Shown: piece after piece, positions 1 to 64,000 of the stretch
Numbering within the stretch: position 1 is the first letter of the stretch
Layout: each line of letters begins with the position of its first letter
Source of the DNA: an uncultured bacterium
GTDB taxonomy: Bacteria; Bacillota; Clostridia; Lachnospirales; Lachnospiraceae
Assembly: GCA_947381965.1 (NCBI GenBank)
Contig: CANCXX010000007.1
Location: 54,042-118,041 of the forward strand
DNA length: 64,000 nt
Direction of reading: 5' to 3'
Translations under genes and position numbers: made by a program
The notes under the pieces: model-generated
What the model saw: only the letters and a program-made list of their open reading frames with translations
Database searches by the model: none
Told to the model about the DNA's origin: nothing

Positions 1-2
1 TC

Positions 3-1133
3 ATTGGAGGCGCTTATCGCGGAATTGTTGATAATCATATATATTGTGGTATTTACAGGGATAGTATGGAATATGAATATGGTTTTATATACGGAGGATT
101 ATTTGTTACAGGATATTGTCAGTTTATAAATCAGTACTGCAGGGAACATCAGATTGATAAAATTTTATTTTTATCAAGAGATGGCGATATTTTAAAACAG
201 GCTTATGACTGGATGTATCCGGGAGAAAATACAGAATATGTTTATTGGTCAAGGGCGGCAGCTGTCAAACTGATGGCAGGCCATAATAAATATGATTATT
301 TTTTAAGATACATATATCACAAAACGAATAAAGGGTTTACTATCCGGGAAGTTATTACTTCCATGGAACTTAAACCGATGCTTCCTAAGGTGATAAAAGA
401 AGGATTTGATCCGGATAATCTGCTTACAGATAAAAATGCAGACAAATTAAAAAAGTTTTTGCTTGGTAATTTTAAAGAAATAATTTCTTTATATCAAATC
501 CAGATGAAGGGTGCAGTTTCGTATTTTAAAGAAAAGCTTGCTGACTGTAAAAAAGCAGCTGCCATAGACATTGGATGGGCTGGAAGTGGCGCCGTTTCAT
601 TAAGTTATCTGACTGAGAAGGTATGGAAATTTCCGTGTACTGTCACAGGGATTATTGCCGGAACAAATACTGTGTACAATGCAGAACCTGATGCGTCAGA
701 ATCCTTTTTACAGAACGGGAAACTTGTGGCCTACTTATATTCCCAAAGCCATAATAGGGATTTACTGAAAAGACATGATTTAAACAAAAATTATAATGTG
801 TTTTGGGAACTTTTACTTTCATCGCCTACACCTCAATTCCGTGGCTTTTATAAGGGAGATGTCTTTCCGGAAGATAAAAGCAGCAGATATGTGAAAGCAA
901 TAGACGTAACTCTTAAGTTTGGCAAGTACGATGAAAATCAGGAAGGTATTATGGAAATCCAGCGTGGAATTATGGAATTTGTCAGGGAATATTATGGACA
1001 TTTTAAAGACTTGCCATATATGCTGCGTATCAGTGGGAGGGATGCGTATGCACCAATGCTTGTGGCATCTGGGCATAAGGAAAAGTATTTGAGAGAAATC
1101 GAAAAAAGATTTTCTTTGGAAATTCATATTTGA
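3..1133 (+). CDS. HAD-associated glycan-biosynthesis protein (COG5610-like), C-terminal part, cut by left edge
   Basis: The frame is open from the first complete codon with no stop, and the residues before the first ATG (position 66) read as coherent protein, so the gene begins outside the window and 66 is not its true start. The visible part has the signature FLSRDGDILKQAY and a later AIDIGWAGSGA segment. The same layout occurs in the middle of the protein at 18418-21867 (VWRDGYLPSK, then FDRSPRGKSS). In that longer relative the domain follows an N-terminal HAD phosphatase-like domain, so a HAD domain probably lies upstream here. Such proteins occur in surface-polysaccharide loci, but I know of no established biochemical activity. 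It is probably cytoplasmic, with no membrane segment visible. Family level is fairly sure; function is unknown. Confidence 0.7.
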   Translation: MGGAYRGIVDNHIYCGIYRDSMEYEYGFIYGGLFVTGYCQFINQYCREHQIDKILFLSRDGDILKQAYDWMYPGENTEYVYWSRAAAVKLMAGHNKYDYFLRYIYHKTNKGFTIREVITSMELKPMLPKVIKEGFDPDNLLTDKNADKLKKFLLGNFKEIISLYQIQMKGAVSYFKEKLADCKKAAAIDIGWAGSGAVSLSYLTEKVWKFPCTVTGIIAGTNTVYNAEPDASESFLQNGKLVAYLYSQSHNRDLLKRHDLNKNYNVFWELLLSSPTPQFRGFYKGDVFPEDKSSRYVKAIDVTLKFGKYDENQEGIMEIQRGIMEFVREYYGHFKDLPYMLRISGRDAYAPMLVASGHKEKYLREIEKRFSLEIHI

Positions 1134-1160
1134 GAAATACAGACAGATGATAACCTTAGA

Positions 1161-1209
1161 AGCTATTGGGGTAGTAGCTTAAGCGTGTGCGATATACGGA
1201 GGGACAAAG
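1161..1209 (+). repeat. Degenerate copy of the hairpin/Shine-Dalgarno repeat
   Basis: This copy starts with CTATTGGGGTAGTAGC and ends GATATACGGAGGGACAAAG directly before the hddA start codon. Its order matches the clearer copies near 29605, 43023, 48788 and 48863 (ATTGG box, central arms, then a G-rich box that serves as ribosome binding site). The central palindrome is weak here, so membership is tentative. Confidence 0.4.
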
Positions 1210-2199
1210 ATGATAATTACAAGAACACCATTTAGAATCAGCTTTGCCGGTGGTGGGAGCGACATTGCTTCCTTTTATAAAAAACATGGCGGCTGTGTGC
1301 TAAGTACAAGCATTAATAAATATATGTACATATCTGTTCATCCAAGCTTTGAACTTAAGGATACAGTATTAAAATATTCTGAAACTGAAATTGTGAGAGA
1401 TGTAAGTGAAATCCAGCACAAATATTTTAAGTCTGTTCTGAATATGCTCCGTATTTCCGGTGTGGAGATCGTAAGTACGGCAGATATACCGGCAGGAACA
1501 GGTCTTGGCTCTTCAAGCTCCTTTACTGTGGGAATCCTGCATGCACTGTACAGCTATAAGGGGAAGTTTGTATCCAAAGAAAAACTTGCCAGTAAAGCCT
1601 GTGAAATAGAAATAGATATTTTGAAAAATCCAATAGGAAAACAGGATCAGTATGCGGCAGCATATGGAGGACTTAATTTTTATTCTTTTAATAAAGATGG
1701 AAGTGTATTTGTGGACCCGGTTATTATGAGGCCGGACAGGTATCAGGAGCTGACAGAAAACCTGATGATGTTTTATACCGGGGAAGTACACTCTGCCAGT
1801 TCCATCCTGACAGAGCAGAGTAAAAATATTGTAGAAGGCGACAGGGAAAAAAATCAGCTGAAAATGTGTGAGCTGGCGGCAGAGCTGCGGGAAGAGCTTC
1901 AGCATAACAATGTGGATGCAATGGGAGAAATCCTGCATGAAGGGTGGAAACTTAAAAGAACTCTTGCATCCGGCATATCCAGTCCGATGATAGATGAGAT
2001 ATACGATACTGCTATGCGCAAGGGCGCAATTGGCGGAAAACTGCTTGGAGCTGGCGGCGGCGGATTCTTGTTATTTTATGTACCCAAAAGAAGACAGCAG
2101 GAAGTCAGGACGGCTTTAAATCTGGTTCAAATGCCCATAGAGTTGGACAGGCAGGGCTCTTCCGTGATTTATGTAGGCTCCAAACCGGATATTTTATGA
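1210..2199 (+). CDS. hddA: GHMP kinase, D-glycero-D-manno-heptose 7-phosphate kinase-like
   Basis: Predicted to phosphorylate C1 of heptose 7-phosphate on the way to a nucleotide-activated heptose. The 329-residue length is normal for HddA. Visible motifs are the N-terminal RTPFRISFAGGGSD, the ATP-binding GHMP loop IPAGTGLGSSSSF near residue 95, a GKQDQYAAAYGG segment, and the C-terminal GGKLLGAGGGGF motif. The start follows GGAGGG at optimal spacing. It is followed by an NAD-dependent epimerase and gmhA, which fits a heptose branch. Neither gmhB nor an hddC-type nucleotidyltransferase next to it is seen. Related GHMP sugar kinases, such as fucokinase-like ones, share the fold, so the exact sugar is inferred mainly from the gmhA neighbour. 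Confidence 0.8.
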   Translation: MIITRTPFRISFAGGGSDIASFYKKHGGCVLSTSINKYMYISVHPSFELKDTVLKYSETEIVRDVSEIQHKYFKSVLNMLRISGVEIVSTADIPAGTGLGSSSSFTVGILHALYSYKGKFVSKEKLASKACEIEIDILKNPIGKQDQYAAAYGGLNFYSFNKDGSVFVDPVIMRPDRYQELTENLMMFYTGEVHSASSILTEQSKNIVEGDREKNQLKMCELAAELREELQHNNVDAMGEILHEGWKLKRTLASGISSPMIDEIYDTAMRKGAIGGKLLGAGGGGFLLFYVPKRRQQEVRTALNLVQMPIELDRQGSSVIYVGSKPDIL

Positions 2200-2245
2200 T
2201 AAATAAAGTTAGGCTGCCCCTATAGCGGCGGAATGGGAGAACAGA

Positions 2246-3196
2246 ATGGAAAATATTTTAATTACAGGCGGGGCAGGGTTTATAGGGTCCCATCTGGCGG
2301 GTAGATTGCTTAAGATGGGGCAAAGGGTGGTTTGTGTGGATAATTTTGAACTTGGCAGACCCGAAAACGTAGAGAAATATCAGAAAAATCCTGATTTTAC
2401 ATTATGTGAGTGTGATGTGGCGGATGAAAATGCTTTTAATAAAATTGTTGAAAAACATGATGTTAAACGGATTTATCACCTGGCGGCTAATTCAGACATA
2501 CAAAAAAGCGCCCGTTTTCCGGGAATTGACTTTAGAAACACCTGTACCACCACTTATTCTGTGTTAGGGGCAATGAGAAAGAATAAAATACAAAAATTGT
2601 TTTTTGCATCCACGTCGGCGGTGTATGGAAATAAGATGGGAGTCAATCTGTCAGAAGATATAGGTGCGTTAAATCCTATTTCCTATTATGGTGCATCGAA
2701 ATTATCATCGGAAGCATTTATATCAGCGTATGCTTATATGAATGATTTTGAAGTGCTTATCTTTCGGTTTCCCAATGTGATTGGACCAGGACTGACTCAC
2801 GGGGTAATTTTTGATTTTATCCGAAAGCTAAAACAGAACCCGGAGGAGTTGGAAATTCTGGGGGACGGAACACAGTGCAAGCCGTACCTGTATGTGGAGG
2901 ACCTTGTGGATGCAATTATTGAGTTTTCCATGAAAGAAAGAATAGGAGTGGAGACATACAATATTGGTGTTGATACGGCAACTACAGTGAAGGAAATTGC
3001 AGATATGGTATGTGAGAAGTTAGGGCTTACAAAAGTCAAATACAAATATACAGGTGGAAAAGTGGGATGGAAAGGGGATGTCCCTGCTTTTCAATACGAT
3101 TTAAGCAAAATATATGAAACGGGATGGAGACCACGGCATAATTCCAATGAATCAATAAGGGCCACATTAGAAAGTCTGGAACTACAGGGATTATAA
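2246..3196 (+). CDS. NAD-dependent epimerase/dehydratase (extended SDR)
   Basis: A 316-residue extended short-chain dehydrogenase acting on a nucleotide sugar. The N-terminal Rossmann motif is TGGAGFIGSHLAG (GxxGxxG), followed by HLAANSDIQ, and the catalytic YxxxK is in YYGASKLSSE near residue 150. Length and motifs fit the UDP-glucose 4-epimerase/heptose-epimerase group (compare GalE, DmhA, HldD). Its place between hddA and gmhA suggests action on an NDP-heptose, but substrate cannot be read from sequence. It starts after a GGGAGAA ribosome binding site and is co-directional with its neighbours. Confidence 0.8.
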   Translation: MENILITGGAGFIGSHLAGRLLKMGQRVVCVDNFELGRPENVEKYQKNPDFTLCECDVADENAFNKIVEKHDVKRIYHLAANSDIQKSARFPGIDFRNTCTTTYSVLGAMRKNKIQKLFFASTSAVYGNKMGVNLSEDIGALNPISYYGASKLSSEAFISAYAYMNDFEVLIFRFPNVIGPGLTHGVIFDFIRKLKQNPEELEILGDGTQCKPYLYVEDLVDAIIEFSMKERIGVETYNIGVDTATTVKEIADMVCEKLGLTKVKYKYTGGKVGWKGDVPAFQYDLSKIYETGWRPRHNSNESIRATLESLELQGL

Positions 3197-3198
3197 GT

Positions 3199-3229
3199 AT
3201 TATTGGTATAGTATTGCAGGGGCATAAAC
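3199..3229 (+). repeat. Short variant of the hairpin/Shine-Dalgarno repeat
   Basis: It reads ATTATTGGTATAGTATTGCAG then GGGCATAAAC before the gmhA ATG. The outer ATTGG and GCAGGGG-ATAA boxes of the family are kept, but the central palindrome is missing, as if deleted. Assignment rests on the boxes only. Confidence 0.4.
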
Positions 3230-3793
3230 ATGAAAGAGCAGATAAAAGAATATTTTATACAGCTTCAGAAAACAATTGGAAATCTTAATCTGGATGAAAT
3301 TACGGATGCTGTTAATGCTGTGCGGGCAGCTTATGAAAGAGGAGCCGTAATCTATATATTTGGAAATGGAGGAAGCGCAGCTACGGCCTCCCATTTTGTA
3401 GGCGATTTTAACAAAGGTATTTCGGAAGAAAAACATAAAAAGTTTAATCTTGTGTGTCTGAATGACAATCTTCCTATGCTGACAGCGATTGCAAACGATA
3501 TTGGGTACGGGGAAATTTACCGTTTTCCACTTAAAGGAAGATTAAAAAAAGAGGATTTGGTAATTGCAATTTCCGGGAGCGGAAATTCTGAAAACGTAAT
3601 CAATGCAGTTTTGTATGCAAAGGAAACAGGCTGTAAGGTGATTGGAATTACTGGATATGATGGCGGAGCCTTGCGGCGGATAGCTGATTATCATATGGAT
3701 GTAAATGTAGACGACATGCAGCTGGCAGAAGATGTGCATATGTCTTTTGATCATATGATGTACCGGGTGTTAGGAGATGCACTGGAAAAGTAA
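3230..3793 (+). CDS. gmhA: Phosphoheptose isomerase, SIS domain
   Basis: Converts sedoheptulose 7-phosphate to heptose 7-phosphate, the first step of the heptose branch. The 187 residues form one SIS domain, the usual GmhA length. Motifs seen are IFGNGGSAATASHFVGDF near residue 43, AISGSGNSENVINA near residue 108 (phosphate-binding Ser cluster) and a C-terminal EDVHMSFDHMM helix matching the conserved Glu/His region of GmhA. It follows the epimerase and is followed within 20 bases by the next gene, so it is likely cotranscribed. Confidence 0.88.
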   Translation: MKEQIKEYFIQLQKTIGNLNLDEITDAVNAVRAAYERGAVIYIFGNGGSAATASHFVGDFNKGISEEKHKKFNLVCLNDNLPMLTAIANDIGYGEIYRFPLKGRLKKEDLVIAISGSGNSENVINAVLYAKETGCKVIGITGYDGGALRRIADYHMDVNVDDMQLAEDVHMSFDHMMYRVLGDALEK

Positions 3794-3809
3794 TGGAGGA
3801 CATGTACAA

Positions 3810-5462
3810 ATGGGAAAGCTTAGAAGTTTTATCCGTAAACGTTTAATTTGGGCTGTGCAATATGCGGTACGGGAGGAAATGAAAAATTATACATTCCGAC
3901 AAAACAGCATATCATCATATACGGCACAGGAAAATAAACTGGAGGAAATAGAAGAGAAGATTGTCCAGAGATTAGATAAGCAGATAGAAAAGTGGACTTG
4001 GGAGCGTTTTTTGAGGACCCAGAAGGCAATTGAGGGATGGACTTGGAAAAGCAGTCATGAGATTGGATGTCAAATAGACACCATGCAGACAGATGTGGAA
4101 ATGTTGTTGGATAAAAGGCTCAGAGATGGGATAGATGATTTTGTAAAAAAAAGTAATTCGTATGATGAAACAAAAAAATTTGACAAATTGATAGAAAGAT
4201 GGACATGGGATCGTTATAAAAGGTCGGAGGATAAGCTTCTACATACATATATGTTATGGGATTATCTTGCAGATATCCAGTTCCATCAAAAAAAAGTGCC
4301 GTTTAGAAAAGGGGAAAAGATAAGAATTGTGTTTCTATATCAGATCGCATCATTCTGGCCATCCTGGGAGCTGTTATTTGAAGCAATGAAAGAGGATAAT
4401 CGATTCAACGTTGAATTAGTATTATTAGATGAAACAGCAAGAGAAGCCTTTCAGATGGTGACTGCGGAAGAGTTTTTAAAGAAAAAAAATATCAATTACA
4501 CATTATTCGAGGATTTTGAACTGGAAGAATTTAATCCCCATATTGTGGTTATTCAGACTCCATATGACGAATGGCATAGGAAGAGAGAGCACTGGTCTGC
4601 AAGTTTCAAGTCTAAAGGATACAGGATTATATATATACCATATGGAATTGAAATTTCTGATACAGAAGATTCGCATTATATGCACTTTTGTCAGCATGTG
4701 ATAGTTAATTCATGGAGAGTCTATACATTTTCTGATTTAATGAAAAGAGATTATAGAAAATATTCGTATAATAGAGAGGCAGTAAGGGCGTTAGGTTTAC
4801 CACGTTTTGATGCTCTGTTTTATAAAGAAAGATTTGAGCTTGATGATGAACTGAAGCAAAGAATAGCAGGAAGAAAAGTTATTCTTTGGAAAGTTCATTT
4901 TCCCAAAATTATAACTGAAAATACAAAGGAAGTATTTGTAACGCCAGATGTAAATGAGTATCTTCGGTTTGCAAATAAAATACCGGAATATAAAGACTTC
5001 TTTTTTATTTTTATGCCCCATCCAAGGTTTAAGGCACCTGTAAAAGATGAAGAATTGCAATATTTAATAGGTGAACTTGCAGATATGGTCGAAAAAATGG
5101 AAAACGTGTATGTTGACACTAAAGACGACTATAGGAATTCGCTGATGAATGCGGATTATATTATTACAGATCGCAGTGCTGTAATGGTGGAAGCGGCAGC
5201 TGTTCACGTGCCGGTTTTATTTATGTATAATTCTGAATATTATGAACCTGTGACCAAAGCGGTTGAAGAATTAGTAAACAGCTATTATCAAGGAAGTAAA
5301 TATGAGGACATGGTTCAATTTATGGATATGGCAGGAAGAGGCAGAGATTATAAAAAAGAAGAAAGAGAAACAGCATTTAGAAATTGTATTCCATTTTTTG
5401 ATGGTAAATGTTCTGCGAGACTAATGGATGATATTGAAAAAGGGATGAGTGAAGAATTTTAA
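3810..5462 (+). CDS. CDP-glycerol glycerophosphotransferase-like glycan transferase with WTW-repeat N-terminus
   Basis: Predicted GT-B-like transferase that adds polyol phosphate or sugar to a surface glycan. Residues from about 165 onward (IRIVFLYQIASFWPSWE to the end) match almost throughout the C-terminal third of the protein at 5555-8947, including QTPYDEWHR, YIPYGIEISDTEDSH, a PHPRF motif and ITDRSAVMVEAA, features of CDP-glycerol transferases. The N-terminal 150 residues are charged and helical, with three copies of a WTW-containing element (KWTWERF, GWTWKSS, RWTWDRY). I chose ATG 3810 because GGAGGA sits 9 bases upstream; an earlier ATG at 3777 overlaps gmhA. No membrane segment is visible. 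The codons are AT-rich compared with the genes on either side. Substrate is unknown. Confidence 0.7.
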   Translation: MGKLRSFIRKRLIWAVQYAVREEMKNYTFRQNSISSYTAQENKLEEIEEKIVQRLDKQIEKWTWERFLRTQKAIEGWTWKSSHEIGCQIDTMQTDVEMLLDKRLRDGIDDFVKKSNSYDETKKFDKLIERWTWDRYKRSEDKLLHTYMLWDYLADIQFHQKKVPFRKGEKIRIVFLYQIASFWPSWELLFEAMKEDNRFNVELVLLDETAREAFQMVTAEEFLKKKNINYTLFEDFELEEFNPHIVVIQTPYDEWHRKREHWSASFKSKGYRIIYIPYGIEISDTEDSHYMHFCQHVIVNSWRVYTFSDLMKRDYRKYSYNREAVRALGLPRFDALFYKERFELDDELKQRIAGRKVILWKVHFPKIITENTKEVFVTPDVNEYLRFANKIPEYKDFFFIFMPHPRFKAPVKDEELQYLIGELADMVEKMENVYVDTKDDYRNSLMNADYIITDRSAVMVEAAAVHVPVLFMYNSEYYEPVTKAVEELVNSYYQGSKYEDMVQFMDMAGRGRDYKKEERETAFRNCIPFFDGKCSARLMDDIEKGMSEEF

Positions 5463-5554
5463 TCTTTATCTTCTTTTCATAAATAGCAAACTTTCTATTA
5501 CTAAAAGGGCGATACCGGACTGATTGTTAATACAATATGTCTAGGAGAATTATT

Positions 5555-8500
5555 ATGGATACTGAGGAAAAAATGCCTAAAATTTCAGCAGTCATGCCCC
5601 TGTACAATGGATTCCGTTATATAGAAGAATCTGTTTTATCCATACAGGCGCAGACTTTTTCAGACTGGGAATTTCTTATTATAAATGAATATGGCAGTGA
5701 TGACGGATGTGCAGAAGTGGTTAAGAAGTATGCGCGAAAAGATTCCCGCATCCGTCTTGTGCAAAATGATGAAAAGCTGGGGCTGGCAGAGTCATTAAAT
5801 AAGGGAATTGCACTTGCGGAAGGTGAGTATATTGCCAGAGTAGATGTGGATGATCCATCTCATCCCCAGCGGTTTGAAAAGCAGGTAAAGTATCTGGATG
5901 CGAATAAAGATACAGTGCTTTGCGGCACATGGCAGCGGAGCGTACTGCCAGGGAGAAGCTACATCCAGGAGGCACCCTCTGACCCGGAGGAGTTAAAGGC
6001 TGCTCTGCTTTTTGGATGTGAAATCAGTCATTGCTCCGTCATGTTCAGAAGAAAGGTTTTTATATATAACCAGTTAAAATATGATCCTCACAGGCTGGGA
6101 GAAGACTATGATTTGTGGACAAGGATTATGTTTGACTATAAGCTTGTGAATCTGCCGGAGGCACTGGCCGACCATAGGTGGGGATTTGGCAATATATCCA
6201 TAGAAAAGGGAAATGCGCTGAAACAGGAAGTTTGTGAAACAAGTGCACAGTGCCTAAAAAAATTCCATATAAATGTGTCGCCAAAAGATTATATTCTGCT
6301 TTCCGGGTGGAGAAATAAGCCGGAAAAATTTGCACGGGATCACAGAAGTTATTTTTTGCAAAAACAAAAAAAACTTTTGGTAAAGCTATATGAGAATAAC
6401 GGAGAGGAGAAGTTAATCCAGAGGGAAGCATTAAAAAAAGTCATATTCAGGCGTTGGAACTGGGTGTGTGAATGTGCAGGTATCTTTTTTCAAAAGGTAC
6501 CGTATTCAGCTTATAAACAGGAGATGATAAATGCAAAAGTTTCCATTGTGCTTCCGGTATACCATGGGGTAAATACTCTGCGTGAAACCATAGACAGTAT
6601 TCTTGTCCAGGAAATGGAAGAGTGGGAGCTTATTATTGTACTGGAATCAGGCAATGATGATGGCAGTGATGAACTGGCAGAGATGTATTCTTTTTTTGAC
6701 AGCAGAATCTATGCGGTAAAAAATGAAAAGAAACTTGGGCTGGCGGCCTCGTTAAACAAAGGGATTCAGATGGCATCTACAGATTATATTGCCCGGATAG
6801 ATGCTGACGATTTGGCCAATGCAAAACGGTTAAGGGCGCAGTATCAATACCTTAAGAAACATCCCAAAACGGGAATCTGCCAGACCTACCAGCATTATTT
6901 TGGGGAAAGAGCAGGAGACTTTATACACAGGCCGCCATTAAAGGCGGAAGATATGAAAGCAAAGCTGTTATTTTTCTGTGACGCCTGTCATTCCACAGTA
7001 ATGTTCCGGAAAAGCATATTTGAAAAATATAATCTGGCATATTCTACCAGGTCAGTTCTGGAGGATTATGAACTTTGGACCAGGGCAGTTGGTGTAACAG
7101 ATTTTGTCACGCTTCCGGAGGTTTATGGGGAATATCGTGTCAGTGGACAAAACATTTCTGTTAAGAACGCAGATGCAATTGGAACTGATATGTGTAAAAT
7201 CGTTGCCAGATGTTTAAAGGAAAATCTGGGAATTGAGGTGGAAGAACAGTATTTATCTGTGTTAAACGGATGGAACAATATTTTTTTAGAAGCATCACCG
7301 GACAGACATGAAGAATTGCTGGCATATTTACAACAGCTTTTATATCAGGTGTGGACACAGAATTTATCATTAAAGTATTATCAAAAAAAAGCATTGCTCG
7401 GAGCCATTGCCTGTAAATGGTGTTGGGCTAAATATAATGAATCATGGCAGGGGGAAAAGGAGGCGGTAAGTATTGAAGAGGTGTTGGAACTGCCTCTGCC
7501 GGCTTACCGGAATATCCGGCAAAAAACAGATAAGCTGATAAAGCGTGTCTGTATGTTCCCTCAAAAGGTTTTTTGGCATGTAATACAAAGAGCAGTACAA
7601 AACCAGGTGACGAAAGCGCTTTTAATGCAGAAAAAAGAAATGCAGGAATTGAAAGAGCAGTTAGCCTTTCAGATACGTGAAGAGCACAAGAGACTGGAAG
7701 AGGGGATTAAAGATATCAAGAGCCAGAACGAGGAAATACGCAATTGGATAGGGGAATTATGTTACCAGCAGAAATTGATTCCTTACTATCCGGATGAAAA
7801 AATCCGAATGATTTTTTTATTTCAGATAGCATCCTTCTGGCCTTCCTGGGATTCATTTTTTAGGGCTTGTAAGAGAGATAAAAGAATTGATGCAAGACTG
7901 GTATTTCTTGATGAGACGGCGACAGAGGATGTGCAGATGCAGTCGGCGCGTAATTTCCTGGAACAGAGTGGACTGGAATATACAGAGTATAACAGCTTTG
8001 ATATACATAAGTTTTGTCCTCATATTATGGTGATGCAGACTCCTTATGATGAATGGCACCGTCAGCCCTCCCACTGGTCGGGAAATTTTAAAGCAGAAGG
8101 GATTCGGATTGTTTATATTCCATATGGCATAGAAATTTCAGATACGGAGGACTCACACAATCTGCATTTTCATACTTCGGTGATTAATAACAGCTGGAGA
8201 GTATATACCTTTTCGGAAAGAATGAGAAACGATTACTTAAAATATGCCTGGAACCGGTCGGCAGTCAGGGCGGTGGGGCTTCCCAAATTTGACTATTTTT
8301 TTGACAAAGAGAGCTTTCCTTTAAACTCCAATATAAAAAAGAAGTGTAAAGGAAGAAAAATCGTGCTGTGGAAGCTGCATTTCCCTAAACAGATTAATGT
8401 TCATGGCGTTAATACTCCGGTAACGCCAGATATAAATGAATATATAGCTTTTGCAGAACATATCTGCGAGTATAGAGATTTGTTTTTTATTATTATGCCG

Positions 8501-8947
8501 CATCCAAAGTTTAAAACAGAGAAAAATAGTTTTTCTATGAAGGAAAAAATCAGAAATTTATTTGGAATTGCAGGAATGCAGGAAAATGTTTTTATAGATG
8601 AAAGAGACGATTACAGAGAGTCTCTTCTATGGGCGGATTTTATAATCACTGACAGAAGTTCCATAATGGTGGAGGCCGGAGGCGTGGGAGCGCCTGTTTT
8701 ATATTTAAGCAGCGCACAGTACAATGAGCCGGTTACAGAAGCAATTAAACCGTTAATTGACTCCTATTATCAGGGACATGGATGTGCTGACATGCTGAAT
8801 TTTATCCGCATGTGCCGGGAAGGGGATGACTTTAAGAAAAAAGCAAGAATAGAGGCTTTTAAGACATGTATTCCATATTTTGATGGCAAATGTGGGGAAA
8901 GAGTGAAAGAGGATATTGTTCATGATCTGGAAGGAAATATTTTATAG
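5555..8947 (+). CDS. Trimodular glycosyltransferase: GT2 - GT2 - CDP-glycerol-transferase-like
   Basis: About 1130 residues with three modules. Residues 1-320 are a GT2 domain (ISAVMPLYNGFRYIEES, ARVDVDD metal motif). Residues 330-640 are a second, related GT2 domain (VSIVLPVYHGVNTLRET, ARIDADD). After a coiled-coil linker rich in Glu, Lys and Gln near 690-740, residues 750-1130 repeat the CDP-glycerol-transferase-like domain of the gene at 3810. A single protein could thus add two sugars and a polyol phosphate. The start at 5555 follows AGGAG at 7 bases; ATG 5537 precedes that site and is less likely. The gene ends in TAG, whose G begins a run of nine G. Domain families are clear; donors and acceptors are not. 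Confidence 0.8.
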   Translation: MDTEEKMPKISAVMPLYNGFRYIEESVLSIQAQTFSDWEFLIINEYGSDDGCAEVVKKYARKDSRIRLVQNDEKLGLAESLNKGIALAEGEYIARVDVDDPSHPQRFEKQVKYLDANKDTVLCGTWQRSVLPGRSYIQEAPSDPEELKAALLFGCEISHCSVMFRRKVFIYNQLKYDPHRLGEDYDLWTRIMFDYKLVNLPEALADHRWGFGNISIEKGNALKQEVCETSAQCLKKFHINVSPKDYILLSGWRNKPEKFARDHRSYFLQKQKKLLVKLYENNGEEKLIQREALKKVIFRRWNWVCECAGIFFQKVPYSAYKQEMINAKVSIVLPVYHGVNTLRETIDSILVQEMEEWELIIVLESGNDDGSDELAEMYSFFDSRIYAVKNEKKLGLAASLNKGIQMASTDYIARIDADDLANAKRLRAQYQYLKKHPKTGICQTYQHYFGERAGDFIHRPPLKAEDMKAKLLFFCDACHSTVMFRKSIFEKYNLAYSTRSVLEDYELWTRAVGVTDFVTLPEVYGEYRVSGQNISVKNADAIGTDMCKIVARCLKENLGIEVEEQYLSVLNGWNNIFLEASPDRHEELLAYLQQLLYQVWTQNLSLKYYQKKALLGAIACKWCWAKYNESWQGEKEAVSIEEVLELPLPAYRNIRQKTDKLIKRVCMFPQKVFWHVIQRAVQNQVTKALLMQKKEMQELKEQLAFQIREEHKRLEEGIKDIKSQNEEIRNWIGELCYQQKLIPYYPDEKIRMIFLFQIASFWPSWDSFFRACKRDKRIDARLVFLDETATEDVQMQSARNFLEQSGLEYTEYNSFDIHKFCPHIMVMQTPYDEWHRQPSHWSGNFKAEGIRIVYIPYGIEISDTEDSHNLHFHTSVINNSWRVYTFSERMRNDYLKYAWNRSAVRAVGLPKFDYFFDKESFPLNSNIKKKCKGRKIVLWKLHFPKQINVHGVNTPVTPDINEYIAFAEHICEYRDLFFIIMPHPKFKTEKNSFSMKEKIRNLFGIAGMQENVFIDERDDYRESLLWADFIITDRSSIMVEAGGVGAPVLYLSSAQYNEPVTEAIKPLIDSYYQGHGCADMLNFIRMCREGDDFKKKARIEAFKTCIPYFDGKCGERVKEDIVHDLEGNIL

Positions 8948-8955
8948 GGGGGGGG
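8947..8955 (+). repeat. G9 homopolymer at a GT2 ribosome binding site
   Basis: Nine consecutive G occur between the TAG stop of the preceding gene and the ATG at 8958, so the run itself is the Shine-Dalgarno region. Runs of eight or more G are found at only two places in the window, both directly before GT2 genes. Slippage here would change spacing and strength of the ribosome binding site but could not fuse the genes, because the stop precedes the run. Confidence 0.8.
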
Positions 8956-8957
8956 TA

Positions 8958-9977
8958 ATGCTACTTAAGCCTAAGGTGTCGGTTATTGTTCCATTTTTCA
9001 ATGCGGAAGGAACCATAGCAAAGTGCCTTTACAGCATACTGGCTAATAAAAAAGTGTCTATGGAAATTATCTGTGTAAATGATGGTTCCCTGGACAACGG
9101 ACAGAAAGTTGTAGAACAAATAAGGAAAAGACACCTGAATATAAAATTATTTTCACACAAAAGCAATAAAGGTTTGTTTCAGGCAAGGCTCACAGGAATA
9201 ACCATGGCCAGGGGAAAGTATATAGGGTTTGTGGACAGTGACGACTATGTAAGCAGCAGCTTTTTTACACAGTTGTATCAAAAGGCAGTGGAATCGGACG
9301 CGGACATTGTGGCTGGAAGAATTATGAATGTAAGCAGCGAGGACGTATTTTATATACAAAACAGATGTCTGGATTTCCCTTATACCAGATGGGATGAGCA
9401 TAAAAATCTTTATGACCTGTACTGGCAGCAGGAAGGACGGTGTTATCCGTGGCATGTGATATGGAATAAGCTGTATAGAAGGGAATTATGGGAATATGTG
9501 TATTCAGAACTTAAGGATAAAAGTATATATCTGACAATGATGGAGGATTTTATTTTTTCTTCTGTAATTTTATCCAACGTACAGACATTTGCCAGTGGAC
9601 GGACTTGTGTCAATTTGCAGAAAGAATTTTATTACTATGTGCAGAGTGAAAATAATATGACCTCTGTAAAAGGAAACTATGAAAGATGGAAACAGAATAT
9701 TGCGGATATGGGAAGGGCATTTGGGGAAGTAAAGAATTTCCTGGAAGGGAAAGGTATACTTCCTTTGTATGGACAGCATTTGGAACAATGGAAGCAAAGA
9801 TATTCGCGCTACTGGAACAGAAATATAAAACGAACGGAATTTACTGACATCCAGAAGGACAGGTTATTAGAATTATTAAAGAAATCTCTTGACATTTCCC
9901 AATTGGAAATGCCTGATGAAGAAGATGAATATTATTATTCGGAAGCAGAATTTATGAGTGGAGGAGCAGAAAAATGA
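8958..9977 (+). CDS. GT2 family glycosyltransferase
   Basis: A 339-residue GT-A enzyme: VSVIVPFFNAEGTIAKCL at the N-terminus, CVNDGSLDNG nucleotide-binding region, and GFVDSDDYV containing the DxD metal site near residue 90. It presumably transfers a sugar onto the growing glycan at the cytoplasmic membrane face. ATG 8958 was chosen because the G-rich site ends 2 bases before it and the GT2 fold begins here; the frame is open further upstream to an ATG at 8916 that overlaps the preceding gene. Its end overlaps the next GT2 gene by 4 bases (ATGA), so the two are translationally coupled. Sugar specificity is unknown. Confidence 0.82.
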   Translation: MLLKPKVSVIVPFFNAEGTIAKCLYSILANKKVSMEIICVNDGSLDNGQKVVEQIRKRHLNIKLFSHKSNKGLFQARLTGITMARGKYIGFVDSDDYVSSSFFTQLYQKAVESDADIVAGRIMNVSSEDVFYIQNRCLDFPYTRWDEHKNLYDLYWQQEGRCYPWHVIWNKLYRRELWEYVYSELKDKSIYLTMMEDFIFSSVILSNVQTFASGRTCVNLQKEFYYYVQSENNMTSVKGNYERWKQNIADMGRAFGEVKNFLEGKGILPLYGQHLEQWKQRYSRYWNRNIKRTEFTDIQKDRLLELLKKSLDISQLEMPDEEDEYYYSEAEFMSGGAEK

Positions 9978-11269
9978 AGCAGCCAAAAGTATCGGTAATT
10001 GTACCAGTTTATAAGACGCAAAGATTTCTTAAAAAGTGTCTGGAAAGTATTCTTTGTCAGACACTTAAGGATATTGAAGTTATTGTGGTAGATGAAGGGG
10101 ATATGGATGAATGCAGGTCAATTATTGACTATTTTGAATCCGTGGACAAAAGAGTGATTGCTCCACATACAAAAAACGGCGGATATGGCGCTTCCTGTAA
10201 TAAAGGAATTGAGATGGCTAAAGGAGAGTACATTGCAATTGTGGAAAGTGATGATTTTATTGAGCCGTCAATGTATGAAGAATTATATGAATACGCAAAG
10301 AAGGTGAACGCAGATGTTGTGAAGTCTCCTTATTATGAATATTTTGATGAACTGGACGGGGAAAGGGATGTAAAAAGAGTCTGTGCATATGGTGATTATA
10401 TTACATCTTCGGTGCCCGATGGCAGAACATTTTCCATGAAGAATTTTCCGCAGCTGTTGACGGTGCACGCCTCTCTCTGGACCGGATTATATAGAACCGG
10501 TTACATGCGGGAAAAGAATATACGGTTTGTTACTGCAAAGGGAGGGGCATATGTTGATGTGGGATTTCGTATAGATACTCTGGTAAATACGGAAAAGGTG
10601 GCATGGTATCCGGTGCCGTTTTATGATTACCGGATAACAAATGAGGATTCCACGACCAACAATTTTAATTTGTCCAGTATGATATCCCGCTGGGAAGAGG
10701 TATATAAAAAGTATGGCAGAGAAGAGGAATTTGCGTCAGTGTGCCCTCATCTATTAAAGGATGAGTACCTTAACACCTTAGGCTGGATTGCTGATACTTT
10801 TATTTTATATTCGGATGAAGATTATGGACGGCTGGTGAATTTATACCAAAATGTAAGCGAACATGATATCAGTGAAGCCAGTTCCTTAACAAAAGTACAG
10901 AAACAGAAAATAATGGAGTTTAAGAAGGATCCGGCGGAATTTAAAAAAATGGTTCAGAAAAAACGTGAAATAATGCAGGGCCTTTCCAGATGGCAAAGAG
11001 TGGTTTCATGGGGAGAAAACGGCATGAGATTGTCATGGCTGAAAAAGAATGTGCTTTTATGGGGTGTAATGTGCCTGATAACTTCCATGGGAGCTTTTGA
11101 TATGTTTCCCATAATGTCTGCGGCGGTATTTTTATTAGTCTTTCTGTTAGAGATAGTATCATTAACCGGAGTTGTAGTATTTTATGTGCTGAAAGTCCTG
11201 GCTAAGTTTTTCCGGAGGGACAGATATTTGACGGAAGTCCGGTTAAGGGAGATGGGACTTATGGGTTAA
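9974..11269 (+). CDS. GT2 family glycosyltransferase with C-terminal membrane segments
   Basis: A 431-residue protein with a GT-A domain at the N-terminus (VSVIVPVYKTQRFLKKCL, VVDEGDMDE, AIVESDDFIEPS). From about residue 355 there are two hydrophobic segments (LLWGVMCLITSMGAFDMF region and VFLLVFLLEIVSLTGVVVF region), then a short basic tail, which would anchor it in the membrane. It is the only protein in the glycan locus of this window with clear membrane segments. The ATG lies 9 bases after GGAGG and overlaps the previous stop. Donor and acceptor are unknown. Confidence 0.8.
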   Translation: MKQPKVSVIVPVYKTQRFLKKCLESILCQTLKDIEVIVVDEGDMDECRSIIDYFESVDKRVIAPHTKNGGYGASCNKGIEMAKGEYIAIVESDDFIEPSMYEELYEYAKKVNADVVKSPYYEYFDELDGERDVKRVCAYGDYITSSVPDGRTFSMKNFPQLLTVHASLWTGLYRTGYMREKNIRFVTAKGGAYVDVGFRIDTLVNTEKVAWYPVPFYDYRITNEDSTTNNFNLSSMISRWEEVYKKYGREEEFASVCPHLLKDEYLNTLGWIADTFILYSDEDYGRLVNLYQNVSEHDISEASSLTKVQKQKIMEFKKDPAEFKKMVQKKREIMQGLSRWQRVVSWGENGMRLSWLKKNVLLWGVMCLITSMGAFDMFPIMSAAVFLLVFLLEIVSLTGVVVFYVLKVLAKFFRRDRYLTEVRLREMGLMG

Positions 11270-11280
11270 AAGGAGAAATG

Positions 11281-13632
11281 ATGGATTGCGAAAAATATCT
11301 AAATGATATATTACGAAAATACAATATAAATTATATGTATCCGGAGATTGACTGGTATTTTCAAATCAGGGAAATATGGCAGGAATTGTTAAGCGAAAGT
11401 AATAATGTCCTTGTAATTAGCGATAAAGAAGATGAATTAAAGCAAATAAAAAGGATAGTGCAGGAACAGACAGAAATTTGGGAAAATATAAAATTTTTCT
11501 TGCCGGATGCACCATTCATTGAGTCAATCAGAAATGTTGAAGGTTGTACGGTTGTTATCTCATCTTTGGATATTGGATTTGAAATAGAAATGGAATTGTT
11601 CAGGGTTCAAGAGTTCAAAAATGATTTAAAAATTATTAATATATATTCCTTGTTTAGAGAAAAAGGAATATATATTACAGTACCATTCTATAAAATGGAA
11701 GTTCCGTTTATTGACTATTGCGATATTTATTGTACTCGTATGAAATTAAAGTGTAATGAAAATAAGAAATTCTATCTTGAAAAATTGATATGTCAGTGTT
11801 TGGAAATCAGAGACTTTATTTCAGCCGAAAGCTTTATTGATGAATATATTTTAGAAGGATATGATGAAGGAAATTATGAAAAATTTAAAGTTGAGCTGAA
11901 AGAATTTCTTACAAATTTAAAAGAAAAAATACATAAGAGAAAACAAAGAGATATCATTGTTAACTGGATAGACAATCTGGGAAGTGATATAGAAAAGATG
12001 CCCTTTTTGGAAAATAAGAAAGAAGAGAGTATCTATTTTGAAAACGCATATACAAATGTTCCATGGACAAGGTCGACAATGCTTTCCATTATAACAGGGC
12101 TAAAGGCAATTGAAGGGAAAACTTACTTGCCCCTCACTTATAATGAAAATAACAGTCAGCTTTTAAGGATGATAAAAAAGAGCGGCTATCAGTTTAAATA
12201 TTATGCAGGTCCACAATTTGAATATCGTTTTCGATATTTTCCAAAAGGGAATCATATAAACTATGATGACAAAAACTATAATTATAATAATATTAATTTA
12301 AAATCTAATATGTTAAGGGGTACGTCTGCAAAGTTACAATGGGGAGTTTTATGTACGTTAGCAGTTGATGACAGACCGCATGTGATTATTGTACATAATA
12401 TTGTAGAGACCCATCCGCCTTTTCTTAATTCTCAGTCAAAATATTTTGACAAAAAAAATATAATACAAGGGTGTCCGGCAGATAAAAATACTCAGCAGGA
12501 GTGTGTTAATAACAGTAAAGTTTTTTTTGACCATTTATTAGAGTTTTATGATCAATTTTATAGTAATAATCTTGTAAGAATTGTGTTAAGCGATCATGGA
12601 GACAGTTTTGTAAACAGGGTTCCCTTTTTTTCTAATGCAAAATCAAAAATATTAATGATGATATATGGAGATGTGCAAAGAGCGATTATTAGGGATTTTT
12701 ATTGTCATACAAGTTTTCACAAAATAATAGAAGGACTTATTTCAGGAAAGAATATTCAGATTCCATCAAAAAAATATGTTCTTCTGGAAAATATAGATTT
12801 TTATAGTGGACAAAGAGAAGATAAATTTTTTGATAATTTGAAACAGATAGAAGGTAATTACTACCTGCTTAGCAAATTTATGCAGTATAGGGCAATAAAA
12901 ACAGAAATAGATACATATGTATGCTTTTCAAATGGTCATGAAATTTACTATTTAAATAAAGATGAAGAAGTGCCTAAAGATTTAATTGCATCAAATATCA
13001 AAAATCGAATCAATTATGTGGAAAACATAGGGAGAATAGAGTATTTAAGAGAATTGTGTGGTAATAATTTTATAGATGTTTTAAAATCAGGCTTTTTTAG
13101 TGAAAGTTTAAAAATATATAAATTTGCAAATTGTCCCTCTCCTTATATAAGGAAACGGGAAGAAATATTGAGGAAAATAATATATGATGAAAATATTTAT
13201 ACATTTCTTACACGCTTGATTAACTTTAGGGATAAATTGTTGATTTTTTGTGTAGTTGACGATAATGCCCGCTCTGGTGTTTCCGGCAAAATTTTAAGGT
13301 ATTTAGATGAGATTGGCTGTCATATTGGAGAGTATGAAAAAGAATTTTCCTACCTGTCAATAGTAGATCAGGGAGTAACATTAATTGAGGAATCATCCAA
13401 TTCTGCATTACACATAAGGGCAGATATCAATGGATTTAAGGTACAAATGAGCAGCTTTGGAATATATACAGGCCATTGTTGTTCCAGTTGTATTGTGAAT
13501 GGATTTGAATATATAACGGACAGATCAAGGGGACTTAGTATGATTATTTTTGACCGTGAGAAAAAGGAAGAAATACTTACGGTAAAGATGGATATTTTTG
13601 ACGGAATAAACAAACTTATAGTTTGCGATTAA
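11281..13632 (+). CDS. Sulfatase/alkaline-phosphatase-fold protein with C-terminal ILEI/FAM3-like domain
   Basis: About 783 residues. The central part (roughly 245-510) has features of the sulfatase/phosphoglycerol-transferase fold: NVPWTRSTMLSIITG with a Thr/Ser at the usual nucleophile position, VETHPPF, and the metal motif LSDHGDS near residue 440. The last 150 residues (CVVDDNARSGVSG to the end) resemble the ILEI/PANDER (FAM3) domain and match the small protein encoded next. The N-terminal 240 residues are not recognised. No signal peptide or membrane segment is seen, unlike LtaS-type enzymes, so it probably acts in the cytoplasm on a lipid-linked or phosphorylated glycan. Start 11281 leaves 5 bases after AGGAG; ATG 11278 is nearer than usual. 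The gene is very AT-rich. Confidence 0.65.
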   Translation: MDCEKYLNDILRKYNINYMYPEIDWYFQIREIWQELLSESNNVLVISDKEDELKQIKRIVQEQTEIWENIKFFLPDAPFIESIRNVEGCTVVISSLDIGFEIEMELFRVQEFKNDLKIINIYSLFREKGIYITVPFYKMEVPFIDYCDIYCTRMKLKCNENKKFYLEKLICQCLEIRDFISAESFIDEYILEGYDEGNYEKFKVELKEFLTNLKEKIHKRKQRDIIVNWIDNLGSDIEKMPFLENKKEESIYFENAYTNVPWTRSTMLSIITGLKAIEGKTYLPLTYNENNSQLLRMIKKSGYQFKYYAGPQFEYRFRYFPKGNHINYDDKNYNYNNINLKSNMLRGTSAKLQWGVLCTLAVDDRPHVIIVHNIVETHPPFLNSQSKYFDKKNIIQGCPADKNTQQECVNNSKVFFDHLLEFYDQFYSNNLVRIVLSDHGDSFVNRVPFFSNAKSKILMMIYGDVQRAIIRDFYCHTSFHKIIEGLISGKNIQIPSKKYVLLENIDFYSGQREDKFFDNLKQIEGNYYLLSKFMQYRAIKTEIDTYVCFSNGHEIYYLNKDEEVPKDLIASNIKNRINYVENIGRIEYLRELCGNNFIDVLKSGFFSESLKIYKFANCPSPYIRKREEILRKIIYDENIYTFLTRLINFRDKLLIFCVVDDNARSGVSGKILRYLDEIGCHIGEYEKEFSYLSIVDQGVTLIEESSNSALHIRADINGFKVQMSSFGIYTGHCCSSCIVNGFEYITDRSRGLSMIIFDREKKEEILTVKMDIFDGINKLIVCD

Positions 13633-13686
13633 AAATGTTTATGCATTGTGCGTTGTAAACGCAGCATAATTGCAGAGTGAGAGAAC

Positions 13687-14157
13687 ATGGGGGCATTTAT
13701 GAAAAATCAAATACTGGAATTTTTAAATGAATTGCATAAAAATCAGGAAAAGTATTTAATTTTAGCGGCTGTGGATGACAATGCAACTTCCGGCACAGAT
13801 ATGGAAATTTTGCAAGCGCTAAATGATGTTGGATTTTCGTTGAAACGTGCACCAGGCAAATCTTATATTGCAGTTTTAAATGGCAGGCAAATCATATATG
13901 AAAAGTTTGAAGATATGGTATTAATTTATACCGGGACAGTTGATGGGGTCAGGATCAAAATCACTTCTGCGGGATATGAGTCAGGAAAATTCTTTTCAAA
14001 TATATGGGTAGGAGGAGAGAAACTTGGAATAAGCAGAAAACGGGGATTGACTATTGCGCTTATTAACCGGAAAACAGGAAAATTATCAGACTGGATAAAG
14101 ATGGATATATTTTTGGGAAAAAATGAAATTATCCAGAGAAAGGAAAGTGTGAAATGA
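13687..14157 (+). CDS. Stand-alone ILEI/FAM3-like domain protein
   Basis: A 156-residue protein that is essentially one domain, paralogous to the C-terminus of the preceding gene: AAVDDNATSGT here against CVVDDNARSGV there, then a central G-rich strand region, RGLTIALIN against RGLSMIIFD, and a shared KMDIF ending. The pattern resembles interleukin-like EMT inducer (FAM3) domains, which in bacteria accompany glycan enzymes and are thought to bind carbohydrate. It ends with a 4-base ATGA overlap with the next gene. A second in-frame ATG at 13699 is an alternative start. Function is inferred only. Confidence 0.6.
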   Translation: MGAFMKNQILEFLNELHKNQEKYLILAAVDDNATSGTDMEILQALNDVGFSLKRAPGKSYIAVLNGRQIIYEKFEDMVLIYTGTVDGVRIKITSAGYESGKFFSNIWVGGEKLGISRKRGLTIALINRKTGKLSDWIKMDIFLGKNEIIQRKESVK

Positions 14158-15458
14158 ACATTGTAATCTTAGGCGGGGGATTATCTGGTATCACACTTGC
14201 ATATTTTTTGCAGGAAAATGAGAATGTGGATAAAATTACAATTCTTGAAAAAGAGACGGAGACAGGTGGATTATGTCGTAGTATCCACAAAGATGGATAT
14301 ACATACGATATTGGACCGCATATTTTATTTTCCAGGGATAAGGAAATGCTGGATTTAATGCTTTCGGTTCTGGATGGAGGGAAAAATGATCTGCGGCGTT
14401 CTAATCAGATTATATATAAGGGGAAATGGGTGCAGTATCCTTTTGAAAACGATTTGTCAAAACTGCCGGAAGATGATTTGCGGTACTGCATCTCAGCATT
14501 TGAGCATAATCCCTATGAAGAGTATGAAGCGCAAAATATGTTGCAGTTTTTCCTGAAAACATTTGGGGAGGGAATTACCAATACTTATCTCAGGCCATAT
14601 AACGAAAAAATATGGAAGTATGATCCGGCATATATGAATACTTCTATGGTGGAAAGAATACCCAAACCCACAAAAGAAGAAATAGAAAGAAGTGCTGCCG
14701 GGGAGACAGTGGATGGATATACCCATCAGTTATATTTCAGTTATCCAAAGACTGGAGGAATCATGTCTGTGGTTAAGGGATTTGAATGCAGGCTTGGGGA
14801 AAAATGTGAAGTGATGACAGACTGTGAGGTGACTGGGGTAAGAAAAGACGACACTGGATTTAAAGTTGTTGTGGGCAGTAGCGTGGAATATTCAGCAGAT
14901 CTGGTGGTATCAACAATTCCAGTGCAGGAACTGACAAAAGCTTATGCGCTCAAAGACAATGAAGTCTGGCGGTCAGTAGAAAGACTTCGGTACAATTCTA
15001 TACTTATAGCGTTTGTAAAGACAAAGAAGGATTTATGTGGCGATAATTTTGCGTTTATGACTGCGGATAAAAACATTATATTTCATAGAATATCCAAAAT
15101 GGATTTTCTGGGAGAAAATTATAAAAGTGATGGTGCGACTTATATGGTTGAAATAACCTACCGCAAAGATGATATTGTGGACCGTATGACGGACAGAGAA
15201 CTGTGTGAGGCTGTAAAAAAGGGGTTAAAAGAAATTAAATTTACAGAGGATCAGGATGATGCCATTATTCTCAATATGACCAGACACCCTTATGCCTATG
15301 TTATTTATGATATTAATCACGGACAAAACATGGAAAAGATACGTAAATTTTATAAAAGTCAGGGCATTATTCTCCATGGCAGATTTGGGAATTTTGAATA
15401 CTGGAATATGGATAAAGTATTAAGAGAAAGTAAAGAACTGGCAGGCTGGATAATATAG
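14154..15458 (+). CDS. FAD-dependent oxidoreductase/mutase, UDP-galactopyranose mutase or protoporphyrinogen-oxidase-like
   Basis: A 434-residue flavoprotein. The N-terminus has the dinucleotide-binding VILGGGLSGITLAYFL and an acidic residue ending strand 2 (ILEKETETGGLC). An early YDIGPHILFS motif is typical of UDP-galactopyranose mutase relatives, where a His-rich segment follows the GGLC/GGNC motif. KGKWVQYPFEN resembles the sugar-binding region of the same group. A ring-contracting mutase would fit the GlfT2-like galactofuranosyltransferase parts at 24266-25728. However, length and the central part also resemble the HemY-like amine-oxidase family found in polysaccharide loci. Fold is certain, reaction probable. 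Confidence 0.65.
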   Translation: MNIVILGGGLSGITLAYFLQENENVDKITILEKETETGGLCRSIHKDGYTYDIGPHILFSRDKEMLDLMLSVLDGGKNDLRRSNQIIYKGKWVQYPFENDLSKLPEDDLRYCISAFEHNPYEEYEAQNMLQFFLKTFGEGITNTYLRPYNEKIWKYDPAYMNTSMVERIPKPTKEEIERSAAGETVDGYTHQLYFSYPKTGGIMSVVKGFECRLGEKCEVMTDCEVTGVRKDDTGFKVVVGSSVEYSADLVVSTIPVQELTKAYALKDNEVWRSVERLRYNSILIAFVKTKKDLCGDNFAFMTADKNIIFHRISKMDFLGENYKSDGATYMVEITYRKDDIVDRMTDRELCEAVKKGLKEIKFTEDQDDAIILNMTRHPYAYVIYDINHGQNMEKIRKFYKSQGIILHGRFGNFEYWNMDKVLRESKELAGWII

Positions 15459-15471
15459 GAAGATAAGTTTG

Positions 15472-15506
15472 CCGCAGGCACAGATCGCGGAATGCGGGGG
15501 ATAAAA
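15472..15506 (+). repeat. Partial hairpin/Shine-Dalgarno repeat
   Basis: It contains GCCGCAGGCACAGATCGC and ends AATGCGGGGGATAAAA before ATG 15507. The 3' box is nearly identical to the copies at 43023 and 48863; the central palindrome is degenerate. Confidence 0.45.
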
Positions 15507-16064
15507 ATGAATAATTTTATGATTTACCTGATAGGAACCAGTGGAAGTGGGAAAACAACGCTGGGAAATGCACTGGAACAGGAATTGCGACGCATGGAAT
15601 ATAAACATTTGCAGTTTATTGACGGAGATGTGATACGCAGACAATTCGGCGGCATTTTTGGCTATACCTATGAAGAGAGAATGCGTTGCAGCCAGGCAGT
15701 GAATGTTGTTATTAAATATCTGTTGGATAATCAGATATCTGTTATCCTTGCACAAGTGGGAGCCTATGAAAATATGAGACAAAAGGTCAGAGATATGGCT
15801 GGAAACCATTATATTGAGGTTTACGTAAAATGTTCCTATGAAGAGTGTGCAAGAAGGGATGTAAAGGGGTACTACCAAAGACTGCAAAAAGGAGAAATGG
15901 AAAACTTAAACGGTGCAAATGATATTTTTGAAGTCCCCGAAAGCAGTGATATTGTGGTTGAGACCGAAATTGAGACGGTGGAGGAATCTGTAGGGAAGGT
16001 AATGGGATATCTGAAGGAAAAAGGATATCTGGAAATTTGTATGGAAAGTGAAATTAGATTATGA
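15507..16064 (+). CDS. Adenylylsulfate-kinase-like P-loop kinase
   Basis: About 185 residues with the Walker A motif GTSGSGKTTL at residue 10, FIDGDVIRRQF (Asp and Arg as in APS kinase) and RMRCSQAVNVV, matching the APS kinase family CysC. No sulfate-activation genes are adjacent. In glycan loci such proteins may phosphorylate another small alcohol or sugar rather than adenylylsulfate. The start at 15507 uses the GGGGG of the upstream repeat; ATG 15492 lies inside that repeat and is unlikely. It overlaps the LicC-LicA-like gene by 4 bases (ATGA), suggesting a shared pathway. Confidence 0.72.
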   Translation: MNNFMIYLIGTSGSGKTTLGNALEQELRRMEYKHLQFIDGDVIRRQFGGIFGYTYEERMRCSQAVNVVIKYLLDNQISVILAQVGAYENMRQKVRDMAGNHYIEVYVKCSYEECARRDVKGYYQRLQKGEMENLNGANDIFEVPESSDIVVETEIETVEESVGKVMGYLKEKGYLEICMESEIRL

Positions 16065-17647
16065 ATGCAATAATTTTAGCGGCAGGAAAGTCCTCCCGTC
16101 TTGCTCCGCTTACCTATGAAAGGCCTAAAGGATTATTCCGTGTAAAAGGTGAAATCCTGATAGAACGTCAAATAGAGCAGCTGCAGGAAGCCGGGATAAC
16201 TGAAATTTATATAGTAGTTGGATATATGAAAGAAAAATTTTTTTATCTGGAGCAGAAATATGGAGTGAGGCTGCTGGTAAATAACAAATTTGCGGCACAG
16301 GGAAACTTGTATTCCTTATATGTTGCAAGAAAGTATCTTTCGGATACCTATATCTGTTGTGCGGACCATTATTTTGTGAAAAATCCATTTGGAGAAGTAA
16401 ATGATGCCAACATATCATACAGAGCCTGCTCCTGCCAAAAAGGAAAATTTAGGGAGTTTGCTGTAGAATATTCCGATGCGTCTGTAATTACCGGGTTTGC
16501 CGTGGGCGGGACAGATGGCATGGCAATGGTGGGACACGCATATTTTAACTCCGCTTTTTCTGGAAGATTTCGCAATTTTATGGAAAAAGAAATTGATGAC
16601 TTTGGCGTGAGCAATATGTTTTGGGAAGAATTTTATGCAAGACATCAAAAAGAATTAACCCTCTATATGAAAGAATATCAGAGGCAGGATATTCTGGAGT
16701 TTGAAAGCATAGAAGATTTACGGCAGTTTGATTCGGAATTTTTAATTAATGTGGATTCAGAAATTATAACGAATATTTGTACAATCATTCATTGCGAACC
16801 GGAACGGATTATGGATATTCAGGTGATTCAGGCAGGGCTTACAAATGTGTCTTTTATGTTTTCAGTGGATGGCGTTAAGTATGTATACAGACATCCGGGA
16901 GGGACAGCCGGGAACCTTATAGACCGGCAGGCGGAATTTTTTGCACAGACTAAAGCAAAGGAGCTGCAGATAGATAAATCCGTGATTTATCTGGACTTGT
17001 CAGGATGGAAGATTTCTTATTTTGTTCCTAATCTTACAGAATGCAGTTTTGAAGAAAATCCCGGACAGCTGGAAAAGGGAATGGAATATCTAAGAAAAAT
17101 GCACAGTGTTAAGGTAGACGTTCCCATTAAGCGGTTTGATACGGTTGCAGAAGGGAAGAAGCTGATGGGAATTGCATCCTCTTCTAAAGGAAATCTATTT
17201 GCCGAGTTTGCTGTTGTAATTGAAAAAATTGAAGAATTAAATGAATATGTGGAATCGGATGCAAAGAGACTTGGAATAGAAAAAGCACTTTGCCATAATG
17301 ATGCGTATGAGCCAAATTATCTGGCAACTTTGGACGGAGATTTATATCTGATTGACTGGGAGTATGCCGGGATGAATGACCCAGCTAATGATGTGGCATG
17401 TATTCTGTGCCGTAAGGATTACACAAAAGAGCAGACAGAAAAGTACCTGGAAGCATATTTTGGACGTAAGTTGACGGAAGACGAACACAGACATTATATT
17501 GCATACATAGCTCTTTGCGGTTTTTATTGGTTTTGCTGGGGCCTGTATAAAGGCAGCGTGGGCGATGACGATGGCTTTTTTTTCCTGCCCGCATACAGAA
17601 ACTGCATCCGATATCTGGATGCGGCATTGGAGAGTTATAAGAGATAA
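16061..17647 (+). CDS. Fused NTP-transferase and choline/ethanolamine-kinase-like protein (LicC-LicA type)
   Basis: A 528-residue fusion. Residues 1-235 are a nucleotidyltransferase (IILAAGKSSRLAPLTYERPK, the signature loop with the catalytic Lys; later CCADHYF). Residues 245-525 are a choline-kinase-like phosphotransferase with the Brenner motif LCHNDAYEPN (His and Asp near 412 and 414) and LIDWEYAG. LicC and LicA in other bacteria activate choline as CDP-choline for glycan decoration, and fused forms occur. The likely product here is CDP-choline, CDP-ethanolamine or a similar CDP-amino alcohol. No LicD-type transferase is recognised in the window, so the transfer step is unassigned. It is coupled to the APS-kinase-like gene by an ATGA overlap. 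Confidence 0.8.
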   Translation: MNAIILAAGKSSRLAPLTYERPKGLFRVKGEILIERQIEQLQEAGITEIYIVVGYMKEKFFYLEQKYGVRLLVNNKFAAQGNLYSLYVARKYLSDTYICCADHYFVKNPFGEVNDANISYRACSCQKGKFREFAVEYSDASVITGFAVGGTDGMAMVGHAYFNSAFSGRFRNFMEKEIDDFGVSNMFWEEFYARHQKELTLYMKEYQRQDILEFESIEDLRQFDSEFLINVDSEIITNICTIIHCEPERIMDIQVIQAGLTNVSFMFSVDGVKYVYRHPGGTAGNLIDRQAEFFAQTKAKELQIDKSVIYLDLSGWKISYFVPNLTECSFEENPGQLEKGMEYLRKMHSVKVDVPIKRFDTVAEGKKLMGIASSSKGNLFAEFAVVIEKIEELNEYVESDAKRLGIEKALCHNDAYEPNYLATLDGDLYLIDWEYAGMNDPANDVACILCRKDYTKEQTEKYLEAYFGRKLTEDEHRHYIAYIALCGFYWFCWGLYKGSVGDDDGFFFLPAYRNCIRYLDAALESYKR

Positions 17648-17662
17648 AAAGGGGATATTGCC

Positions 17663-18403
17663 ATGAATGTAGCCATTATTCTTGCTGGTGGGAGCGGTAC
17701 ACGGATGAACATGGAAAAACCGAAACAGTTTATAGAAGTAATGGGGAAGCCCATTGTGGTCTATACAGTTGAAGTATTTCAAAGTCACCCGGAAATTGAT
17801 GAAATTGAAATTGTATGTGTTGAAGAATATATGGATTATATGGAAGAGCTGGTAGAAAAGTATGGACTGACCAAAGTGCGACGGATTGTAAAAGGGGGAG
17901 CAAATTTCCAGTACTCTGTCATAAATGGGATTGCAGGTATCAGGGAAAAAATGTGTTCGGAAGATATTGTACTGGTGCACTATGCTGCGTCTCCTTTTGT
18001 CAGTGGTGAAATTATTTCGGATGGCATACGTGTGGCAGGGAAAAAAGGAAATGCAGCCTCTGCAACTCCCTGCTTTTTGCTGATGGGGACTAATGATGAT
18101 GGAAGAAAGTCCACAAAATGGGTGGATAGGGATAAATTGATGCAACTGAACAGTCCCCAGTGTTTTCAGTTTGGCTATATAGAGCAACTGTATGAAAAGG
18201 CTGGAAAAAGGCACCTGCTGGATAAGGTTGAACCTCACACAACCAGTTTGATGTATGCAATGGGAGAAACCATCTATTTCTCAAAGGGCAATCAGACAAA
18301 TATCAAAATAACTACCAAAGAAGATTTGGAATTGTTTGAAGGATATGTGCTGATGAAACAGGAAAAGTGCAGGTTAACACATGTAACCGTACCATTTTTT
18401 TAG
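17663..18403 (+). CDS. IspD/TarI-family cytidylyltransferase
   Basis: A 246-residue enzyme with the nucleotide loop ILAGGSGTRMNMEKPKQF at the N-terminus, VKGGANFQYSVINGI and VHYAASPFV in place of the HDAARPF motif of IspD. These fit the IspD/TarI group, which makes CDP-methylerythritol or CDP-ribitol. With CDP-glycerol-transferase-like genes in the locus, CDP-ribitol or another CDP-polyol is the likelier product, and the changed HYAASPF motif also argues against housekeeping IspD. The start follows GGGG at 8 bases. Substrate is inferred from context only. Confidence 0.72.
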   Translation: MNVAIILAGGSGTRMNMEKPKQFIEVMGKPIVVYTVEVFQSHPEIDEIEIVCVEEYMDYMEELVEKYGLTKVRRIVKGGANFQYSVINGIAGIREKMCSEDIVLVHYAASPFVSGEIISDGIRVAGKKGNAASATPCFLLMGTNDDGRKSTKWVDRDKLMQLNSPQCFQFGYIEQLYEKAGKRHLLDKVEPHTTSLMYAMGETIYFSKGNQTNIKITTKEDLELFEGYVLMKQEKCRLTHVTVPFF

Positions 18404-18417
18404 GAGGAATGAGAAAT

Positions 18418-21400
18418 ATGAATATTGATTATTATAACAACAAATTTTCAGAGGGAGTTAATAGTATACTGGATGATATACTGAATCCTCAAATAAAAGT
18501 GGTGAGTTTTGATGTGTTTGATACTCTGCTGTTTAGACCAGTATCAACACCTGCAGATACATTTCGTTTGTTGGAAAATAAACTGAAAATTCCTAATTTT
18601 CATAATATGAGAGTAGCAGCCGAACAGGAGGCAAGAAAGAAACAGGATCCCGGACTTGAAGATATTACATATGAAGATATTTATTCTGCTTTTCAGAAAA
18701 TGTTTGGATATGGAGAAGATGAAATAAAGATAATAAAAGAAGAAGAGAAGAAGTTAGAATATCAATTTTTATATGAGAGAAAAACTGCAAAGTTTTTGTA
18801 TAATTGTGCTTGTATGTCAGGAAAGCGTATAATAATTATTTCTGATATGTATTTTAACAGTGAATTTATTGATTCATGTCTAAAAAAAAATGGATACAAT
18901 AGGCATAGTAAAGTTTATGTTTCTTCTGAGACAGGCATGACAAAAACATCAAAAAAAATGTTTAATTATGTACTATATATACTGGCGAAGGATGGTATAA
19001 AACCTGATGAGGTAGTTCATATTGGAGATAATAAAAAGTCAGATGTAGATTGTGCACTTGGGTGTGGCATGAGGGCAAGGCATCTTCCAAAGCCTGCTGA
19101 TATTAGAAACAGCTGTATACATTTAAAAAAATTGTATGGATATGTTTTGAGTGATGTTATGAATTCAAACAATGCAATGCTGTATGGGTTTCTAGCAAAT
19201 CTGTATTTTGATGATCCTTTTGTTGACTATGATAAGAAATCTTTTTTTAATGGAGATCCATCTTTAATGGGATATTGGTTTGCTCCTCTTATGATGGGTT
19301 TTACATTATGGCTAAATAAAAAGATAGAGGAAAATAAAGTAGAGCAATTTATTTATGTATGGAGAGATGGTTATCTTCCATCAAAATTAATTGAAATTGT
19401 AAGACCTTATTTAGCAGACAGGAAAGTTGAATTCAAAAAGTTGTATATGGGGCGAACTTTGAGAATGCCATATATGGCGAATGAAAAAAATGGTTTATTT
19501 AATTCCTTTTTTGATTATCCGCTTCGTGAAGAATATACTGTGGATTATTTTATAAAAAATCGCTTATTATGTAATGATGAAAAACAGAAAAATGATATAT
19601 TAAAGATTTTTTACAGACATGGATATATTGATGAGAGGGAGGCTATTGGGAATGTACAGAAATATCGGGGGTTTCTGCATGAATTGGAACCATACTTTAT
19701 AGAGAATGCTAAAAAAAAGACAGAGCTTACATCTGAATATATTAGTCAAGTGGTTAAAAAGGGAAAAAAAACAGCAGTATTTGACCGTTCACCAAGAGGA
19801 AAAAGTTCAAGATTTCTTAAACAGTACTTTGGAATTAATAGCGTCTGCTATACAACAGAAGTTTATGATGTTCCAACTGCAAAATTAAAAGATATTAATT
19901 TAGAGATAGAGTCTTATTTAGAGTATGGTATGTATTATATAAATAAGATGGGAAGAATATGGGCAATGCTTTTTGAAAGAATTATTTCTGATACAGCTCC
20001 CGGATATGCGTATGTGGAAAAAAGTAAAGAAGGACAAATTACTGTAGTTTTAGATGATGAACCAACGGAGCAGGAAGTAATTCTTGCCAATGCGCTTATA
20101 GCTGATGTTCAAAATTCAATTATTAGATACATTGAAGAATTGTCAAATATTTTGGGGGATTATTTAAGAGATTTTGTGATTGACAGACAGGGGGTTTTTG
20201 ATTATACAATTGAATTCCTTTCAACACCAGGAGAGTGTGATGCGCTTTTAGTAACCCAGATAAGCCCGGATAAATCGTCGTTAGCTCCAATTGATGAAAA
20301 CACATTTTCCAACTGGTATGAAAAAAAGTTTGATAATAGTTATAAAAACAAAAAGTCTGAAAGCAGGGCGCTATTGCCTGCAAATGTTAAGCAGACCAGA
20401 TGGGACAGAATAAGAAATACAGGGTATATGATTACTGAAAAATGGGGAATACGAATACCAGTCCAATCCTTATATCATTTTATAACAAGAAAATCTATAC
20501 CGGAGGATTATAGGGTACGACAAGTAGAGTCTGATGTGGATAATTACATAATGAGATTAACCCAAGGTTTCAATGATATAGATGTATTAATTATAGGAAG
20601 CGTTCCACGTGAGATGGCAAGATTTATTAACAGTCTTTCAAGGGAAGATGAGAATAAAAAATATTTGTTTGTGGCTGCAGGATTTATGAAAATGCCTGAT
20701 TTTTTCTCTTTCCCTTGTTTGGAAGCCCCAAAAGTATTTTCCTTTTGGGGAATTGACTGGCAAAAAGAGATTATACGTGTGCCGGAACGGATGAAAAAAT
20801 TGGTGGAGCATAAATCATATTTAAGGGATTTAGTTGAGAAGAGAGTATTGAGTGGATATAGCAAAAGTGTTGCAATACTTATTGCATATGAGGCAGAGCG
20901 ATATTATGAGGCTCTAATCAGAGAGTTATCTCCTAAATGTTTGCTGGTATGGAATAACTGGGGGAAAAATTCAGTTGTCCCATCTGTTCTGGCGAGAGAA
21001 AAAGGAATAAATGTTGTATCAATGGAGAGAGGATTTCTGGAAGGAACGGTTATGCTGTCCCGTTATGGTTATGGTGACGATTTGATAAATAGGGAGGTAG
21101 AGACATTTTGCCATTTAGAAGTGACAGATGAAGAATGTTGTTTTGCACAAAAAATAATTGATTATCAAAGAAAATCGGGGTTAAACCGTTACACTCAGCC
21201 GACAAGTAATGGCATAGATAAATTAAAGGAAAAATTGATTCCAGAAAACCCTATAGTATTACTTTTAGGAGCATTTGATTTGGAAAATCCGGGATTTCCA
21301 ATGAATGATGAAACAAAGAAGAAATATAGTCCTATATTCAGAACTTCAAAGGATGCTATGTTATATATTGCTAAAATAGCTTGTAAGAATAAATGGAATT

Positions 21401-21867
21401 TTATCTATAAAGAACATCCTTTGATGAATGCAATAGATAGGACCAGGAATAAAAAAGACTTACCGAAGAATGTACATATTATATCAGATATTAATATTAA
21501 TGAGTTAATAGATGTAGCGGATGTTGTTTTATGCATGGTGTCAGGTTTGACTTATGTATCAATAGTAAGAGGTAAACCGCTTGTAGAACTTGCTTATACC
21601 CCACTGCGGGGAAAGGGATGTTCCTATCAGGCACATTGTTTAAAAGATGTTGAGGCTAAAATAAAGGAGGCACTTGATATGGGGCTATCACAAGGGCAGA
21701 AGAAAGCCTTTATTAAGCATGTAGCTCAGGTTAATAAATATTATTATTATGATGATTTATGTGCAAGGCCAGTCAGATATGGGAAGTCAATTATTGATGC
21801 CATGAAGATAATAGAAGGAGTAGATAGATATGAAGATTGTAGCCTGGGTACCTATAAAATTAAATAA
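18418..21867 (+). CDS. HAD hydrolase - COG5610 domain - glycan transferase-like fusion
   Basis: About 1149 residues in three parts. Residues 1-230 are a HAD domain (VVSFDVFDTLL with the nucleophile Asp, IIISDMYF, and VHIGDNKKSDVDCA with the metal Asp). Residues 250-600 resemble the first gene of the window (VWRDGYLPSK, FDRSPRGKSS). From about 720 a Rossmann-like part resembles capsule or CDP-glycerol-type transferases (LVWNNWGKNS, KEHPLM, LCMVSGLTYVSIVRGKPLVEL). ATG 18418 is 10 bases after AGGAGG; the frame is open to an ATG at 18367 inside the previous gene. Codon use is strongly AT-rich, like the two genes after it, suggesting a different origin from the flanks. Biochemical role is unknown. 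Confidence 0.7.
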   Translation: MNIDYYNNKFSEGVNSILDDILNPQIKVVSFDVFDTLLFRPVSTPADTFRLLENKLKIPNFHNMRVAAEQEARKKQDPGLEDITYEDIYSAFQKMFGYGEDEIKIIKEEEKKLEYQFLYERKTAKFLYNCACMSGKRIIIISDMYFNSEFIDSCLKKNGYNRHSKVYVSSETGMTKTSKKMFNYVLYILAKDGIKPDEVVHIGDNKKSDVDCALGCGMRARHLPKPADIRNSCIHLKKLYGYVLSDVMNSNNAMLYGFLANLYFDDPFVDYDKKSFFNGDPSLMGYWFAPLMMGFTLWLNKKIEENKVEQFIYVWRDGYLPSKLIEIVRPYLADRKVEFKKLYMGRTLRMPYMANEKNGLFNSFFDYPLREEYTVDYFIKNRLLCNDEKQKNDILKIFYRHGYIDEREAIGNVQKYRGFLHELEPYFIENAKKKTELTSEYISQVVKKGKKTAVFDRSPRGKSSRFLKQYFGINSVCYTTEVYDVPTAKLKDINLEIESYLEYGMYYINKMGRIWAMLFERIISDTAPGYAYVEKSKEGQITVVLDDEPTEQEVILANALIADVQNSIIRYIEELSNILGDYLRDFVIDRQGVFDYTIEFLSTPGECDALLVTQISPDKSSLAPIDENTFSNWYEKKFDNSYKNKKSESRALLPANVKQTRWDRIRNTGYMITEKWGIRIPVQSLYHFITRKSIPEDYRVRQVESDVDNYIMRLTQGFNDIDVLIIGSVPREMARFINSLSREDENKKYLFVAAGFMKMPDFFSFPCLEAPKVFSFWGIDWQKEIIRVPERMKKLVEHKSYLRDLVEKRVLSGYSKSVAILIAYEAERYYEALIRELSPKCLLVWNNWGKNSVVPSVLAREKGINVVSMERGFLEGTVMLSRYGYGDDLINREVETFCHLEVTDEECCFAQKIIDYQRKSGLNRYTQPTSNGIDKLKEKLIPENPIVLLLGAFDLENPGFPMNDETKKKYSPIFRTSKDAMLYIAKIACKNKWNFIYKEHPLMNAIDRTRNKKDLPKNVHIISDININELIDVADVVLCMVSGLTYVSIVRGKPLVELAYTPLRGKGCSYQAHCLKDVEAKIKEALDMGLSQGQKKAFIKHVAQVNKYYYYDDLCARPVRYGKSIIDAMKIIEGVDRYEDCSLGTYKIK

Positions 21868-22489
21868 TCAGAGACTTCCTGGCAAAAATATAAAATTACT
21901 TGCCGGAAAACCGCTCTGTAATTATATGCTGGAAACTTTAGGACAGATTATGAATGTGGATGAGATATATGTTTATTGTTCAGATGAGAAAATTGTTTCT
22001 TATCTGCCAGAAGGAGTTAGATTTTTAAAAAGACCGCAAAGGCTGGATGGAGCACTGATAGAACACTATGAGATAGTTGAAAATTTTATAAATGAAGTAA
22101 ATGCAGATATATATATTAATGCACATGTCACTAATCCATTTGTTAAAAAAGAAAGCATTGAACTTGGACTGGAAAAGGTGCTTGGAGAAGAATATGATTC
22201 TGCACATACAGTACAACGTCTAAATAAACCTTTATGGTATCATGGTGAACCATTTAATTTTACCAGAACAAAAATGTTTAGAAATCAGGATATTGATCCA
22301 ATGTTTATTGATATGAATCTTTGTATTTACAGAAAAGAGGTATTTACAAAGTACCACTCACGATATGGGAAAAATCCTTTTTTTATAGAAATTAGCCCTA
22401 TAGAGGCAATTGATATAGATTATCCGGAAGATTTTATTTTTGCTGAAACCATGTATCAATCGTTTTTAAAAAAGGGGGAATTTATTTGA
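21830..22489 (+). CDS. Acylneuraminate cytidylyltransferase-like (CMP-sugar synthetase)
   Basis: A 219-residue member of the NeuA/KdsB fold: VAWVPIKLNNQRLPGKNIKLLAGKP carries the Arg and Lys of the nucleotide loop, and IDIDYPEDF near the end matches the C-terminal metal/acidic motif of NeuA. It starts inside the last 38 bases of the previous gene after a GGAG site and overlaps the following aldolase by 4 bases (TTGA). That tight coupling suggests that the aldolase and this enzyme make and activate the same 2-keto sugar acid or related compound. The activated molecule is not known. Confidence 0.75.
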   Translation: MKIVAWVPIKLNNQRLPGKNIKLLAGKPLCNYMLETLGQIMNVDEIYVYCSDEKIVSYLPEGVRFLKRPQRLDGALIEHYEIVENFINEVNADIYINAHVTNPFVKKESIELGLEKVLGEEYDSAHTVQRLNKPLWYHGEPFNFTRTKMFRNQDIDPMFIDMNLCIYRKEVFTKYHSRYGKNPFFIEISPIEAIDIDYPEDFIFAETMYQSFLKKGEFI

Positions 22490-24120
22490 AAAATGTAAAA
22501 GTACTTGATTGTACGTTAAGAGATGGAGGACGAATTATAAATTGCAATTTTCAAAATCCCCAAATTCATAGAATGATATATAATATGCAAAAATCTGGTT
22601 TGGATATTATAGAAGTGGGATTTTTAAGAAATAAATGGGATACAGATTTTAATGGAAATAGTACATTTTTTACGGATGTTAAGCAAATTACTCCGTATAT
22701 TCCCTCTGACAGAGTTTCACAATTTGTTGCATTCATTGATTTAGGGATGTTTGATTTTAGTACATTAAGTGAATATGATGGAACATCGGTTGATGGAATT
22801 AGGTTGGGATTTACGAAGAAAGATCTGACAGATTCCATAGATGCGCTTTTGGATAGTTCAAAATTGATTAAAGAAAAAGGGTATCGTTTGTTTCTTCAGG
22901 GAGTAAATTCTTTAAATTATAGTGATATGGAATTGTTAGAGCTGATTCAAATAGTAAATAAAATTGAACCATATAGTTTTGGCATTGTAGATACATACGG
23001 CGCAATGTATGTAGATGATGTCCAGCGACTTTTTACACTTATTGACCATAATTTAAATATGGATATAGCTGTCGACTTTCATTCACATAATAATATGCAA
23101 TTGTCATTTTGCCTTGCACAGGAAATTATTATGTTATCAAATGGGGTCAGAAGCGTGATAATCGATGGGACATTGAGAGGGATGGGGAAAGGAGCAGGAA
23201 ATGCCAATACAGAGCTGATTATCAATTATTTGAATCGAAAGAAGGGGTATAAATATGACCTTGAGGGAATATTGGAAATAATTGATTTAGAATTATTTGA
23301 CCTTTTTGAAGAGTATCATTGGGGATATTCACCAGCAAGTTTTATGGCGGGAGTTTATAAATCGCATCCTAATAATATAACATATCTGCTTGAAAAGTAT
23401 AAATATGATACAAATGATATAAGGCACATATTATCACAACTATCTGATTCAGAACGGGAACGGTATAATTATGAAAAAATAGATTTACTTTGTGAAGATT
23501 ATAAATATAAAGACTACAATGATATATCAGCAATCAATCAGCTGATAGATATTATTGGAAATAAAGATGTGTTAGTTCTTGCTCCAGGTAAATCTATTTC
23601 TTTACATTCGGAACGTATTTTTTCATATGTTTCCCAAAATGCGCCTGTTATATTTTCTGTAAATTTTATTATAGATAGTATGGTTATTCCATTTTTTGGA
23701 AATAAAAAAAGGTATTCTGCTTTTATTTATGATAAGAAAATTCAGTCTTTGGTAACATCAGATATTGCAAATAATTTTGATTTTGAGATAGTTATTTCGT
23801 CAAAGCGTATGAAGTATTTATGCCAATATAAGAAAGGTGTATTTCAAAGCAGTTTATTTAAGTTGTTGAATTTACTTGCAGCGTTGAATGTAAAACATAT
23901 AGCAGTTGCTGGAATGGACGGATATACCGATAGAGAGAAAGATAATTATTATGTTGACAGTTTTTATGTAAAAAGAACAGCACAGGAAACAAAAAGTACA
24001 AATGATCGATTACAAAATGAATTAAAGATGTTTATAAGTAGGTGGAGCAATACATGCAAACTTCAGATAATTACACCATCTATTTATTGTATTGAAAGTG
24101 CTTATCAAGTTGGAGAATAA
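22486..24120 (+). CDS. DRE-TIM aldolase fused to a possible sialyltransferase/DUF115-like domain
   Basis: A 544-residue protein starting with TTG at a 4-base overlap, GGGGG upstream. Residues 1-300 are an HMG-CoA-lyase/isopropylmalate-synthase-type TIM barrel: VLDCTLRDGGR opens the domain, DFHSHNNMQLS carries the metal-binding His pair, and GTLRGMGKGAGN the C-terminal loop. These enzymes join or cleave 2-keto acids. Residues 355-540 form a second domain (VLVLAPGKSISLHSERI, IAVAGMDGY) with the glycine-proline loop seen in DUF115 and GT42 sialyltransferases; this match is weak and is my inference. Together with the CMP-synthetase gene, it could make and handle an ulosonic-acid-like sugar. The aldolase assignment is firm, substrate unknown. 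Confidence 0.7.
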   Translation: MKNVKVLDCTLRDGGRIINCNFQNPQIHRMIYNMQKSGLDIIEVGFLRNKWDTDFNGNSTFFTDVKQITPYIPSDRVSQFVAFIDLGMFDFSTLSEYDGTSVDGIRLGFTKKDLTDSIDALLDSSKLIKEKGYRLFLQGVNSLNYSDMELLELIQIVNKIEPYSFGIVDTYGAMYVDDVQRLFTLIDHNLNMDIAVDFHSHNNMQLSFCLAQEIIMLSNGVRSVIIDGTLRGMGKGAGNANTELIINYLNRKKGYKYDLEGILEIIDLELFDLFEEYHWGYSPASFMAGVYKSHPNNITYLLEKYKYDTNDIRHILSQLSDSERERYNYEKIDLLCEDYKYKDYNDISAINQLIDIIGNKDVLVLAPGKSISLHSERIFSYVSQNAPVIFSVNFIIDSMVIPFFGNKKRYSAFIYDKKIQSLVTSDIANNFDFEIVISSKRMKYLCQYKKGVFQSSLFKLLNLLAALNVKHIAVAGMDGYTDREKDNYYVDSFYVKRTAQETKSTNDRLQNELKMFISRWSNTCKLQIITPSIYCIESAYQVGE

Positions 24121-24265
24121 TGAGAGGTACTTTAAAGAGACTGGATATTTCTTAAATTAATGAAACTGTTAAGGTTATTGATAAGCAAATAGAAATAATA
24201 AAAATAGATAACAATTCCGAACAAATCTGGGTTGAAATGTAAAAATATTCATAGGAGTTCAAAAA

Positions 24266-24697
24266 GTGATACTGCAAAAAATAGTAACACCTGGCAATAG
24301 AAAAGGCTGCGATGAGATATACATTCGCTCATCGAATTTAATCTGTAAGCAAAATAATCTGCTGTTTATTCCCAAAGGCGGAAATGTCAGTACGGATACA
24401 TATATGAATGCCTTTGATATTGGGGCATGGAAAAAGTATACGGATATTTCAGGCTTGCTGCTTGTGTGGAAATTTAAAGGACAGGGAACCATGAAAGTCA
24501 TTTGGGAAAGGGAGAAAGAAGGCGCGGTCTGCCTTGGGGAAAAGCTGATTGACAGCAGAGAAAATGGCTTTGACGGACTAAAATACGATTTTGATAACTG
24601 GAATGAAATGTCAGAAGGTTTGCTGTATTTTATTTTTTCCGCTTTAGAGGATACATCTCTGGAAGCCTGGTTTGAAGAGCGGGGGGGGGTAAAATGA
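24266..24697 (+). CDS. GlfT2 N-terminal beta-sandwich-like domain, separate from its GT2 domain
   Basis: A 143-residue protein starting with GTG after AGGAG. It resembles the N-terminal domain of galactofuranosyltransferase GlfT2-type proteins: an early basic strand, PKGGNVSTDTYMNAFDIGAWKKYT, and alternating hydrophobic strands (LLLVWKFKGQGTMKVIW). In such proteins this domain is normally joined to a GT2 domain. Here it ends ERGGVK-stop because of a G9 run, and the GT2 gene starts at the overlapping ATGA. One added G would make a single protein of about 487 residues, the size of GlfT2-like enzymes. It may be a real split gene, a phase-off state, or a run-length error. Confidence 0.7.
   Translation: MILQKIVTPGNRKGCDEIYIRSSNLICKQNNLLFIPKGGNVSTDTYMNAFDIGAWKKYTDISGLLLVWKFKGQGTMKVIWEREKEGAVCLGEKLIDSRENGFDGLKYDFDNWNEMSEGLLYFIFSALEDTSLEAWFEERGGVK
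24681..24689 (+). repeat. G9 homopolymer at the GlfT2-like domain junction
   Basis: Nine consecutive G lie within the last codons of the N-terminal-domain gene and 4 bases before the ATG of the GT2 gene. With nine G the upstream frame reads CGG GGG GGG GTA AAA TGA and stops. With ten it reads through as CGG GGG GGG GGT AAA ATG ACG and fuses the two frames exactly. The run also serves as the ribosome binding site of the downstream gene. Confidence 0.85.
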
Positions 24698-25728
24698 CGA
24701 GGGAAATAAAAATTTCTCTGGTTATATGTACTTATAAACGCAGGAAGCAATTGCAGCAGATTCTTAATATGCTTCAAAAGGAAAACGAGAGAGAAAAGTG
24801 GAATGACTGGCTTCAGGTTATAGTAATTGACAACGCTTCTGAGCTGGAGGCGGGTTATGGTGATGGAATTTCTATTTATCATAACCGGAACACAGGGGGA
24901 AGCGGAGGATTTGGCCGTGGAATAGACATAACTATAAAAAGAATGGATGTTTTTCCAACTACCCATGTGGTATTTATGGATGACGATGTGGTCCTCCAGA
25001 TGGAAAGTTTGCGCCGGCTATACGCTTTTTTGTCTTTTATGAAGGAAGAATATGCACAGGAAGTTATTGCCGGAAGAATGTTTGGCATGGACAGGCCCTG
25101 TATGCAATATACGGCGGCTGAGGTCTGGAATAAGGGAGATATCCGTCATATCGGGGGAAATCAGGATATGACAAAGCGGCAATTCATCTGGCATATGAAT
25201 GAGAATGAGGGCGGTGAGTATGGGGGATGGTGGTTTGCCTGTTTTCCTGTAGAATTTGTAAAGGAAAACAGACCTTTGCCTTTTTTTCTCCATTGCGATG
25301 ATGTGGAGTATGGGCTGCGGCATGGGGGAACCCCTGTTATTTTAAATGGAATTCAGGTGTGGCATGAAATATATGAATACTGGAAAGCGCCGGTGCTGGC
25401 ATACTATGACAGCAGAAACCGGGCGTTAGTGAACCATCTTTACGGACTGTGTGACAAGGAGGAAATTTTAAACCACTGGATAAAAAACATATCATTTTAC
25501 CATGTGCGCAGGGAATATACCATGGAATATTATGCAATTATAGGTTTTCTTGACTTCTTAAAAGGAATGGAATGGGCCGGCAGGATAGATGCGGGAAAGT
25601 ATCATGAAAAGCTAAGGCGTAAAAAAGGAAACAGGGTTAAGAATGCTTTGATGTGGCGGCTGGCAAAGGCATTTTTTCGGATAAATTATTCCCGGACCTT
25701 TTGGGGGAGCGGAAGCAAAAATGGATAA
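24694..25728 (+). CDS. Galactofuranosyltransferase GlfT2-like GT2 domain
   Basis: A 344-residue GT2 enzyme: ISLVICTYKRRKQLQQIL, VIDNASELEAG, NTGGSGGFGRG (the glycine-rich segment typical of rhamnosyl- and galactofuranosyltransferases), VFMDDDV metal motif near residue 95, and a WWFACFP...HCDDVEYGLR acceptor/base region. It resembles the catalytic part of GlfT2. The normal N-terminal beta-sandwich is encoded by the overlapping upstream gene. Transfer of a furanose sugar is suggested by family and by the mutase-like flavoprotein at 14154. ATGA overlap and the G run suggest translational coupling. Confidence 0.82.
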   Translation: MTREIKISLVICTYKRRKQLQQILNMLQKENEREKWNDWLQVIVIDNASELEAGYGDGISIYHNRNTGGSGGFGRGIDITIKRMDVFPTTHVVFMDDDVVLQMESLRRLYAFLSFMKEEYAQEVIAGRMFGMDRPCMQYTAAEVWNKGDIRHIGGNQDMTKRQFIWHMNENEGGEYGGWWFACFPVEFVKENRPLPFFLHCDDVEYGLRHGGTPVILNGIQVWHEIYEYWKAPVLAYYDSRNRALVNHLYGLCDKEEILNHWIKNISFYHVRREYTMEYYAIIGFLDFLKGMEWAGRIDAGKYHEKLRRKKGNRVKNALMWRLAKAFFRINYSRTFWGSGSKNG

Positions 25729-25757
25729 AACATATTTGGGAGAATGGTGGTGTTTAA

Positions 25758-28727
25758 ATGAAATTTAAAGTCAATGCAGTTATCGTAACCTGTAACCGCT
25801 GCGATTTGTTAAAGCAGTCCTTAAAAAGTTTGCAGGAACAGGTCTATGCGCTTAATAAAATCATAGTTGTAAACAATGCAAGCACAGACGGCACAAAGTC
25901 TTTTCTGGACAGTATCAGGGATAATCAGATTATTATACTGCAAAGAGAAGTGAATGAAGGCGGTGCAGGCGGATTTTATCATGGCATAAAAAAAGCTTAT
26001 GAGATCGGATGCGATTTTGTGTGGATGATGGATGATGATACGATTGCATCGCCGGAAGCGCTTAAGAATTTAATGGAAGGTTACGCCATATTGGATGGAA
26101 GAAATATTGGATTTCTGGCAAGCAATGTATTTTACAAAGATGGCGCGCCCTGTTTTATGAATATCTGCCAGACCGATTATGTCTGGAATGAGTTTGCCGC
26201 AGAGGGGATTGTAAGAATTTCCCATTGCTCTTTTGTTGCAATGCTGGTTCCCTCATGGGTAATAAAAGAGATCGGATTCCCAATAAAAGAGTATTTTATC
26301 TGGGGAGATGACGGGGAGTATTCCACAAGAATTTTAGGAAAATATGAGGGATATCTGTGCGGAAAAAGTGTTGTTTACCATCACATGAATGAAAATATTG
26401 GCGTTGATATTTGGAATATTGAAGCAAAGAGAATAGACCGCTTTTTTTACTTTTATCGCAACTGGATGTGCACGTACAGGATGCGGGATGAAACGGCAGC
26501 AAGGAAGTTTAAGAAGGATGCAAAGCTCCTGATTAAGGAGATAAGAAAAAGCAACACAAGCAATAAGTATAAAAAGATAAAGGTAATAAAGAAAGGAATA
26601 CGTGCAGGAGAGCAATTTAATGTGGAAATAGAATACCCTGCAGGAAATCAGAAGACGGAAACAGAAGAGGGGAAAGGCAGGGGAGTCCGATATCGTGCTT
26701 TTCGGATTTTCCGTTACTTTGCAATAAAGTATGATATAAAAACCAAAGGGTATGTGACTTATTGTAAGGAACTTTATCAGAGATTTATAAAACTTAACCC
26801 AGGGAAAACAGAAAAGGCCAGGTTTTTGCTTTGGGGAGGAATAAAGACGAAGCTATATGATTCCGGTGATAAAATTAAAGATATTGAAATGCTTTTACAT
26901 GAAGCAAAATACAGATTCTGCCTGTCGGATTACTTCGCTTATGGCATTGATGTATATAAGACATGGAAAATAAAAGGCAGGCAAATGGCTAACTGTGCAA
27001 TAGATTATGATATTTTGGTGAATCATTCTCTGAAAGATTTGCGGATGGAAGAGAAGGGAAGCGCGTTTGAGAGGCAAAACAATGAGCTTGCGGATATTCT
27101 GGACAATTATTGTAAACGTCTGGCGGAAAAAGTAAGAAAAAGCGGTCTTAAAAATCGAAAAAATATTACAAAATGGCTGGAAAACATTTCTTCTGGTCCG
27201 GCTTTATCTCTGGAAGAAGCTTTGCAGAGGATACTGCTTATGAATCAGCTTATGTGGCAGACAAGGCATATACAGATGGGGCTGGGAAGGCTGGATTTGC
27301 TGTTGGAGCCATTTGTAAGCGAGGGTATGACAGAGGAATATCTGGAAGATGTTCTGGGTGACTTTCTCAAAATACTTCATAATTATTACTGGTTAAAAAG
27401 TGAAGAGATGCCGGGAGATACGGGACAGATAATTATTCTTGGCGGATGGGGGCCGGATGGAAAATATGTATGCAACAGGATTACTTATGCGGTTATCCGG
27501 GCAATCAAAAAGCTTCAGCTGCCAGATCCGAAGGTGCTTCTGCGTGTTGCGTCAGATACACCTGTTAAATTATGGGGACTTGCTGTGGACTGTATAGCCA
27601 CAGGATTAGGATGTCCTTTGATTTCAAATGATGAGAGAGTGGTGCCTGCCCTGACAGAATTTGGGTATGATCAGAAGGATGCATATAATTATGTAACTTC
27701 AGCCTGCTGGGAAATTATACCGGGAAACTGCTGCGAGCAGAATAACATTGGCGTTTTTGATTTTGCCGCCGCCTTTGATTTGATGGCAAAAAAAGATGAT
27801 TTGGATGCGCTGGACACCTGGGAGAAATTTATCAGCCAGTACAGTGTTCATCTGTGTGGGCATGTGAAATATATGATACATTTACCTGATTATATTTTCT
27901 GGGAAAAGGATCCGCTGATGAGCTTTTTTTGTTATTCTTGTCGCAGAAAGCAAAAAGATATTGCTGATGGCGGTGGTAAGTATAATAATTATGGCATTTT
28001 ATCAGTGGGACTTTCCAACACAGTAAATTCGCTTATAAACATAAGACGTTATGTCTATCAGGAAAAACGATTTACTTTAAGGGAATTGTATACCATGCGC
28101 AATCAGAATTTTTGCGGCAGTGAAGAGATATACCAGTTACTGAAGAACAGCAAAAAATATTTTGGTGAAGATACGGAAAAGGAAGATGCCATAGGATTAA
28201 CAAACTGGCTGCTGATGAAGGTAAATGAGACTGTGGCAGGCTACCGGAATATTTTTGGCGGCAGGGTGAAATTTGGTTTAAGTTCACCGGGATATATTAT
28301 TATGGGGAGAAATAATACGGCAACATTTGACGGACGTCTGGACTATGAGCCATACAGCATACATATTTCTGCGGACGATAATCAGAATATTACCGCGCTT
28401 TTAAATTTTGCCTCAGCTTTAAAATATGGAGAGTCAGGATTTAATGGAAATGTTGTTGACTTTACCATGAATCCACAGTTTATTGCACAGAATCGGGAAA
28501 AGTTTATCAGCTTACTGCGTGCAGCCGTAAAAAGCGGGGTTTTTCAGATACAGATGAATGTGATAAGCAGTGAAATGCTGTTAAAGGCGAAGGAGCATCC
28601 TGATAAATATCCGAATCTGATAGTCAGAGTATGGGGATTTTCCGCCTATTTTAAAGATTTGCCGGAAGAGTACAAAGACTATGTGATAGCAAGGGCAATA
28701 AAATCAGAATGCACTGCGGGGGTATAA
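25758..28727 (+). CDS. Fusion of a GT2 glycosyltransferase and a glycyl radical enzyme
   Basis: A 989-residue open frame with two unrelated catalytic parts. Residues 1-270 are a GT2 domain (NAVIVTCNRCDLLKQSL, VVNNASTDGT, NEGGAGGFYHG, WMMDDDT with the metal Asp at 92-94). Residues 310-425 are a charged linker I do not recognise. Residues 425-989 are a PFL/glycerol-dehydratase-type glycyl radical enzyme: GLGRLDLLLEPF, CPLISNDERVV, the thiyl-radical site TSACWE (Cys650, Glu652 as in the dehydratase/lyase CxE motif), and RVWGFSAYF with the glycyl radical at Gly960. The 310-residue Cys-to-Gly distance fits PFL-type enzymes. The radical module is shorter at its N-terminus than the usual 750-850 residues. 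The next gene is its activase. Reaction unknown; both domains are clear. Confidence 0.88.
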   Translation: MKFKVNAVIVTCNRCDLLKQSLKSLQEQVYALNKIIVVNNASTDGTKSFLDSIRDNQIIILQREVNEGGAGGFYHGIKKAYEIGCDFVWMMDDDTIASPEALKNLMEGYAILDGRNIGFLASNVFYKDGAPCFMNICQTDYVWNEFAAEGIVRISHCSFVAMLVPSWVIKEIGFPIKEYFIWGDDGEYSTRILGKYEGYLCGKSVVYHHMNENIGVDIWNIEAKRIDRFFYFYRNWMCTYRMRDETAARKFKKDAKLLIKEIRKSNTSNKYKKIKVIKKGIRAGEQFNVEIEYPAGNQKTETEEGKGRGVRYRAFRIFRYFAIKYDIKTKGYVTYCKELYQRFIKLNPGKTEKARFLLWGGIKTKLYDSGDKIKDIEMLLHEAKYRFCLSDYFAYGIDVYKTWKIKGRQMANCAIDYDILVNHSLKDLRMEEKGSAFERQNNELADILDNYCKRLAEKVRKSGLKNRKNITKWLENISSGPALSLEEALQRILLMNQLMWQTRHIQMGLGRLDLLLEPFVSEGMTEEYLEDVLGDFLKILHNYYWLKSEEMPGDTGQIIILGGWGPDGKYVCNRITYAVIRAIKKLQLPDPKVLLRVASDTPVKLWGLAVDCIATGLGCPLISNDERVVPALTEFGYDQKDAYNYVTSACWEIIPGNCCEQNNIGVFDFAAAFDLMAKKDDLDALDTWEKFISQYSVHLCGHVKYMIHLPDYIFWEKDPLMSFFCYSCRRKQKDIADGGGKYNNYGILSVGLSNTVNSLINIRRYVYQEKRFTLRELYTMRNQNFCGSEEIYQLLKNSKKYFGEDTEKEDAIGLTNWLLMKVNETVAGYRNIFGGRVKFGLSSPGYIIMGRNNTATFDGRLDYEPYSIHISADDNQNITALLNFASALKYGESGFNGNVVDFTMNPQFIAQNREKFISLLRAAVKSGVFQIQMNVISSEMLLKAKEHPDKYPNLIVRVWGFSAYFKDLPEEYKDYVIARAIKSECTAGV

Positions 28728-28729
28728 GC
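28714..28729 (+). promoter_or_regulatory. 3' box of the hairpin repeat used as ribosome binding site
   Basis: CTGCGGGGGTATAAGC lies across the stop codon of the glycyl radical fusion and immediately before TTG 28730. It matches the 3' ends of the repeats at 48788 and 48863. The GGGGG is 7 bases from TTG, which decides the start of the activase gene. Confidence 0.55.
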
Positions 28730-29590
28730 TTGGACCCGTTAATTACAAATATTCAGAGGTTTTGCGTTCATGATGGGCCGGGAATCCGTACAACAGTGTT
28801 CTTTAAAGGGTGTTCTCTTCACTGCCCCTGGTGTGCAAATCCTGAAAACATAAAGAAGGAAAAACAGTTTTATTTTATAGCGGAGCGCTGCATGGAGGCC
28901 TGCAGCCGGAGAGAGGCGTGTAATGCCTGGCAGGGCGGAAAAGAGCTGGAGGAGACTCTGGAAAAGTGTCCCTATGGAGCGGTAGGGATTTTTGGACAGT
29001 ATTATACACCGGAACAGCTTTTAAATGAAATTCTTAAAGATGCTGCATATTTTCAGGATGGGGGAGGAGTTACTTTTTCAGGCGGGGAATGTCTGCTCTT
29101 TTTAAAAGAATATGACAGTTTAATTGAAAAACTACATCAGGCAGGTGTGTCCATATGTATTGAAACTGCGCTTTTTGTCTCTGAAGATATGCTGAAGTGG
29201 GCAGTCTGTCACGCAGACTATTTCTATGTTGATATTAAATCCCTGGAACCGGAGGTCTGCGGGAAGGTGCTTGGAGGAAATCTGGAAAGGTTTTTGAAAA
29301 ATCTGGAATACCTGTATGCAAGGGTTCCCAGTGAGAAGATTGTATACCGGGTTCCTCTGGCAGAGGGTGTAACGCTGAGCGCTTCAAATATTATGGAAAT
29401 CGGCAGACTGATTTGCCGTTTCCCGCCGAAACATGTTGAAATATTCAGTGTACATAATCTTGGGGAGAAGAAGTACGAACGGCTGGGGGAAAATTATAAA
29501 AGGTATCCTACAATTGATACTGAGCAGTTAAATAAGGTCAGGGATTATTTTTCACAGGCAGGAATAAAGTGTACAGTTAATCTGCTATAG
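28730..29590 (+). CDS. Glycyl-radical-enzyme activating enzyme (radical SAM, PflA family)
   Basis: About 286 residues. It installs the glycyl radical on a partner enzyme, here surely the fusion encoded directly upstream. Visible are IQRFCVHDGPGIRTTVFF, the radical-SAM cluster motif CSLHCPWC (CX3CX2C), and GGVTFSGGECLL (the GGE region). Between residues 48 and 80 there are four Cys (CMEACSRREAC and KCPYGA), a reduced form of the two-ferredoxin insert seen in dehydratase-type activases. I chose TTG 28730, preceded by GGGGG, because the conserved domain begins there; ATG 28709 lies inside the previous gene. Translation is probably coupled to the fusion gene. Confidence 0.88.
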   Translation: MDPLITNIQRFCVHDGPGIRTTVFFKGCSLHCPWCANPENIKKEKQFYFIAERCMEACSRREACNAWQGGKELEETLEKCPYGAVGIFGQYYTPEQLLNEILKDAAYFQDGGGVTFSGGECLLFLKEYDSLIEKLHQAGVSICIETALFVSEDMLKWAVCHADYFYVDIKSLEPEVCGKVLGGNLERFLKNLEYLYARVPSEKIVYRVPLAEGVTLSASNIMEIGRLICRFPPKHVEIFSVHNLGEKKYERLGENYKRYPTIDTEQLNKVRDYFSQAGIKCTVNLL

Positions 29591-29604
29591 AAACATAATT
29601 TACT

Positions 29605-29650
29605 ATTGGTGCAGTATCGCAGGCATTGCCTGTCATATGCGGGGATAAGG
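29605..29650 (+). repeat. Hairpin/Shine-Dalgarno repeat, clear copy A
   Basis: It starts with ATTGGTGCAGTATCGCAGG. The arms GCAGTATCGCAGGCA and TGCCTGTCATATGC form an imperfect palindrome, and the element ends TATGCGGGGATAAGG before ATG 29651. The GGGG is the ribosome binding site of the acyltransferase gene. Confidence 0.7.
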
Positions 29651-30757
29651 ATGATTAAAATGGGTAAAAAAATTGAGGATATTATTGTTGATACAATTTC
29701 CCATAAGGCGAAAGGACGGAAGCTGGTTTTGTGGGGAGGATGGGAGAAGGATAATCAATTATGTGAACATATTCTAAAGAATTTCGAGGATAAATTTGCC
29801 TTCTTTGTGACGGTGACGGCTTCTCTTATCAGAAAAGATACGCCTGAAATAAGGCATATCTTTGAAATAAATAACAGAAGCAACGATTTCTATATTGTTG
29901 TATTTCCACAAGAGACGGATAAGTCCAATGAGATGTTCCGGTCCTACGGTTATGGAATGAATGATGTGTTTTATATCCACCACAAGCCAATTGTGGTAAC
30001 GAAACAGTATCAGGATGAGTGGGGCAATTGTGTTTCCCAGCTTCCGGGTAAGTGTCAGGTGATTCTTGAGGGATATGGAAACCAGGTGGAGATGGGCCAG
30101 GTAGAGATAAAAAAGTCTCTGCGTATTATTTGTGGAAATAACTGTAAGGTAAGCGTGGAAAATCAGGTGGTGTTTGAAGATGATTTCAGAATCATTGCCA
30201 GGGAACTGAAGGCAGGAGAGTCCTGCGAGCCGGTTTTGGATATTGGGGATAACTGTAAGCTTTTTGACGGTAGAATAGGACTGTATGGCGGGGAGTTACA
30301 TATAGACAATAACTGTACATTTGGAAATAATGCCTGTTTTTCAGCGGGCCATGGTATGAAAATAACAATAGGAAGAGACTGCATGTTTTCCCATGATGTA
30401 TGGGTGCTTTGCGGTGACGGACATTTAATTTTTGATTGTATCACCCGGCAGCCGATTAATTCACAAAGTAGGCTTCCGGCAAATAAAAAAGAAATTAAAA
30501 TTGGAGAGCACGTGTGGGTTGGACTGCGGACGGTTATTTTAAATGGAACAGAAGTTGGGAACGGATCAGTGATTGGCGCTGGAAGCTTTGTGAAAAAGAG
30601 TTATACCAATAACTGTATGGTTGTGGGGAATCCTGCAAGGGTGATAAGAAGAAATATTGCATGGAGCCGCCAGCCGGTGGATGAAAACATCGCGCTGTGT
30701 GGGGAAGAGTATATCAATCTCAGTATGGAAGGGATTAGCGGGAATGAATGTATGTGA
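29651..30757 (+). CDS. Hexapeptide-repeat (left-handed beta-helix) acyltransferase
   Basis: About 368 residues. From residue 150 to 340 there are many short hexapeptide-type turns (IDNNCTFGNNACFSAG, ITIGRDCMFSHDVWVL, IGEHVWVGLRTVILNGTEVG, GSVIGAGSFV, VVGNPARVIRR), the pattern of O-acetyl and related sugar acyltransferases. The N-terminal 140 residues (KLVLWGGWEKDN) resemble a sugar-binding or Rossmann-like domain and are not assigned. It probably acetylates a sugar of the glycan, using acetyl-CoA, in the cytoplasm. ATG 29651 follows GGGG at 6 bases; a TTG at 29606 lies inside the repeat and is rejected. Confidence 0.8.
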   Translation: MIKMGKKIEDIIVDTISHKAKGRKLVLWGGWEKDNQLCEHILKNFEDKFAFFVTVTASLIRKDTPEIRHIFEINNRSNDFYIVVFPQETDKSNEMFRSYGYGMNDVFYIHHKPIVVTKQYQDEWGNCVSQLPGKCQVILEGYGNQVEMGQVEIKKSLRIICGNNCKVSVENQVVFEDDFRIIARELKAGESCEPVLDIGDNCKLFDGRIGLYGGELHIDNNCTFGNNACFSAGHGMKITIGRDCMFSHDVWVLCGDGHLIFDCITRQPINSQSRLPANKKEIKIGEHVWVGLRTVILNGTEVGNGSVIGAGSFVKKSYTNNCMVVGNPARVIRRNIAWSRQPVDENIALCGEEYINLSMEGISGNECM

Positions 30758-33398
30758 AAGGGTAAAAAGGTGTTATGGGTGCGGCGCCTGTGAAAACATA
30801 TGTCCCTTTGGCGCGGTAAGCGTGAAGGCGGATGCGTCTGGCTTTCTGAAGGCGGTTATTGACAAGGAAAAATGCACAGACTGCGGGAAATGTCTGACAG
30901 CATGTCCACAAATAATAAATTCTTTTGAAAATACTGCCCAGCCGGAATGCTATGGGGCATGGGCGGAAGATGATATCAGATGTAAATGCGCATCAGGAGG
31001 AATTTATACTGCCATTGCCCGTGAAATGATTCAAAGGGGCGGATGGATTGCCGGTGTAGTTTGGAAAAAAGATTTCAGAACAGGATTCATCCTGACGAAA
31101 ACAGAGGAAGAGTTAGGACAGATAGGGGGCAGTAAATACGTTCAGAGCGCCATGGGAAAAACATATTTACAGATAAGGGAAAAGCTTGAAAAGGGAGAGC
31201 AGGTCTTATTTTCAGGATGTCCCTGTCAGGTGGCAGGGCTTTTTTCTTTTTTGGGAAAGAAATACGATGGACTATATACAATCGATCTAATCTGCCATGG
31301 CGTGTCTTCGTCAAAAGTACTGGTTAAATATCTGCAGGATGAATATGATTACCCCAAAATAGAAAGGATTGATTTTAGAGATAAAACCGTATTTGGCTGG
31401 TCAACAGAAATGAACGTGTATTTTACGGATGATGTGCCGATACGGAAAAGAGCTTCGGAGGATTCTTTTTATAAGGCTTTTTTAAATAATATGTGTCTTA
31501 ACAGCGTTTGTGAAGAGTGCCAGTTTTCAAAGCTTCCAAGACAAGGGGATATCAGTCTGGGGGATTTTTGGAATATAGAAAAATATGATCCCGGATTAAA
31601 TGATAGAAAAGGGACTTCTCTTGTACTGATAAATAATGAGAAAGGGGAACAATTATTTCACGACTGCAAACTGATTGTTAAAAAGGAAAAGATTCCCTTG
31701 ACATTTGTCCGTCAGACCTGTAACCGTACGGTATTTGAGCCTTTCAGACACCATTATGCAAGGGACAGATTTTTCCGGGAGTTTTCCAATAAAAAGTTTG
31801 ATACGGCCGTAAACATGTGTCTCACATTTCATTATGATATTGGTCTGGTTACTACCTGGTTTGCCAGAAACTTTGGAGCTATATTTACTGCCTGGGCCTT
31901 ATATAAAAAGCTGGAAGAAATGGGCTACAGTGTATTAATGATAAACAAACCAAAAGAATTATGGGAAACGGATTATTTTTCGCCAGACAGAAACCGGATA
32001 GCCCTTGACTTTGGCAGAAGAAATTATAATTTAAGCAAAGAATATGGGGTAAATCAAACGCCGGAGCTGAATCTTTTAAACAACAGCTGTGATATTTTTA
32101 TGCTGGGTTCAGACCAGCTATGGAACCCTAAAATATATGCCCATATGTATTATTTCTTTTTAGATTTTGTTACGGGGAGACATAAAAAAATATCTTATGC
32201 CACATCAATAGGAGCGGACCATTTTGAGGGAACGGAAGATGATAAATATGTAATTTCTTATTTGTTAAGCCGTTTTGATCAAATATCGGTAAGGGAAATT
32301 GAGGCGGTCAGAGTGTGTGAAGACACATTTGATTTTCATCCGGCACAGGTATTGGATCCGGTGTTTTTGCCGGACGATAAAATGTTTAATAATATGGCGG
32401 ACAGTGTGGAAAAGAATATAGCGGGAGAATTTATTTTTGCTTATATTCTTGACGGCAACATTGAAAAGAGAAACTTGATTAATCAGGTGGCAGAAAAATA
32501 TCGTCTGCCAGTCTGGTGCGCTTATGATATTGAACATCCTGAAATGTCCAGGCATTATTTACAGCTGAAAGAAGCTGATATAAAGAAACCGGAGGACTGG
32601 CTGTGGTATATAAAAAACAGCAGATATGTAATCACCGATTCCTATCATGGAGGATGCTTTTCAATTATTTTCCACAAGAAATTTATATGTATTGCAAATG
32701 CGTTGCGGGGAAAGGGCAGATTTCAGGAGCTTTTGGGGAAGCTGGGACTGGACAGGCATTTGATAACTGATTTGGAGAGTAACAGCATTAAACGTGTAAT
32801 CTCATTGATAGATGATTTTAACTACAGCAAAGCAGATAAAATTTTAAAAAGAGAAAAGGAACGTTCACTTCACTGGTTAAAAACCAGTCTTGCAATGCCC
32901 AAAGAGCAAAAAATGTCATCCGGGGAATATGCGGCGGAAATGCTATTACCCCAGGTAGACAAAATGAATAAGGAAATAAATGACATTAAGGAAAAAGTAA
33001 GTTGCCTGAATGTGTATGGAGATATCTGGCAGCTTGGCTTATCAAAAGGCTGTAAGGTGCAGGATATTATTGACAAATTGCCGGATAATTCTTACTTCCA
33101 GCAGGTTCAGGGGAGCCTGGGAAGTCCGGTGGCAGATACCCCGGTGCCCTATGGTGTGCTGACCATTAAAAGAACCACCGATTATTTTGTTGAAGTCCAG
33201 TTTGTACAGATGACATACAGCTCAAAAAAGCCACAGATATATATTGCAAATGTAGTAAATAAAAAAATAGCAGCATGGGAGCAGTTTGTAAGTTTGAAGG
33301 AATACGATGAAAGGATAGAAAAAATAGAAAAAGAATTTGAAATAACAGCAAATAAATTAAGCGAACTGGAGAAGAAAATAAATATTTTAAACCAGTAA
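30744..33398 (+). CDS. Fe-S/FrhB-like domain fused to polysaccharide pyruvyl transferase
   Basis: About 884 residues. Residues 1-60 carry two 4Fe-4S ferredoxin motifs (CYGCGACENICP and CTDCGKCLTACP). Residues 65-370 resemble the F420-hydrogenase/dehydrogenase beta subunit (CASGGIYTA, GCPCQVAGL, DLICHGVSS, GDISLGDFW). Residues 385-740 are a pyruvyl-transferase fold (FGAIFTAWAL, LGSDQLWNP, SYATSIG, ITDSYHGGCFS). A coiled-coil tail follows. It presumably adds or processes a pyruvyl ketal on the glycan. The start overlaps the previous gene by 14 bases. FrhB-like proteins with pyruvyltransferases are common in anaerobe glycan loci as separate or fused genes; what the redox half does is unknown. 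Confidence 0.8.
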   Translation: MNVCERVKRCYGCGACENICPFGAVSVKADASGFLKAVIDKEKCTDCGKCLTACPQIINSFENTAQPECYGAWAEDDIRCKCASGGIYTAIAREMIQRGGWIAGVVWKKDFRTGFILTKTEEELGQIGGSKYVQSAMGKTYLQIREKLEKGEQVLFSGCPCQVAGLFSFLGKKYDGLYTIDLICHGVSSSKVLVKYLQDEYDYPKIERIDFRDKTVFGWSTEMNVYFTDDVPIRKRASEDSFYKAFLNNMCLNSVCEECQFSKLPRQGDISLGDFWNIEKYDPGLNDRKGTSLVLINNEKGEQLFHDCKLIVKKEKIPLTFVRQTCNRTVFEPFRHHYARDRFFREFSNKKFDTAVNMCLTFHYDIGLVTTWFARNFGAIFTAWALYKKLEEMGYSVLMINKPKELWETDYFSPDRNRIALDFGRRNYNLSKEYGVNQTPELNLLNNSCDIFMLGSDQLWNPKIYAHMYYFFLDFVTGRHKKISYATSIGADHFEGTEDDKYVISYLLSRFDQISVREIEAVRVCEDTFDFHPAQVLDPVFLPDDKMFNNMADSVEKNIAGEFIFAYILDGNIEKRNLINQVAEKYRLPVWCAYDIEHPEMSRHYLQLKEADIKKPEDWLWYIKNSRYVITDSYHGGCFSIIFHKKFICIANALRGKGRFQELLGKLGLDRHLITDLESNSIKRVISLIDDFNYSKADKILKREKERSLHWLKTSLAMPKEQKMSSGEYAAEMLLPQVDKMNKEINDIKEKVSCLNVYGDIWQLGLSKGCKVQDIIDKLPDNSYFQQVQGSLGSPVADTPVPYGVLTIKRTTDYFVEVQFVQMTYSSKKPQIYIANVVNKKIAAWEQFVSLKEYDERIEKIEKEFEITANKLSELEKKINILNQ

Positions 33399-33579
33399 AA
33401 AATCTATAAAGGAGCAGTACTTATAAAAAGTAGGAAATCAAAAATTCCCTCTCAGGATGGGATTTATATAGAGCAGGTAAAATTGCCAGAGGATATGAAG
33501 GAGAAGCATAATATAAATTATCCTTTTTGGCTCATATTGTTAATAAAGAGATATAATTATGTCTATCATGAAAAAGCGC

Positions 33580-34134
33580 TCAGGCCAGCCCGGTCAGGAG
33601 CCCTGCAGCGCCGCAAAGCCCCATCACCAGTATGGGATTCCATTTAAATTTCCTGAGAATAACAAAAGCGCCTGAAAAAATAATAATTCCTGTAAAGTTT
33701 AATCGTTGGGGCATGGAGGCTTCGTGATGGAATGCGACAGTTTCCAAAAGAGATAATCCTGCTGCCGCAATCAGGGCAACCACTGCAGGGCGCAGGGCTG
33801 TAAGGATACTTTGCAGGGAAGATAATTTTTTGTATTTGTTGTAAATAAATGAAAGCAGGGATACAATGATGCAGGAAGGCAGAAGGCATCCAAAGGTTGC
33901 GGCAATTGCGCCAGGGATGCCTCCAATGCGGATGCCTACAAAGGTTGCGGCATTTACAGCTATGGGGCCGGGGGTCATTTCTGCAATAGTGATTAAATCT
34001 GCAAATTCGCTCATAGTCAGCCATTGGTGTCCTGCAACTACTTCATTTTTTATAAGGGGCATGGCGGCATAACCGCCGCCGATACTGAAAAGCCCAACCT
34101 GTAAAAAACTTAAGAAAAGCTGAAAATAAATCAT
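33580..34134 (-). CDS. chrA: Chromate transporter family protein, second half
   Basis: About 184 residues of hydrophobic sequence: GGGYAAMPLIKNEVV, EMTPGPIAVNAATFVG and LLPSCIIVSLLSF are the hallmark regions of one CHR domain. It forms a pair with the gene upstream on the same strand (34131-34715), overlapping by 4 bases (ATGA), as in short-chain two-gene chromate transporters. The start is the ATG at 34134 after AGGAAGG; a longer frame to 34191 runs into the other gene. Pairs like this may move chromate or another anion, and the real substrate is uncertain. It converges on the glycan locus. Confidence 0.82.
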   Translation of the reverse strand: MIYFQLFLSFLQVGLFSIGGGYAAMPLIKNEVVAGHQWLTMSEFADLITIAEMTPGPIAVNAATFVGIRIGGIPGAIAATFGCLLPSCIIVSLLSFIYNKYKKLSSLQSILTALRPAVVALIAAAGLSLLETVAFHHEASMPQRLNFTGIIIFSGAFVILRKFKWNPILVMGLCGAAGLLTGLA

Positions 34135-34715
34135 GGTTTTTCCTTCCTCTTTAAAGACGCTCTCTTTATGAGCTCTGCCATAATGCCGCAAAGGGCGGCG
34201 GTTAAGATTATGTAAATGACATTAATGTGAAATACAAATGTTGCGAGAAATGCAGCTGTCATTATGACCCACAAAAAAGGCTGTTGCAATTTAATTACAT
34301 CCTTGCCCAGCTTAAAAACCACATCCAAAATGACGGCGGCAACTCCTGCCTGCATTCCCTTTAAAACCATTGCCACATAGATATTTGCAGCAAATGCCTG
34401 ATAAAAATAGGAAATAATAGTAAGGATTATCATGGGAGGCAGGATGGTGCCCAAAACCCCGATTATCATTCCAGGAAGTCCTGCAATGCGCCAGCCCGTC
34501 AGTATGGCGGCGTTTACGGCAATGGCGCCAGGACAGGACTGGGCAAGGGCTGTAAAATCCAACATTTCATTTTCATCCAGCCAGCGCAGTTCATCCACAA
34601 ACTTTTTTTTCATAAAAGTAATGATTACAAATCCGCCGCCAAATGTAAATGTGCTGATATATAAAGTACTTAAAAAAAATTTCCGAAGCAGTGTTGTTTT
34701 TGATTCGTGTTCCAA
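34131..34715 (-). CDS. chrA: Chromate transporter family protein, first half
   Basis: A 194-residue membrane protein with FTFGGGFVIITFMKKKFV, ALAQSCPGAIAVNAAILTG and IGVLGTILPPMIIL, the same signature set as its partner. Together the two give the 10-12 helix CHR unit. The annotated start is a TTG with a distant GGAG site, so the exact start is uncertain. It is divergent from a LysR-type regulator gene, with a 12-bp inverted repeat between them, so the regulator probably controls it. Confidence 0.8.
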   Translation of the reverse strand: MEHESKTTLLRKFFLSTLYISTFTFGGGFVIITFMKKKFVDELRWLDENEMLDFTALAQSCPGAIAVNAAILTGWRIAGLPGMIIGVLGTILPPMIILTIISYFYQAFAANIYVAMVLKGMQAGVAAVILDVVFKLGKDVIKLQQPFLWVIMTAAFLATFVFHINVIYIILTAALCGIMAELIKRASLKRKEKP

Positions 34716-34777
34716 GGCTTATTGAACTCCTTAAGATTAAGTGGTGCCTTAAGAATATCACTTGCACTAAAATATGT

Positions 34778-34812
34778 AAAATGATATAGTTTTATTAAAG
34801 CTATATCATTTT
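34778..34812. promoter_or_regulatory. 12-bp inverted repeat in the chrA-lysR divergent region
   Basis: AAAATGATATAG and CTATATCATTTT are perfect inverse complements separated by 11 bases. The site lies midway between two divergent genes, so it is more likely a LysR operator than a terminator. LysR binding is inferred from position. Confidence 0.6.
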
Positions 34813-34872
34813 TGGTATTATATGGATAGCGTTACAGCATTATGAACATGTTGTAATATGCAGGGGGCAATG

Positions 34873-35757
34873 ATGACAGTAAAGCATATGCGTATTTTTT
34901 TAGCGGTATATCAGGAAATGAATATTACCCGTGCGGCGGAGCTTTTACATATGACTCAGCCGGCGGTTTCCCGTGCGGTGCAGGAGCTTGAAGGTTATTA
35001 TGGCATTCGCCTGTTTGAACGGATGAATCATAAGCTTTGCCGGACGAAAATTGGAGAAGAATTTTACGCAAGGGCCCTGCATATTACAGAGTCTTTTGAT
35101 GATTTGGAAAAGAGTATCAAGGATTGGGATGAATTTGGCATTTTGCGGGTAGGGGCAAGCATAACCCTGGGAAACTTTTTTTTGCCTGCGGTGGTAAAGG
35201 AATTTCAGGAAAGGCATCCGGATTTGCATATTAAGGCAGTGATTAATAACACAGATCACATCCGGCAGGGAATTTTGGATAATACCATAGATATAGCGAT
35301 GATTGAGGGAAACGCGTCTTCGGAATATATTCACTCCGAACTGCTTTCTAAGGACTGCCTTAAGCTAATCCTTCCACCAGAACATGAACTTCTAAGACAA
35401 AAGAAAATTTATCTTAAAGATCTTCCATCCTACCCTTTATTGTTGCGGGAAAAGGGGAGCGCCGGACGGATATTTATCGACCACATTTTTTCCGCCTGTG
35501 GGATGGAAGCAGTCCCTATATGGGAAAGTGTAAGCACAAAGGCGCTGCTCCATGGAGTTTCGGCAGGCATTGGAATTTCCATTTTGCCAGGGCAGCTGGT
35601 AGGTGATGATATTGCTTCCGGGAAAGTGGTTTCAAGGACATTAGAGGATGAAGCTTTTATTAGAAATAATTATATTATATGGCACAAACAGAAGTTTTTA
35701 ACCCGATTTGCCAAAGAGTTTATTCAACTGTGTCTTAGGAGAAAAAAGGATTTTTAA
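34873..35757 (+). CDS. LysR-family transcriptional regulator
   Basis: About 294 residues: N-terminal winged helix (MRIFLAVYQEMNITRAAELL, MTQPAVSRAVQELE, LFERMNHKL) and a C-terminal periplasmic-binding-like effector domain (ILRVGASITLGNFFLPAVV, GIGISILPG). It probably regulates the divergent chromate-type transporter through the inverted repeat upstream. ATG 34873 is 5 bases after AGGGGG; ATG 34858 and 34870 are poorer. The next gene begins 14 bases after its stop, so the two are likely cotranscribed. Confidence 0.85.
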   Translation: MTVKHMRIFLAVYQEMNITRAAELLHMTQPAVSRAVQELEGYYGIRLFERMNHKLCRTKIGEEFYARALHITESFDDLEKSIKDWDEFGILRVGASITLGNFFLPAVVKEFQERHPDLHIKAVINNTDHIRQGILDNTIDIAMIEGNASSEYIHSELLSKDCLKLILPPEHELLRQKKIYLKDLPSYPLLLREKGSAGRIFIDHIFSACGMEAVPIWESVSTKALLHGVSAGIGISILPGQLVGDDIASGKVVSRTLEDEAFIRNNYIIWHKQKFLTRFAKEFIQLCLRRKKDF

Positions 35758-35771
35758 TAAGGGAGACAATT

Positions 35772-36887
35772 ATGCAGTCAGTCAGTGTGCTAATAAAACC
35801 CGCTTCCAGTATGTGCAATATGTCGTGTGATTATTGCTTTTATTGTGATGAGGCGGAAAAGAGAACCCGGCGTTCCTTTGGGATGATGTCGGAACAGACC
35901 TTGAAAAATGTAATACGGAAAACCATGCTGCGTGCGGAAAGGATGGCGTCCTATGCTTATCAGGGAGGTGAACCTACCTTGCGTGGACTTGGTTTTTTTG
36001 AAAAAGCGGTTGCCTTTCAAAGCCAGTACAATAAAAATCATATTCAGGTACAGAACGCCCTGCAGACCAATGGATATCTGATAGATGAAGCCTGGTGTGA
36101 ATTTTTCAGGGATAATCATTTTCTGGCAGGACTTTCCGTGGATGGAACGCCCCAAATCCACAATGGGCTGCGGCATGACAGGAAGGATGGGGGAGAAACT
36201 TTTAAAAGGGTTTTTAATGCAGCAGGACTTATGGACCGGTATGGGGTGGATTATAATATCCTTACGGTGGTGACGCCGGAAATTGCGGAAAATATTCAAA
36301 AGGTTTATGGATTTTATAAGGAAAATGGATGGAATTACCAACAGTATATTGCCTGTCTTGACCCCCTGGGGGAAAAACATGGAAAGACTTCTTATTCTCT
36401 TAAGCCGGAGGTGTACGGCCAGTTTCTGGTTGAACTGTTTGAGCTTTGGTTTACGGACTTAAAGCAGGGCAGGCAGCCTTTTATCCGGCAGTTTGAAAAC
36501 TGGGCAGGGATACTTTCAGGGTATAAGGCAGAAGCCTGCGATCAAAGGGGGATATGCAGTATATATTATGTAGTTGAGGCTGATGGAAGTGTTTATCCCT
36601 GTGATTTTTATATGCTGGATGAATACTGCCTGGGTAATTTTAATGCGGACAGGCTGGATGGAATTGACAAAAAAAGGGAAGAAATTCATTTTGTGGAACG
36701 CTCCCAAAAGCTGGTATCTTCCTGTCGTCAGTGCAGATATCATAGCATTTGCCGGGGCGGATGCCAGAGAAACCGGGATTTGGACCCTGTCAGTGGATTG
36801 TATGAGAATTATTTTTGCAAAGCTTACCAAATGTTTTTTGACAGGTGCTATGAAAGATTTGCGTCCATCTGTAAAAAAAGCAGATAG
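35772..36887 (+). CDS. Radical SAM/SPASM protein, anaerobic sulfatase-maturase-like
   Basis: A 371-residue protein with CNMSCDYCFYC (radical-SAM CX3CX2C) at residue 15, YQGGEPTL, and a C-terminal SPASM domain rich in Cys (CDQRGIC, YPCDFYML, CRQCRYHSICRGGCQRN, YFCKAY). This is the layout of anaerobic sulfatase-maturating enzymes, which oxidise a Cys or Ser of a sulfatase to formylglycine. No sulfatase with a CxPxR motif is in the window; the sulfatase-fold protein at 11281 has PWTRS at the expected site and is not an obvious substrate. Probable operon partner of the upstream LysR gene. Confidence 0.8.
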   Translation: MQSVSVLIKPASSMCNMSCDYCFYCDEAEKRTRRSFGMMSEQTLKNVIRKTMLRAERMASYAYQGGEPTLRGLGFFEKAVAFQSQYNKNHIQVQNALQTNGYLIDEAWCEFFRDNHFLAGLSVDGTPQIHNGLRHDRKDGGETFKRVFNAAGLMDRYGVDYNILTVVTPEIAENIQKVYGFYKENGWNYQQYIACLDPLGEKHGKTSYSLKPEVYGQFLVELFELWFTDLKQGRQPFIRQFENWAGILSGYKAEACDQRGICSIYYVVEADGSVYPCDFYMLDEYCLGNFNADRLDGIDKKREEIHFVERSQKLVSSCRQCRYHSICRGGCQRNRDLDPVSGLYENYFCKAYQMFFDRCYERFASICKKSR

Positions 36888-36900
36888 AAAGATATTTGTA

Positions 36901-36967
36901 ATAGGAAATACCTATAACCAGCAAAATTATTTAGATATTGTACAAATAAGAAAAGGGATGCTATACT
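36901..36967 (+). promoter_or_regulatory. Promoter and possible LysR box before metQ
   Basis: A -35 TTGTAC (36938-36943) and -10 TATACT (36962-36967) are 18 bases apart. Upstream at 36901-36915 lies ATAGGAAATACCTAT, an inverted repeat with a T-N11-A core, centred about 67 bases before the expected transcription start, the normal position of a LysR activator site. Confidence 0.5.
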
Positions 36968-37065
36968 CTCACTATCGGCTTTGATTGGTAACTGTGAAGC
37001 GTTTTTACAGGTTTTGCGGGAGAACATCAGGCATTAATAAAGCATAAATCAGGAGGAGAAGAGTT

Positions 37066-37881
37066 ATGAAAAAATTTACAGCAGTATTGCTTGCAGGAGT
37101 TTTGGCGGTGGGGATGCTTAGCGGCTGCGCAGGCAAAAGCGGCGGAGATGACAAGGTAATAAAGGTAGCGGCGTCTGCCACACCACATGCGGAAATTCTT
37201 GAGAAGGCAAAGCCGATTCTCGCAGAGAAAGGTTATGATTTGCAGGTAACAGTTTTTGATGATTATGTACAGCCCAATGAAGTGGTGGAAAGTGGTGACT
37301 TTGATGCCAACTATTTTCAGCATATTCCTTATCTGGACAGTTTTAATGCGGAGAAAGGCACCCATCTGGTAAATGCCGGAGGTATTCATTATGAGCCTTT
37401 TGGTATTTATCCCGGAACAAGAAAAAGCTTAAGCGATGTGGCGGAAGGCGACAGTGTTGCAGTGCCCAACGACACCACAAACGAGGCAAGGGCGCTTTTG
37501 CTTTTGCAGGACAACGGGCTTATCACCTTAAAGGAGGGCGCAGGACTTACGGCAACAGTGAATGACATCCAGGAAAATCCTTACAATCTTGAGATTGTCG
37601 AGCTGGAGGCGGCCCAGGTACCCAGAGTTGTCGGCGAAGTGGCATTTGTTGTCTTAAATGGAAACTATGCACTGGAAGCAGGCTATTCTGTGGGGAAAGA
37701 TGCGCTGGCATATGAAAGTTCTGATTCAGAGGCAGCAAAAACATATGTGAATGTCATTGCGGTAAAGGAAGGCAGTGAGGGCAAAGAAAAGATTAAAGCT
37801 CTGGTGGAAACGCTGAAGTCTGATGACATCAAAAATTACATAGCAGAAACCTATGATGGTGCGGTAATTTCCTTTGAATAA
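37066..37881 (+). CDS. metQ: MetQ/NlpA-family substrate-binding lipoprotein
   Basis: A 271-residue lipoprotein: signal peptide with lipobox LSGC (lipidated Cys at 21), then IKVAASATPHAEIL, FDANYFQHIPYLD and PNDTTNEARALLLLQ, typical of D/L-methionine-binding proteins. It would deliver methionine or a related compound to a MetN-MetI transporter. No metN or metI is adjacent, so it depends on a transporter elsewhere. A good GGAGGAG site precedes the ATG. A terminator follows, so it is probably a single-gene unit controlled by a LysR protein. Confidence 0.87.
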   Translation: MKKFTAVLLAGVLAVGMLSGCAGKSGGDDKVIKVAASATPHAEILEKAKPILAEKGYDLQVTVFDDYVQPNEVVESGDFDANYFQHIPYLDSFNAEKGTHLVNAGGIHYEPFGIYPGTRKSLSDVAEGDSVAVPNDTTNEARALLLLQDNGLITLKEGAGLTATVNDIQENPYNLEIVELEAAQVPRVVGEVAFVVLNGNYALEAGYSVGKDALAYESSDSEAAKTYVNVIAVKEGSEGKEKIKALVETLKSDDIKNYIAETYDGAVISFE

Positions 37882-37910
37882 TAACAGAAAATCTTATATA
37901 ATAATAAAGT

Positions 37911-37945
37911 GCAGCCTTGGAATTGCGGTTCCGGGGCTGTTTTTT
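37911..37945 (+). terminator. Rho-independent terminator after metQ
   Basis: Arms CAGCC-TTGGAA and TTCC-GGGGCTG form a GC-rich stem, followed by six T. It lies 30 bases after the metQ stop. Confidence 0.8.
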
Positions 37946-38035
37946 AGAAGGAAAGATTACAGTATTTGAGACAGATCCGGGAGGGAGCGGAACTGGAAAA
38001 CAGCGAGAACCCGGATCCGGTATAGGAGAGAAAAA

Positions 38036-38944
38036 GTGACGCTTACACAATTAAAGTATGTAATTGCGGTTGCCGACACCCATTCAATGAATGAAGCGGC
38101 CCGGACATTATTTATTGCTCAGCCCAGTTTATCCCAGGCGGTCAGGGAACTGGAGGAGGAAATTGGAATCCCTCTTTTTAACAGAAGCAACCGCGGAGTA
38201 AAGATTACCCCGGAGGGGGAAGAATTTCTGGGGTATGCCAGGCAGGTAGTGGAGCAGTACCGTCTTCTGGAAGACCGTTATATTGAAAAGAAAAACAGCA
38301 AGAAGCGTTTTAGTGTTTCCATGCAGCACTATACCTTTGCAGTAAAGGCATTTGTGGAGCTGGTTAAGCAGTTTGGAATGGATGAATATGAATTTGCAGT
38401 GCACGAAACCAAGACCTATGAAGTGATTGAGGATGTCAAAAATTTCAGAAGTGAAATTGGGATTCTATATATCAATGATTTTAACCGTGCGGTACTGACA
38501 AAGCTTTTCCGGGAATCAGAGCTGGAATTTCATGAAATTTTAAATTGCGGCATTTATGCTTATATGTGGAAAGGCCATCCTTTGGCGGAGAGAGAAGAAG
38601 TTTCCCTTGAAGAGCTGGACGAATATCCATGCCTTTCCTTTGACCAGGGGGAAAATAATTCCTTTTATCTGGCGGAAGAGGTATTAAGCACTTATGCGTA
38701 CAAGCGTCTGATAAAAGCAAATGACAGGGCTACGCTGCTTAATCTTATGGTGGGGCTTAATGCCTATACTTTGTGCTCCGGCATTATCTGTGAAAGTCTC
38801 AATGGCACAGATTATTGCGCCATAAAGTTAAAATCGGAGGAAATCATGACCATTGGTTATTTAAAGCGCAAGGGGGCGGTGGTCAGTCCAATGGGACAGA
38901 AATATCTGGAAGAAATCAGAAAATTCCGTGAAAGTGTTTTATAG
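38036..38944 (+). CDS. LysR-family transcriptional regulator
   Basis: A 302-residue regulator starting with GTG after AGGAGAG. The N-terminal helix-turn-helix (LKYVIAVADTHSMNEAARTLF, AQPSLSQAVRELEEEI, LFNRSNRGVKIT) is typical, with a 200-residue effector domain after it. It lies just downstream of metQ, whose promoter has a LysR-type inverted repeat, so control of metQ is a reasonable guess. The effector is unknown; sulfur or methionine status would suit. Confidence 0.83.
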   Translation: MTLTQLKYVIAVADTHSMNEAARTLFIAQPSLSQAVRELEEEIGIPLFNRSNRGVKITPEGEEFLGYARQVVEQYRLLEDRYIEKKNSKKRFSVSMQHYTFAVKAFVELVKQFGMDEYEFAVHETKTYEVIEDVKNFRSEIGILYINDFNRAVLTKLFRESELEFHEILNCGIYAYMWKGHPLAEREEVSLEELDEYPCLSFDQGENNSFYLAEEVLSTYAYKRLIKANDRATLLNLMVGLNAYTLCSGIICESLNGTDYCAIKLKSEEIMTIGYLKRKGAVVSPMGQKYLEEIRKFRESVL

Positions 38945-39104
38945 AATCTGGATCCCGGCTTATGCCGGATTGCAGGGGAGTATACAAATGTTACAAAATT
39001 TAATGAAAAATTTATGTGTTTAGTCAGAAAGGCTGTGCTTGGAAAATTCCGCTGACAGTAGTAAAATAGAAGAGTATTTATGATTATGCACAGGAGGGTG
39101 AAAG

Positions 39105-40823
39105 ATGAAGTTACGGTTAAGACTGCTGGTAATGGCATTATTACCGGTTATTGCGCTGGGAGTGCTTACTTATCTGGGAGCATCTTCTCAAATCAGAATA
39201 AATATTGAGGAACAAACATACACAGGAATGCTGGCCACAACACTGGCTGTACGGGATGTACTGGATTCCAGCGTGGAAGGAGAGTATCATCTGGATGAAA
39301 AGGGACAGATGTGGAAGGGAGATGGACTTAATATTTCTGAAACGCCCAGCCTGGTAGACAGTATTAAAAAGGAAACAGGGTTTGATGTTACGATATTTTA
39401 TGGAAATGAGCGTGTGCTTACATCAATCAAGGACGAGAACGGCAACCGGGTGGGAGGCACCCAGCCTTTAGCAGAAATAAATGACCTGGTTTTGGGCAAA
39501 GGCCAGAATTTTTCGGATAACGATATAGAGATTTCAGGAAAACGGTTTATGTGTTTCTACATTCCGCTGTTTCAGGAAAATACCAGTACACCGATTGGTA
39601 TGATATTTATGGGAAAGGATTATAAAGAACTGATTGAGGGAGTGGGGAAAACCCAGAGCTTTATGCTTGTAATGATGCTGATTATTCTGACGATTGTGAG
39701 CATAACCTCTGCCATAAGCGCTAACAGGATTGCAGCAGCCATTAAGGGCGGCATTCATTATCTGGAACAAATGTGTGATGGAAAGCTGGGAAATCAGGCT
39801 TCGGAAAAGCTGTTAAAGCGCGGAGACGAAATAGGAGACATGTGCAGAGGAATTAAGAAGCTGGATGAAAACCTGACGGCGATTGTGTCTGAAATCCAGC
39901 ATCAGACCCGTATATTGGGAAAAACCTCTGAATCCTGCAGCAGCAATGCCCATGAAGCATTAGAGTCAACAGAGCAGGTGGACGCGGCAGCCCAGGAAGT
40001 GGCCTCTGCCACCACAACCCAGGCACAGGGAGCCCAGGAAGCGGAAAACAGTGTGGAACATATTGGAAGAATTATAGAGGATACCAATGAAAGAATGCGG
40101 GAATTTTCCAACACCTCCGCAAAGATGGCGGAAGCCTCCGGCAGCGTGAAAAAAACATTGGCGGAATTGAACCAGAGCATGAATCAGGTAAAATCAGCAG
40201 TGGAGCATGTACACCAAAAGACCAATGAAACCCATGTCTCGGTAGAGAAGATCGGTGAGATGACAAATGTGATTACAGCCATAGCAACCCAGACGAATCT
40301 GTTGTCCTTAAACGCCAGTATAGAGGCAGCCCGTGCAGGAGAAATGGGAAAAGGGTTTGCAGTGGTAGCAGAGGAAATACGGAAACTGGCGGAAGAGTGT
40401 AATACTTCTGCAGTAGAAATCCAGGAAGTGCTGGCCCAGCTGAAAAGCAATTCGGATGTGTCAGTCAGTACAATGGAAGAGGTACAGAAAAATATTCTGG
40501 TACAGGCTGATAAGCTGAATCAGACCAATCAGGCATTTTTGACGGTGGAGAACGGAATAGACCAATCGGTAAAGGGAATTGGTGAAATTATAAATGAAAT
40601 AGATATCTTAAATAATGAAAAGAGTAATGCTGTCACAGAAGTGAAAAATGTTGCTGCCCTTGCCCAGGAAAATGCGGCAAGCATTGAGGAGACAGCAGCG
40701 GCAATTGACAATGTTTCACATCTGATTTCATCCATGGCAGAAGGGATTGACGGTTTATCCCAGGTAAGCGAAGCGTTGGATGAAAAAGCGGCTGTGTTTA
40801 GAATCACCCAGAATGGACAGTAA
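39105..40823 (+). CDS. Methyl-accepting chemotaxis protein with single-Cache sensor domain
   Basis: A 572-residue receptor. An N-terminal membrane segment ([18 protein letters not shown]) is followed by an extracellular domain of about 150 residues containing [16 protein letters not shown] and [14 protein letters not shown], the single-Cache pattern. A second membrane segment follows ([18 protein letters not shown]), then a HAMP-like region and the signalling domain with the conserved hairpin [20 protein letters not shown]. It would bind a small ligand outside and signal to CheA. A strong AGGAGGG site precedes the ATG, and a terminator follows. No other chemotaxis gene is in the window. Confidence 0.9.
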
Positions 40824-40846
40824 ATACCAATTACATAATTTGCCTT

Positions 40847-40888
40847 TTAAGAGGGCGGGGAACACGGAATGGTTCCCTGCCCTCTTAA
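40847..40888 (+). terminator. Terminator-like hairpin after the chemotaxis gene
   Basis: TTAAGAGGGC-GGGGAAC and GTTCCC-TGCCCTCTTAA form a stem of about 17 pairs around an 8-base loop. T-rich sequence follows at a distance (CTTTGCTCTGATTTTTTT), so termination is probable but not textbook. Confidence 0.65.
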
Positions 40889-41079
40889 CTTTGCTCTGAT
40901 TTTTTTATCATTTATACCATACTTTGAAAATATATATAATAAGGAACTGTTCCTAAACAACCAATTAATTTGCCCTTTACGATAATCTTCCGGGAGAATG
41001 CGTATGACTCTGGCAGATGATTGTAAAAGCAAATTTCACAGCTGCTTAAATAAGTGACGGAATAAGGTGAGGAGTAAAA

Positions 41080-42090
41080 ATGATATCTGGCTGCAGCAGT
41101 TTTACATGGGAGACAATGGATGGAAAACATTTGCTGGGAAGAACTTATGACCAGTTTGGCAGCATGGAGGGAAACCGGATTGCTGTGGTACCACGGAGAT
41201 ATAAGATGAAAACAGAGGTAGGTGAAGAAAGCGACTCTTTTGTCACTGTAAAGTACGCGCATTTGGGAATGGCGGTTATGGGACTGCACACACCTGTTAT
41301 TGTGGACGGCATTAATGAACGGGGACTTATGGGGGCGCTTCTTAATTTCCCAGAGTATGCCGTTTATGATACACAGCTAAGCAAGAATAATATCAATGTA
41401 CATCCGGGTTTTCTGACAGGTTATCTTTTGGGGCAGTGTGGGAATGTGGATGAAGTGATAAAATACTTGTCTTTTGTGAATCTGACAGATGAAAAGATTT
41501 TTGGCGAAGCAATGAGCGTCCATTACATTTTTTGCGATTGTGCAGGCGAGTCTGTTGTGATTGAGCCGGAGGCAGGGGGAATTCAAATTCACCGCGACTG
41601 TCTGGGAGTAATGACGAATAGCCCTGATTATTTGTGGCATAAAACAAACCTTCGGAATTATATTGCCGTAACCAACCTTCATACGCCGCCGCAAAAAATT
41701 ATTGATATGGAATTTTCCTGCTTTGGCAAGGGAACAGGCGGAGGCTTTGGACTGCCTGGAGATTACTCTTCCCCTTCCCGTTTTGTGAGAGTGGCTATGA
41801 TGAAAAACTTTGCTGTAAAAGGAAAAGATGAGATAGACGGAATTTCAAAAATGTTTCACAATTTTTCAGCGGTGGATATACCGGACGGAATATTAAAGGC
41901 AGATCCGGAAAAGGATAATTATGAACAGACCTTGTGTATCAGCGGTATGTGTGCGGAAAGCCTGACTTACTATTTTTCCACGGTTATAAACCGCAGAATA
42001 TCGGCTTTATGTCTTTGCCGGGAAGTGGGAAACCGGAGGCTTAAATTTTATGATCTGCCCGGAAAACAGGACATTTGTTATCTAAACTAA
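41080..42090 (+). CDS. Choloylglycine-hydrolase-family amidase (penicillin V acylase/bile salt hydrolase type)
   Basis: A 336-residue Ntn-hydrolase that cleaves linear amides such as penicillin V, bile-salt conjugates or acyl-homoserine lactones. It starts MISGCSSFTWETMDG; Cys5 would become the N-terminal nucleophile after removal of a four-residue propeptide. This is like Bacillus penicillin V acylase (short propeptide, then CSS) and unlike most bile salt hydrolases, which start Met-Cys. Other family residues are GRTYDQF (Asp), MTNSPDYLWH (Asn) and SSPSRFVRV (Arg). Both activities occur in gut Firmicutes; the acylase type is favoured by the N-terminus. No signal peptide is seen. Own terminator downstream. 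Confidence 0.83.
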   Translation: MISGCSSFTWETMDGKHLLGRTYDQFGSMEGNRIAVVPRRYKMKTEVGEESDSFVTVKYAHLGMAVMGLHTPVIVDGINERGLMGALLNFPEYAVYDTQLSKNNINVHPGFLTGYLLGQCGNVDEVIKYLSFVNLTDEKIFGEAMSVHYIFCDCAGESVVIEPEAGGIQIHRDCLGVMTNSPDYLWHKTNLRNYIAVTNLHTPPQKIIDMEFSCFGKGTGGGFGLPGDYSSPSRFVRVAMMKNFAVKGKDEIDGISKMFHNFSAVDIPDGILKADPEKDNYEQTLCISGMCAESLTYYFSTVINRRISALCLCREVGNRRLKFYDLPGKQDICYLN

Positions 42091-42109
42091 AAAAGCTTTC
42101 ATACACTTT

Positions 42110-42136
42110 GGGAGGGAGAAACCCCTTCCTTTTTTA
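42110..42136 (+). terminator. Rho-independent terminator
   Basis: GGGAGGG and CCCCTTCC pair (with one G-U) around AGAAA, followed by six T, 20 bases after the amidase stop. Confidence 0.7.
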
Positions 42137-42205
42137 TATGCGCAGGCGTCCAAAGGAGGTAGAGCTTTCTTTGCTTGGTTATTGCAGCCTTATACAGAGG
42201 AAAAG

Positions 42206-42283
42206 TTTACAATTTGTTGCTTTTTTTGTTAGATAATTGTGGTACGCTTAATAAGAACGTCTAAAATGGGCGTTTCCCGTACC
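42206..42283 (+). promoter_or_regulatory. Promoter and leader hairpin before a two-component system
   Basis: TTTACA (42206-42211) and TAGATA (42230-42235) are 18 bases apart, a plausible promoter. Just after it GGTACG (42241-42246) pairs with CGTACC (42278-42283), with inner arms AACGTC and GGCGTT, so the leader RNA can fold into a long hairpin before the response regulator gene. Confidence 0.45.
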
Positions 42284-42319
42284 TGTTTGAGAGGCAGCTA
42301 GGGGATTATGGAGGTTACT

Positions 42320-43006
42320 GTGAAAACAAAAATTTTAGTAATAGAAGATGACAATGCAATATCGGAGCTGATTTGTATGAATCTGGAGGCTGCCGGATAC
42401 GGCGCCATGCCAATAAGGGACGGATGTGAGGCGGAAAAGTTCTTAAAAAGTGAAAATGCAGGGGAAATTGCCCTGGCCCTGGTGGATGTAATGCTGCCTG
42501 GGAAGGATGGTTTTGCACTGCTGGAAGACTTGCGGAGAGCGGAAATTCCGGCAATTTACCTGACCGCTAAAAATGATGTGGAATCAAAAGTGTATGGGTT
42601 AAAGTCAGGGGCGGAGGACTATATTGTAAAACCTTTTGAGGTGTTGGAGCTTTTGGTGCGGATGGAAAAAGTGCTCAAAAGAACCGGACGGGGAAGAGAA
42701 AGGATTGTGATACGCGATGTGGTTATTGATACAAAGGAACACAGTGTAACCAAAGGGGGTGTCAGAGTTTCTTTAAAGCCTATGGAGTATGAACTTCTGG
42801 TGGCTTTAGCTGAGAGCAAAAATGTGGCGTTTTCCAGAGAGGAACTGCTAAACCGGATATGGGGAACTGACTATATGGGGGAAACAAGAACAGTGGATGT
42901 GCATATTGGACAGCTCCGCAAGAAATTGGATTTTTATGATGTGATACGTACAATTTCAAAAACCGGATACCGTCTGGAGGATTTGGAGACAATGGAAACC
43001 GGATAG
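42320..43006 (+). CDS. OmpR-family response regulator
   Basis: About 228 residues: receiver domain (KILVIEDDNAISELI, LVDVMLPGKDGF with the phospho-accepting Asp, YLTAKND, IVKPFE) and C-terminal winged-helix (YELLVALAESKNVAFSREELL, RTVDVHIGQLRKKL). GTG 42320 is 5 bases after GGAGG; ATG 42308 is only 3 bases from a weaker GGGG. It pairs with the histidine kinase that follows. The target genes are unknown, and the adjacent lipoprotein gene is a candidate. Confidence 0.88.
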   Translation: MKTKILVIEDDNAISELICMNLEAAGYGAMPIRDGCEAEKFLKSENAGEIALALVDVMLPGKDGFALLEDLRRAEIPAIYLTAKNDVESKVYGLKSGAEDYIVKPFEVLELLVRMEKVLKRTGRGRERIVIRDVVIDTKEHSVTKGGVRVSLKPMEYELLVALAESKNVAFSREELLNRIWGTDYMGETRTVDVHIGQLRKKLDFYDVIRTISKTGYRLEDLETMETG

Positions 43007-43022
43007 TATACAAGGGGATAAA

Positions 43023-43067
43023 CTTGGCAGTATCGCAGACGCTGCCTGGGATATGCGGGGAATAAAG
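43023..43067 (+). repeat. Hairpin/Shine-Dalgarno repeat, clear copy B
   Basis: CTTGGCAGTATCGCAG, then ACG and CTGCCTGGGATATGCG complete an imperfect palindrome. It ends GCGGGGAATAAAG before ATG 43068 of the histidine kinase, supplying its ribosome binding site. Confidence 0.7.
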
Positions 43068-44450
43068 ATGAAGGTATGGAAAAAATTATCTTTAATGACG
43101 GTGTTGGTGCTGCTTTTGGCAAGTGGGATATGGGGAGCTGTGGTGATTTACCGGTCAGCAGAGTATCTTCAGGAAAAAACCATGGAAAGCAGCAGGCTTC
43201 AGCTTCGTTCAACTGCCTTTGCTCTGGGCAGGGAACTGGAAAACAGTCCCATACAGTCTTATAGTGAGGTGGCCAGAAACTCATATATAGACTTTTTAAT
43301 CAAAAAATATGGCGCAGATTCTTATATGCTCATTGAAAACGGGCAGGTGATCTGCAATCTGACGCCTTTTGAACTGACAGACCCAGGGGATGAGAGATGG
43401 AACCGGAGGGAAGAGTACAGTATTATACAAAACAGAGGAGAACAGTACATTCTTGTTGCAGGGAAAAGGGTGCCTGCCATGGAGGGAATGGACTATCACC
43501 TGGTATTTGTGCAGGATATTTCCGAATTATATAAAGACATAAAAAGGCAGGTACTTTTCAGCTTTGGCGTCTGGGGAGGGGCATCGCTTTTTTCGGTACT
43601 GGCTATTTTCCTCCTGACAAGGAAAATTCTTTCTCCCTTAAAGGAACTGCAGCAGGCTGCAAAAGATATCAGCAATGGAGAATTGACCCGGCGGGTGGAA
43701 ACTTATACAAAAGATGAGATAGGCTTGATGGCTGCGGCATTTAACAGTATGGCGGAGAGAATTGAAAATCAGATGATGGCGCTCTCCCAGGTGTCAGAAC
43801 AGCGCAGGCAGATGCTGGGAAGTCTGACTCATGAGATGAAAACGCCAATGACTTCCATTATTGGTTATTCAGAGACACTTTTAAATGTAAATCTGAAAAA
43901 GGAACAGCAGGAGAGGGCGCTGTGGCATATCAACAAAGAATGCAGCCGTCTGGAACGCCTTAGCAGTAAACTTATGAGTCTTATGGGGCTGTATGATAAT
44001 GAGAGTATTTGTATGGAACAAACATCTATGAGAGATTTGTTTGAACAGGCAGCCCGGCTGGAGGAGCATCATTTAAAGCAGAAAAATATAAAACTGGAAT
44101 ATGAGTGTTGCATGCCGGATCGGTGGATAGACAGAGATCTGTTTGAAAGTCTTCTGATTAATCTGATTGATAATGCGGCAAAGGCCAGCAAGGAGGGAAC
44201 GGTCATTTCTCTAATAGGAAAAGAAAACCGGATTATGGTGCAGGACCAGGGATGTGGTATTCCGGAAGATGAAATTGCAAGAGTAACGGAAGCTTTTTAT
44301 ATGGTAGATAAAGCCCGCAGCCGGAAGGCCGGAGGCTGCGGACTGGGTTTGGCGCTTTGCTGCAGGATTGCAGCTCTTCATGGGGCGGAGCTGTTAATAG
44401 AAAGCCAGGTGGGAAAAGGAACCCAGGTATCAGTTATATTTACAAAATAG
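43068..44450 (+). CDS. Sensor histidine kinase
   Basis: About 460 residues. Membrane segment 1 (LSLMTVLVLLLASGIWGAVVIY) and segment 2 (GVWGGASLFSVLAIFLLT) flank an extracellular sensor region of about 130 residues. HAMP follows, then the HisKA phospho-acceptor SLTHEMKTPMTS near residue 260 and ATP-binding motifs (LINLIDNAAKAS, VQDQGCGIPE, GGCGLGLALC). ATG 43068 follows the GGGG of the repeat; ATG 43053 lies inside the repeat. Partner of the response regulator 61 bases upstream. The signal is unknown. Confidence 0.88.
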   Translation: MKVWKKLSLMTVLVLLLASGIWGAVVIYRSAEYLQEKTMESSRLQLRSTAFALGRELENSPIQSYSEVARNSYIDFLIKKYGADSYMLIENGQVICNLTPFELTDPGDERWNRREEYSIIQNRGEQYILVAGKRVPAMEGMDYHLVFVQDISELYKDIKRQVLFSFGVWGGASLFSVLAIFLLTRKILSPLKELQQAAKDISNGELTRRVETYTKDEIGLMAAAFNSMAERIENQMMALSQVSEQRRQMLGSLTHEMKTPMTSIIGYSETLLNVNLKKEQQERALWHINKECSRLERLSSKLMSLMGLYDNESICMEQTSMRDLFEQAARLEEHHLKQKNIKLEYECCMPDRWIDRDLFESLLINLIDNAAKASKEGTVISLIGKENRIMVQDQGCGIPEDEIARVTEAFYMVDKARSRKAGGCGLGLALCCRIAALHGAELLIESQVGKGTQVSVIFTK

Positions 44451-44468
44451 ACAGTTTAGGAGGGCAGG

Positions 44469-45773
44469 ATGAGAGGAATCAAACGGACAGTTTTATGCGT
44501 GATATTCTGTATGATTATTATCATGATACAAGGGTGCGCCAGTAGTGCCATGACAAAAGAGAAAATCGTGTCCCTGAGAAAAGAGGAAGGGGGAACAGCG
44601 GAAGAGAAAAAAGATGGAAGAAAGGAGGGACAGGTTTTGGGGAAAGGCGGTATATCTGAGCAGGTACAGGCGCCGGAACGCTATATCTGGGAAGGGGGCG
44701 GCGGAATTGTAAATGTGAAGGCAGACGCACCGGTGATTGTACCGGAGACGGAGGGATTTAAGGTTTATAAGGTTACGGGAAGAGATTTTACACAGGAAGA
44801 TTATGACAGGGTGAATCAGGTGCTTTTAAAAGGAGTTTCTGTGAATGAGTGGGACTATGGGAAGGAAGTGGAAATAAAGGAAAAGCAATGGCAGGACATA
44901 GAAGTTGGCGCTCAGGCTGAAGTAGATATACAGGAACAGGATAACAGTTACTGGCTGGGAAAGGCTACTGTGGATGGGACGGATTACCGGGTGGAAATTA
45001 ACAATAATTTAGAAGAAGACAGTAATTGGAGGTGGATAAATTTTTGCATCCGGCGTCTGGATTATAATAGCGCTTTTCTGTGGGCGGAAGGCAGCGTCTG
45101 GGAGGAGACTGAGGGTATTTCCAAAGAAGCATTCAGACAAGATGCAGTGGATGCGGCGGATAAAATGGGGTTTACGGAATTTGTGCCGGCCTGTGAAGAA
45201 TATGCCTGGCAGTTTTCGGGCGGAAAGGAAAGTAAGAGGGGCGATACAGAAAATTCCCAAAGCTGTTATGGCATTCATTTTACGAGACAAATAGATGGAA
45301 TACCAGTTACCTATACATACAACACCGGAGTATCGTTGGATGATTCCGGTTCTGTGTCATGGCCTTATGAAACGCTGGATATGATTTATAATAAAGAGGG
45401 CCTTGTATATTTTAACTGGTCAAATCCATACCAGCTGGAAAAATTGTCGGATGCTCAGGTGTTTCTGCTCCCTTTTTCCGATATACAAAACGTTTTTGAG
45501 GAAATGATGCTGAAAAAATACAATGACGTTTTTACGGATATGGATGCACAGGCAGAATATCAGATTGAGGAAGTAAGGCTGGGGTATATGAGAGTTATGG
45601 AAAAGGGAAATGCTACAGAAGGAAAAATGATTCCGGTATGGGATTTCTTTGGGAGCGAAAGGATTTACTATGCAGATTTGAAGGAGCCTTATGTGGAAGA
45701 GGGGCCTTATAACAGCTATCTTACGATTAACGCAATGGACGGTACAATCATAGACAGAGGGTATGGGTATTAA
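44469..45773 (+). CDS. Uncharacterised secreted lipoprotein
   Basis: A 434-residue protein with a signal peptide and a lipobox-like MIQGC (Cys23). After a charged linker comes a long soluble part I do not recognise, with an N-terminal region (VKADAPVIVPE, FTQEDYDRVNQVLLKG) and a region near residue 265 (SCYGIHFTRQIDGIPVTY) that has the look of regulatory lipoproteins next to two-component systems in this bacterial group. It begins 18 bases after the kinase stop with AGGAGGG, so it is likely cotranscribed and could be a signal partner of the kinase or its target. Confidence 0.7.
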   Translation: MRGIKRTVLCVIFCMIIIMIQGCASSAMTKEKIVSLRKEEGGTAEEKKDGRKEGQVLGKGGISEQVQAPERYIWEGGGGIVNVKADAPVIVPETEGFKVYKVTGRDFTQEDYDRVNQVLLKGVSVNEWDYGKEVEIKEKQWQDIEVGAQAEVDIQEQDNSYWLGKATVDGTDYRVEINNNLEEDSNWRWINFCIRRLDYNSAFLWAEGSVWEETEGISKEAFRQDAVDAADKMGFTEFVPACEEYAWQFSGGKESKRGDTENSQSCYGIHFTRQIDGIPVTYTYNTGVSLDDSGSVSWPYETLDMIYNKEGLVYFNWSNPYQLEKLSDAQVFLLPFSDIQNVFEEMMLKKYNDVFTDMDAQAEYQIEEVRLGYMRVMEKGNATEGKMIPVWDFFGSERIYYADLKEPYVEEGPYNSYLTINAMDGTIIDRGYGY

Positions 45774-45842
45774 GAATCACATTATATGGCAAATACAGAG
45801 CTTTGCCATCGGATAGTAAGGATATTGAAGGAGTGGACAAAA

Positions 45843-46466
45843 GTGGAAGAGAGAAGGGCAATATGTATTTCGGCAGCAGGCAGGATGGCGAGTGATGAGC
45901 TGGAGATTTCCCGGTGGATATGCGAGGTGGTTTCTGATGCGCTGGCAGAAGAAGAGATATCCTGTAATATACTGGAACTAAAAAAATTTGAGCTTTTGCC
46001 ATGTATGGGATGCGGCAGATGCAGTGATATCAGACGATGCAGCAGGGATAAGGATTTTAACCGGATTTATGAGGAAATTCTGGGGGCGGAATATCTTTTT
46101 TGGGTTTCCCCACGCTATGCGCCTATTCCGGCAAAATTGTGTATGCTATTGGAAAAAATGCAGCAGACGACTATTTTACATTTCCAGAGAGATAAGACAT
46201 ACCAGTCAGAGCTGCATGGAAAACTGGCAGGAATTATTTCTTATGGGGAAGGGGGAAGCGCCGGGGAGAGGAATCATAAACTTATGGTAAACGACACCAT
46301 CGCCAGAACACTTTTGGATCTCCAGTTAAAAGTGGTTCCCTATAATTCCAAATGGGACACCGGGATATTTTTTCAAAAGTATGACTGGAAAAAAGGGGAA
46401 GAGGAGATCCGAAAGTATGTGGAAGTGACTGTTCAGACCTCCAAATCCCTTTATGCAATTTTATAA
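45843..46466 (+). CDS. Flavodoxin-fold FMN-binding Fe-S flavoprotein/reductase
   Basis: About 207 residues. AICISAAGRMASDELEIS replaces the usual phosphate-binding loop, LLPCMGCGRCSDIRRC gives four Cys typical of iron-sulfur flavoproteins, and FWVSPRYAPIPAKLCMLLEK matches the NADPH-dependent FMN reductase family. GTG 45843 is 9 bases after AAGGAG; a longer frame to 45786 is possible. It may follow from the upstream lipoprotein unit. The electron partner is unknown. Confidence 0.68.
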   Translation: MEERRAICISAAGRMASDELEISRWICEVVSDALAEEEISCNILELKKFELLPCMGCGRCSDIRRCSRDKDFNRIYEEILGAEYLFWVSPRYAPIPAKLCMLLEKMQQTTILHFQRDKTYQSELHGKLAGIISYGEGGSAGERNHKLMVNDTIARTLLDLQLKVVPYNSKWDTGIFFQKYDWKKGEEEIRKYVEVTVQTSKSLYAIL

Positions 46467-46511
46467 AGCCATAAAAACCTATTTTAAAAGATTGCTTCGG
46501 ACAACCCTTGA

Positions 46512-46540
46512 TTGCATTTTAAGAAAATCGGGTATACAAT
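46512..46540 (+). promoter_or_regulatory. Promoter before the DAK-vanR-vanS genes
   Basis: TTGCAT (46512-46517) and TACAAT (46535-46540) are 17 bases apart, 55 bases before the first ATG. This would drive the small DAK-like gene together with vanR and vanS. Confidence 0.5.
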
Positions 46541-46595
46541 AAACTAGAAAAACCCAAAAGCCATGAGTTTTAATTTTATTATGGAGGAAAAAAGA

Positions 46596-46847
46596 ATGTT
46601 GGAATTTAAGTATGATACCCAATTGCTGATTGAGGGAGAGGATTTGGATGAGGATGTGATTTCTGATTATTTTACTGAGAATTTTAAGGGAGATTGTCTT
46701 CTGGCAGTGGGGGATGAAGAATTGATTAAAATCCATTTTCATACAAATGAACCATGGAAAGTGCTGGAGTACTGTGCCACGCTGGGAGAGATTTACGATA
46801 TTGTAATTGAGGATATGGACAGGCAGTCAAGGGGACTGAAAGGCTGA
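46596..46847 (+). CDS. Short DAK/FakA C-terminal-domain-like protein
   Basis: Only 83 residues. LEFKYDTQLLIEGEDLD, CLLAVGDEELIKIHFHTNEP, KVLEYCATLGEIYDI and IEDMDRQ closely follow the C-terminal domain of the DAK-phosphatase/FakA-YloV family, which is normally the end of a protein of about 550 residues. ATG 46596 is 8 bases after GGAGG, so it appears to be a functional small gene rather than a random fragment. It sits 20 bases before vanR and shares its promoter. Classical vanG operons begin with the small regulator vanU instead. Function is unknown. Confidence 0.6.
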   Translation: MLEFKYDTQLLIEGEDLDEDVISDYFTENFKGDCLLAVGDEELIKIHFHTNEPWKVLEYCATLGEIYDIVIEDMDRQSRGLKG

Positions 46848-46866
46848 TGTATAGGACTATATTTAT

Positions 46867-47562
46867 ATGAATGAAAAGATTCTGATTGTGGATGATGAAA
46901 CGGCGATAGCCGATTTGGTGGAAGTATATTTGAAAAATGACGGCTTTCAGGTATATAAGTCGGAAAACGGTTCTGATGCGCTTGCACTGGTGGGAAAAGA
47001 GGATTTCAGCCTTGCCGTTCTGGACGTGATGCTGCCAGATATGGATGGATTTGTTCTTTGCCAGAAAATCCGGGAAAAGCATCTGTTTCCAATTATCATG
47101 CTTACAGCAAGAGTGGAGGATATGGATAAAATTACCGGCCTTATGCTGGGGGCAGATGACTATATCACCAAGCCTTTTTTGCCTCTTGAGTTTATGGCGC
47201 GTGTAAAGACCCAGCTGCGCAGGTATACCCGTTATAACAATCACAGTACGGTTATGAGAGAAGTGGACGAAATTGACATACGGGGGCTGAACATTATTAA
47301 AAACAGCCATCAGTGCAGGCTGAATGGAAAAGAGCTGACGCTTACGCCCATAGAGTTTGATATTCTCTGGTACCTTTGTGAGAGAAAGGGCTGCGTGGTT
47401 TCATCTAAGGAACTTTTTGAAGCTGTCTGGGGAGAAAAATATACAGACAATAACAACGCGGTAATGGCCCATATTGCCAGAATCCGGGAAAAGATGCAGG
47501 AGCCGGCGCGGAAGCCAAAGTTTATTAAAACAGTCTGGGGTGTGGGGTATAAATGCGATTAA
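46867..47562 (+). CDS. vanR: VanR-type response regulator
   Basis: A 231-residue OmpR-family regulator: KILIVDDETAIADLVEVYL, LDVMLPDMDGF (phospho-Asp), IIMLTARVEDMDKI, GADDYITKPF, and a C-terminal winged-helix (LTPIEFDILWYLCERKGCVVS, KFIKTVWGVGYKCD). The sequence and the pairing with a VanS-type kinase and a downstream vanG-vanXY-vanT set indicate VanR of the G type. It would activate the ligase genes in response to the kinase. Its last 10 bases overlap vanS. The ribosome binding site (AGGA) is weak, suggesting coupling to the gene before it. Confidence 0.82.
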   Translation: MNEKILIVDDETAIADLVEVYLKNDGFQVYKSENGSDALALVGKEDFSLAVLDVMLPDMDGFVLCQKIREKHLFPIIMLTARVEDMDKITGLMLGADDYITKPFLPLEFMARVKTQLRRYTRYNNHSTVMREVDEIDIRGLNIIKNSHQCRLNGKELTLTPIEFDILWYLCERKGCVVSSKELFEAVWGEKYTDNNNAVMAHIARIREKMQEPARKPKFIKTVWGVGYKCD

Positions 47563-48653
47563 AAAATTCCCGAAATGGAAGCGCTTTGACAAAACAGTTA
47601 ATGTATCAATACATTGCTTCGCTGGTTATATTTTTTGTTTTGCTGATTGTTTTTACTCTGACAGCGTGGCAGGTCTGTAATGGGATTGTGTGGCAGCCTG
47701 AAAACCTGGTGTACCGTATTTTACACACAGTCAAAGAGTATATTATTCTTTTTATCAGTCTGGCCAGCCTGATGGGGTGGATTGGAATTTCTTATTATTT
47801 TCTTGAAAAACCCATGCGGTATCTGGGGGAAGTGGTAGCGGCGGCAGAAAAGCTTGCAAGACCGGAGGATGTGCCTATTAAACTGCCAGAGGAAATGAAG
47901 AATACGCAGGATGAACTAAACCTGATCCGGGAGCAGGCTCTTCGCAATATGATGATAGCAAAGGAGGCGGAGCAGAGAAAAAACGATCTGATTCTTTATC
48001 TTGCCCATGATTTAAAGACGCCTCTTACCAGTGTGATAGGCTATTTGACACTTCTTAAGGATGAACCTCAGATTTCCGGAAATATGCGAGAGCGGTATAC
48101 GGGGATTGCGCTGGATAAGGCGCAGCGTCTGGAAGATCTGATTAATGAGTTTTTTGAAATCACCCGCTTTAATCTTACGACATTAACCCTGGAGAAGGAA
48201 AGAATAAACTTAAGCTTTATGCTTGAACAGATTATTTTTGAGTTTGGGCCTTTGCTTGAAGAAAAAAACCTTTGCTGGAAGACAGAAATTGCCCCGAATG
48301 TGGAAATACTCTGTGACCCGGATAAGCTGCAGAGGGTTTTTGACAATTTAATCCGTAATGCAGTAAATTACAGCTATGCTCAGACAGATATTTTTTTATC
48401 CATGAAACCGGATGGGGATGAGGCAGAGATTTTAATCAAAAACAAAGGTAAAACGATTCCCCTTGAAAAACTGGATCGTATTTTTGAGCAGTTTTTCAGA
48501 CTGGATTCTTCCCGTTCTTCCTCTAACGGAGGTTCCGGCCTGGGACTTGCCATTTCGAAAGAAATCATAGAACTTCATGGGGGCAGCATCAGCGCCCAAA
48601 GCGTTGATGACAGCATTGCCTTTACGGTAAGGATTCCTTTTGGGACTTCATAG
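47553..48653 (+). CDS. vanS: VanS-type sensor histidine kinase
   Basis: A 366-residue kinase with two membrane segments near the N-terminus (IASLVIFFVLLIVFTLTAW and IILFISLASLMGWIGISYYF), a HAMP-like linker, the phospho-acceptor LAHDLKTPLTSVIGYL near residue 155, and ATP-binding motifs (NLIRNAVNYS, FEQFFRLDSSRS, GGSGLGLAIS). The very short outer loop and these motifs are typical of VanS kinases. It senses vancomycin or its effects and phosphorylates VanR. The ATG overlaps vanR. It is followed by a hairpin and repeats rather than by vanG. Confidence 0.82.
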   Translation: MRLKNSRNGSALTKQLMYQYIASLVIFFVLLIVFTLTAWQVCNGIVWQPENLVYRILHTVKEYIILFISLASLMGWIGISYYFLEKPMRYLGEVVAAAEKLARPEDVPIKLPEEMKNTQDELNLIREQALRNMMIAKEAEQRKNDLILYLAHDLKTPLTSVIGYLTLLKDEPQISGNMRERYTGIALDKAQRLEDLINEFFEITRFNLTTLTLEKERINLSFMLEQIIFEFGPLLEEKNLCWKTEIAPNVEILCDPDKLQRVFDNLIRNAVNYSYAQTDIFLSMKPDGDEAEILIKNKGKTIPLEKLDRIFEQFFRLDSSRSSSNGGSGLGLAISKEIIELHGGSISAQSVDDSIAFTVRIPFGTS

Positions 48654-48717
48654 AAAAGACTATGTTTACAGAAAATGGGATTGAGGATTTATACCAAAGA
48701 CAAAGTAAATGATATAA

Positions 48718-48775
48718 GGGAAAATGGCAGACCGCCGCTATGGAATCAACCATATGCGGCGATCTGTCATTTCCC
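48718..48775 (+). terminator. Large hairpin after vanS
   Basis: The arms (48718-48743 and 48750-48775) match for about 24 of 26 positions: GGGAAAATGGCAGACCGCCG against CGGCGATCTGTCATTTCCC. There is no T run after it, so it may act as an RNA barrier or an element end rather than a classic terminator. Confidence 0.5.
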
Positions 48776-48787
48776 GACAGCCCCTTC

Positions 48788-48836
48788 TATTGGTGCATTA
48801 CCTGCAGGCACAGCCTGCAGTATGCAGGGGTATAAG
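48788..48836 (+). repeat. Hairpin/Shine-Dalgarno repeat, clear copy C
   Basis: ATTGGTGCATTACCTGCAGG, loop ACA, and GCCTGCAGTATGCA form a strong palindrome, ending GCAGGGGTATAAG before a TTG. The short frame that would start there runs straight into copy D, so no real gene follows. Confidence 0.7.
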
Positions 48837-48862
48837 TTTGAAAGTAAACTTCCAAACTGCTT

Positions 48863-48911
48863 ATTGGTGGCAGTACCGCAAGCAAAGCTTGCGGTATGCG
48901 GGGGTATAAAT
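48863..48911 (+). repeat. Hairpin/Shine-Dalgarno repeat, clear copy D
   Basis: ATTGGTGGCAGTACCGCAAG, loop, and GCTTGCGGTATGC form the most regular palindrome of the family, ending GCGGGGGTATAAAT before ATG 48912. That ATG opens only a 9-codon frame (MEMAVKKER). Confidence 0.72.
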
Positions 48912-48948
48912 ATGGAAATGGCAGTGAAAAAAGAAAGGTGAAAAAGAA

Positions 48949-49651
48949 ATGAAAATATATGACAGGAAAAAAGAAAAAGCCATATTGGGCATTGCGGCGG
49001 CGCTTATGTTGCTTGTGGGATGTGAAGTTTGTCATATTTACGGAAACAAATGGGGATGGAAAAGAGGACGTAGTCATAGGAACAGAGTATATGACGGGTA
49101 TCGGACCGCAGGGGACGATACCACATGTAGTAGTGCGGATCTATGAAGACCATGGCGACTGTTTTATTTATAACGAGGGACTCAGCGACAAGATCAACGG
49201 CTATCTTCCCTGGGAAAGCAATGTGCTGGCGAAAGATATCAAACGACTGCTTCAACTGACAAATGGAGACGAACCGCTTACAAACTATGAAAGCTATACG
49301 GGAAAATGGACCGTAGGCCCCGGATATGTTGCCGCATATGAGAATCCTATGCCGGAAAGTGAAAATAGACTGACATGCAGTATCAGCAATGGGAATGAAT
49401 TTAACGGAACTTTTTTTACAGAACAGGAAACAATAGGGCAGATTGCGTCGGTGGAGGATATTGTAGGTACAATTCAAAATGGAGAACTGTTTTACGAGTT
49501 TAGAGACGATGACTGGGGTGGTGAGGGAACGCTTCATATTATTTTTCTGCCAAACCAGATCAATGTGGAAGTCCTGAACCTTCAGAAAACAGAAGAAAAT
49601 GCAAGTGGATATGGAATATCAGGACTCTATGAGATGACCATAAGAGAGTGA
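48949..49651 (+). pseudogene. Frameshifted lipoprotein gene
   Basis: The first frame, from ATG 48949, encodes a signal peptide with lipobox (MKIYDRKKEKAILGIAAAL, then MLLVGCE) and soon loses sense. A second frame, open from 48959, becomes meaningful at about 49040 (TNGDGKEDVVIGTEY, a calcium-binding-like FG-GAP motif) and continues to 49651. The natural reading is one secreted lipoprotein broken by a frameshift or small deletion near 49020-49045. The rest of the protein (GKWTVGPGYVAAYE, WGGEGTLHIIFL) is not recognised. A sequencing error is possible, but the truncated front of the mature part suggests a real deletion. Confidence 0.6.
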
Positions 49652-49728
49652 AAGACTATACTTTGAGCAGTATGTATTTAGCAAAACTTGAAGTTTATGG
49701 CATTGGATACAGGACATTAAAAGTACCA

Positions 49729-49759
49729 TTGACTTTCCCCTTAGGGGAAAGTTTATACT
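49729..49759 (+). promoter_or_regulatory. MerR-type promoter with 19-bp spacer and operator
   Basis: TTGACT (49729-49734) and TATACT (49754-49759) are exactly 19 bases apart, and the spacer holds the palindrome CTTTCCCCTTAGGGGAAAG. The long spacer with central dyad is the hallmark of promoters controlled by MerR-family activators, here autoregulated. Confidence 0.85.
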
Positions 49760-49782
49760 GGAACTGGAAGGAGGGTTCATAT

Positions 49783-50637
49783 TTGCTTACAATTGGAGAA
49801 TTTTCAACTATATGCAAAGTATCTACAAAAACGCTTAGATATTATGCTGAAATAGGATTGATACTACCGGATGAAATCAATCCGGAAAATGGATACCGGT
49901 ATTATTCTATCAATCAATTGGAGAAAATGCTGCTGATCAATCGTTTGAAGGAGTATTGCTTTTCTTTGGAAGAAATCAAATCAATTTTTGAATCGGAAGA
50001 ACGAATGGAGGAGGCGCTTTTTACTGCACTTAATAAAAAGAAAAAGGAGATTGCGGTAAAGATACGGAAGTTTGAAGATACACTGCATCAGATAGACAGC
50101 GATATATTAAATTTGAGAAAAGGGAAATCCATTATGTCCTATATGGAAAGCATTGATGTACAGCTGGTTGAGATACCGCGGATGTATCTTCTGTCGATAC
50201 GGAAAAATGTTTTAGAAAATGAGTTTTCAGAAGAATATGGGACTTGCTTTGGAAAATTATTTCGGAAAATGGAAGAGAAGAAACTGACAGCGGCTGCTCC
50301 GCCAATGGTACTGTTTCATGGCGATGCGTATACCCCATTTGGATTAGATACGGAATTTGCAATCCCAATAAAAGAGTATGCAACCGGAACAAGAGATTTC
50401 TGCCCCGGATTATGTTTGAAAACAGTTGTGCAGGGTTCCTATTTACAGCTTTCCTCTGTTTATGCAAAACAAATAGAATGGGCAGAAAGGGAAGGTTATG
50501 AAAACAGCAATGCGTTGTATGAGGTATATGTAACAGATCCGACAAAGGTTTCAAAGGAAAGCGAACTTGTTACGGAGGTTTGTTATCCGGTTAAAAAGAG
50601 GGTGTCAAAAGACCGGAGTGACAAACAGATATTGTGA
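49783..50637 (+). CDS. MerR-family regulator with GyrI-like effector domain
   Basis: About 284 residues. N-terminal helix-turn-helix (LTIGEFSTICKVSTKTLRYY, NGYRYYSINQLEKM), a coiled-coil dimer helix, and from about residue 125 a GyrI-like small-molecule-binding domain (VQLVEIPRMYLLSIRKNV, AIPIKEY). This matches BmrR-like regulators of drug or compound response. I chose TTG 49783, 7 bases after AAGGAGGG and at the conserved start of the fold; a frame open to 49648 runs through its promoter. The serine hydrolase gene starts 21 bases after and is probably its target. Confidence 0.85.
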   Translation: MLTIGEFSTICKVSTKTLRYYAEIGLILPDEINPENGYRYYSINQLEKMLLINRLKEYCFSLEEIKSIFESEERMEEALFTALNKKKKEIAVKIRKFEDTLHQIDSDILNLRKGKSIMSYMESIDVQLVEIPRMYLLSIRKNVLENEFSEEYGTCFGKLFRKMEEKKLTAAAPPMVLFHGDAYTPFGLDTEFAIPIKEYATGTRDFCPGLCLKTVVQGSYLQLSSVYAKQIEWAEREGYENSNALYEVYVTDPTKVSKESELVTEVCYPVKKRVSKDRSDKQIL

Positions 50638-50658
50638 AGTGCATGAGAGGAAGAAAGC

Positions 50659-51627
50659 ATGGACAAGTTAAAAAATAAAGAGTTGGAACAGAAAATAAAC
50701 AGTGATTATGGAAATACCACAGGTATAGTCATATTAAAAGATGGAGTTGTATCCTATGAAAAATATTTTAAAGGCTGTACAGCGAATAGCCGTGTTCACG
50801 TTTATTCTGTGACAAAAAGTGTTATTTCAATATTAATTGGGATTGCGCTGGATAAAGGATATATTAAAAATATTGATGAAAAAGTGCTAGATTACTTCCC
50901 GGAATACAAGGTGAAAAGGGGAGAGAGAAAAATACAGAGCATTACCCTAAGGAATATGCTGACAATGACGGCGCCATATAAATATCGATTTTTTCCACCT
51001 TATATAAAATACTTTACAAGCAGCGACTGGGTAAAATTTTCTCTTGATTTATTAGGCGGCCATGGAAAAACAGAAGTATTCCGATATGCTCCCCTCATTG
51101 GGCCGGATATTTTATCAGGAATTTTAGTGAAAGCAACAGGAAAGTCCGTATTGGATTTTGGGGCAGCGAATTTATTTGAACCGCTTGGGATTAAGGTAGA
51201 AAACAATTGGCTATTCCAAAGCAAGGAGGAGCAATTGGCTTTTAACCGGTCTACGGATATTAGCGGATGGGTAACAGACCCCATGGGAATTCATGCGGCA
51301 GGTTGGGGACTTACGCTTACGCCCATGGATATGGCAAAGATAGGACAGTTATATCTGGATGGGGGTATGTGGGAGGGGAAGCGGATCATTTCTTCAAAAT
51401 GGATAGAGGACAGTACAATAGAACACAGCCGATGGAAAAAAGAAAATCTGTCCTATGGATATCTTTGGTGGGTAAATGAGGATGGCTATGCAGCGATGGG
51501 GGATGGAGGCAATATCATTTATGTAAACACAAAGAAAAAGCTGGTGATTTCTATTGCAGCTCTCTTTGTACCCAAAGCAGGGGATAGAATTGAGCTGATT
51601 AAGAAATTTATTGAGCCTGTTCTATGA
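50659..51627 (+). CDS. Beta-lactamase/DD-peptidase-fold serine hydrolase
   Basis: A 322-residue protein of the class C beta-lactamase/esterase family (serine hydrolase). The catalytic SxxK is in VYSVTKSVISILIG near residue 50, the Tyr region in TMTAPYKYRF, and HAAGWGLTLTPMDMAKIGQL and GYLWWVNEDGYAAMGDGG match the C-terminal part of the family. No signal peptide is visible, so it is more likely a cytoplasmic esterase or peptidase than a secreted beta-lactamase. It lies in the MerR regulator's transcription unit between vanS and vanG; a link to cell-wall-drug response is only suggested by position. Confidence 0.8.
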   Translation: MDKLKNKELEQKINSDYGNTTGIVILKDGVVSYEKYFKGCTANSRVHVYSVTKSVISILIGIALDKGYIKNIDEKVLDYFPEYKVKRGERKIQSITLRNMLTMTAPYKYRFFPPYIKYFTSSDWVKFSLDLLGGHGKTEVFRYAPLIGPDILSGILVKATGKSVLDFGAANLFEPLGIKVENNWLFQSKEEQLAFNRSTDISGWVTDPMGIHAAGWGLTLTPMDMAKIGQLYLDGGMWEGKRIISSKWIEDSTIEHSRWKKENLSYGYLWWVNEDGYAAMGDGGNIIYVNTKKKLVISIAALFVPKAGDRIELIKKFIEPVL

Positions 51628-51713
51628 GATAAAGAAAATCAAAATCAGGGATTGACAAGACGGGAGGAAGGCTTATTGTTGACAAGTGCGAACTACGCTA
51701 AAAATCTTGTTAT

Positions 51714-52481
51714 TTACTTTGCTCCCGTTACATAATCGGCAAGTGATAATGCGATTTCAAAATGACTTGCATCATGCTGTGTTCCTTTATACTGACCATT
51801 TCCATTTCTAAATAAATGCCTTGGCGCATCCAATAAATCACCGCAAGTAAGAAACATATATAAATTTAAATTTCTGAAATCGCACATGGCCTGTATTGCA
51901 GAACATTCCATTTCTACGGAGATACAGCCATCCGCTTTTCTCTTCTCAAAATTATTGTTTGTTTCCCGGTAAAATGAATCTGTTGTCCATGTTTTCCCTT
52001 TCACAAATGGTATTTTATTTTCTTCCATAAACTTTGCAATTACATCCGCATTTTTTATAATAATATAATCAGAAGCTGGGGCATAATGGTATGAAGTACC
52101 TTCATCTCTATAGCCTTCTGTGGGAATCATTACTTTACCATGTGCTATTTCTTTGTTCAGGCATCCGCTTCCGCCAAAAACAATGTATTTATCTGTTTTG
52201 AGTTCTGACAAAGTATCTTCTATCGTCGCCACACAAGCCGGTGCTCCCGCGTAGGTCTTTAAAAAAGCAAATTTCTTTTCGTTATGATTAAATTGATATA
52301 TTGGCAGATTACCAGTAACAGCGATAGATTGCCCTATTTGCTCCAAATCATAATTATCCTGTACATACTTTTCAATGATATGTGAAAAAGTAATGATACA
52401 AGCATCTACTATTGGAGCATCTTCTTTGAGATGCGGGTTTATTTTTGATTCTGATTCCATATCAAAACTATCAATTATCAT
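51714..52481 (-). CDS. Nucleoside phosphorylase (uridine phosphorylase-like)
   Basis: A 255-residue PNP/UDP-family enzyme on the reverse strand. Visible are IAVTGNLPIYQF, VFGGSGCLNKEI (the phosphate-binding glycine loop), GTSYHYAPASDY, and GCISVEMECSAIQAMC, the conserved Met-Glu-Cys nucleoside-binding motif. It would split a nucleoside with phosphate into base and ribose 1-phosphate. The ATG follows AAAAGGAG; its own promoter is at 52529-52557. It interrupts the van gene set by pointing the opposite way. Confidence 0.82.
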   Translation of the reverse strand: MIIDSFDMESESKINPHLKEDAPIVDACIITFSHIIEKYVQDNYDLEQIGQSIAVTGNLPIYQFNHNEKKFAFLKTYAGAPACVATIEDTLSELKTDKYIVFGGSGCLNKEIAHGKVMIPTEGYRDEGTSYHYAPASDYIIIKNADVIAKFMEENKIPFVKGKTWTTDSFYRETNNNFEKRKADGCISVEMECSAIQAMCDFRNLNLYMFLTCGDLLDAPRHLFRNGNGQYKGTQHDASHFEIALSLADYVTGAK

Positions 52482-52528
52482 TTTTCTCCTTTTGTCAAAT
52501 TTCAGTTCGTCAGATTGTATAGTGACCT

Positions 52529-52557
52529 ATTCTACCACAAAAGTATACATAATTCAA
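52529..52557 (-). promoter_or_regulatory. Promoter of the nucleoside phosphorylase gene
   Basis: On the reverse strand TTGAAT and TAGAAT are separated by 17 bases, about 50 bases before the ATG. Confidence 0.5.
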
Positions 52558-52594
52558 TTACATTTTCCTTATTCTTTCTTTAACTTTTGAATCT

Positions 52595-52628
52595 AACACC
52601 CTATAGTTCCGGCCGGGCTACAGGGTTT
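52595..52628. other. Inverted repeat in the 509-base gap before vanG
   Basis: AACACCCTATAG and CTACAGGGTTT pair around a CCGGCCGG core. The gap 52482-52989 also holds the phosphorylase promoter and a strong terminator. I see no convincing gene in it: the 70-codon frame at 52659 is Lys/Arg-rich and crosses the terminator. Confidence 0.4.
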
Positions 52629-52803
52629 AAAGCAGTGAAAAATGACCTGTGAAGGGAAATGGGCGCAGCCGGAAAGAGCAGAAAAGACGGACGGAGGAAC
52701 AGAGAAAAAGGAGCAGGAAAAGAAACAAATACAAAGACAGTGAGCCGCAAGAAAATCTTAATATTTCTGCAAGAAAATCATAAGCTATTTTATAGGAAAA
52801 ATA

Positions 52804-52862
52804 AAAAAAAGGATTGCTTCGTTTTGCTATTATCTACTGGCAGAACGGAGCAATCGTTTTTT
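52804..52862 (+). terminator. Strong terminator upstream of vanG
   Basis: GATTGCTTCGTTTTGC pairs with GCAGAACGGAGCAATC around a 12-base loop, followed by GTTTTTT. A run of eight A on the other side means it may work in both directions. It lies 130 bases before vanG. Confidence 0.75.
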
Positions 52863-52989
52863 ATCAAGTGAAATATTAAATAATGCCCATCCATATGCCC
52901 AAAGGAAATACAGGCTGGAAAGCAGAGGAATTTGCTATGCAGGCGAAGGTAAATAGAAGGGCGGTAGCGAAACTAAAAAAGGAAAAGTT

Positions 52990-54045
52990 ATGAGTAAACA
53001 AAATATTGCTGTTTTTTTTGGAGGAAAATCTCCTGAGTATCATGTATCCCTGGAGTCAGCTTATTCTGTAATCTGTAATTTAAACAGGGAGAAATATCAC
53101 CCGGTTATGGTGGGAATTACAAAAGAAGGAAACTGGTTTTACTATACAGGGAATGTGGAAAAAATTAAAAACGACACCTGGCAGGATGGCAAGGATTGCG
53201 TTCCGGCGGTGCTTTCACCAGCAAGCAGTGAGGGAAAGCTTTTGTTGTTAAAAGATGGGCAGATTGAATTTGTGCAGATTGATGCAGCCTTTCCTGTGCT
53301 TCATGGAAGCAATGGTGAAGATGGAACAATACAGGGACTGATAGCCCTTGCAGGCATTCCGCTGGTAGGATGCGGGGTTTTATCCTCCGCTCTTTGCATG
53401 GATAAAGACCGCGCCCACAAACTGGCAGGACTGGAAGGGGTGAGGGTGCCTAAGTCTCTTGTGATTCAAAAGGCGGATGAGGAAGCAGTCGCAGATTTTG
53501 CCCAAAATACAGGTTATCCTTTATTTGTAAAGCCAGTAAAAGCGGGGTCATCCTTTGGAGTGACAAAGGTGGAGCGGCCGGAGGATATGAAAAAGGCGGT
53601 GGAGCTTGCTTTTCTGTATGATGATCAGGTAATTGTGGAGGAAAATATAGAAGGGTTTGAGGTTGGCTGTGCGGTTCTTGGATGGGAGGAGCTGATTACG
53701 GGAGAGGTGGATGAAATTGAACTTTCCGGCGGTTTCTTTGATTTTACGGAAAAATATACGTTAAAGACTTCCGCAATTCATGTGCCTGCAAGAATCAGCA
53801 GGGAAAAGGCAATGGAAATTAAGGAGACGGCGAAGACAATTTACCGGGCCCTTGGATGTGCTGGTTTTGCCAGAGTGGATATGTTTTTGACGCCGCAGGG
53901 AGAGATTGTATTTAATGAAGTTAATACAATTCCAGGTTTTACAGAACACAGCCGTTATCCTGGAATGATGAAGGCAGCCGGATATTCTTTTGGGGAGCTC
54001 CTTGAAAAGCTGATAGCATCTGTACTGCCTGTATCCAAAGTGTGA
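52990..54045 (+). CDS. vanG: D-alanine--D-serine ligase, VanG type
   Basis: A 351-residue ATP-grasp ligase joining D-Ala and D-Ser for the peptidoglycan precursor, which lowers vancomycin binding. Motifs: VFFGGKSPEYHVSLESA, FPVLHGSNGEDGTIQG, ALCMDKDRAHKLAG, KPVKAGSSFGVTKV, and the omega-loop EKYTLKTS characteristic of the VanG ligase rather than D-Ala-D-Lac ligases. FNEVNTIPGFT is the C-terminal metal/active-site motif. By recall it is close throughout to the enterococcal VanG sequence. It has a modest AAAAGGAAAAG ribosome binding site and is followed by vanXY and vanT. Cytoplasmic. Confidence 0.9.
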   Translation: MSKQNIAVFFGGKSPEYHVSLESAYSVICNLNREKYHPVMVGITKEGNWFYYTGNVEKIKNDTWQDGKDCVPAVLSPASSEGKLLLLKDGQIEFVQIDAAFPVLHGSNGEDGTIQGLIALAGIPLVGCGVLSSALCMDKDRAHKLAGLEGVRVPKSLVIQKADEEAVADFAQNTGYPLFVKPVKAGSSFGVTKVERPEDMKKAVELAFLYDDQVIVEENIEGFEVGCAVLGWEELITGEVDEIELSGGFFDFTEKYTLKTSAIHVPARISREKAMEIKETAKTIYRALGCAGFARVDMFLTPQGEIVFNEVNTIPGFTEHSRYPGMMKAAGYSFGELLEKLIASVLPVSKV

Positions 54046-54146
54046 AGAAAAGTTAACGCTGCGATGTCTGTGCCGCTGGAAGCGGCATGCGGTTAAGTCT
54101 GAAAAAATCCGTACGCTTTTATCTGTGCAAAAAGAGGGGAGTAATT

Positions 54147-54929
54147 ATGAAGACAGTTACATTGCAAAATAAGAAAATAAATTCCGGCAGTCTGATTTTG
54201 GTTAACAAAAGTTATCCTTTTGTTGGAGAGGAGGAGAATCTTTCGCCTGCCTGTGGGCAGGCGCCTTCTGTCCTTATTCAGTACCGGGCAGGGATATTTC
54301 TTTCTAATCTAATGAACCGGATTGACGGGTGGCGCCAGATTGTGCCTGTCAGTGGGTGGCGTTCCAAGCAAGAGCAGGAGGAAATCTGGAATGACTCTCT
54401 TTTAAAAAATGGACAGGAATTTACGGAAAAATATGTTGCTGTTCCCGGATGCAGTGAACATCAGACAGGTCTTGCCATTGATTTGGGACTAAAACAGGAG
54501 GTAATTGATTTTATATGTCCGGATTTCCCATACAGCGGTATCTGTCAGATTTTCCGGGAAATGGCGGCAGGCTATGGGTTTGTGCAGCGGTACCCTAAAG
54601 GGAAGGAAAGCGTTACAGGCATTGGCCATGAGCCATGGCATTTCCGCTATGTTGGGGTTCCTCATGCTATGATTATGAAACAGGAAAATCTTGTATTGGA
54701 GGAATATATTGCTTTTATCAGGCAATATTTATATGGAAAGAAGTCATATGATTTTTACAGGGGCGGACATAAATTTTCTGTGGCCTATCTGAAAGCTGAT
54801 AAGGGTGAAAAAACAGAGTTTTTGATGGAGGATGCTTTTTCCTGTTCCGTTTCGGGAAATAATGTGGATGGCTTTGTGATAACGAAGCGGTGTAAATGTG
54901 GCAGAAGGAGGGAGCGGTATGCAGGATAA
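54147..54929 (+). CDS. vanXY: D,D-dipeptidase/D,D-carboxypeptidase VanXY
   Basis: About 260 residues. It removes D-Ala-D-Ala dipeptide and terminal D-Ala from precursors so that D-Ser-ending ones dominate. Zinc-peptidase motifs are present: GCSEHQTGLAIDLG (SxHxxGxAxD) near residue 100 and GHEPWHFRYVG with the catalytic Glu and third His ligand. QIVPVSGWRSKQEQEEIW is the usual substrate-binding region. I chose ATG 54147 after AGAGGGGAG; a frame open to 54087 lacks a good site. It overlaps vanT by 11 bases. No signal peptide, consistent with a cytoplasmic enzyme. Confidence 0.88.
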   Translation: MKTVTLQNKKINSGSLILVNKSYPFVGEEENLSPACGQAPSVLIQYRAGIFLSNLMNRIDGWRQIVPVSGWRSKQEQEEIWNDSLLKNGQEFTEKYVAVPGCSEHQTGLAIDLGLKQEVIDFICPDFPYSGICQIFREMAAGYGFVQRYPKGKESVTGIGHEPWHFRYVGVPHAMIMKQENLVLEEYIAFIRQYLYGKKSYDFYRGGHKFSVAYLKADKGEKTEFLMEDAFSCSVSGNNVDGFVITKRCKCGRRRERYAG

Positions 54930-57081
54930 GGGCAGATACGGAGGGCTTGACCGTTTTCGCCTGTTTGCTGCCTTTCTGGTAGTGGCAATTCATACTTCGC
55001 CGCTTTTATCTTACAGTGGGGATGCTGACTTTTTTCTGACCAGAGTTCTTGGGCGAATTGCAGTTCCCTTCTTTTTTATGGTGACAGGACAGTTTGTGCT
55101 TTCAGAATGTTTGCTGGATAAAGCCTGTCCATGGGGCAGAATTTGGCAATATGTAAAAAAGACGGCGTTATTGTATGGAATTTCCATTGCGCTATACATG
55201 CCTCTGGGGATTTATGCAGGCCACTATAAAAATAGTAGTGTAAGCGGACTTCTCCGGATGCTGGTTTTTGATGGAACCTTTTACCATTTATGGTATTTTC
55301 CGGCATGTATTACAGGTGTTTTGCTGGTATATCTGATGAGCAGGTTTATGGGGAAAAATGCCGTAACAGTAATGGCGGCAGGTCTTTATATTGTTGGACT
55401 GTTTGGGGACAGTTATTTTGGCTTTATAAAAAATGTGCCTGTAATTGCCTCTTTTTATAATACGGGATTTAAGGTATTTTCTTATACACGGAACGGATTT
55501 TTCCTGGCACCGGTTTTTCTCATTCTGGGTATGAGAGCAGAAGAAAAACAAAGCTCCATGAAAGGGACAATATGCCTTTTGGGGCTTTTCCTGTCCTTTG
55601 GCGCCATGACGACAGAGGCTTTTTGGCTGAAAAATCTTGGCGTTATGCGTCATGACAGCATGTATTTGGCCTTGCCATTTGTAATGTTTTTCTTATATCA
55701 GATCCTTTTGTCATGGAGGTGGATGCCTTTCAGGATGGTAAGAACCGCTTCCGCATGGGTTTATATTCTGCATCCTGCCATGATTGTGGCAGTAAGGGCA
55801 GCGGCAAAGGCGCTGGGGCTGGAAGCGCTGCTGGTAGATAACAGTCTGGTTCATTATCTGGCAGTGGTGGTTTCAAGCGTTGCTGCTGCCTTTGTTATTT
55901 CGCTGTTGTTCTGTGGAAAAGGGAAGGAACATGGAGGAAGAGGAGAAAAAGGGGACAGCGGCAGAGCATGGATTGAGCTTGACAGGCAGGCCCTGCGTCA
56001 AAATGTAGACGCCTTGAGAAAAATGCTGCCAGAAAGCTGTCAGTTGATGCCGGCTGTAAAAGCGGATGCTTATGGACATGGGGCTATGCTGATTGCAAAG
56101 GAGTTATCCGGTATGGGGGTTCGGGCTTTTTGCGTTGCCTGTGCAAAAGAGGGGGCAGAGCTTAGGCAACAAGGGATTAAAGGGGAAATCCTGATTTTAG
56201 GCTATACACATCCGGATCAGTTTCCCCTGCTTAGCCGTTATCAGCTGACTCAGACGGTGGTGGACTTTTCCTATGCAGAGCTTTTAAACAATTATGGAAA
56301 AAGAAAACACAGAAAAATTCCTGTACATGTTGGAATTGACACCGGAATGCACCGGCTTGGGGAGAGGGGGGAAAATATTGACAGAATCTGTGAAATCTGT
56401 TTTATGAAACATTTGGCAGTGAAAGGTCTTTATACCCATCTTTGTGTCAGTGACACTTTGGAACGGGCGGGAAAAGAATATACGAAATTCCAGAAGAATA
56501 TTTTTTACCAGGTAATAGGGGAAATGGAAAAGCGGGGGCTGGAAGCTCCCAAAATCCATCTCCTTGCCAGCTATGGCGTATTAAATTATCCGGAGCTTTC
56601 CGGGGATTATGCGCGGGTAGGGATTGCGCTTTATGGGGTGTTAAGTACCAGAGAGGATATGGAGGACTGGAAGGGACTGTTCCATCCGGTATTGTCTTTA
56701 AAGGCAAGGGTTGCGGCGGTAAAGGATTTGTACGCGGGGGAATATGCCGGGTATGGGATGGCTTTTCAGGCGGAGCGGAATATGAAGATTGCAGCCCTTG
56801 CGATTGGTTATGCGGACGGGCTTCCCCGGAGTCTGTCAGGGGGCGTGGGGGCAGTCCTGATAGACGGAAAGAGGGCGCCTGTTATTGGCAGAATCTGTAT
56901 GGATCAGACGCTTGTGGACGTAAGCGGCATTTCCGGCGTTAAGACAGGGGATGTGGCGGTTCTGATTGGTAAATCTGGGGAAGAGGAAATTTCCGCCTGT
57001 GACCTGGCAGAGTGGACAGGCACGATTTCCAATGAAATTTTAAGCAGAATGGGAGGAAGGCTTAGGAGAGTGATTTCTTAG
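54919..57081 (+). CDS. vanT: Membrane-bound serine/alanine racemase VanT
   Basis: About 720 residues, supplying D-Ser for the ligase. Residues 1-340 are an acyltransferase-3-like membrane domain of about ten helices that in VanT imports L-serine (YGGLDRFRLFAAFLVVAIHT, VPFFFMVTGQFVLSE). Residues 350-720 are a PLP alanine-racemase fold (MPAVKADAYGHGA with PLP-Lys at about 381, CVACAKEGAELR, GIDTGMHRLGER, GYGMAF, RICMDQTLVDVS). The ATG is 7 bases after GGAGGG and lies inside the end of vanXY. It completes the vanG-vanXY-vanT set. Confidence 0.9.
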   Translation: MQDKGRYGGLDRFRLFAAFLVVAIHTSPLLSYSGDADFFLTRVLGRIAVPFFFMVTGQFVLSECLLDKACPWGRIWQYVKKTALLYGISIALYMPLGIYAGHYKNSSVSGLLRMLVFDGTFYHLWYFPACITGVLLVYLMSRFMGKNAVTVMAAGLYIVGLFGDSYFGFIKNVPVIASFYNTGFKVFSYTRNGFFLAPVFLILGMRAEEKQSSMKGTICLLGLFLSFGAMTTEAFWLKNLGVMRHDSMYLALPFVMFFLYQILLSWRWMPFRMVRTASAWVYILHPAMIVAVRAAAKALGLEALLVDNSLVHYLAVVVSSVAAAFVISLLFCGKGKEHGGRGEKGDSGRAWIELDRQALRQNVDALRKMLPESCQLMPAVKADAYGHGAMLIAKELSGMGVRAFCVACAKEGAELRQQGIKGEILILGYTHPDQFPLLSRYQLTQTVVDFSYAELLNNYGKRKHRKIPVHVGIDTGMHRLGERGENIDRICEICFMKHLAVKGLYTHLCVSDTLERAGKEYTKFQKNIFYQVIGEMEKRGLEAPKIHLLASYGVLNYPELSGDYARVGIALYGVLSTREDMEDWKGLFHPVLSLKARVAAVKDLYAGEYAGYGMAFQAERNMKIAALAIGYADGLPRSLSGGVGAVLIDGKRAPVIGRICMDQTLVDVSGISGVKTGDVAVLIGKSGEEEISACDLAEWTGTISNEILSRMGGRLRRVIS

Positions 57082-57141
57082 CAGTTTCAAACACGCTCTA
57101 GCAGCATGTGCATATGAAAAATGATTTCCGCGTATAGGGTG

Positions 57142-57170
57142 TTTACAAATTCCGATAAAAAATATATACT
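57142..57170 (+). promoter_or_regulatory. Promoter before the Cys/His-repeat protein
   Basis: TTTACA (57142-57147) and TATACT (57165-57170) are exactly 17 bases apart, 60 bases before the ATG and 60 after the vanT stop. Confidence 0.65.
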
Positions 57171-57230
57171 TGTAATGTAACAAATTATGTAGGACCATAT
57201 GGAAATACAGAAATAATGGAGAAGTAGGAA

Positions 57231-58391
57231 ATGAGCGGAATTGTAAAAGTACTTACTGGCATTTTTGGGGTAATTGCGGTGATTGCCTGTCTGGGAACCA
57301 TAGGAATTATTGGTTATTCTACCTTAAAATCAGATGACGGGGAGGATGTGGAAACTGTGCAGGAAACCTGGTATCCTACACCAGTGCCGGCGGTACCTAC
57401 CGCTGTACCCACACAAAGTCCATCACCGGAATCGGAAGGCGGAATGGGGATCATACCAATGCCGGTTATTAACAAGGCATCAGACCCGGACCATACCCAT
57501 GACTATGAGGAAAGTATTGAAAAGAATGCCACCTGTTACAGTGCGGGAAAGATTAAATATACTTGTAAGGAATGTGGGGACATCTATTATGTGGATGTTA
57601 TGTCAACAGGTCACGTGGCGGATGAATGGGAGCTTTCCAGAAAACCTACAGACGAAATGGATGGACTGCGTGTAAAAAAGTGTATTTACTGCGACGAAAT
57701 TGTAGCCCAGGAAAAAGTGCCTTTTGAGGATGAAAGTAAGTCGGAGGAAGATGAGGGAGAACAGGCGCCTCATGTCCACCAGTATACGGCATCTGTTGAC
57801 AGGGAACCTACCTGTATTCTTGCAGGACTTAGGAAATATACCTGCAGCTGTGGGGATTTTTATACGGAAAAAATATCTGCTCCCGGTCATATTGCTACGG
57901 ACTGGACAGTGGCGGCAGCTCCGACTACAACAACGATGGGGACAGAGCAGATTACCTGTACTGTCTGCGGAACACTTTTGGATTCCCGTCCCATGCCTGT
58001 AGCATCCGCAAGCCCTGGAGCAAGTGCATCCAACAATTCAGCATCGGCAGCTCCTACGGCGACGCCCCGAAGCTCCGCAACACCAGCCGGTTCATCATCC
58101 CCTTCTGCGGCGCCTTCAGCATCGGCAGTGCCTACCGCATCGCCCCATGTCCATGAATTTAAATCTTATGTACTAAAGGAGGCAAATTGTCAGGAGGCGG
58201 GGATACGCTCTTTTGTGTGCAGCAGTTGTGGCAGCAGTTATGCGGAGCCAATACCGGCGGATACCAACAGACATACTTACCGTTCCATGGTGATACCGCC
58301 AACAAAGACAACACAGGGATATACGATTTATACCTGTATCAGATGTAATCACAGTTATAATGACAATTATACACCGGCGCTGGGCGGTTGA
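57231..58391 (+). CDS. Membrane-anchored surface protein with three Cys/His repeats
   Basis: A 386-residue protein. One N-terminal membrane helix (VLTGIFGVIAVIACLGTIGIIGY) is followed by a Pro/Ser/Thr linker and three repeats beginning HxHxY or HVH: near residues 87, 180 and 306, each with a Thr/Asn-Cys, a Tyr-Thr-Cys-x-x-Cys-like pair (YTCKECGDIYY; YTCSCGDFY; FVCSSCGSSY) and a GH or similar end. A Ser/Ala/Pro-rich low-complexity linker (about 255-305) lies between repeats 2 and 3. The Cys and His spacing suggests metal binding or disulfides outside the cell. I do not know a defined function. It has its own promoter and terminator. Confidence 0.7.
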   Translation: MSGIVKVLTGIFGVIAVIACLGTIGIIGYSTLKSDDGEDVETVQETWYPTPVPAVPTAVPTQSPSPESEGGMGIIPMPVINKASDPDHTHDYEESIEKNATCYSAGKIKYTCKECGDIYYVDVMSTGHVADEWELSRKPTDEMDGLRVKKCIYCDEIVAQEKVPFEDESKSEEDEGEQAPHVHQYTASVDREPTCILAGLRKYTCSCGDFYTEKISAPGHIATDWTVAAAPTTTTMGTEQITCTVCGTLLDSRPMPVASASPGASASNNSASAAPTATPRSSATPAGSSSPSAAPSASAVPTASPHVHEFKSYVLKEANCQEAGIRSFVCSSCGSSYAEPIPADTNRHTYRSMVIPPTKTTQGYTIYTCIRCNHSYNDNYTPALGG

Positions 58392-58429
58392 TATAGGCAG
58401 CATTTTCAGACTTAAATCCAACGAAGGAA

Positions 58430-58459
58430 AGAGGGCATATATAAATGCCTTCTTTTTTT
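58430..58459 (+). terminator. Rho-independent terminator
   Basis: AGAGGGCAT and ATGCCTTCT pair around ATATAA, followed by seven T. Confidence 0.75.
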
Positions 58460-58512
58460 ATGCAGGCTGGCGTTTTTGATAGAAAAGAAACTGGCGTTGA
58501 CGGTGGTCATAA

Positions 58513-58549
58513 TCCTGCTCATTTTTGCATATAAAATCATAAGAGCAGG
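58513..58549 (+). promoter_or_regulatory. Hairpin overlapping the ribosome binding site of the Ca2+ ATPase gene
   Basis: CCTGCTC (58513-58519) pairs with GAGCAGG (58543-58549). The right arm overlaps AGGAGGG, the ribosome binding site of the ATG at 58561, so the fold could hide it. Confidence 0.45.
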
Positions 58550-58560
58550 AGGGATTGAGT

Positions 58561-61305
58561 ATGTATGCAGACCAAAACACAGCAGCAGTGATAAAGCAGC
58601 TTGAAAGCAGCAGCGAGACGGGACTTTCCGCTATGACGGCTGATGCCCGGCTGGGCCAGTATGGTCCCAACCGGCTGGAGGAACAGAAGAAAAAGGGGAT
58701 GTTTATATTGTTTATGGAGCAGTTAAATGACCCTCTTATTTATATTTTGATGGCAGCCATTGCCATTTCCCTTTTCCTTAAAGAAGCAGGGGATGCTGCG
58801 ATTATTGCTGCAGTAATTATTTTAAATTCTGTGGTGGGCGTCATTCAGGAGGACAAGGCAAGGAAAGCAATTGAAGCGCTGCAAAAGCTTTCCAGCCCCA
58901 AAGCATTGGTTCTGCGGGAGGGAAAACAGTATGAAATACCCAGTGAACAGCTTGTAATAGGGGATATTGTTTTCTTGGAAGCGGGAAGAGCGGTACCTGC
59001 CGATTTGCGGCTCCTTAAGGCGGTAAATCTTAAAATTGAAGAATCTGCCCTTACAGGAGAATCCGTGCCGGTGGATAAGACAGACAAAGAGATCCCGGCC
59101 GGGGGAAAAAGTCTTGGCGATTTAACCAATATGGCATTTATGTCCACCACAGTAACTTATGGCAGGGGAGAAGGAATTGTCACTGCTACCGGAATGAATA
59201 CGGAAATCGGTAAGATTGCCGGACTTATTGGAAGTGGCGGAAATGAAATGACACCTTTGCAGAGAAGACTGGCGGATCTTGGCAGACTATTAAGTATCTT
59301 AGCAGTTGGTGTGTGCGTCTTTTTGTTTCTGGTGGCCGTTTTGCAAAAGCGGGATGTAGGGGACATGCTTCTTACTGCCATTTCCCTTGCAGTAGCGGCA
59401 GTGCCCGAAGGACTTGCGGCAATTGTTACTATAGTCCTGGCCCTTAGTGTGTCAAGAATGGTAAAGGTTGGAACCATAGTCCGGCGTCTTCCTTCGGTGG
59501 AAACCCTTGGGGCGGTAAATACGGTTTGCTCTGATAAAACGGGCACCCTGACCAAAAACCGGATGACGGTAAAGGAATGTTATGTGGATGGCCATATAAT
59601 GAAGGAGGAAGAACTTGACAGGGAAAACAACAGCCTTTTACTGGAAGCGTGTGCTCTTTGTAATGACGCTTCAATTAAGGATAACAGGCTGGGAGACCCT
59701 ACGGAGCTTGCACTTCTTGATCTGGCCAAAGTACATGGATTTGAAAAGGAAAGACTTTTGCATAAGTTTCCCCGGATAGACGAGAGGGCCTTTGATTCAG
59801 AGAGAAAACGGATGACAACGGTCCACCGGAAGGGAACGGAAAAGATTGCCTATGTTAAGGGCGCAGCAGATGAAATGATAGATTTATGCCAAAGTACATG
59901 GATTCATGGCAGAGAAATGGCTTTTTCCCAAAAAGCCAAAAAGGAAGCAAAGGAAGCAGTGGAGCAAATGGCGGACCGGGCACTGCGGGTACTGGCAATT
60001 GCGGTAAAGCGCAAAGGGGATCTTACAGAGGAGAAAAACATGGTGTTTGTGGGACTGGTGGGAATGATAGATCCTCCCAGAGAAGAAGCAAAGGGGGCTG
60101 TTTGCAGTTTTAAAGGCGCTCATGTGGATACTGTGATGATTACAGGGGATCATGTGGACACAGCTTTTGCCATTGCCAGGGATTTGGGAATTGCCCAAAA
60201 AAAGGAAGAGTGTATGACAGGCGCCGGCATTGACGCCCTAAGTGCCGAGGAATTTAAGGACAAGGTGGAGCATATCCATGTATTTGCCAGAGTTTCCCCG
60301 GAACATAAGGTGCGTATTGTGGAGGCCTTAAAGTCCAATGGAAAAGTAGTTGCAATGACTGGCGACGGGGTCAACGACGCCCCTTCCCTAAAGGCGGCGG
60401 ATGTGGGAATCGCCATGGGAAAAGAAGGAACAGACGTTGCCAGGGGCGCGGCGGATTTGGTACTCACGGATGATAATTTTGCCACCATTGAAAAGGCAAT
60501 GAAAGAGGGAAGGGGAATTTACGAAAATATCCGAAAGACCATACTGTTTTTGCTTTCTTCCAATTTTGGGGAAATTATTACTATGTTGGCCGCTGTCCTT
60601 GCAGGCTTTCCCACACCGCTTAAGGCAAGCCATATTCTCTGGATTAACCTGATTACAGATTCTCTGCCTGCCTTAGCTCTTGGGATGGATAAGAATGACG
60701 GAGATGCCCTCATGAAGGAGCCACCCAGAAAAAACTCAGACAGCCTGTTTTCCCATGGAGGACTGGCCTGTACCCTGTGCTATGGTGTAGTGATTGGCAG
60801 TATCAGTCTGCTGGCTTTTCTTGCCGTACCCTATCAGGAATTGGTAAAGGAAAATCTTCCGGTTACTGTCCGAAATCTGGAAAAAATACTGCGTCTTACC
60901 CCTATCCTTAATAAGGCACAGACTCATGCGTTTACGGTTCTTGGAGTGAGTCAGTTAATTCATGCGGTAGGAATGCGGGATGTAAACAAATCTGTTTTCA
61001 GAATGAAACATCTGGAAAATATTTATATGATAGGGGCGTTTGCGACAGGGATCGCTTTACAGACGCTGGTAACGGAAATTCCTTATTTTGTATCTTTATT
61101 CGGCACCAGCCGCTTAAGTCTTTCTGAATGGGGCACGCTGGGAATTCTCTCCTGTATGCCCGTTCTGGTTCATGAGCTGTTGGTTCTTTCTGAGGCGCTG
61201 CTTCGAAAAAAGGGGGATAAGCCTTTTGACGATACTCTTTTAAAGGATACGCAGAAAGGACATCACAAGGAGAATAGCGGCGCTCAGCCAGGCGAGGTTG
61301 TGTGA
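58561..61305 (+). CDS. P-type cation ATPase, calcium-transporting (P2A-like)
   Basis: About 914 residues. It pumps cations, probably Ca2+, out of the cell with ATP. Motifs in order: an N-terminal cation-ATPase region (GQYGPNRLEEQKKKG), two helices, ESALTGESVPVDKT (actuator TGES), AVPEGLAAIVTIVLAL (PEGL in helix 4), SDKTGTLTKNR (phospho-Asp about 325), KGAADEMI, GDGVNDAPSLKAADVGIAMG and the C-terminal helices (HILWINLITDSLPALALGMD). The SPCA/SERCA-like helix-4 motif favours calcium. ATG 58561 is 7 bases after AGGAGGG; a TTG at 58555 is nearer. Its last 66 bases overlap the convergent gene on the other strand. Confidence 0.92.
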   Translation: MYADQNTAAVIKQLESSSETGLSAMTADARLGQYGPNRLEEQKKKGMFILFMEQLNDPLIYILMAAIAISLFLKEAGDAAIIAAVIILNSVVGVIQEDKARKAIEALQKLSSPKALVLREGKQYEIPSEQLVIGDIVFLEAGRAVPADLRLLKAVNLKIEESALTGESVPVDKTDKEIPAGGKSLGDLTNMAFMSTTVTYGRGEGIVTATGMNTEIGKIAGLIGSGGNEMTPLQRRLADLGRLLSILAVGVCVFLFLVAVLQKRDVGDMLLTAISLAVAAVPEGLAAIVTIVLALSVSRMVKVGTIVRRLPSVETLGAVNTVCSDKTGTLTKNRMTVKECYVDGHIMKEEELDRENNSLLLEACALCNDASIKDNRLGDPTELALLDLAKVHGFEKERLLHKFPRIDERAFDSERKRMTTVHRKGTEKIAYVKGAADEMIDLCQSTWIHGREMAFSQKAKKEAKEAVEQMADRALRVLAIAVKRKGDLTEEKNMVFVGLVGMIDPPREEAKGAVCSFKGAHVDTVMITGDHVDTAFAIARDLGIAQKKEECMTGAGIDALSAEEFKDKVEHIHVFARVSPEHKVRIVEALKSNGKVVAMTGDGVNDAPSLKAADVGIAMGKEGTDVARGAADLVLTDDNFATIEKAMKEGRGIYENIRKTILFLLSSNFGEIITMLAAVLAGFPTPLKASHILWINLITDSLPALALGMDKNDGDALMKEPPRKNSDSLFSHGGLACTLCYGVVIGSISLLAFLAVPYQELVKENLPVTVRNLEKILRLTPILNKAQTHAFTVLGVSQLIHAVGMRDVNKSVFRMKHLENIYMIGAFATGIALQTLVTEIPYFVSLFGTSRLSLSEWGTLGILSCMPVLVHELLVLSEALLRKKGDKPFDDTLLKDTQKGHHKENSGAQPGEVV

Positions 61306-61827
61306 GTTTTTGCGGGAAATCATCTGTCCGGCCAAAAGTCCAAGTTTGATTGACATAAAATGGATTGCTATTGTGAGCAGCAGCAGTATAATAGGAGATA
61401 AGGATACGGTTCCGGTACACAGGCCTGCGGAGATGTTATCAATGGAAAGGGCGGCAGAGAGGGCCGCCGCTTCCTTGCCTGACAACACTGCCTTATCATC
61501 TTTATTTACTTTTCGTGAAATATTTCCTGTAGTCAGTCCGTTTTCTCTTTTGTGAAGCTGGGGAATGGCATCATAAAATTTGTAAATGGAAAGAAGGAAA
61601 AGCACGGAAAAAGAAATGATTTTTGTCACCTTTCCGGGAACAATCCCAAGGAAAATATTGCCTGCCAATAAGGAAGCAGTCAGCATGCTGCCAGAAAGCA
61701 GCGCAATAATGGATAAAGATAAAAAAGGGACCTGTACGTTTTCTATCCCATAGGACAGTCCGGCGGTAAACGCATCCATGGAAAGCACAATAATCAGTAT
61801 GATTAAAAAATAAATGGAAAATGTCAT
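61240..61827 (-). CDS. MntP/YtaF-family membrane protein
   Basis: A 195-residue protein with about six membrane segments. VLSMDAFTAGLSYGI near the N-terminus and ALSIDNISAGLCTGT in the second half are the duplicated Asp motifs of the MntP manganese-efflux family, to which the sporulation protein YtaF belongs. Length and the central charged loop (RKVNKDDKAVLSG) fit YtaF better than MntP. It may export Mn2+ or have a sporulation role. It converges on and overlaps the end of the ATPase gene. Confidence 0.78.
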   Translation of the reverse strand: MTFSIYFLIILIIVLSMDAFTAGLSYGIENVQVPFLSLSIIALLSGSMLTASLLAGNIFLGIVPGKVTKIISFSVLFLLSIYKFYDAIPQLHKRENGLTTGNISRKVNKDDKAVLSGKEAAALSAALSIDNISAGLCTGTVSLSPIILLLLTIAIHFMSIKLGLLAGQMISRKNSHNLAWLSAAILLVMSFLRIL

Positions 61828-61846
61828 GTCATATTGCCTTAAGTGT

Positions 61847-61876
61847 TTGCTATATCATATTCCAACATGTTATAAT
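61847..61876 (+). promoter_or_regulatory. Promoter before the half-dehydrogenase and MBL genes
   Basis: TTGCTA (61847-61852) and TATAAT (61871-61876) are 18 bases apart; the -10 is consensus. Confidence 0.55.
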
Positions 61877-61935
61877 TTGCTTATAATAATTTGATAGAAT
61901 TTGTCGGTACGAGCAGAGAAAGGTACATAAATGTC

Positions 61936-62211
61936 ATGACAGATACAAAAGTATGCGCAGTTGCCGGAATGATTGGAGCGAAGGAATATTCTATCATGGA
62001 AAAATATGCAAGCCTGGGATGCCGGATAGCTTTTATGGATACCAATAAAGAACTGGGACGGATGATTAAGGCAGAACTGGAGAATATTTATCAGGTTACG
62101 GTATTTTTTTTTCATGGAGATGTAGACAACGAAGAAGACAGAGATATTTTTTTTACGGCAGTTGAAGAAATGTACGGCAAGCCGGATTTTATTTTCTGTC
62201 AGAATGGCTGA
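61936..62211 (+). CDS. Short Rossmann/SDR-like half-domain protein
   Basis: About 91 residues covering only the first half of a short-chain dehydrogenase: VCAVAGMIGAKEYSIMEKYA (a changed dinucleotide loop), CRIAFMDTNKELG (end of strand 2), FFHGDVDNEEDRD and KPDFIFCQNG (like the NNAG motif). It lacks the catalytic YxxxK half. The gene is intact with a consensus promoter, and only 14 bases separate it from the next gene, so it may be a real truncated protein. The start is uncertain: TTG 61891 is also in frame. Confidence 0.55.
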   Translation: MTDTKVCAVAGMIGAKEYSIMEKYASLGCRIAFMDTNKELGRMIKAELENIYQVTVFFFHGDVDNEEDRDIFFTAVEEMYGKPDFIFCQNG

Positions 62212-62225
62212 AGGAGGGCAAAAGT

Positions 62226-63824
62226 ATGAAAATGATTTTTATTGGAGCTGCTCACGAAGTGACAGGAAGCTGTCATTATTTAAATGCCTGCGGAAAACAT
62301 ATTCTTGTGGACTATGGAATGGAGCAGGGGGTTAACGTATTTGAGAATTGTGAATTGCCGGTGCAGGAGGCATATATAGACTATGTGCTGCTTACCCACG
62401 CCCATGTAGACCATTCAGGAATGATTCCAAGGCTTGCGGCAAGGGGGTTTAGAGGAAAGATTTATGCAACGGAAGCAACGGCTGATTTGTGCAGTATAAT
62501 GCTTCGTGACTGTGCCCACATCCAGATGCAGGAAGCGGAGTGGAAGAACCGCAAAGCAAAAAGAAGCGCCGAAATTGCGCCCCACGAACCTGTTTACACT
62601 ATGGAAGATGCGGACGCAGCTATTAAGATGCTTGTGCCCTGTCCTTATGGGGAAGAAATTACTTTGTGTGAAGGGCTTAAAATACGTTTTACAGATGTAG
62701 GTCATTTGCTGGGCTCATCCAGCATTGAAGTATGGGCCGAAGAGGAAGGAACCAGCCGGAAAATCGTCTTTTCCGGAGATATAGGAAATAAAAACCAGCC
62801 GTTAATTAAGGACCCAGGCATTACGGAAAATGCGGATTATGTGGTGATGGAGTCAACTTACGGAGATCGGCTGCATCCGGGGGACCACCCGGATTATGTG
62901 AAAGAACTGACAGGAATTTTACAGGAAACCTTTGACAGGGGCGGAAATGTGGTTATTCCCTCATTTGCTGTGGGAAGAACCCAGGAACTGCTGTATTTTC
63001 TCCGCAAAGTAAAAGTGGAAAGACTAGTGAAGGGACATGAGGACTTTCCGGTTTATGTGGACAGCCCTCTTGCAGTGGAGGCTACCGGTATTTTCCATAA
63101 AAATGAGTGGAGCTGTTTTGACGATGAAGCAATGGAAATGGTAAAAGCGGGAATCAATCCCATTTCTTTTCCGGGGCTCCGCCTTTCCATTACCAGTGAA
63201 GAGTCAAAAGCGATCAACTTTGATACGACTCCGAAGGTAATTATATCTGCCTCCGGCATGTGCGAGGCAGGACGGATCCGCCATCACTTAAAGCACAATC
63301 TCTGGCGGCCGGAATGCACCATCTTGTTTGTGGGATATCAGGCAGTGGGAACGTTGGGAAGAGTTTTGGTGGAAGGCGTTGATGAAGTAAAGCTTTTTGG
63401 CGAGTCTATTGATGTGAGGGCCTGTATCAGGAAGCTGGTGGGGCTTTCCGGTCATGCGGATAAAAACGGACTGATTGAATGGGTGGAAGGCTTTAAGGAA
63501 AAACCAAGGAAGGTTTTTGTGGTTCATGGAGAAGACAGTGTCTGCAAATCCTTTGTAGAATGCCTGAATGCGGAATATGGGATTAAGGCATACGCGCCAT
63601 ATAGCGGAACGGAATTTAACCTGCTGACCAACAGGCTGGAATATGAGGCTGAACCGATTCCGGTTAAGAAGAAAGCAAAAACCATATCCGATGTATTTAC
63701 ACGCCTGCTTGCGGCCGGCCAAAGACTCCTTGTTATTATTCATAAAAATGAAGGCGGCGCCAATAAAGATCTGGCCAAGTTTGCTGACCAGGTGAAAGCT
63801 CTTTGCGACAAGTGGGATGTGTAG
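62226..63824 (+). CDS. Metallo-beta-lactamase/beta-CASP hydrolase (RNase-like)
   Basis: A 532-residue protein of the MBL-beta-CASP family, which includes CPSF73-like endoribonucleases. FIGAAHEVTGSCHYL starts the fold; LLTHAHVDHSGMI (HxHxDH, residues 58-63) binds two metals; DVGHLLGSSSIEV and FSGDIGN complete the MBL part. The beta-CASP segment follows (PSFAVGRTQELLYFL, ISASGMCEAGRIRHHL, LSGHADKNGLIEW and VFVVHGED with His). A C-terminal extension of about 70 residues is unassigned. The start follows GGAGGG at 8 bases. Its cellular substrate is not known. Confidence 0.88.
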   Translation: MKMIFIGAAHEVTGSCHYLNACGKHILVDYGMEQGVNVFENCELPVQEAYIDYVLLTHAHVDHSGMIPRLAARGFRGKIYATEATADLCSIMLRDCAHIQMQEAEWKNRKAKRSAEIAPHEPVYTMEDADAAIKMLVPCPYGEEITLCEGLKIRFTDVGHLLGSSSIEVWAEEEGTSRKIVFSGDIGNKNQPLIKDPGITENADYVVMESTYGDRLHPGDHPDYVKELTGILQETFDRGGNVVIPSFAVGRTQELLYFLRKVKVERLVKGHEDFPVYVDSPLAVEATGIFHKNEWSCFDDEAMEMVKAGINPISFPGLRLSITSEESKAINFDTTPKVIISASGMCEAGRIRHHLKHNLWRPECTILFVGYQAVGTLGRVLVEGVDEVKLFGESIDVRACIRKLVGLSGHADKNGLIEWVEGFKEKPRKVFVVHGEDSVCKSFVECLNAEYGIKAYAPYSGTEFNLLTNRLEYEAEPIPVKKKAKTISDVFTRLLAAGQRLLVIIHKNEGGANKDLAKFADQVKALCDKWDV

Positions 63825-64000
63825 GGAAGCGGAACTATAAAAGACAGGGACCGTCCAGGAAGCGCGCAGAGGAATTACAGACCATGAAAAATGGGCTGGA
63901 ATTGCTCTGATGGAAAGGGCGCTGGATGGAAGGGAGCGGAACTATAAAGACAGGGACCGTCCAGGAAGCGCGCAGAGGAATTACAGACCATGAAAAATGG
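63823..64000 (+). repeat. Two direct copies of a 70-base unit, spaced 108 bases, running into the right edge
   Basis: Unit 1 is 63823-63894 and unit 2 is 63931-64000; they differ by two single-base indels (AAGCGG/AGCGG and AAAAGAC/AAAGAC). Both carry GACAGGGACCGTCCAGGAAG, then GCGCGCAGAGG, and end CATGAAAAATGG. GGACCGTCC inside is a small palindrome. The array may continue past the edge. I see no gene in this stretch. Confidence 0.75.

Follow-up and report, generated by a model that had tools for sequence, protein, structure and literature searches.

A glycosyltransferase fused to a glycyl radical enzyme in a surface-glycan locus and a family of relatives with a putative role in glycan assembly

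Glycyl radical enzymes (GREs) are so far known from fermentation, nucleotide reduction and small-molecule breakdown, and the question addressed here is what such an enzyme might do when it shares a single reading frame with a glycosyltransferase inside a surface-glycan locus. The stretch of DNA analysed (the window) comprises 64,000 nucleotides from an uncultured member of the Lachnospiraceae. On its forward strand, positions 25758..28727 form a stop-free open frame of 989 codons that encodes a GT2 domain and a complete GRE module. The frame had been described, with its motifs, in an earlier reading made without database searches (the sequence-only reading), and its coordinates proved exact: the metal-binding Asp residues D92-D94, the C650-W651-E652 motif and the R957-V-W-G960-F motif all lie where they had been placed. 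Pfam profiles matched the fused protein above their gathering scores at residues 8-107 (Glycos_transf_2, E 2.6e-19), 449-842 (PFL-like, PF02901, E 7.5e-56) and 874-965 (Gly_radical, PF01228, E 1.7e-15), the latter two bearing out the proposed GRE assignment. The GT2 module corresponds to residues 1-300 (25758..26657, + strand) and the GRE module to residues 305-989 (26670..28727, + strand), the latter carrying a basic N-terminal segment, the predicted thiyl residue Cys650, Glu652 and the predicted glycyl residue Gly960. The sequence-only reading had let the GRE start at residue 425; the module in fact begins near residues 310-340, so that the stretch from 270 to 425 is mostly GRE and not linker. 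A scan of the frame found no ATG between the ATG codons 242 and 378, so that no internal start site suggests itself for a GRE translated on its own; alternatives in the same interval are two GTG codons (289 and 333) and one TTG codon (357).

Relatives were collected by a scan with a ten-member alignment, which yielded 158 members confirmed by tblastn. The best 80 of these 158 were kept and gave 79 loci, to which the window was added (80 loci). The same GT2-GRE architecture, which the sequence-only reading had proposed to look for in other genomes, was found in L055 and L057, giving three loci with the same order of parts. The L055 protein (988 aa) is 62-63% identical to that of the window, and its contig is the one that, as G349 (L008/L033), gave the sole other full-length fusion in the scan of host-family genomes, whereas the L057 protein comprises 1017 aa and is encoded on a contig labelled Thermoplasmata. 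Elsewhere, the two parts were found as separate adjacent frames (GT2 of 314 aa and GRE of 666 aa in G250/L034) or with a free-standing GT2 that shares 55-56% identity with the fused module and stops 1 and 16 nt upstream of the GRE frame (L083 and L090), indicating that the fusion joins two neighbouring genes. A tree built by a quick search, with no bootstrap, grouped the fused GREs of all three loci with the stand-alone GRE of L056 (SH-aLRT 97%). A different fusion was present in L039 (10910-13150; same gene in L118), where a protein of 746 aa combines an N-terminal glycosyltransferase-like part, matched by a GlfT-like profile, with a C-terminal GRE activase.

The window is part of a 118 kb contig in a draft genome of 4.3 Mb (92 contigs, listed contamination 7.31%), both other fusions stem from MAGs, and the GRE frame of one relative (L040/L132) is interrupted, all of which would fit an artefact of sequencing or binning or a degenerating pseudogene. 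However, the same fusion occurs in L055 and L057, which makes a frame break unlikely, the key residues are kept, and stand-alone relatives are found in isolate-named records, including the complete genome L099. An artefact is thus hardly credible; the fusion of GT2 and GRE is confirmed as real, lies in a surface-glycan locus and has its catalytic residues intact.

The loci derive from Lachnospiraceae, Oscillospiraceae, Bacilli, Synergistota, Eggerthellaceae, Methanobrevibacter and one Thermoplasmata contig, among others, so that the 80 loci cover Bacillota, Synergistota, Spirochaetota, Actinomycetota and archaea. Most are MAGs, and the archaeal loci are all uncultured-type records; the Spirochaetota member resides in the complete genome of Breznakiella homolactica. 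The four Methanobrevibacter rows formed one clade with 100% support (quick tree, no bootstrap). Members were detected in 11 of 397 host-family genomes below E 1e-100 and, in a phylum search with a different query and limit, in 1 of 398 genomes (that of the window) at E 1e-150. A scan of genome contigs with a single protein as query gave no match, and plasmid records contained only GREs with less than 60% identity, none with 80% query coverage.

An alignment of 77 members (one GRE per locus; three of the 80 GREs, with fewer than 600 residues, were left out) contained C650, W651, E652 and G960 in 77/77 and W959 in 76/77 sequences. The active-site Cys and the C-terminal glycyl loop in a PFL-like barrel place the module in the GRE superfamily, and its predicted fold matches known GREs. 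With Glu652 two residues past the Cys, all 77 members have the Cys-x-Glu motif, which marks GRE eliminases and may be shared by decarboxylases.

In 74 stand-alone GREs, some of them cut by contig ends (e.g. L075 and L078), the N-terminal 45 residues had a mean net charge of +7.2, with 53/74 at +6 or above, as against means of -1.2 to +2.1 and 7/250 proteins at +6 or above in eight further protein families encoded in these loci. The remainder of the GRE is slightly acidic. By the same count, values of +5 and +1 were obtained for PflD and YbiW, respectively, and of -5 to +4 for ten GREs of a sister clade. In the fused protein, the counterpart of the basic stretch comes after the GT2 module. This basic, partly amphipathic start would be compatible with peripheral binding to the membrane. 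The basic segment is missing in 11 relatives (-3 to +4) that form a subclade with a small neighbour protein; this Rossmann-like protein (121-149 aa) is encoded directly upstream of the GREs concerned (L060, L101, L103, L106, L107, L111, L112, L113, L118 and L128). Two glycan loci each harbour two GREs of the family (L068, 361-2394 and 9917-11950; L088, 3-1310 and 9944-11971), which suggests a different substrate for each enzyme.

None of the NCBIfam GRE models reached its cut-off with the window protein or the three relatives tested. The model for PFL2/glycerol dehydratase (TIGR01774) gave 223.2 bits against a cut-off of 678.2 (relatives: 246.6, 238.2 and 282.4), that for the hydroxyproline dehydratase HypD (NF043068) 159 against 1100 (relatives: 204.8, 162.2 and 186) and choline_CutC (TIGR04394) 161.6 against 1050, and the sulfopropanediol model also remained far below its cut-off. 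By the choline_CutC score, the CutC-like choline chemistry raised as an option in the sequence-only reading is unsupported, while its proposal that the radical module acts on a sugar or polyol stands as a plausible role. Glycerol/1,2-propanediol dehydratase and CutC share the fold and the Cys-x-Glu motif with the GRE module, but the glycerol dehydratase residues His281/Ser282 and His164/Asp447, which we take to be pocket positions, are not kept in it (alignment with positions counted by hand).

The close solved relatives of the GRE module include PflD and YbiW (22-24% identity), which are longer (765 and 810 aa, respectively) than the stand-alone full-length members of the family (~640-705 residues). 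In the relevant passages of PMC12441222 (citing Ma et al. 2024), YbiW and PflD are described as acting on 1,5-anhydroglucitol-6-P and 1,5-anhydromannitol-6-P in PTS-linked catabolism. These anhydro-sugar phosphates were missing from the list of GRE substrates in the sequence-only reading; going by those passages, they provide a precedent for a GRE acting on a sugar ring, though in catabolism. PflD and YbiW also have no glycosyltransferase, whereas the family studied here is found in glycan loci. The columns of PflD His156 and Asp433 (His165 and Gly456 in YbiW) are occupied by Asn412 (74/77) and Asn663 (77/77), so that the leaving-group chemistry, and in particular its protonation, may differ; as a sequence feature, the Asn pair could also mean another reaction.

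The sister clade (L043-L054) resembles the family in its ACWE, RVWG and GDxGQ motifs, its short length (~690 aa) and the presence of Asn in both PflD His/Asp columns (11/11). It also shares D554 and K592, which occur throughout the family and are absent from PflD and YbiW, but has RVWGW in place of RVWGF. Lys547, Val899 and Asp901 are restricted to the family and absent from PflD, YbiW and the sister clade. Two sister-clade loci examined encode LacI regulators, parts of an ABC importer, an aldo/keto reductase (AKR), an FGGY kinase and a DeoC-type aldolase and look sugar- or polyol-catabolic. Because of these two loci, the PflD/YbiW precedent as given in the passages cited and the glycan setting, a sugar is, by analogy, the likely substrate of the GRE.

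In the window, the gene next to the fused gene, overlapping it by 19 nt, encodes a cognate GRE-activating radical SAM enzyme with a C-x3-C-x2-C motif (28709..29590, + strand; TIGR02494, 237.8 bits against a cut-off of 174.35). An activase profile matched in 72/80 loci, in 68 of them within 2 kb of the GRE; some of the eight loci without a match are cut short, but L071, L102 and L115 have long flanks. A Wzx flippase was found in 49/80 loci (47 within 2 kb of the GRE). Many flanks end at contig ends. Apart from the window, 36 loci have flanks longer than 9 kb on each side; activase, Wzx and Glf were present in 33, 25 and 15 of them, respectively. When one GRE-linked Wzx was compared with 397 host-family genomes, its best place was its own locus and the next five were GRE loci, indicating that this Wzx clade travels with the GRE. 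Within the DNA covered, no GRE-linked Wzx was seen in the three fused loci; an ABC-2 exporter adjoins the fused gene in L055.

Forty control loci were chosen from 78 Wzx places with GRE loci left out, and they represent one family, as against GRE loci that span phyla. GRE and activase were each found in 0/40 controls, which is largely a consequence of this selection and no independent proof. General neighbours were alike in both sets (GTa, 44/80 versus 19/40 controls; epimerase, 21/80 versus 16/40). The neighbour clusters C7 and C16 were mixed, having arisen from loose clustering, and were set aside even though C7 occurred in 14/80 versus 0/40 loci. In L035 (11038-11925), genes for the ribosomal proteins L7/L12 and L10 are located directly 5' of the GRE cassette.

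The PF00535 domain (E 2.6e-19) with its Asp-rich metal site identifies the fused glycosyltransferase as a GT2 enzyme. It contains the motifs N66-x-G68-G69, D92-D94 and W182-G-D184, of which N66, G68, G69, D92-D94 and D184 are invariant among 28 aligned GT2 sequences, and its AF2 model had a mean pLDDT of 93.7. Searches with the module returned GalNAc-T2 as the top hit by E-value (Foldseek) and GlfT2 9nj0, tied with 6p61 (VIA-align); matching transferases of many sugars, these model-based comparisons do not decide the donor. The best NCBIfam model was GlfT1 (NF050113; 74.2 bits, cut-off 330), which ranked top for 7/7 GT2s tested out of the 28 aligned (64-101 bits), with the rhamnosyltransferase model TIGR01556 next in 6/7. 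The module thus differs from the galactofuranosyltransferases GlfT1 and GlfT2 both in scoring far below the GlfT1 cut-off and in being fused to a GRE.

These matches bear on the possibility that the GRE acts on galactofuranose, as UDP-Galf or as newly added Galf, and gives a 5- or 6-deoxy carbonyl sugar. The exocyclic C5-C6 diol of Galf resembles glycerol or 1,2-propanediol, GlfT1 leads the NCBIfam ranking, and GlfT2-type domains occur in L057 and in the window, where a Glft2_N-like domain protein (24266..24697, + strand; PF17994, E 2e-8) is possibly the partner of a second GT2 (24694..25728, + strand; Pfam match; blast relative in the L055/L033 locus, 46%) that is GlfT2-like by context only and stops 29 nt upstream of the fused gene. 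True Glf was found in 30/80 GRE loci versus 7/40 GRE-free Wzx loci, a modest excess (p 0.035), and in 27/49 Wzx-bearing GRE loci (p 0.0004). On the other hand, 50/80 loci have no Glf within the DNA covered, and Glf is present in 357/397 host-family genomes, so that its occurrence in 11/11 GRE genomes says nothing. The window itself has no true Glf, two copies being located elsewhere in the genome: the product of 14154..15458 (+ strand) is a flavin amine-oxidase family protein without a PF03275 match that reached 41 bits on the Glf profile, compared with ~625-633 for full-length Glf proteins. Given, in addition, the low GlfT1 scores, the proximity of TIGR01556 and the ambiguous fold matches, galactofuranose is an unlikely substrate. 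Because GRE loci served to train the GlfT-like profile, its count of 35/80 versus 5/40 is biased upward.

We give an even chance to the explanation that the family comprises anaerobic, glycan-tailoring GREs that act near the membrane and dehydrate a sugar or polyol unit in the precursor of a surface glycan, the enzyme of the window being joined to its partner glycosyltransferase. GRE eliminase chemistry, leading from a glycyl via a thiyl radical to hydrogen abstraction and C-O loss, is established, and the mechanism is drawn by analogy. The radical SAM activase from the adjacent gene would place a glycyl radical on Gly960, which would generate a thiyl radical on Cys650. The latter would abstract a hydrogen atom from a carbon that bears a hydroxyl group in the sugar or polyol unit; Glu652 would accept a proton, and the adjacent C-O bond would be lost (1,2-elimination) with return of the hydrogen. 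The resulting deoxy-keto or deoxy-aldehyde sugar would remain in, or enter, the surface-glycan precursor, and the reaction would take place at the membrane face, alongside the GT2 enzyme and the flippase. Several results sit less well with this explanation: the genes around the GRE cassette vary greatly between loci, and no keto-product reductase recurring beside the GRE was recognised among the labelled neighbours (247 neighbour proteins are unlabelled). To these come the Asn pair in the PflD His/Asp columns, the eight loci with no activase match, the 11 relatives lacking the basic segment and the N-terminal charge of +5 in PflD itself. The computation itself yields the fused frame, the residues, the predicted fold, the activase gene and the recurring glycan-locus setting. 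The narrower prediction of an active GRE that takes part in assembling glycans is highly probable; elimination chemistry, sugar substrate and membrane position are what we infer beyond it.

A GRE that does not act on a sugar but converts glycerol, a polyol phosphate or an amino alcohol such as choline into a small building block, for attachment by neighbours such as LicC-LicA, IspD or LicD, appears a little less likely still than action on galactofuranose. GREs classically act on small diols and choline, and the window encodes a nucleotidyltransferase/choline-kinase-like (LicC-LicA-like) protein (16061..17647, + strand) and an IspD-type cytidylyltransferase (17663..18403, + strand); an IspD gene is also present in L037/L106, together with a similar 506-aa protein recognised by eye only. 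Yet LicD is rarer in GRE loci (11/80) than in controls (16/40), IspD is no different (10/80 versus 6/40), and neither the choline_CutC, HypD and sulfopropanediol scores nor the unconserved glycerol dehydratase positions fit such substrates. That the GRE is a sugar lyase or PFL-like enzyme of catabolism or fermentation which has settled in glycan loci, supplying carbon or formate and having no bearing on glycan structure, seems improbable. While its fold and nearest named proteins are catabolic, as the two sister-clade loci appear to be, no sugar importer, kinase or aldolase was found among the labelled recurring neighbour clusters (many neighbours are unlabelled), and the Wzx partner, the GT2 fusion and the activase fusion of L118/L039 point to glycan assembly.

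No description of a GRE in glycan assembly was found in the open-access literature, as covered by titles and abstract openings, subscription journals lying mostly outside it; the superfamily is known, but within the same scope the family, its coupling to a glycosyltransferase and flippase, and its likely role were not found described. If glycan tailoring applies, a GRE family for glycan building would extend radical chemistry to the assembly of capsules and wall glycans, and sugars so far absent from glycan analyses are predicted. More tentatively, and at somewhat less than an even chance, gut and rumen anaerobes and archaea may have a branch of surface-glycan biosynthesis that is radical-based and oxygen-sensitive, in which a dedicated family of membrane-associated GREs, physically coupled to GlfT-like glycosyltransferases and their own Wzx clade, would deoxygenate nucleotide- or lipid-linked sugars to deoxy-keto sugars made only in anaerobes. 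The role in glycan building is testable in cultured strains, e.g. Breznakiella homolactica and [Clostridium] aerotolerans.

In the window, the activase gene is followed on the + strand by genes for a hexapeptide-repeat acyltransferase (29606..30757, from the first TTG) and an FrhB/FdhB-polysaccharide pyruvyl transferase fusion (30657..33398; relative in the L055/L033 locus, 34%). Upstream on this strand, a CMP-sugar-type cytidylyltransferase of the same locus (21830..22489; PF02348, E 1.2e-20) precedes an HMGL-like aldolase whose C-terminal part is unassigned (22486..24120; PF00682, E 1e-20), and the pair (21830-24120) possibly belongs to a keto-acid sugar pathway. At 1210-3793, consecutive genes for a GHMP kinase, an NAD-dependent epimerase and a SIS-domain protein resemble heptose-precursor genes.
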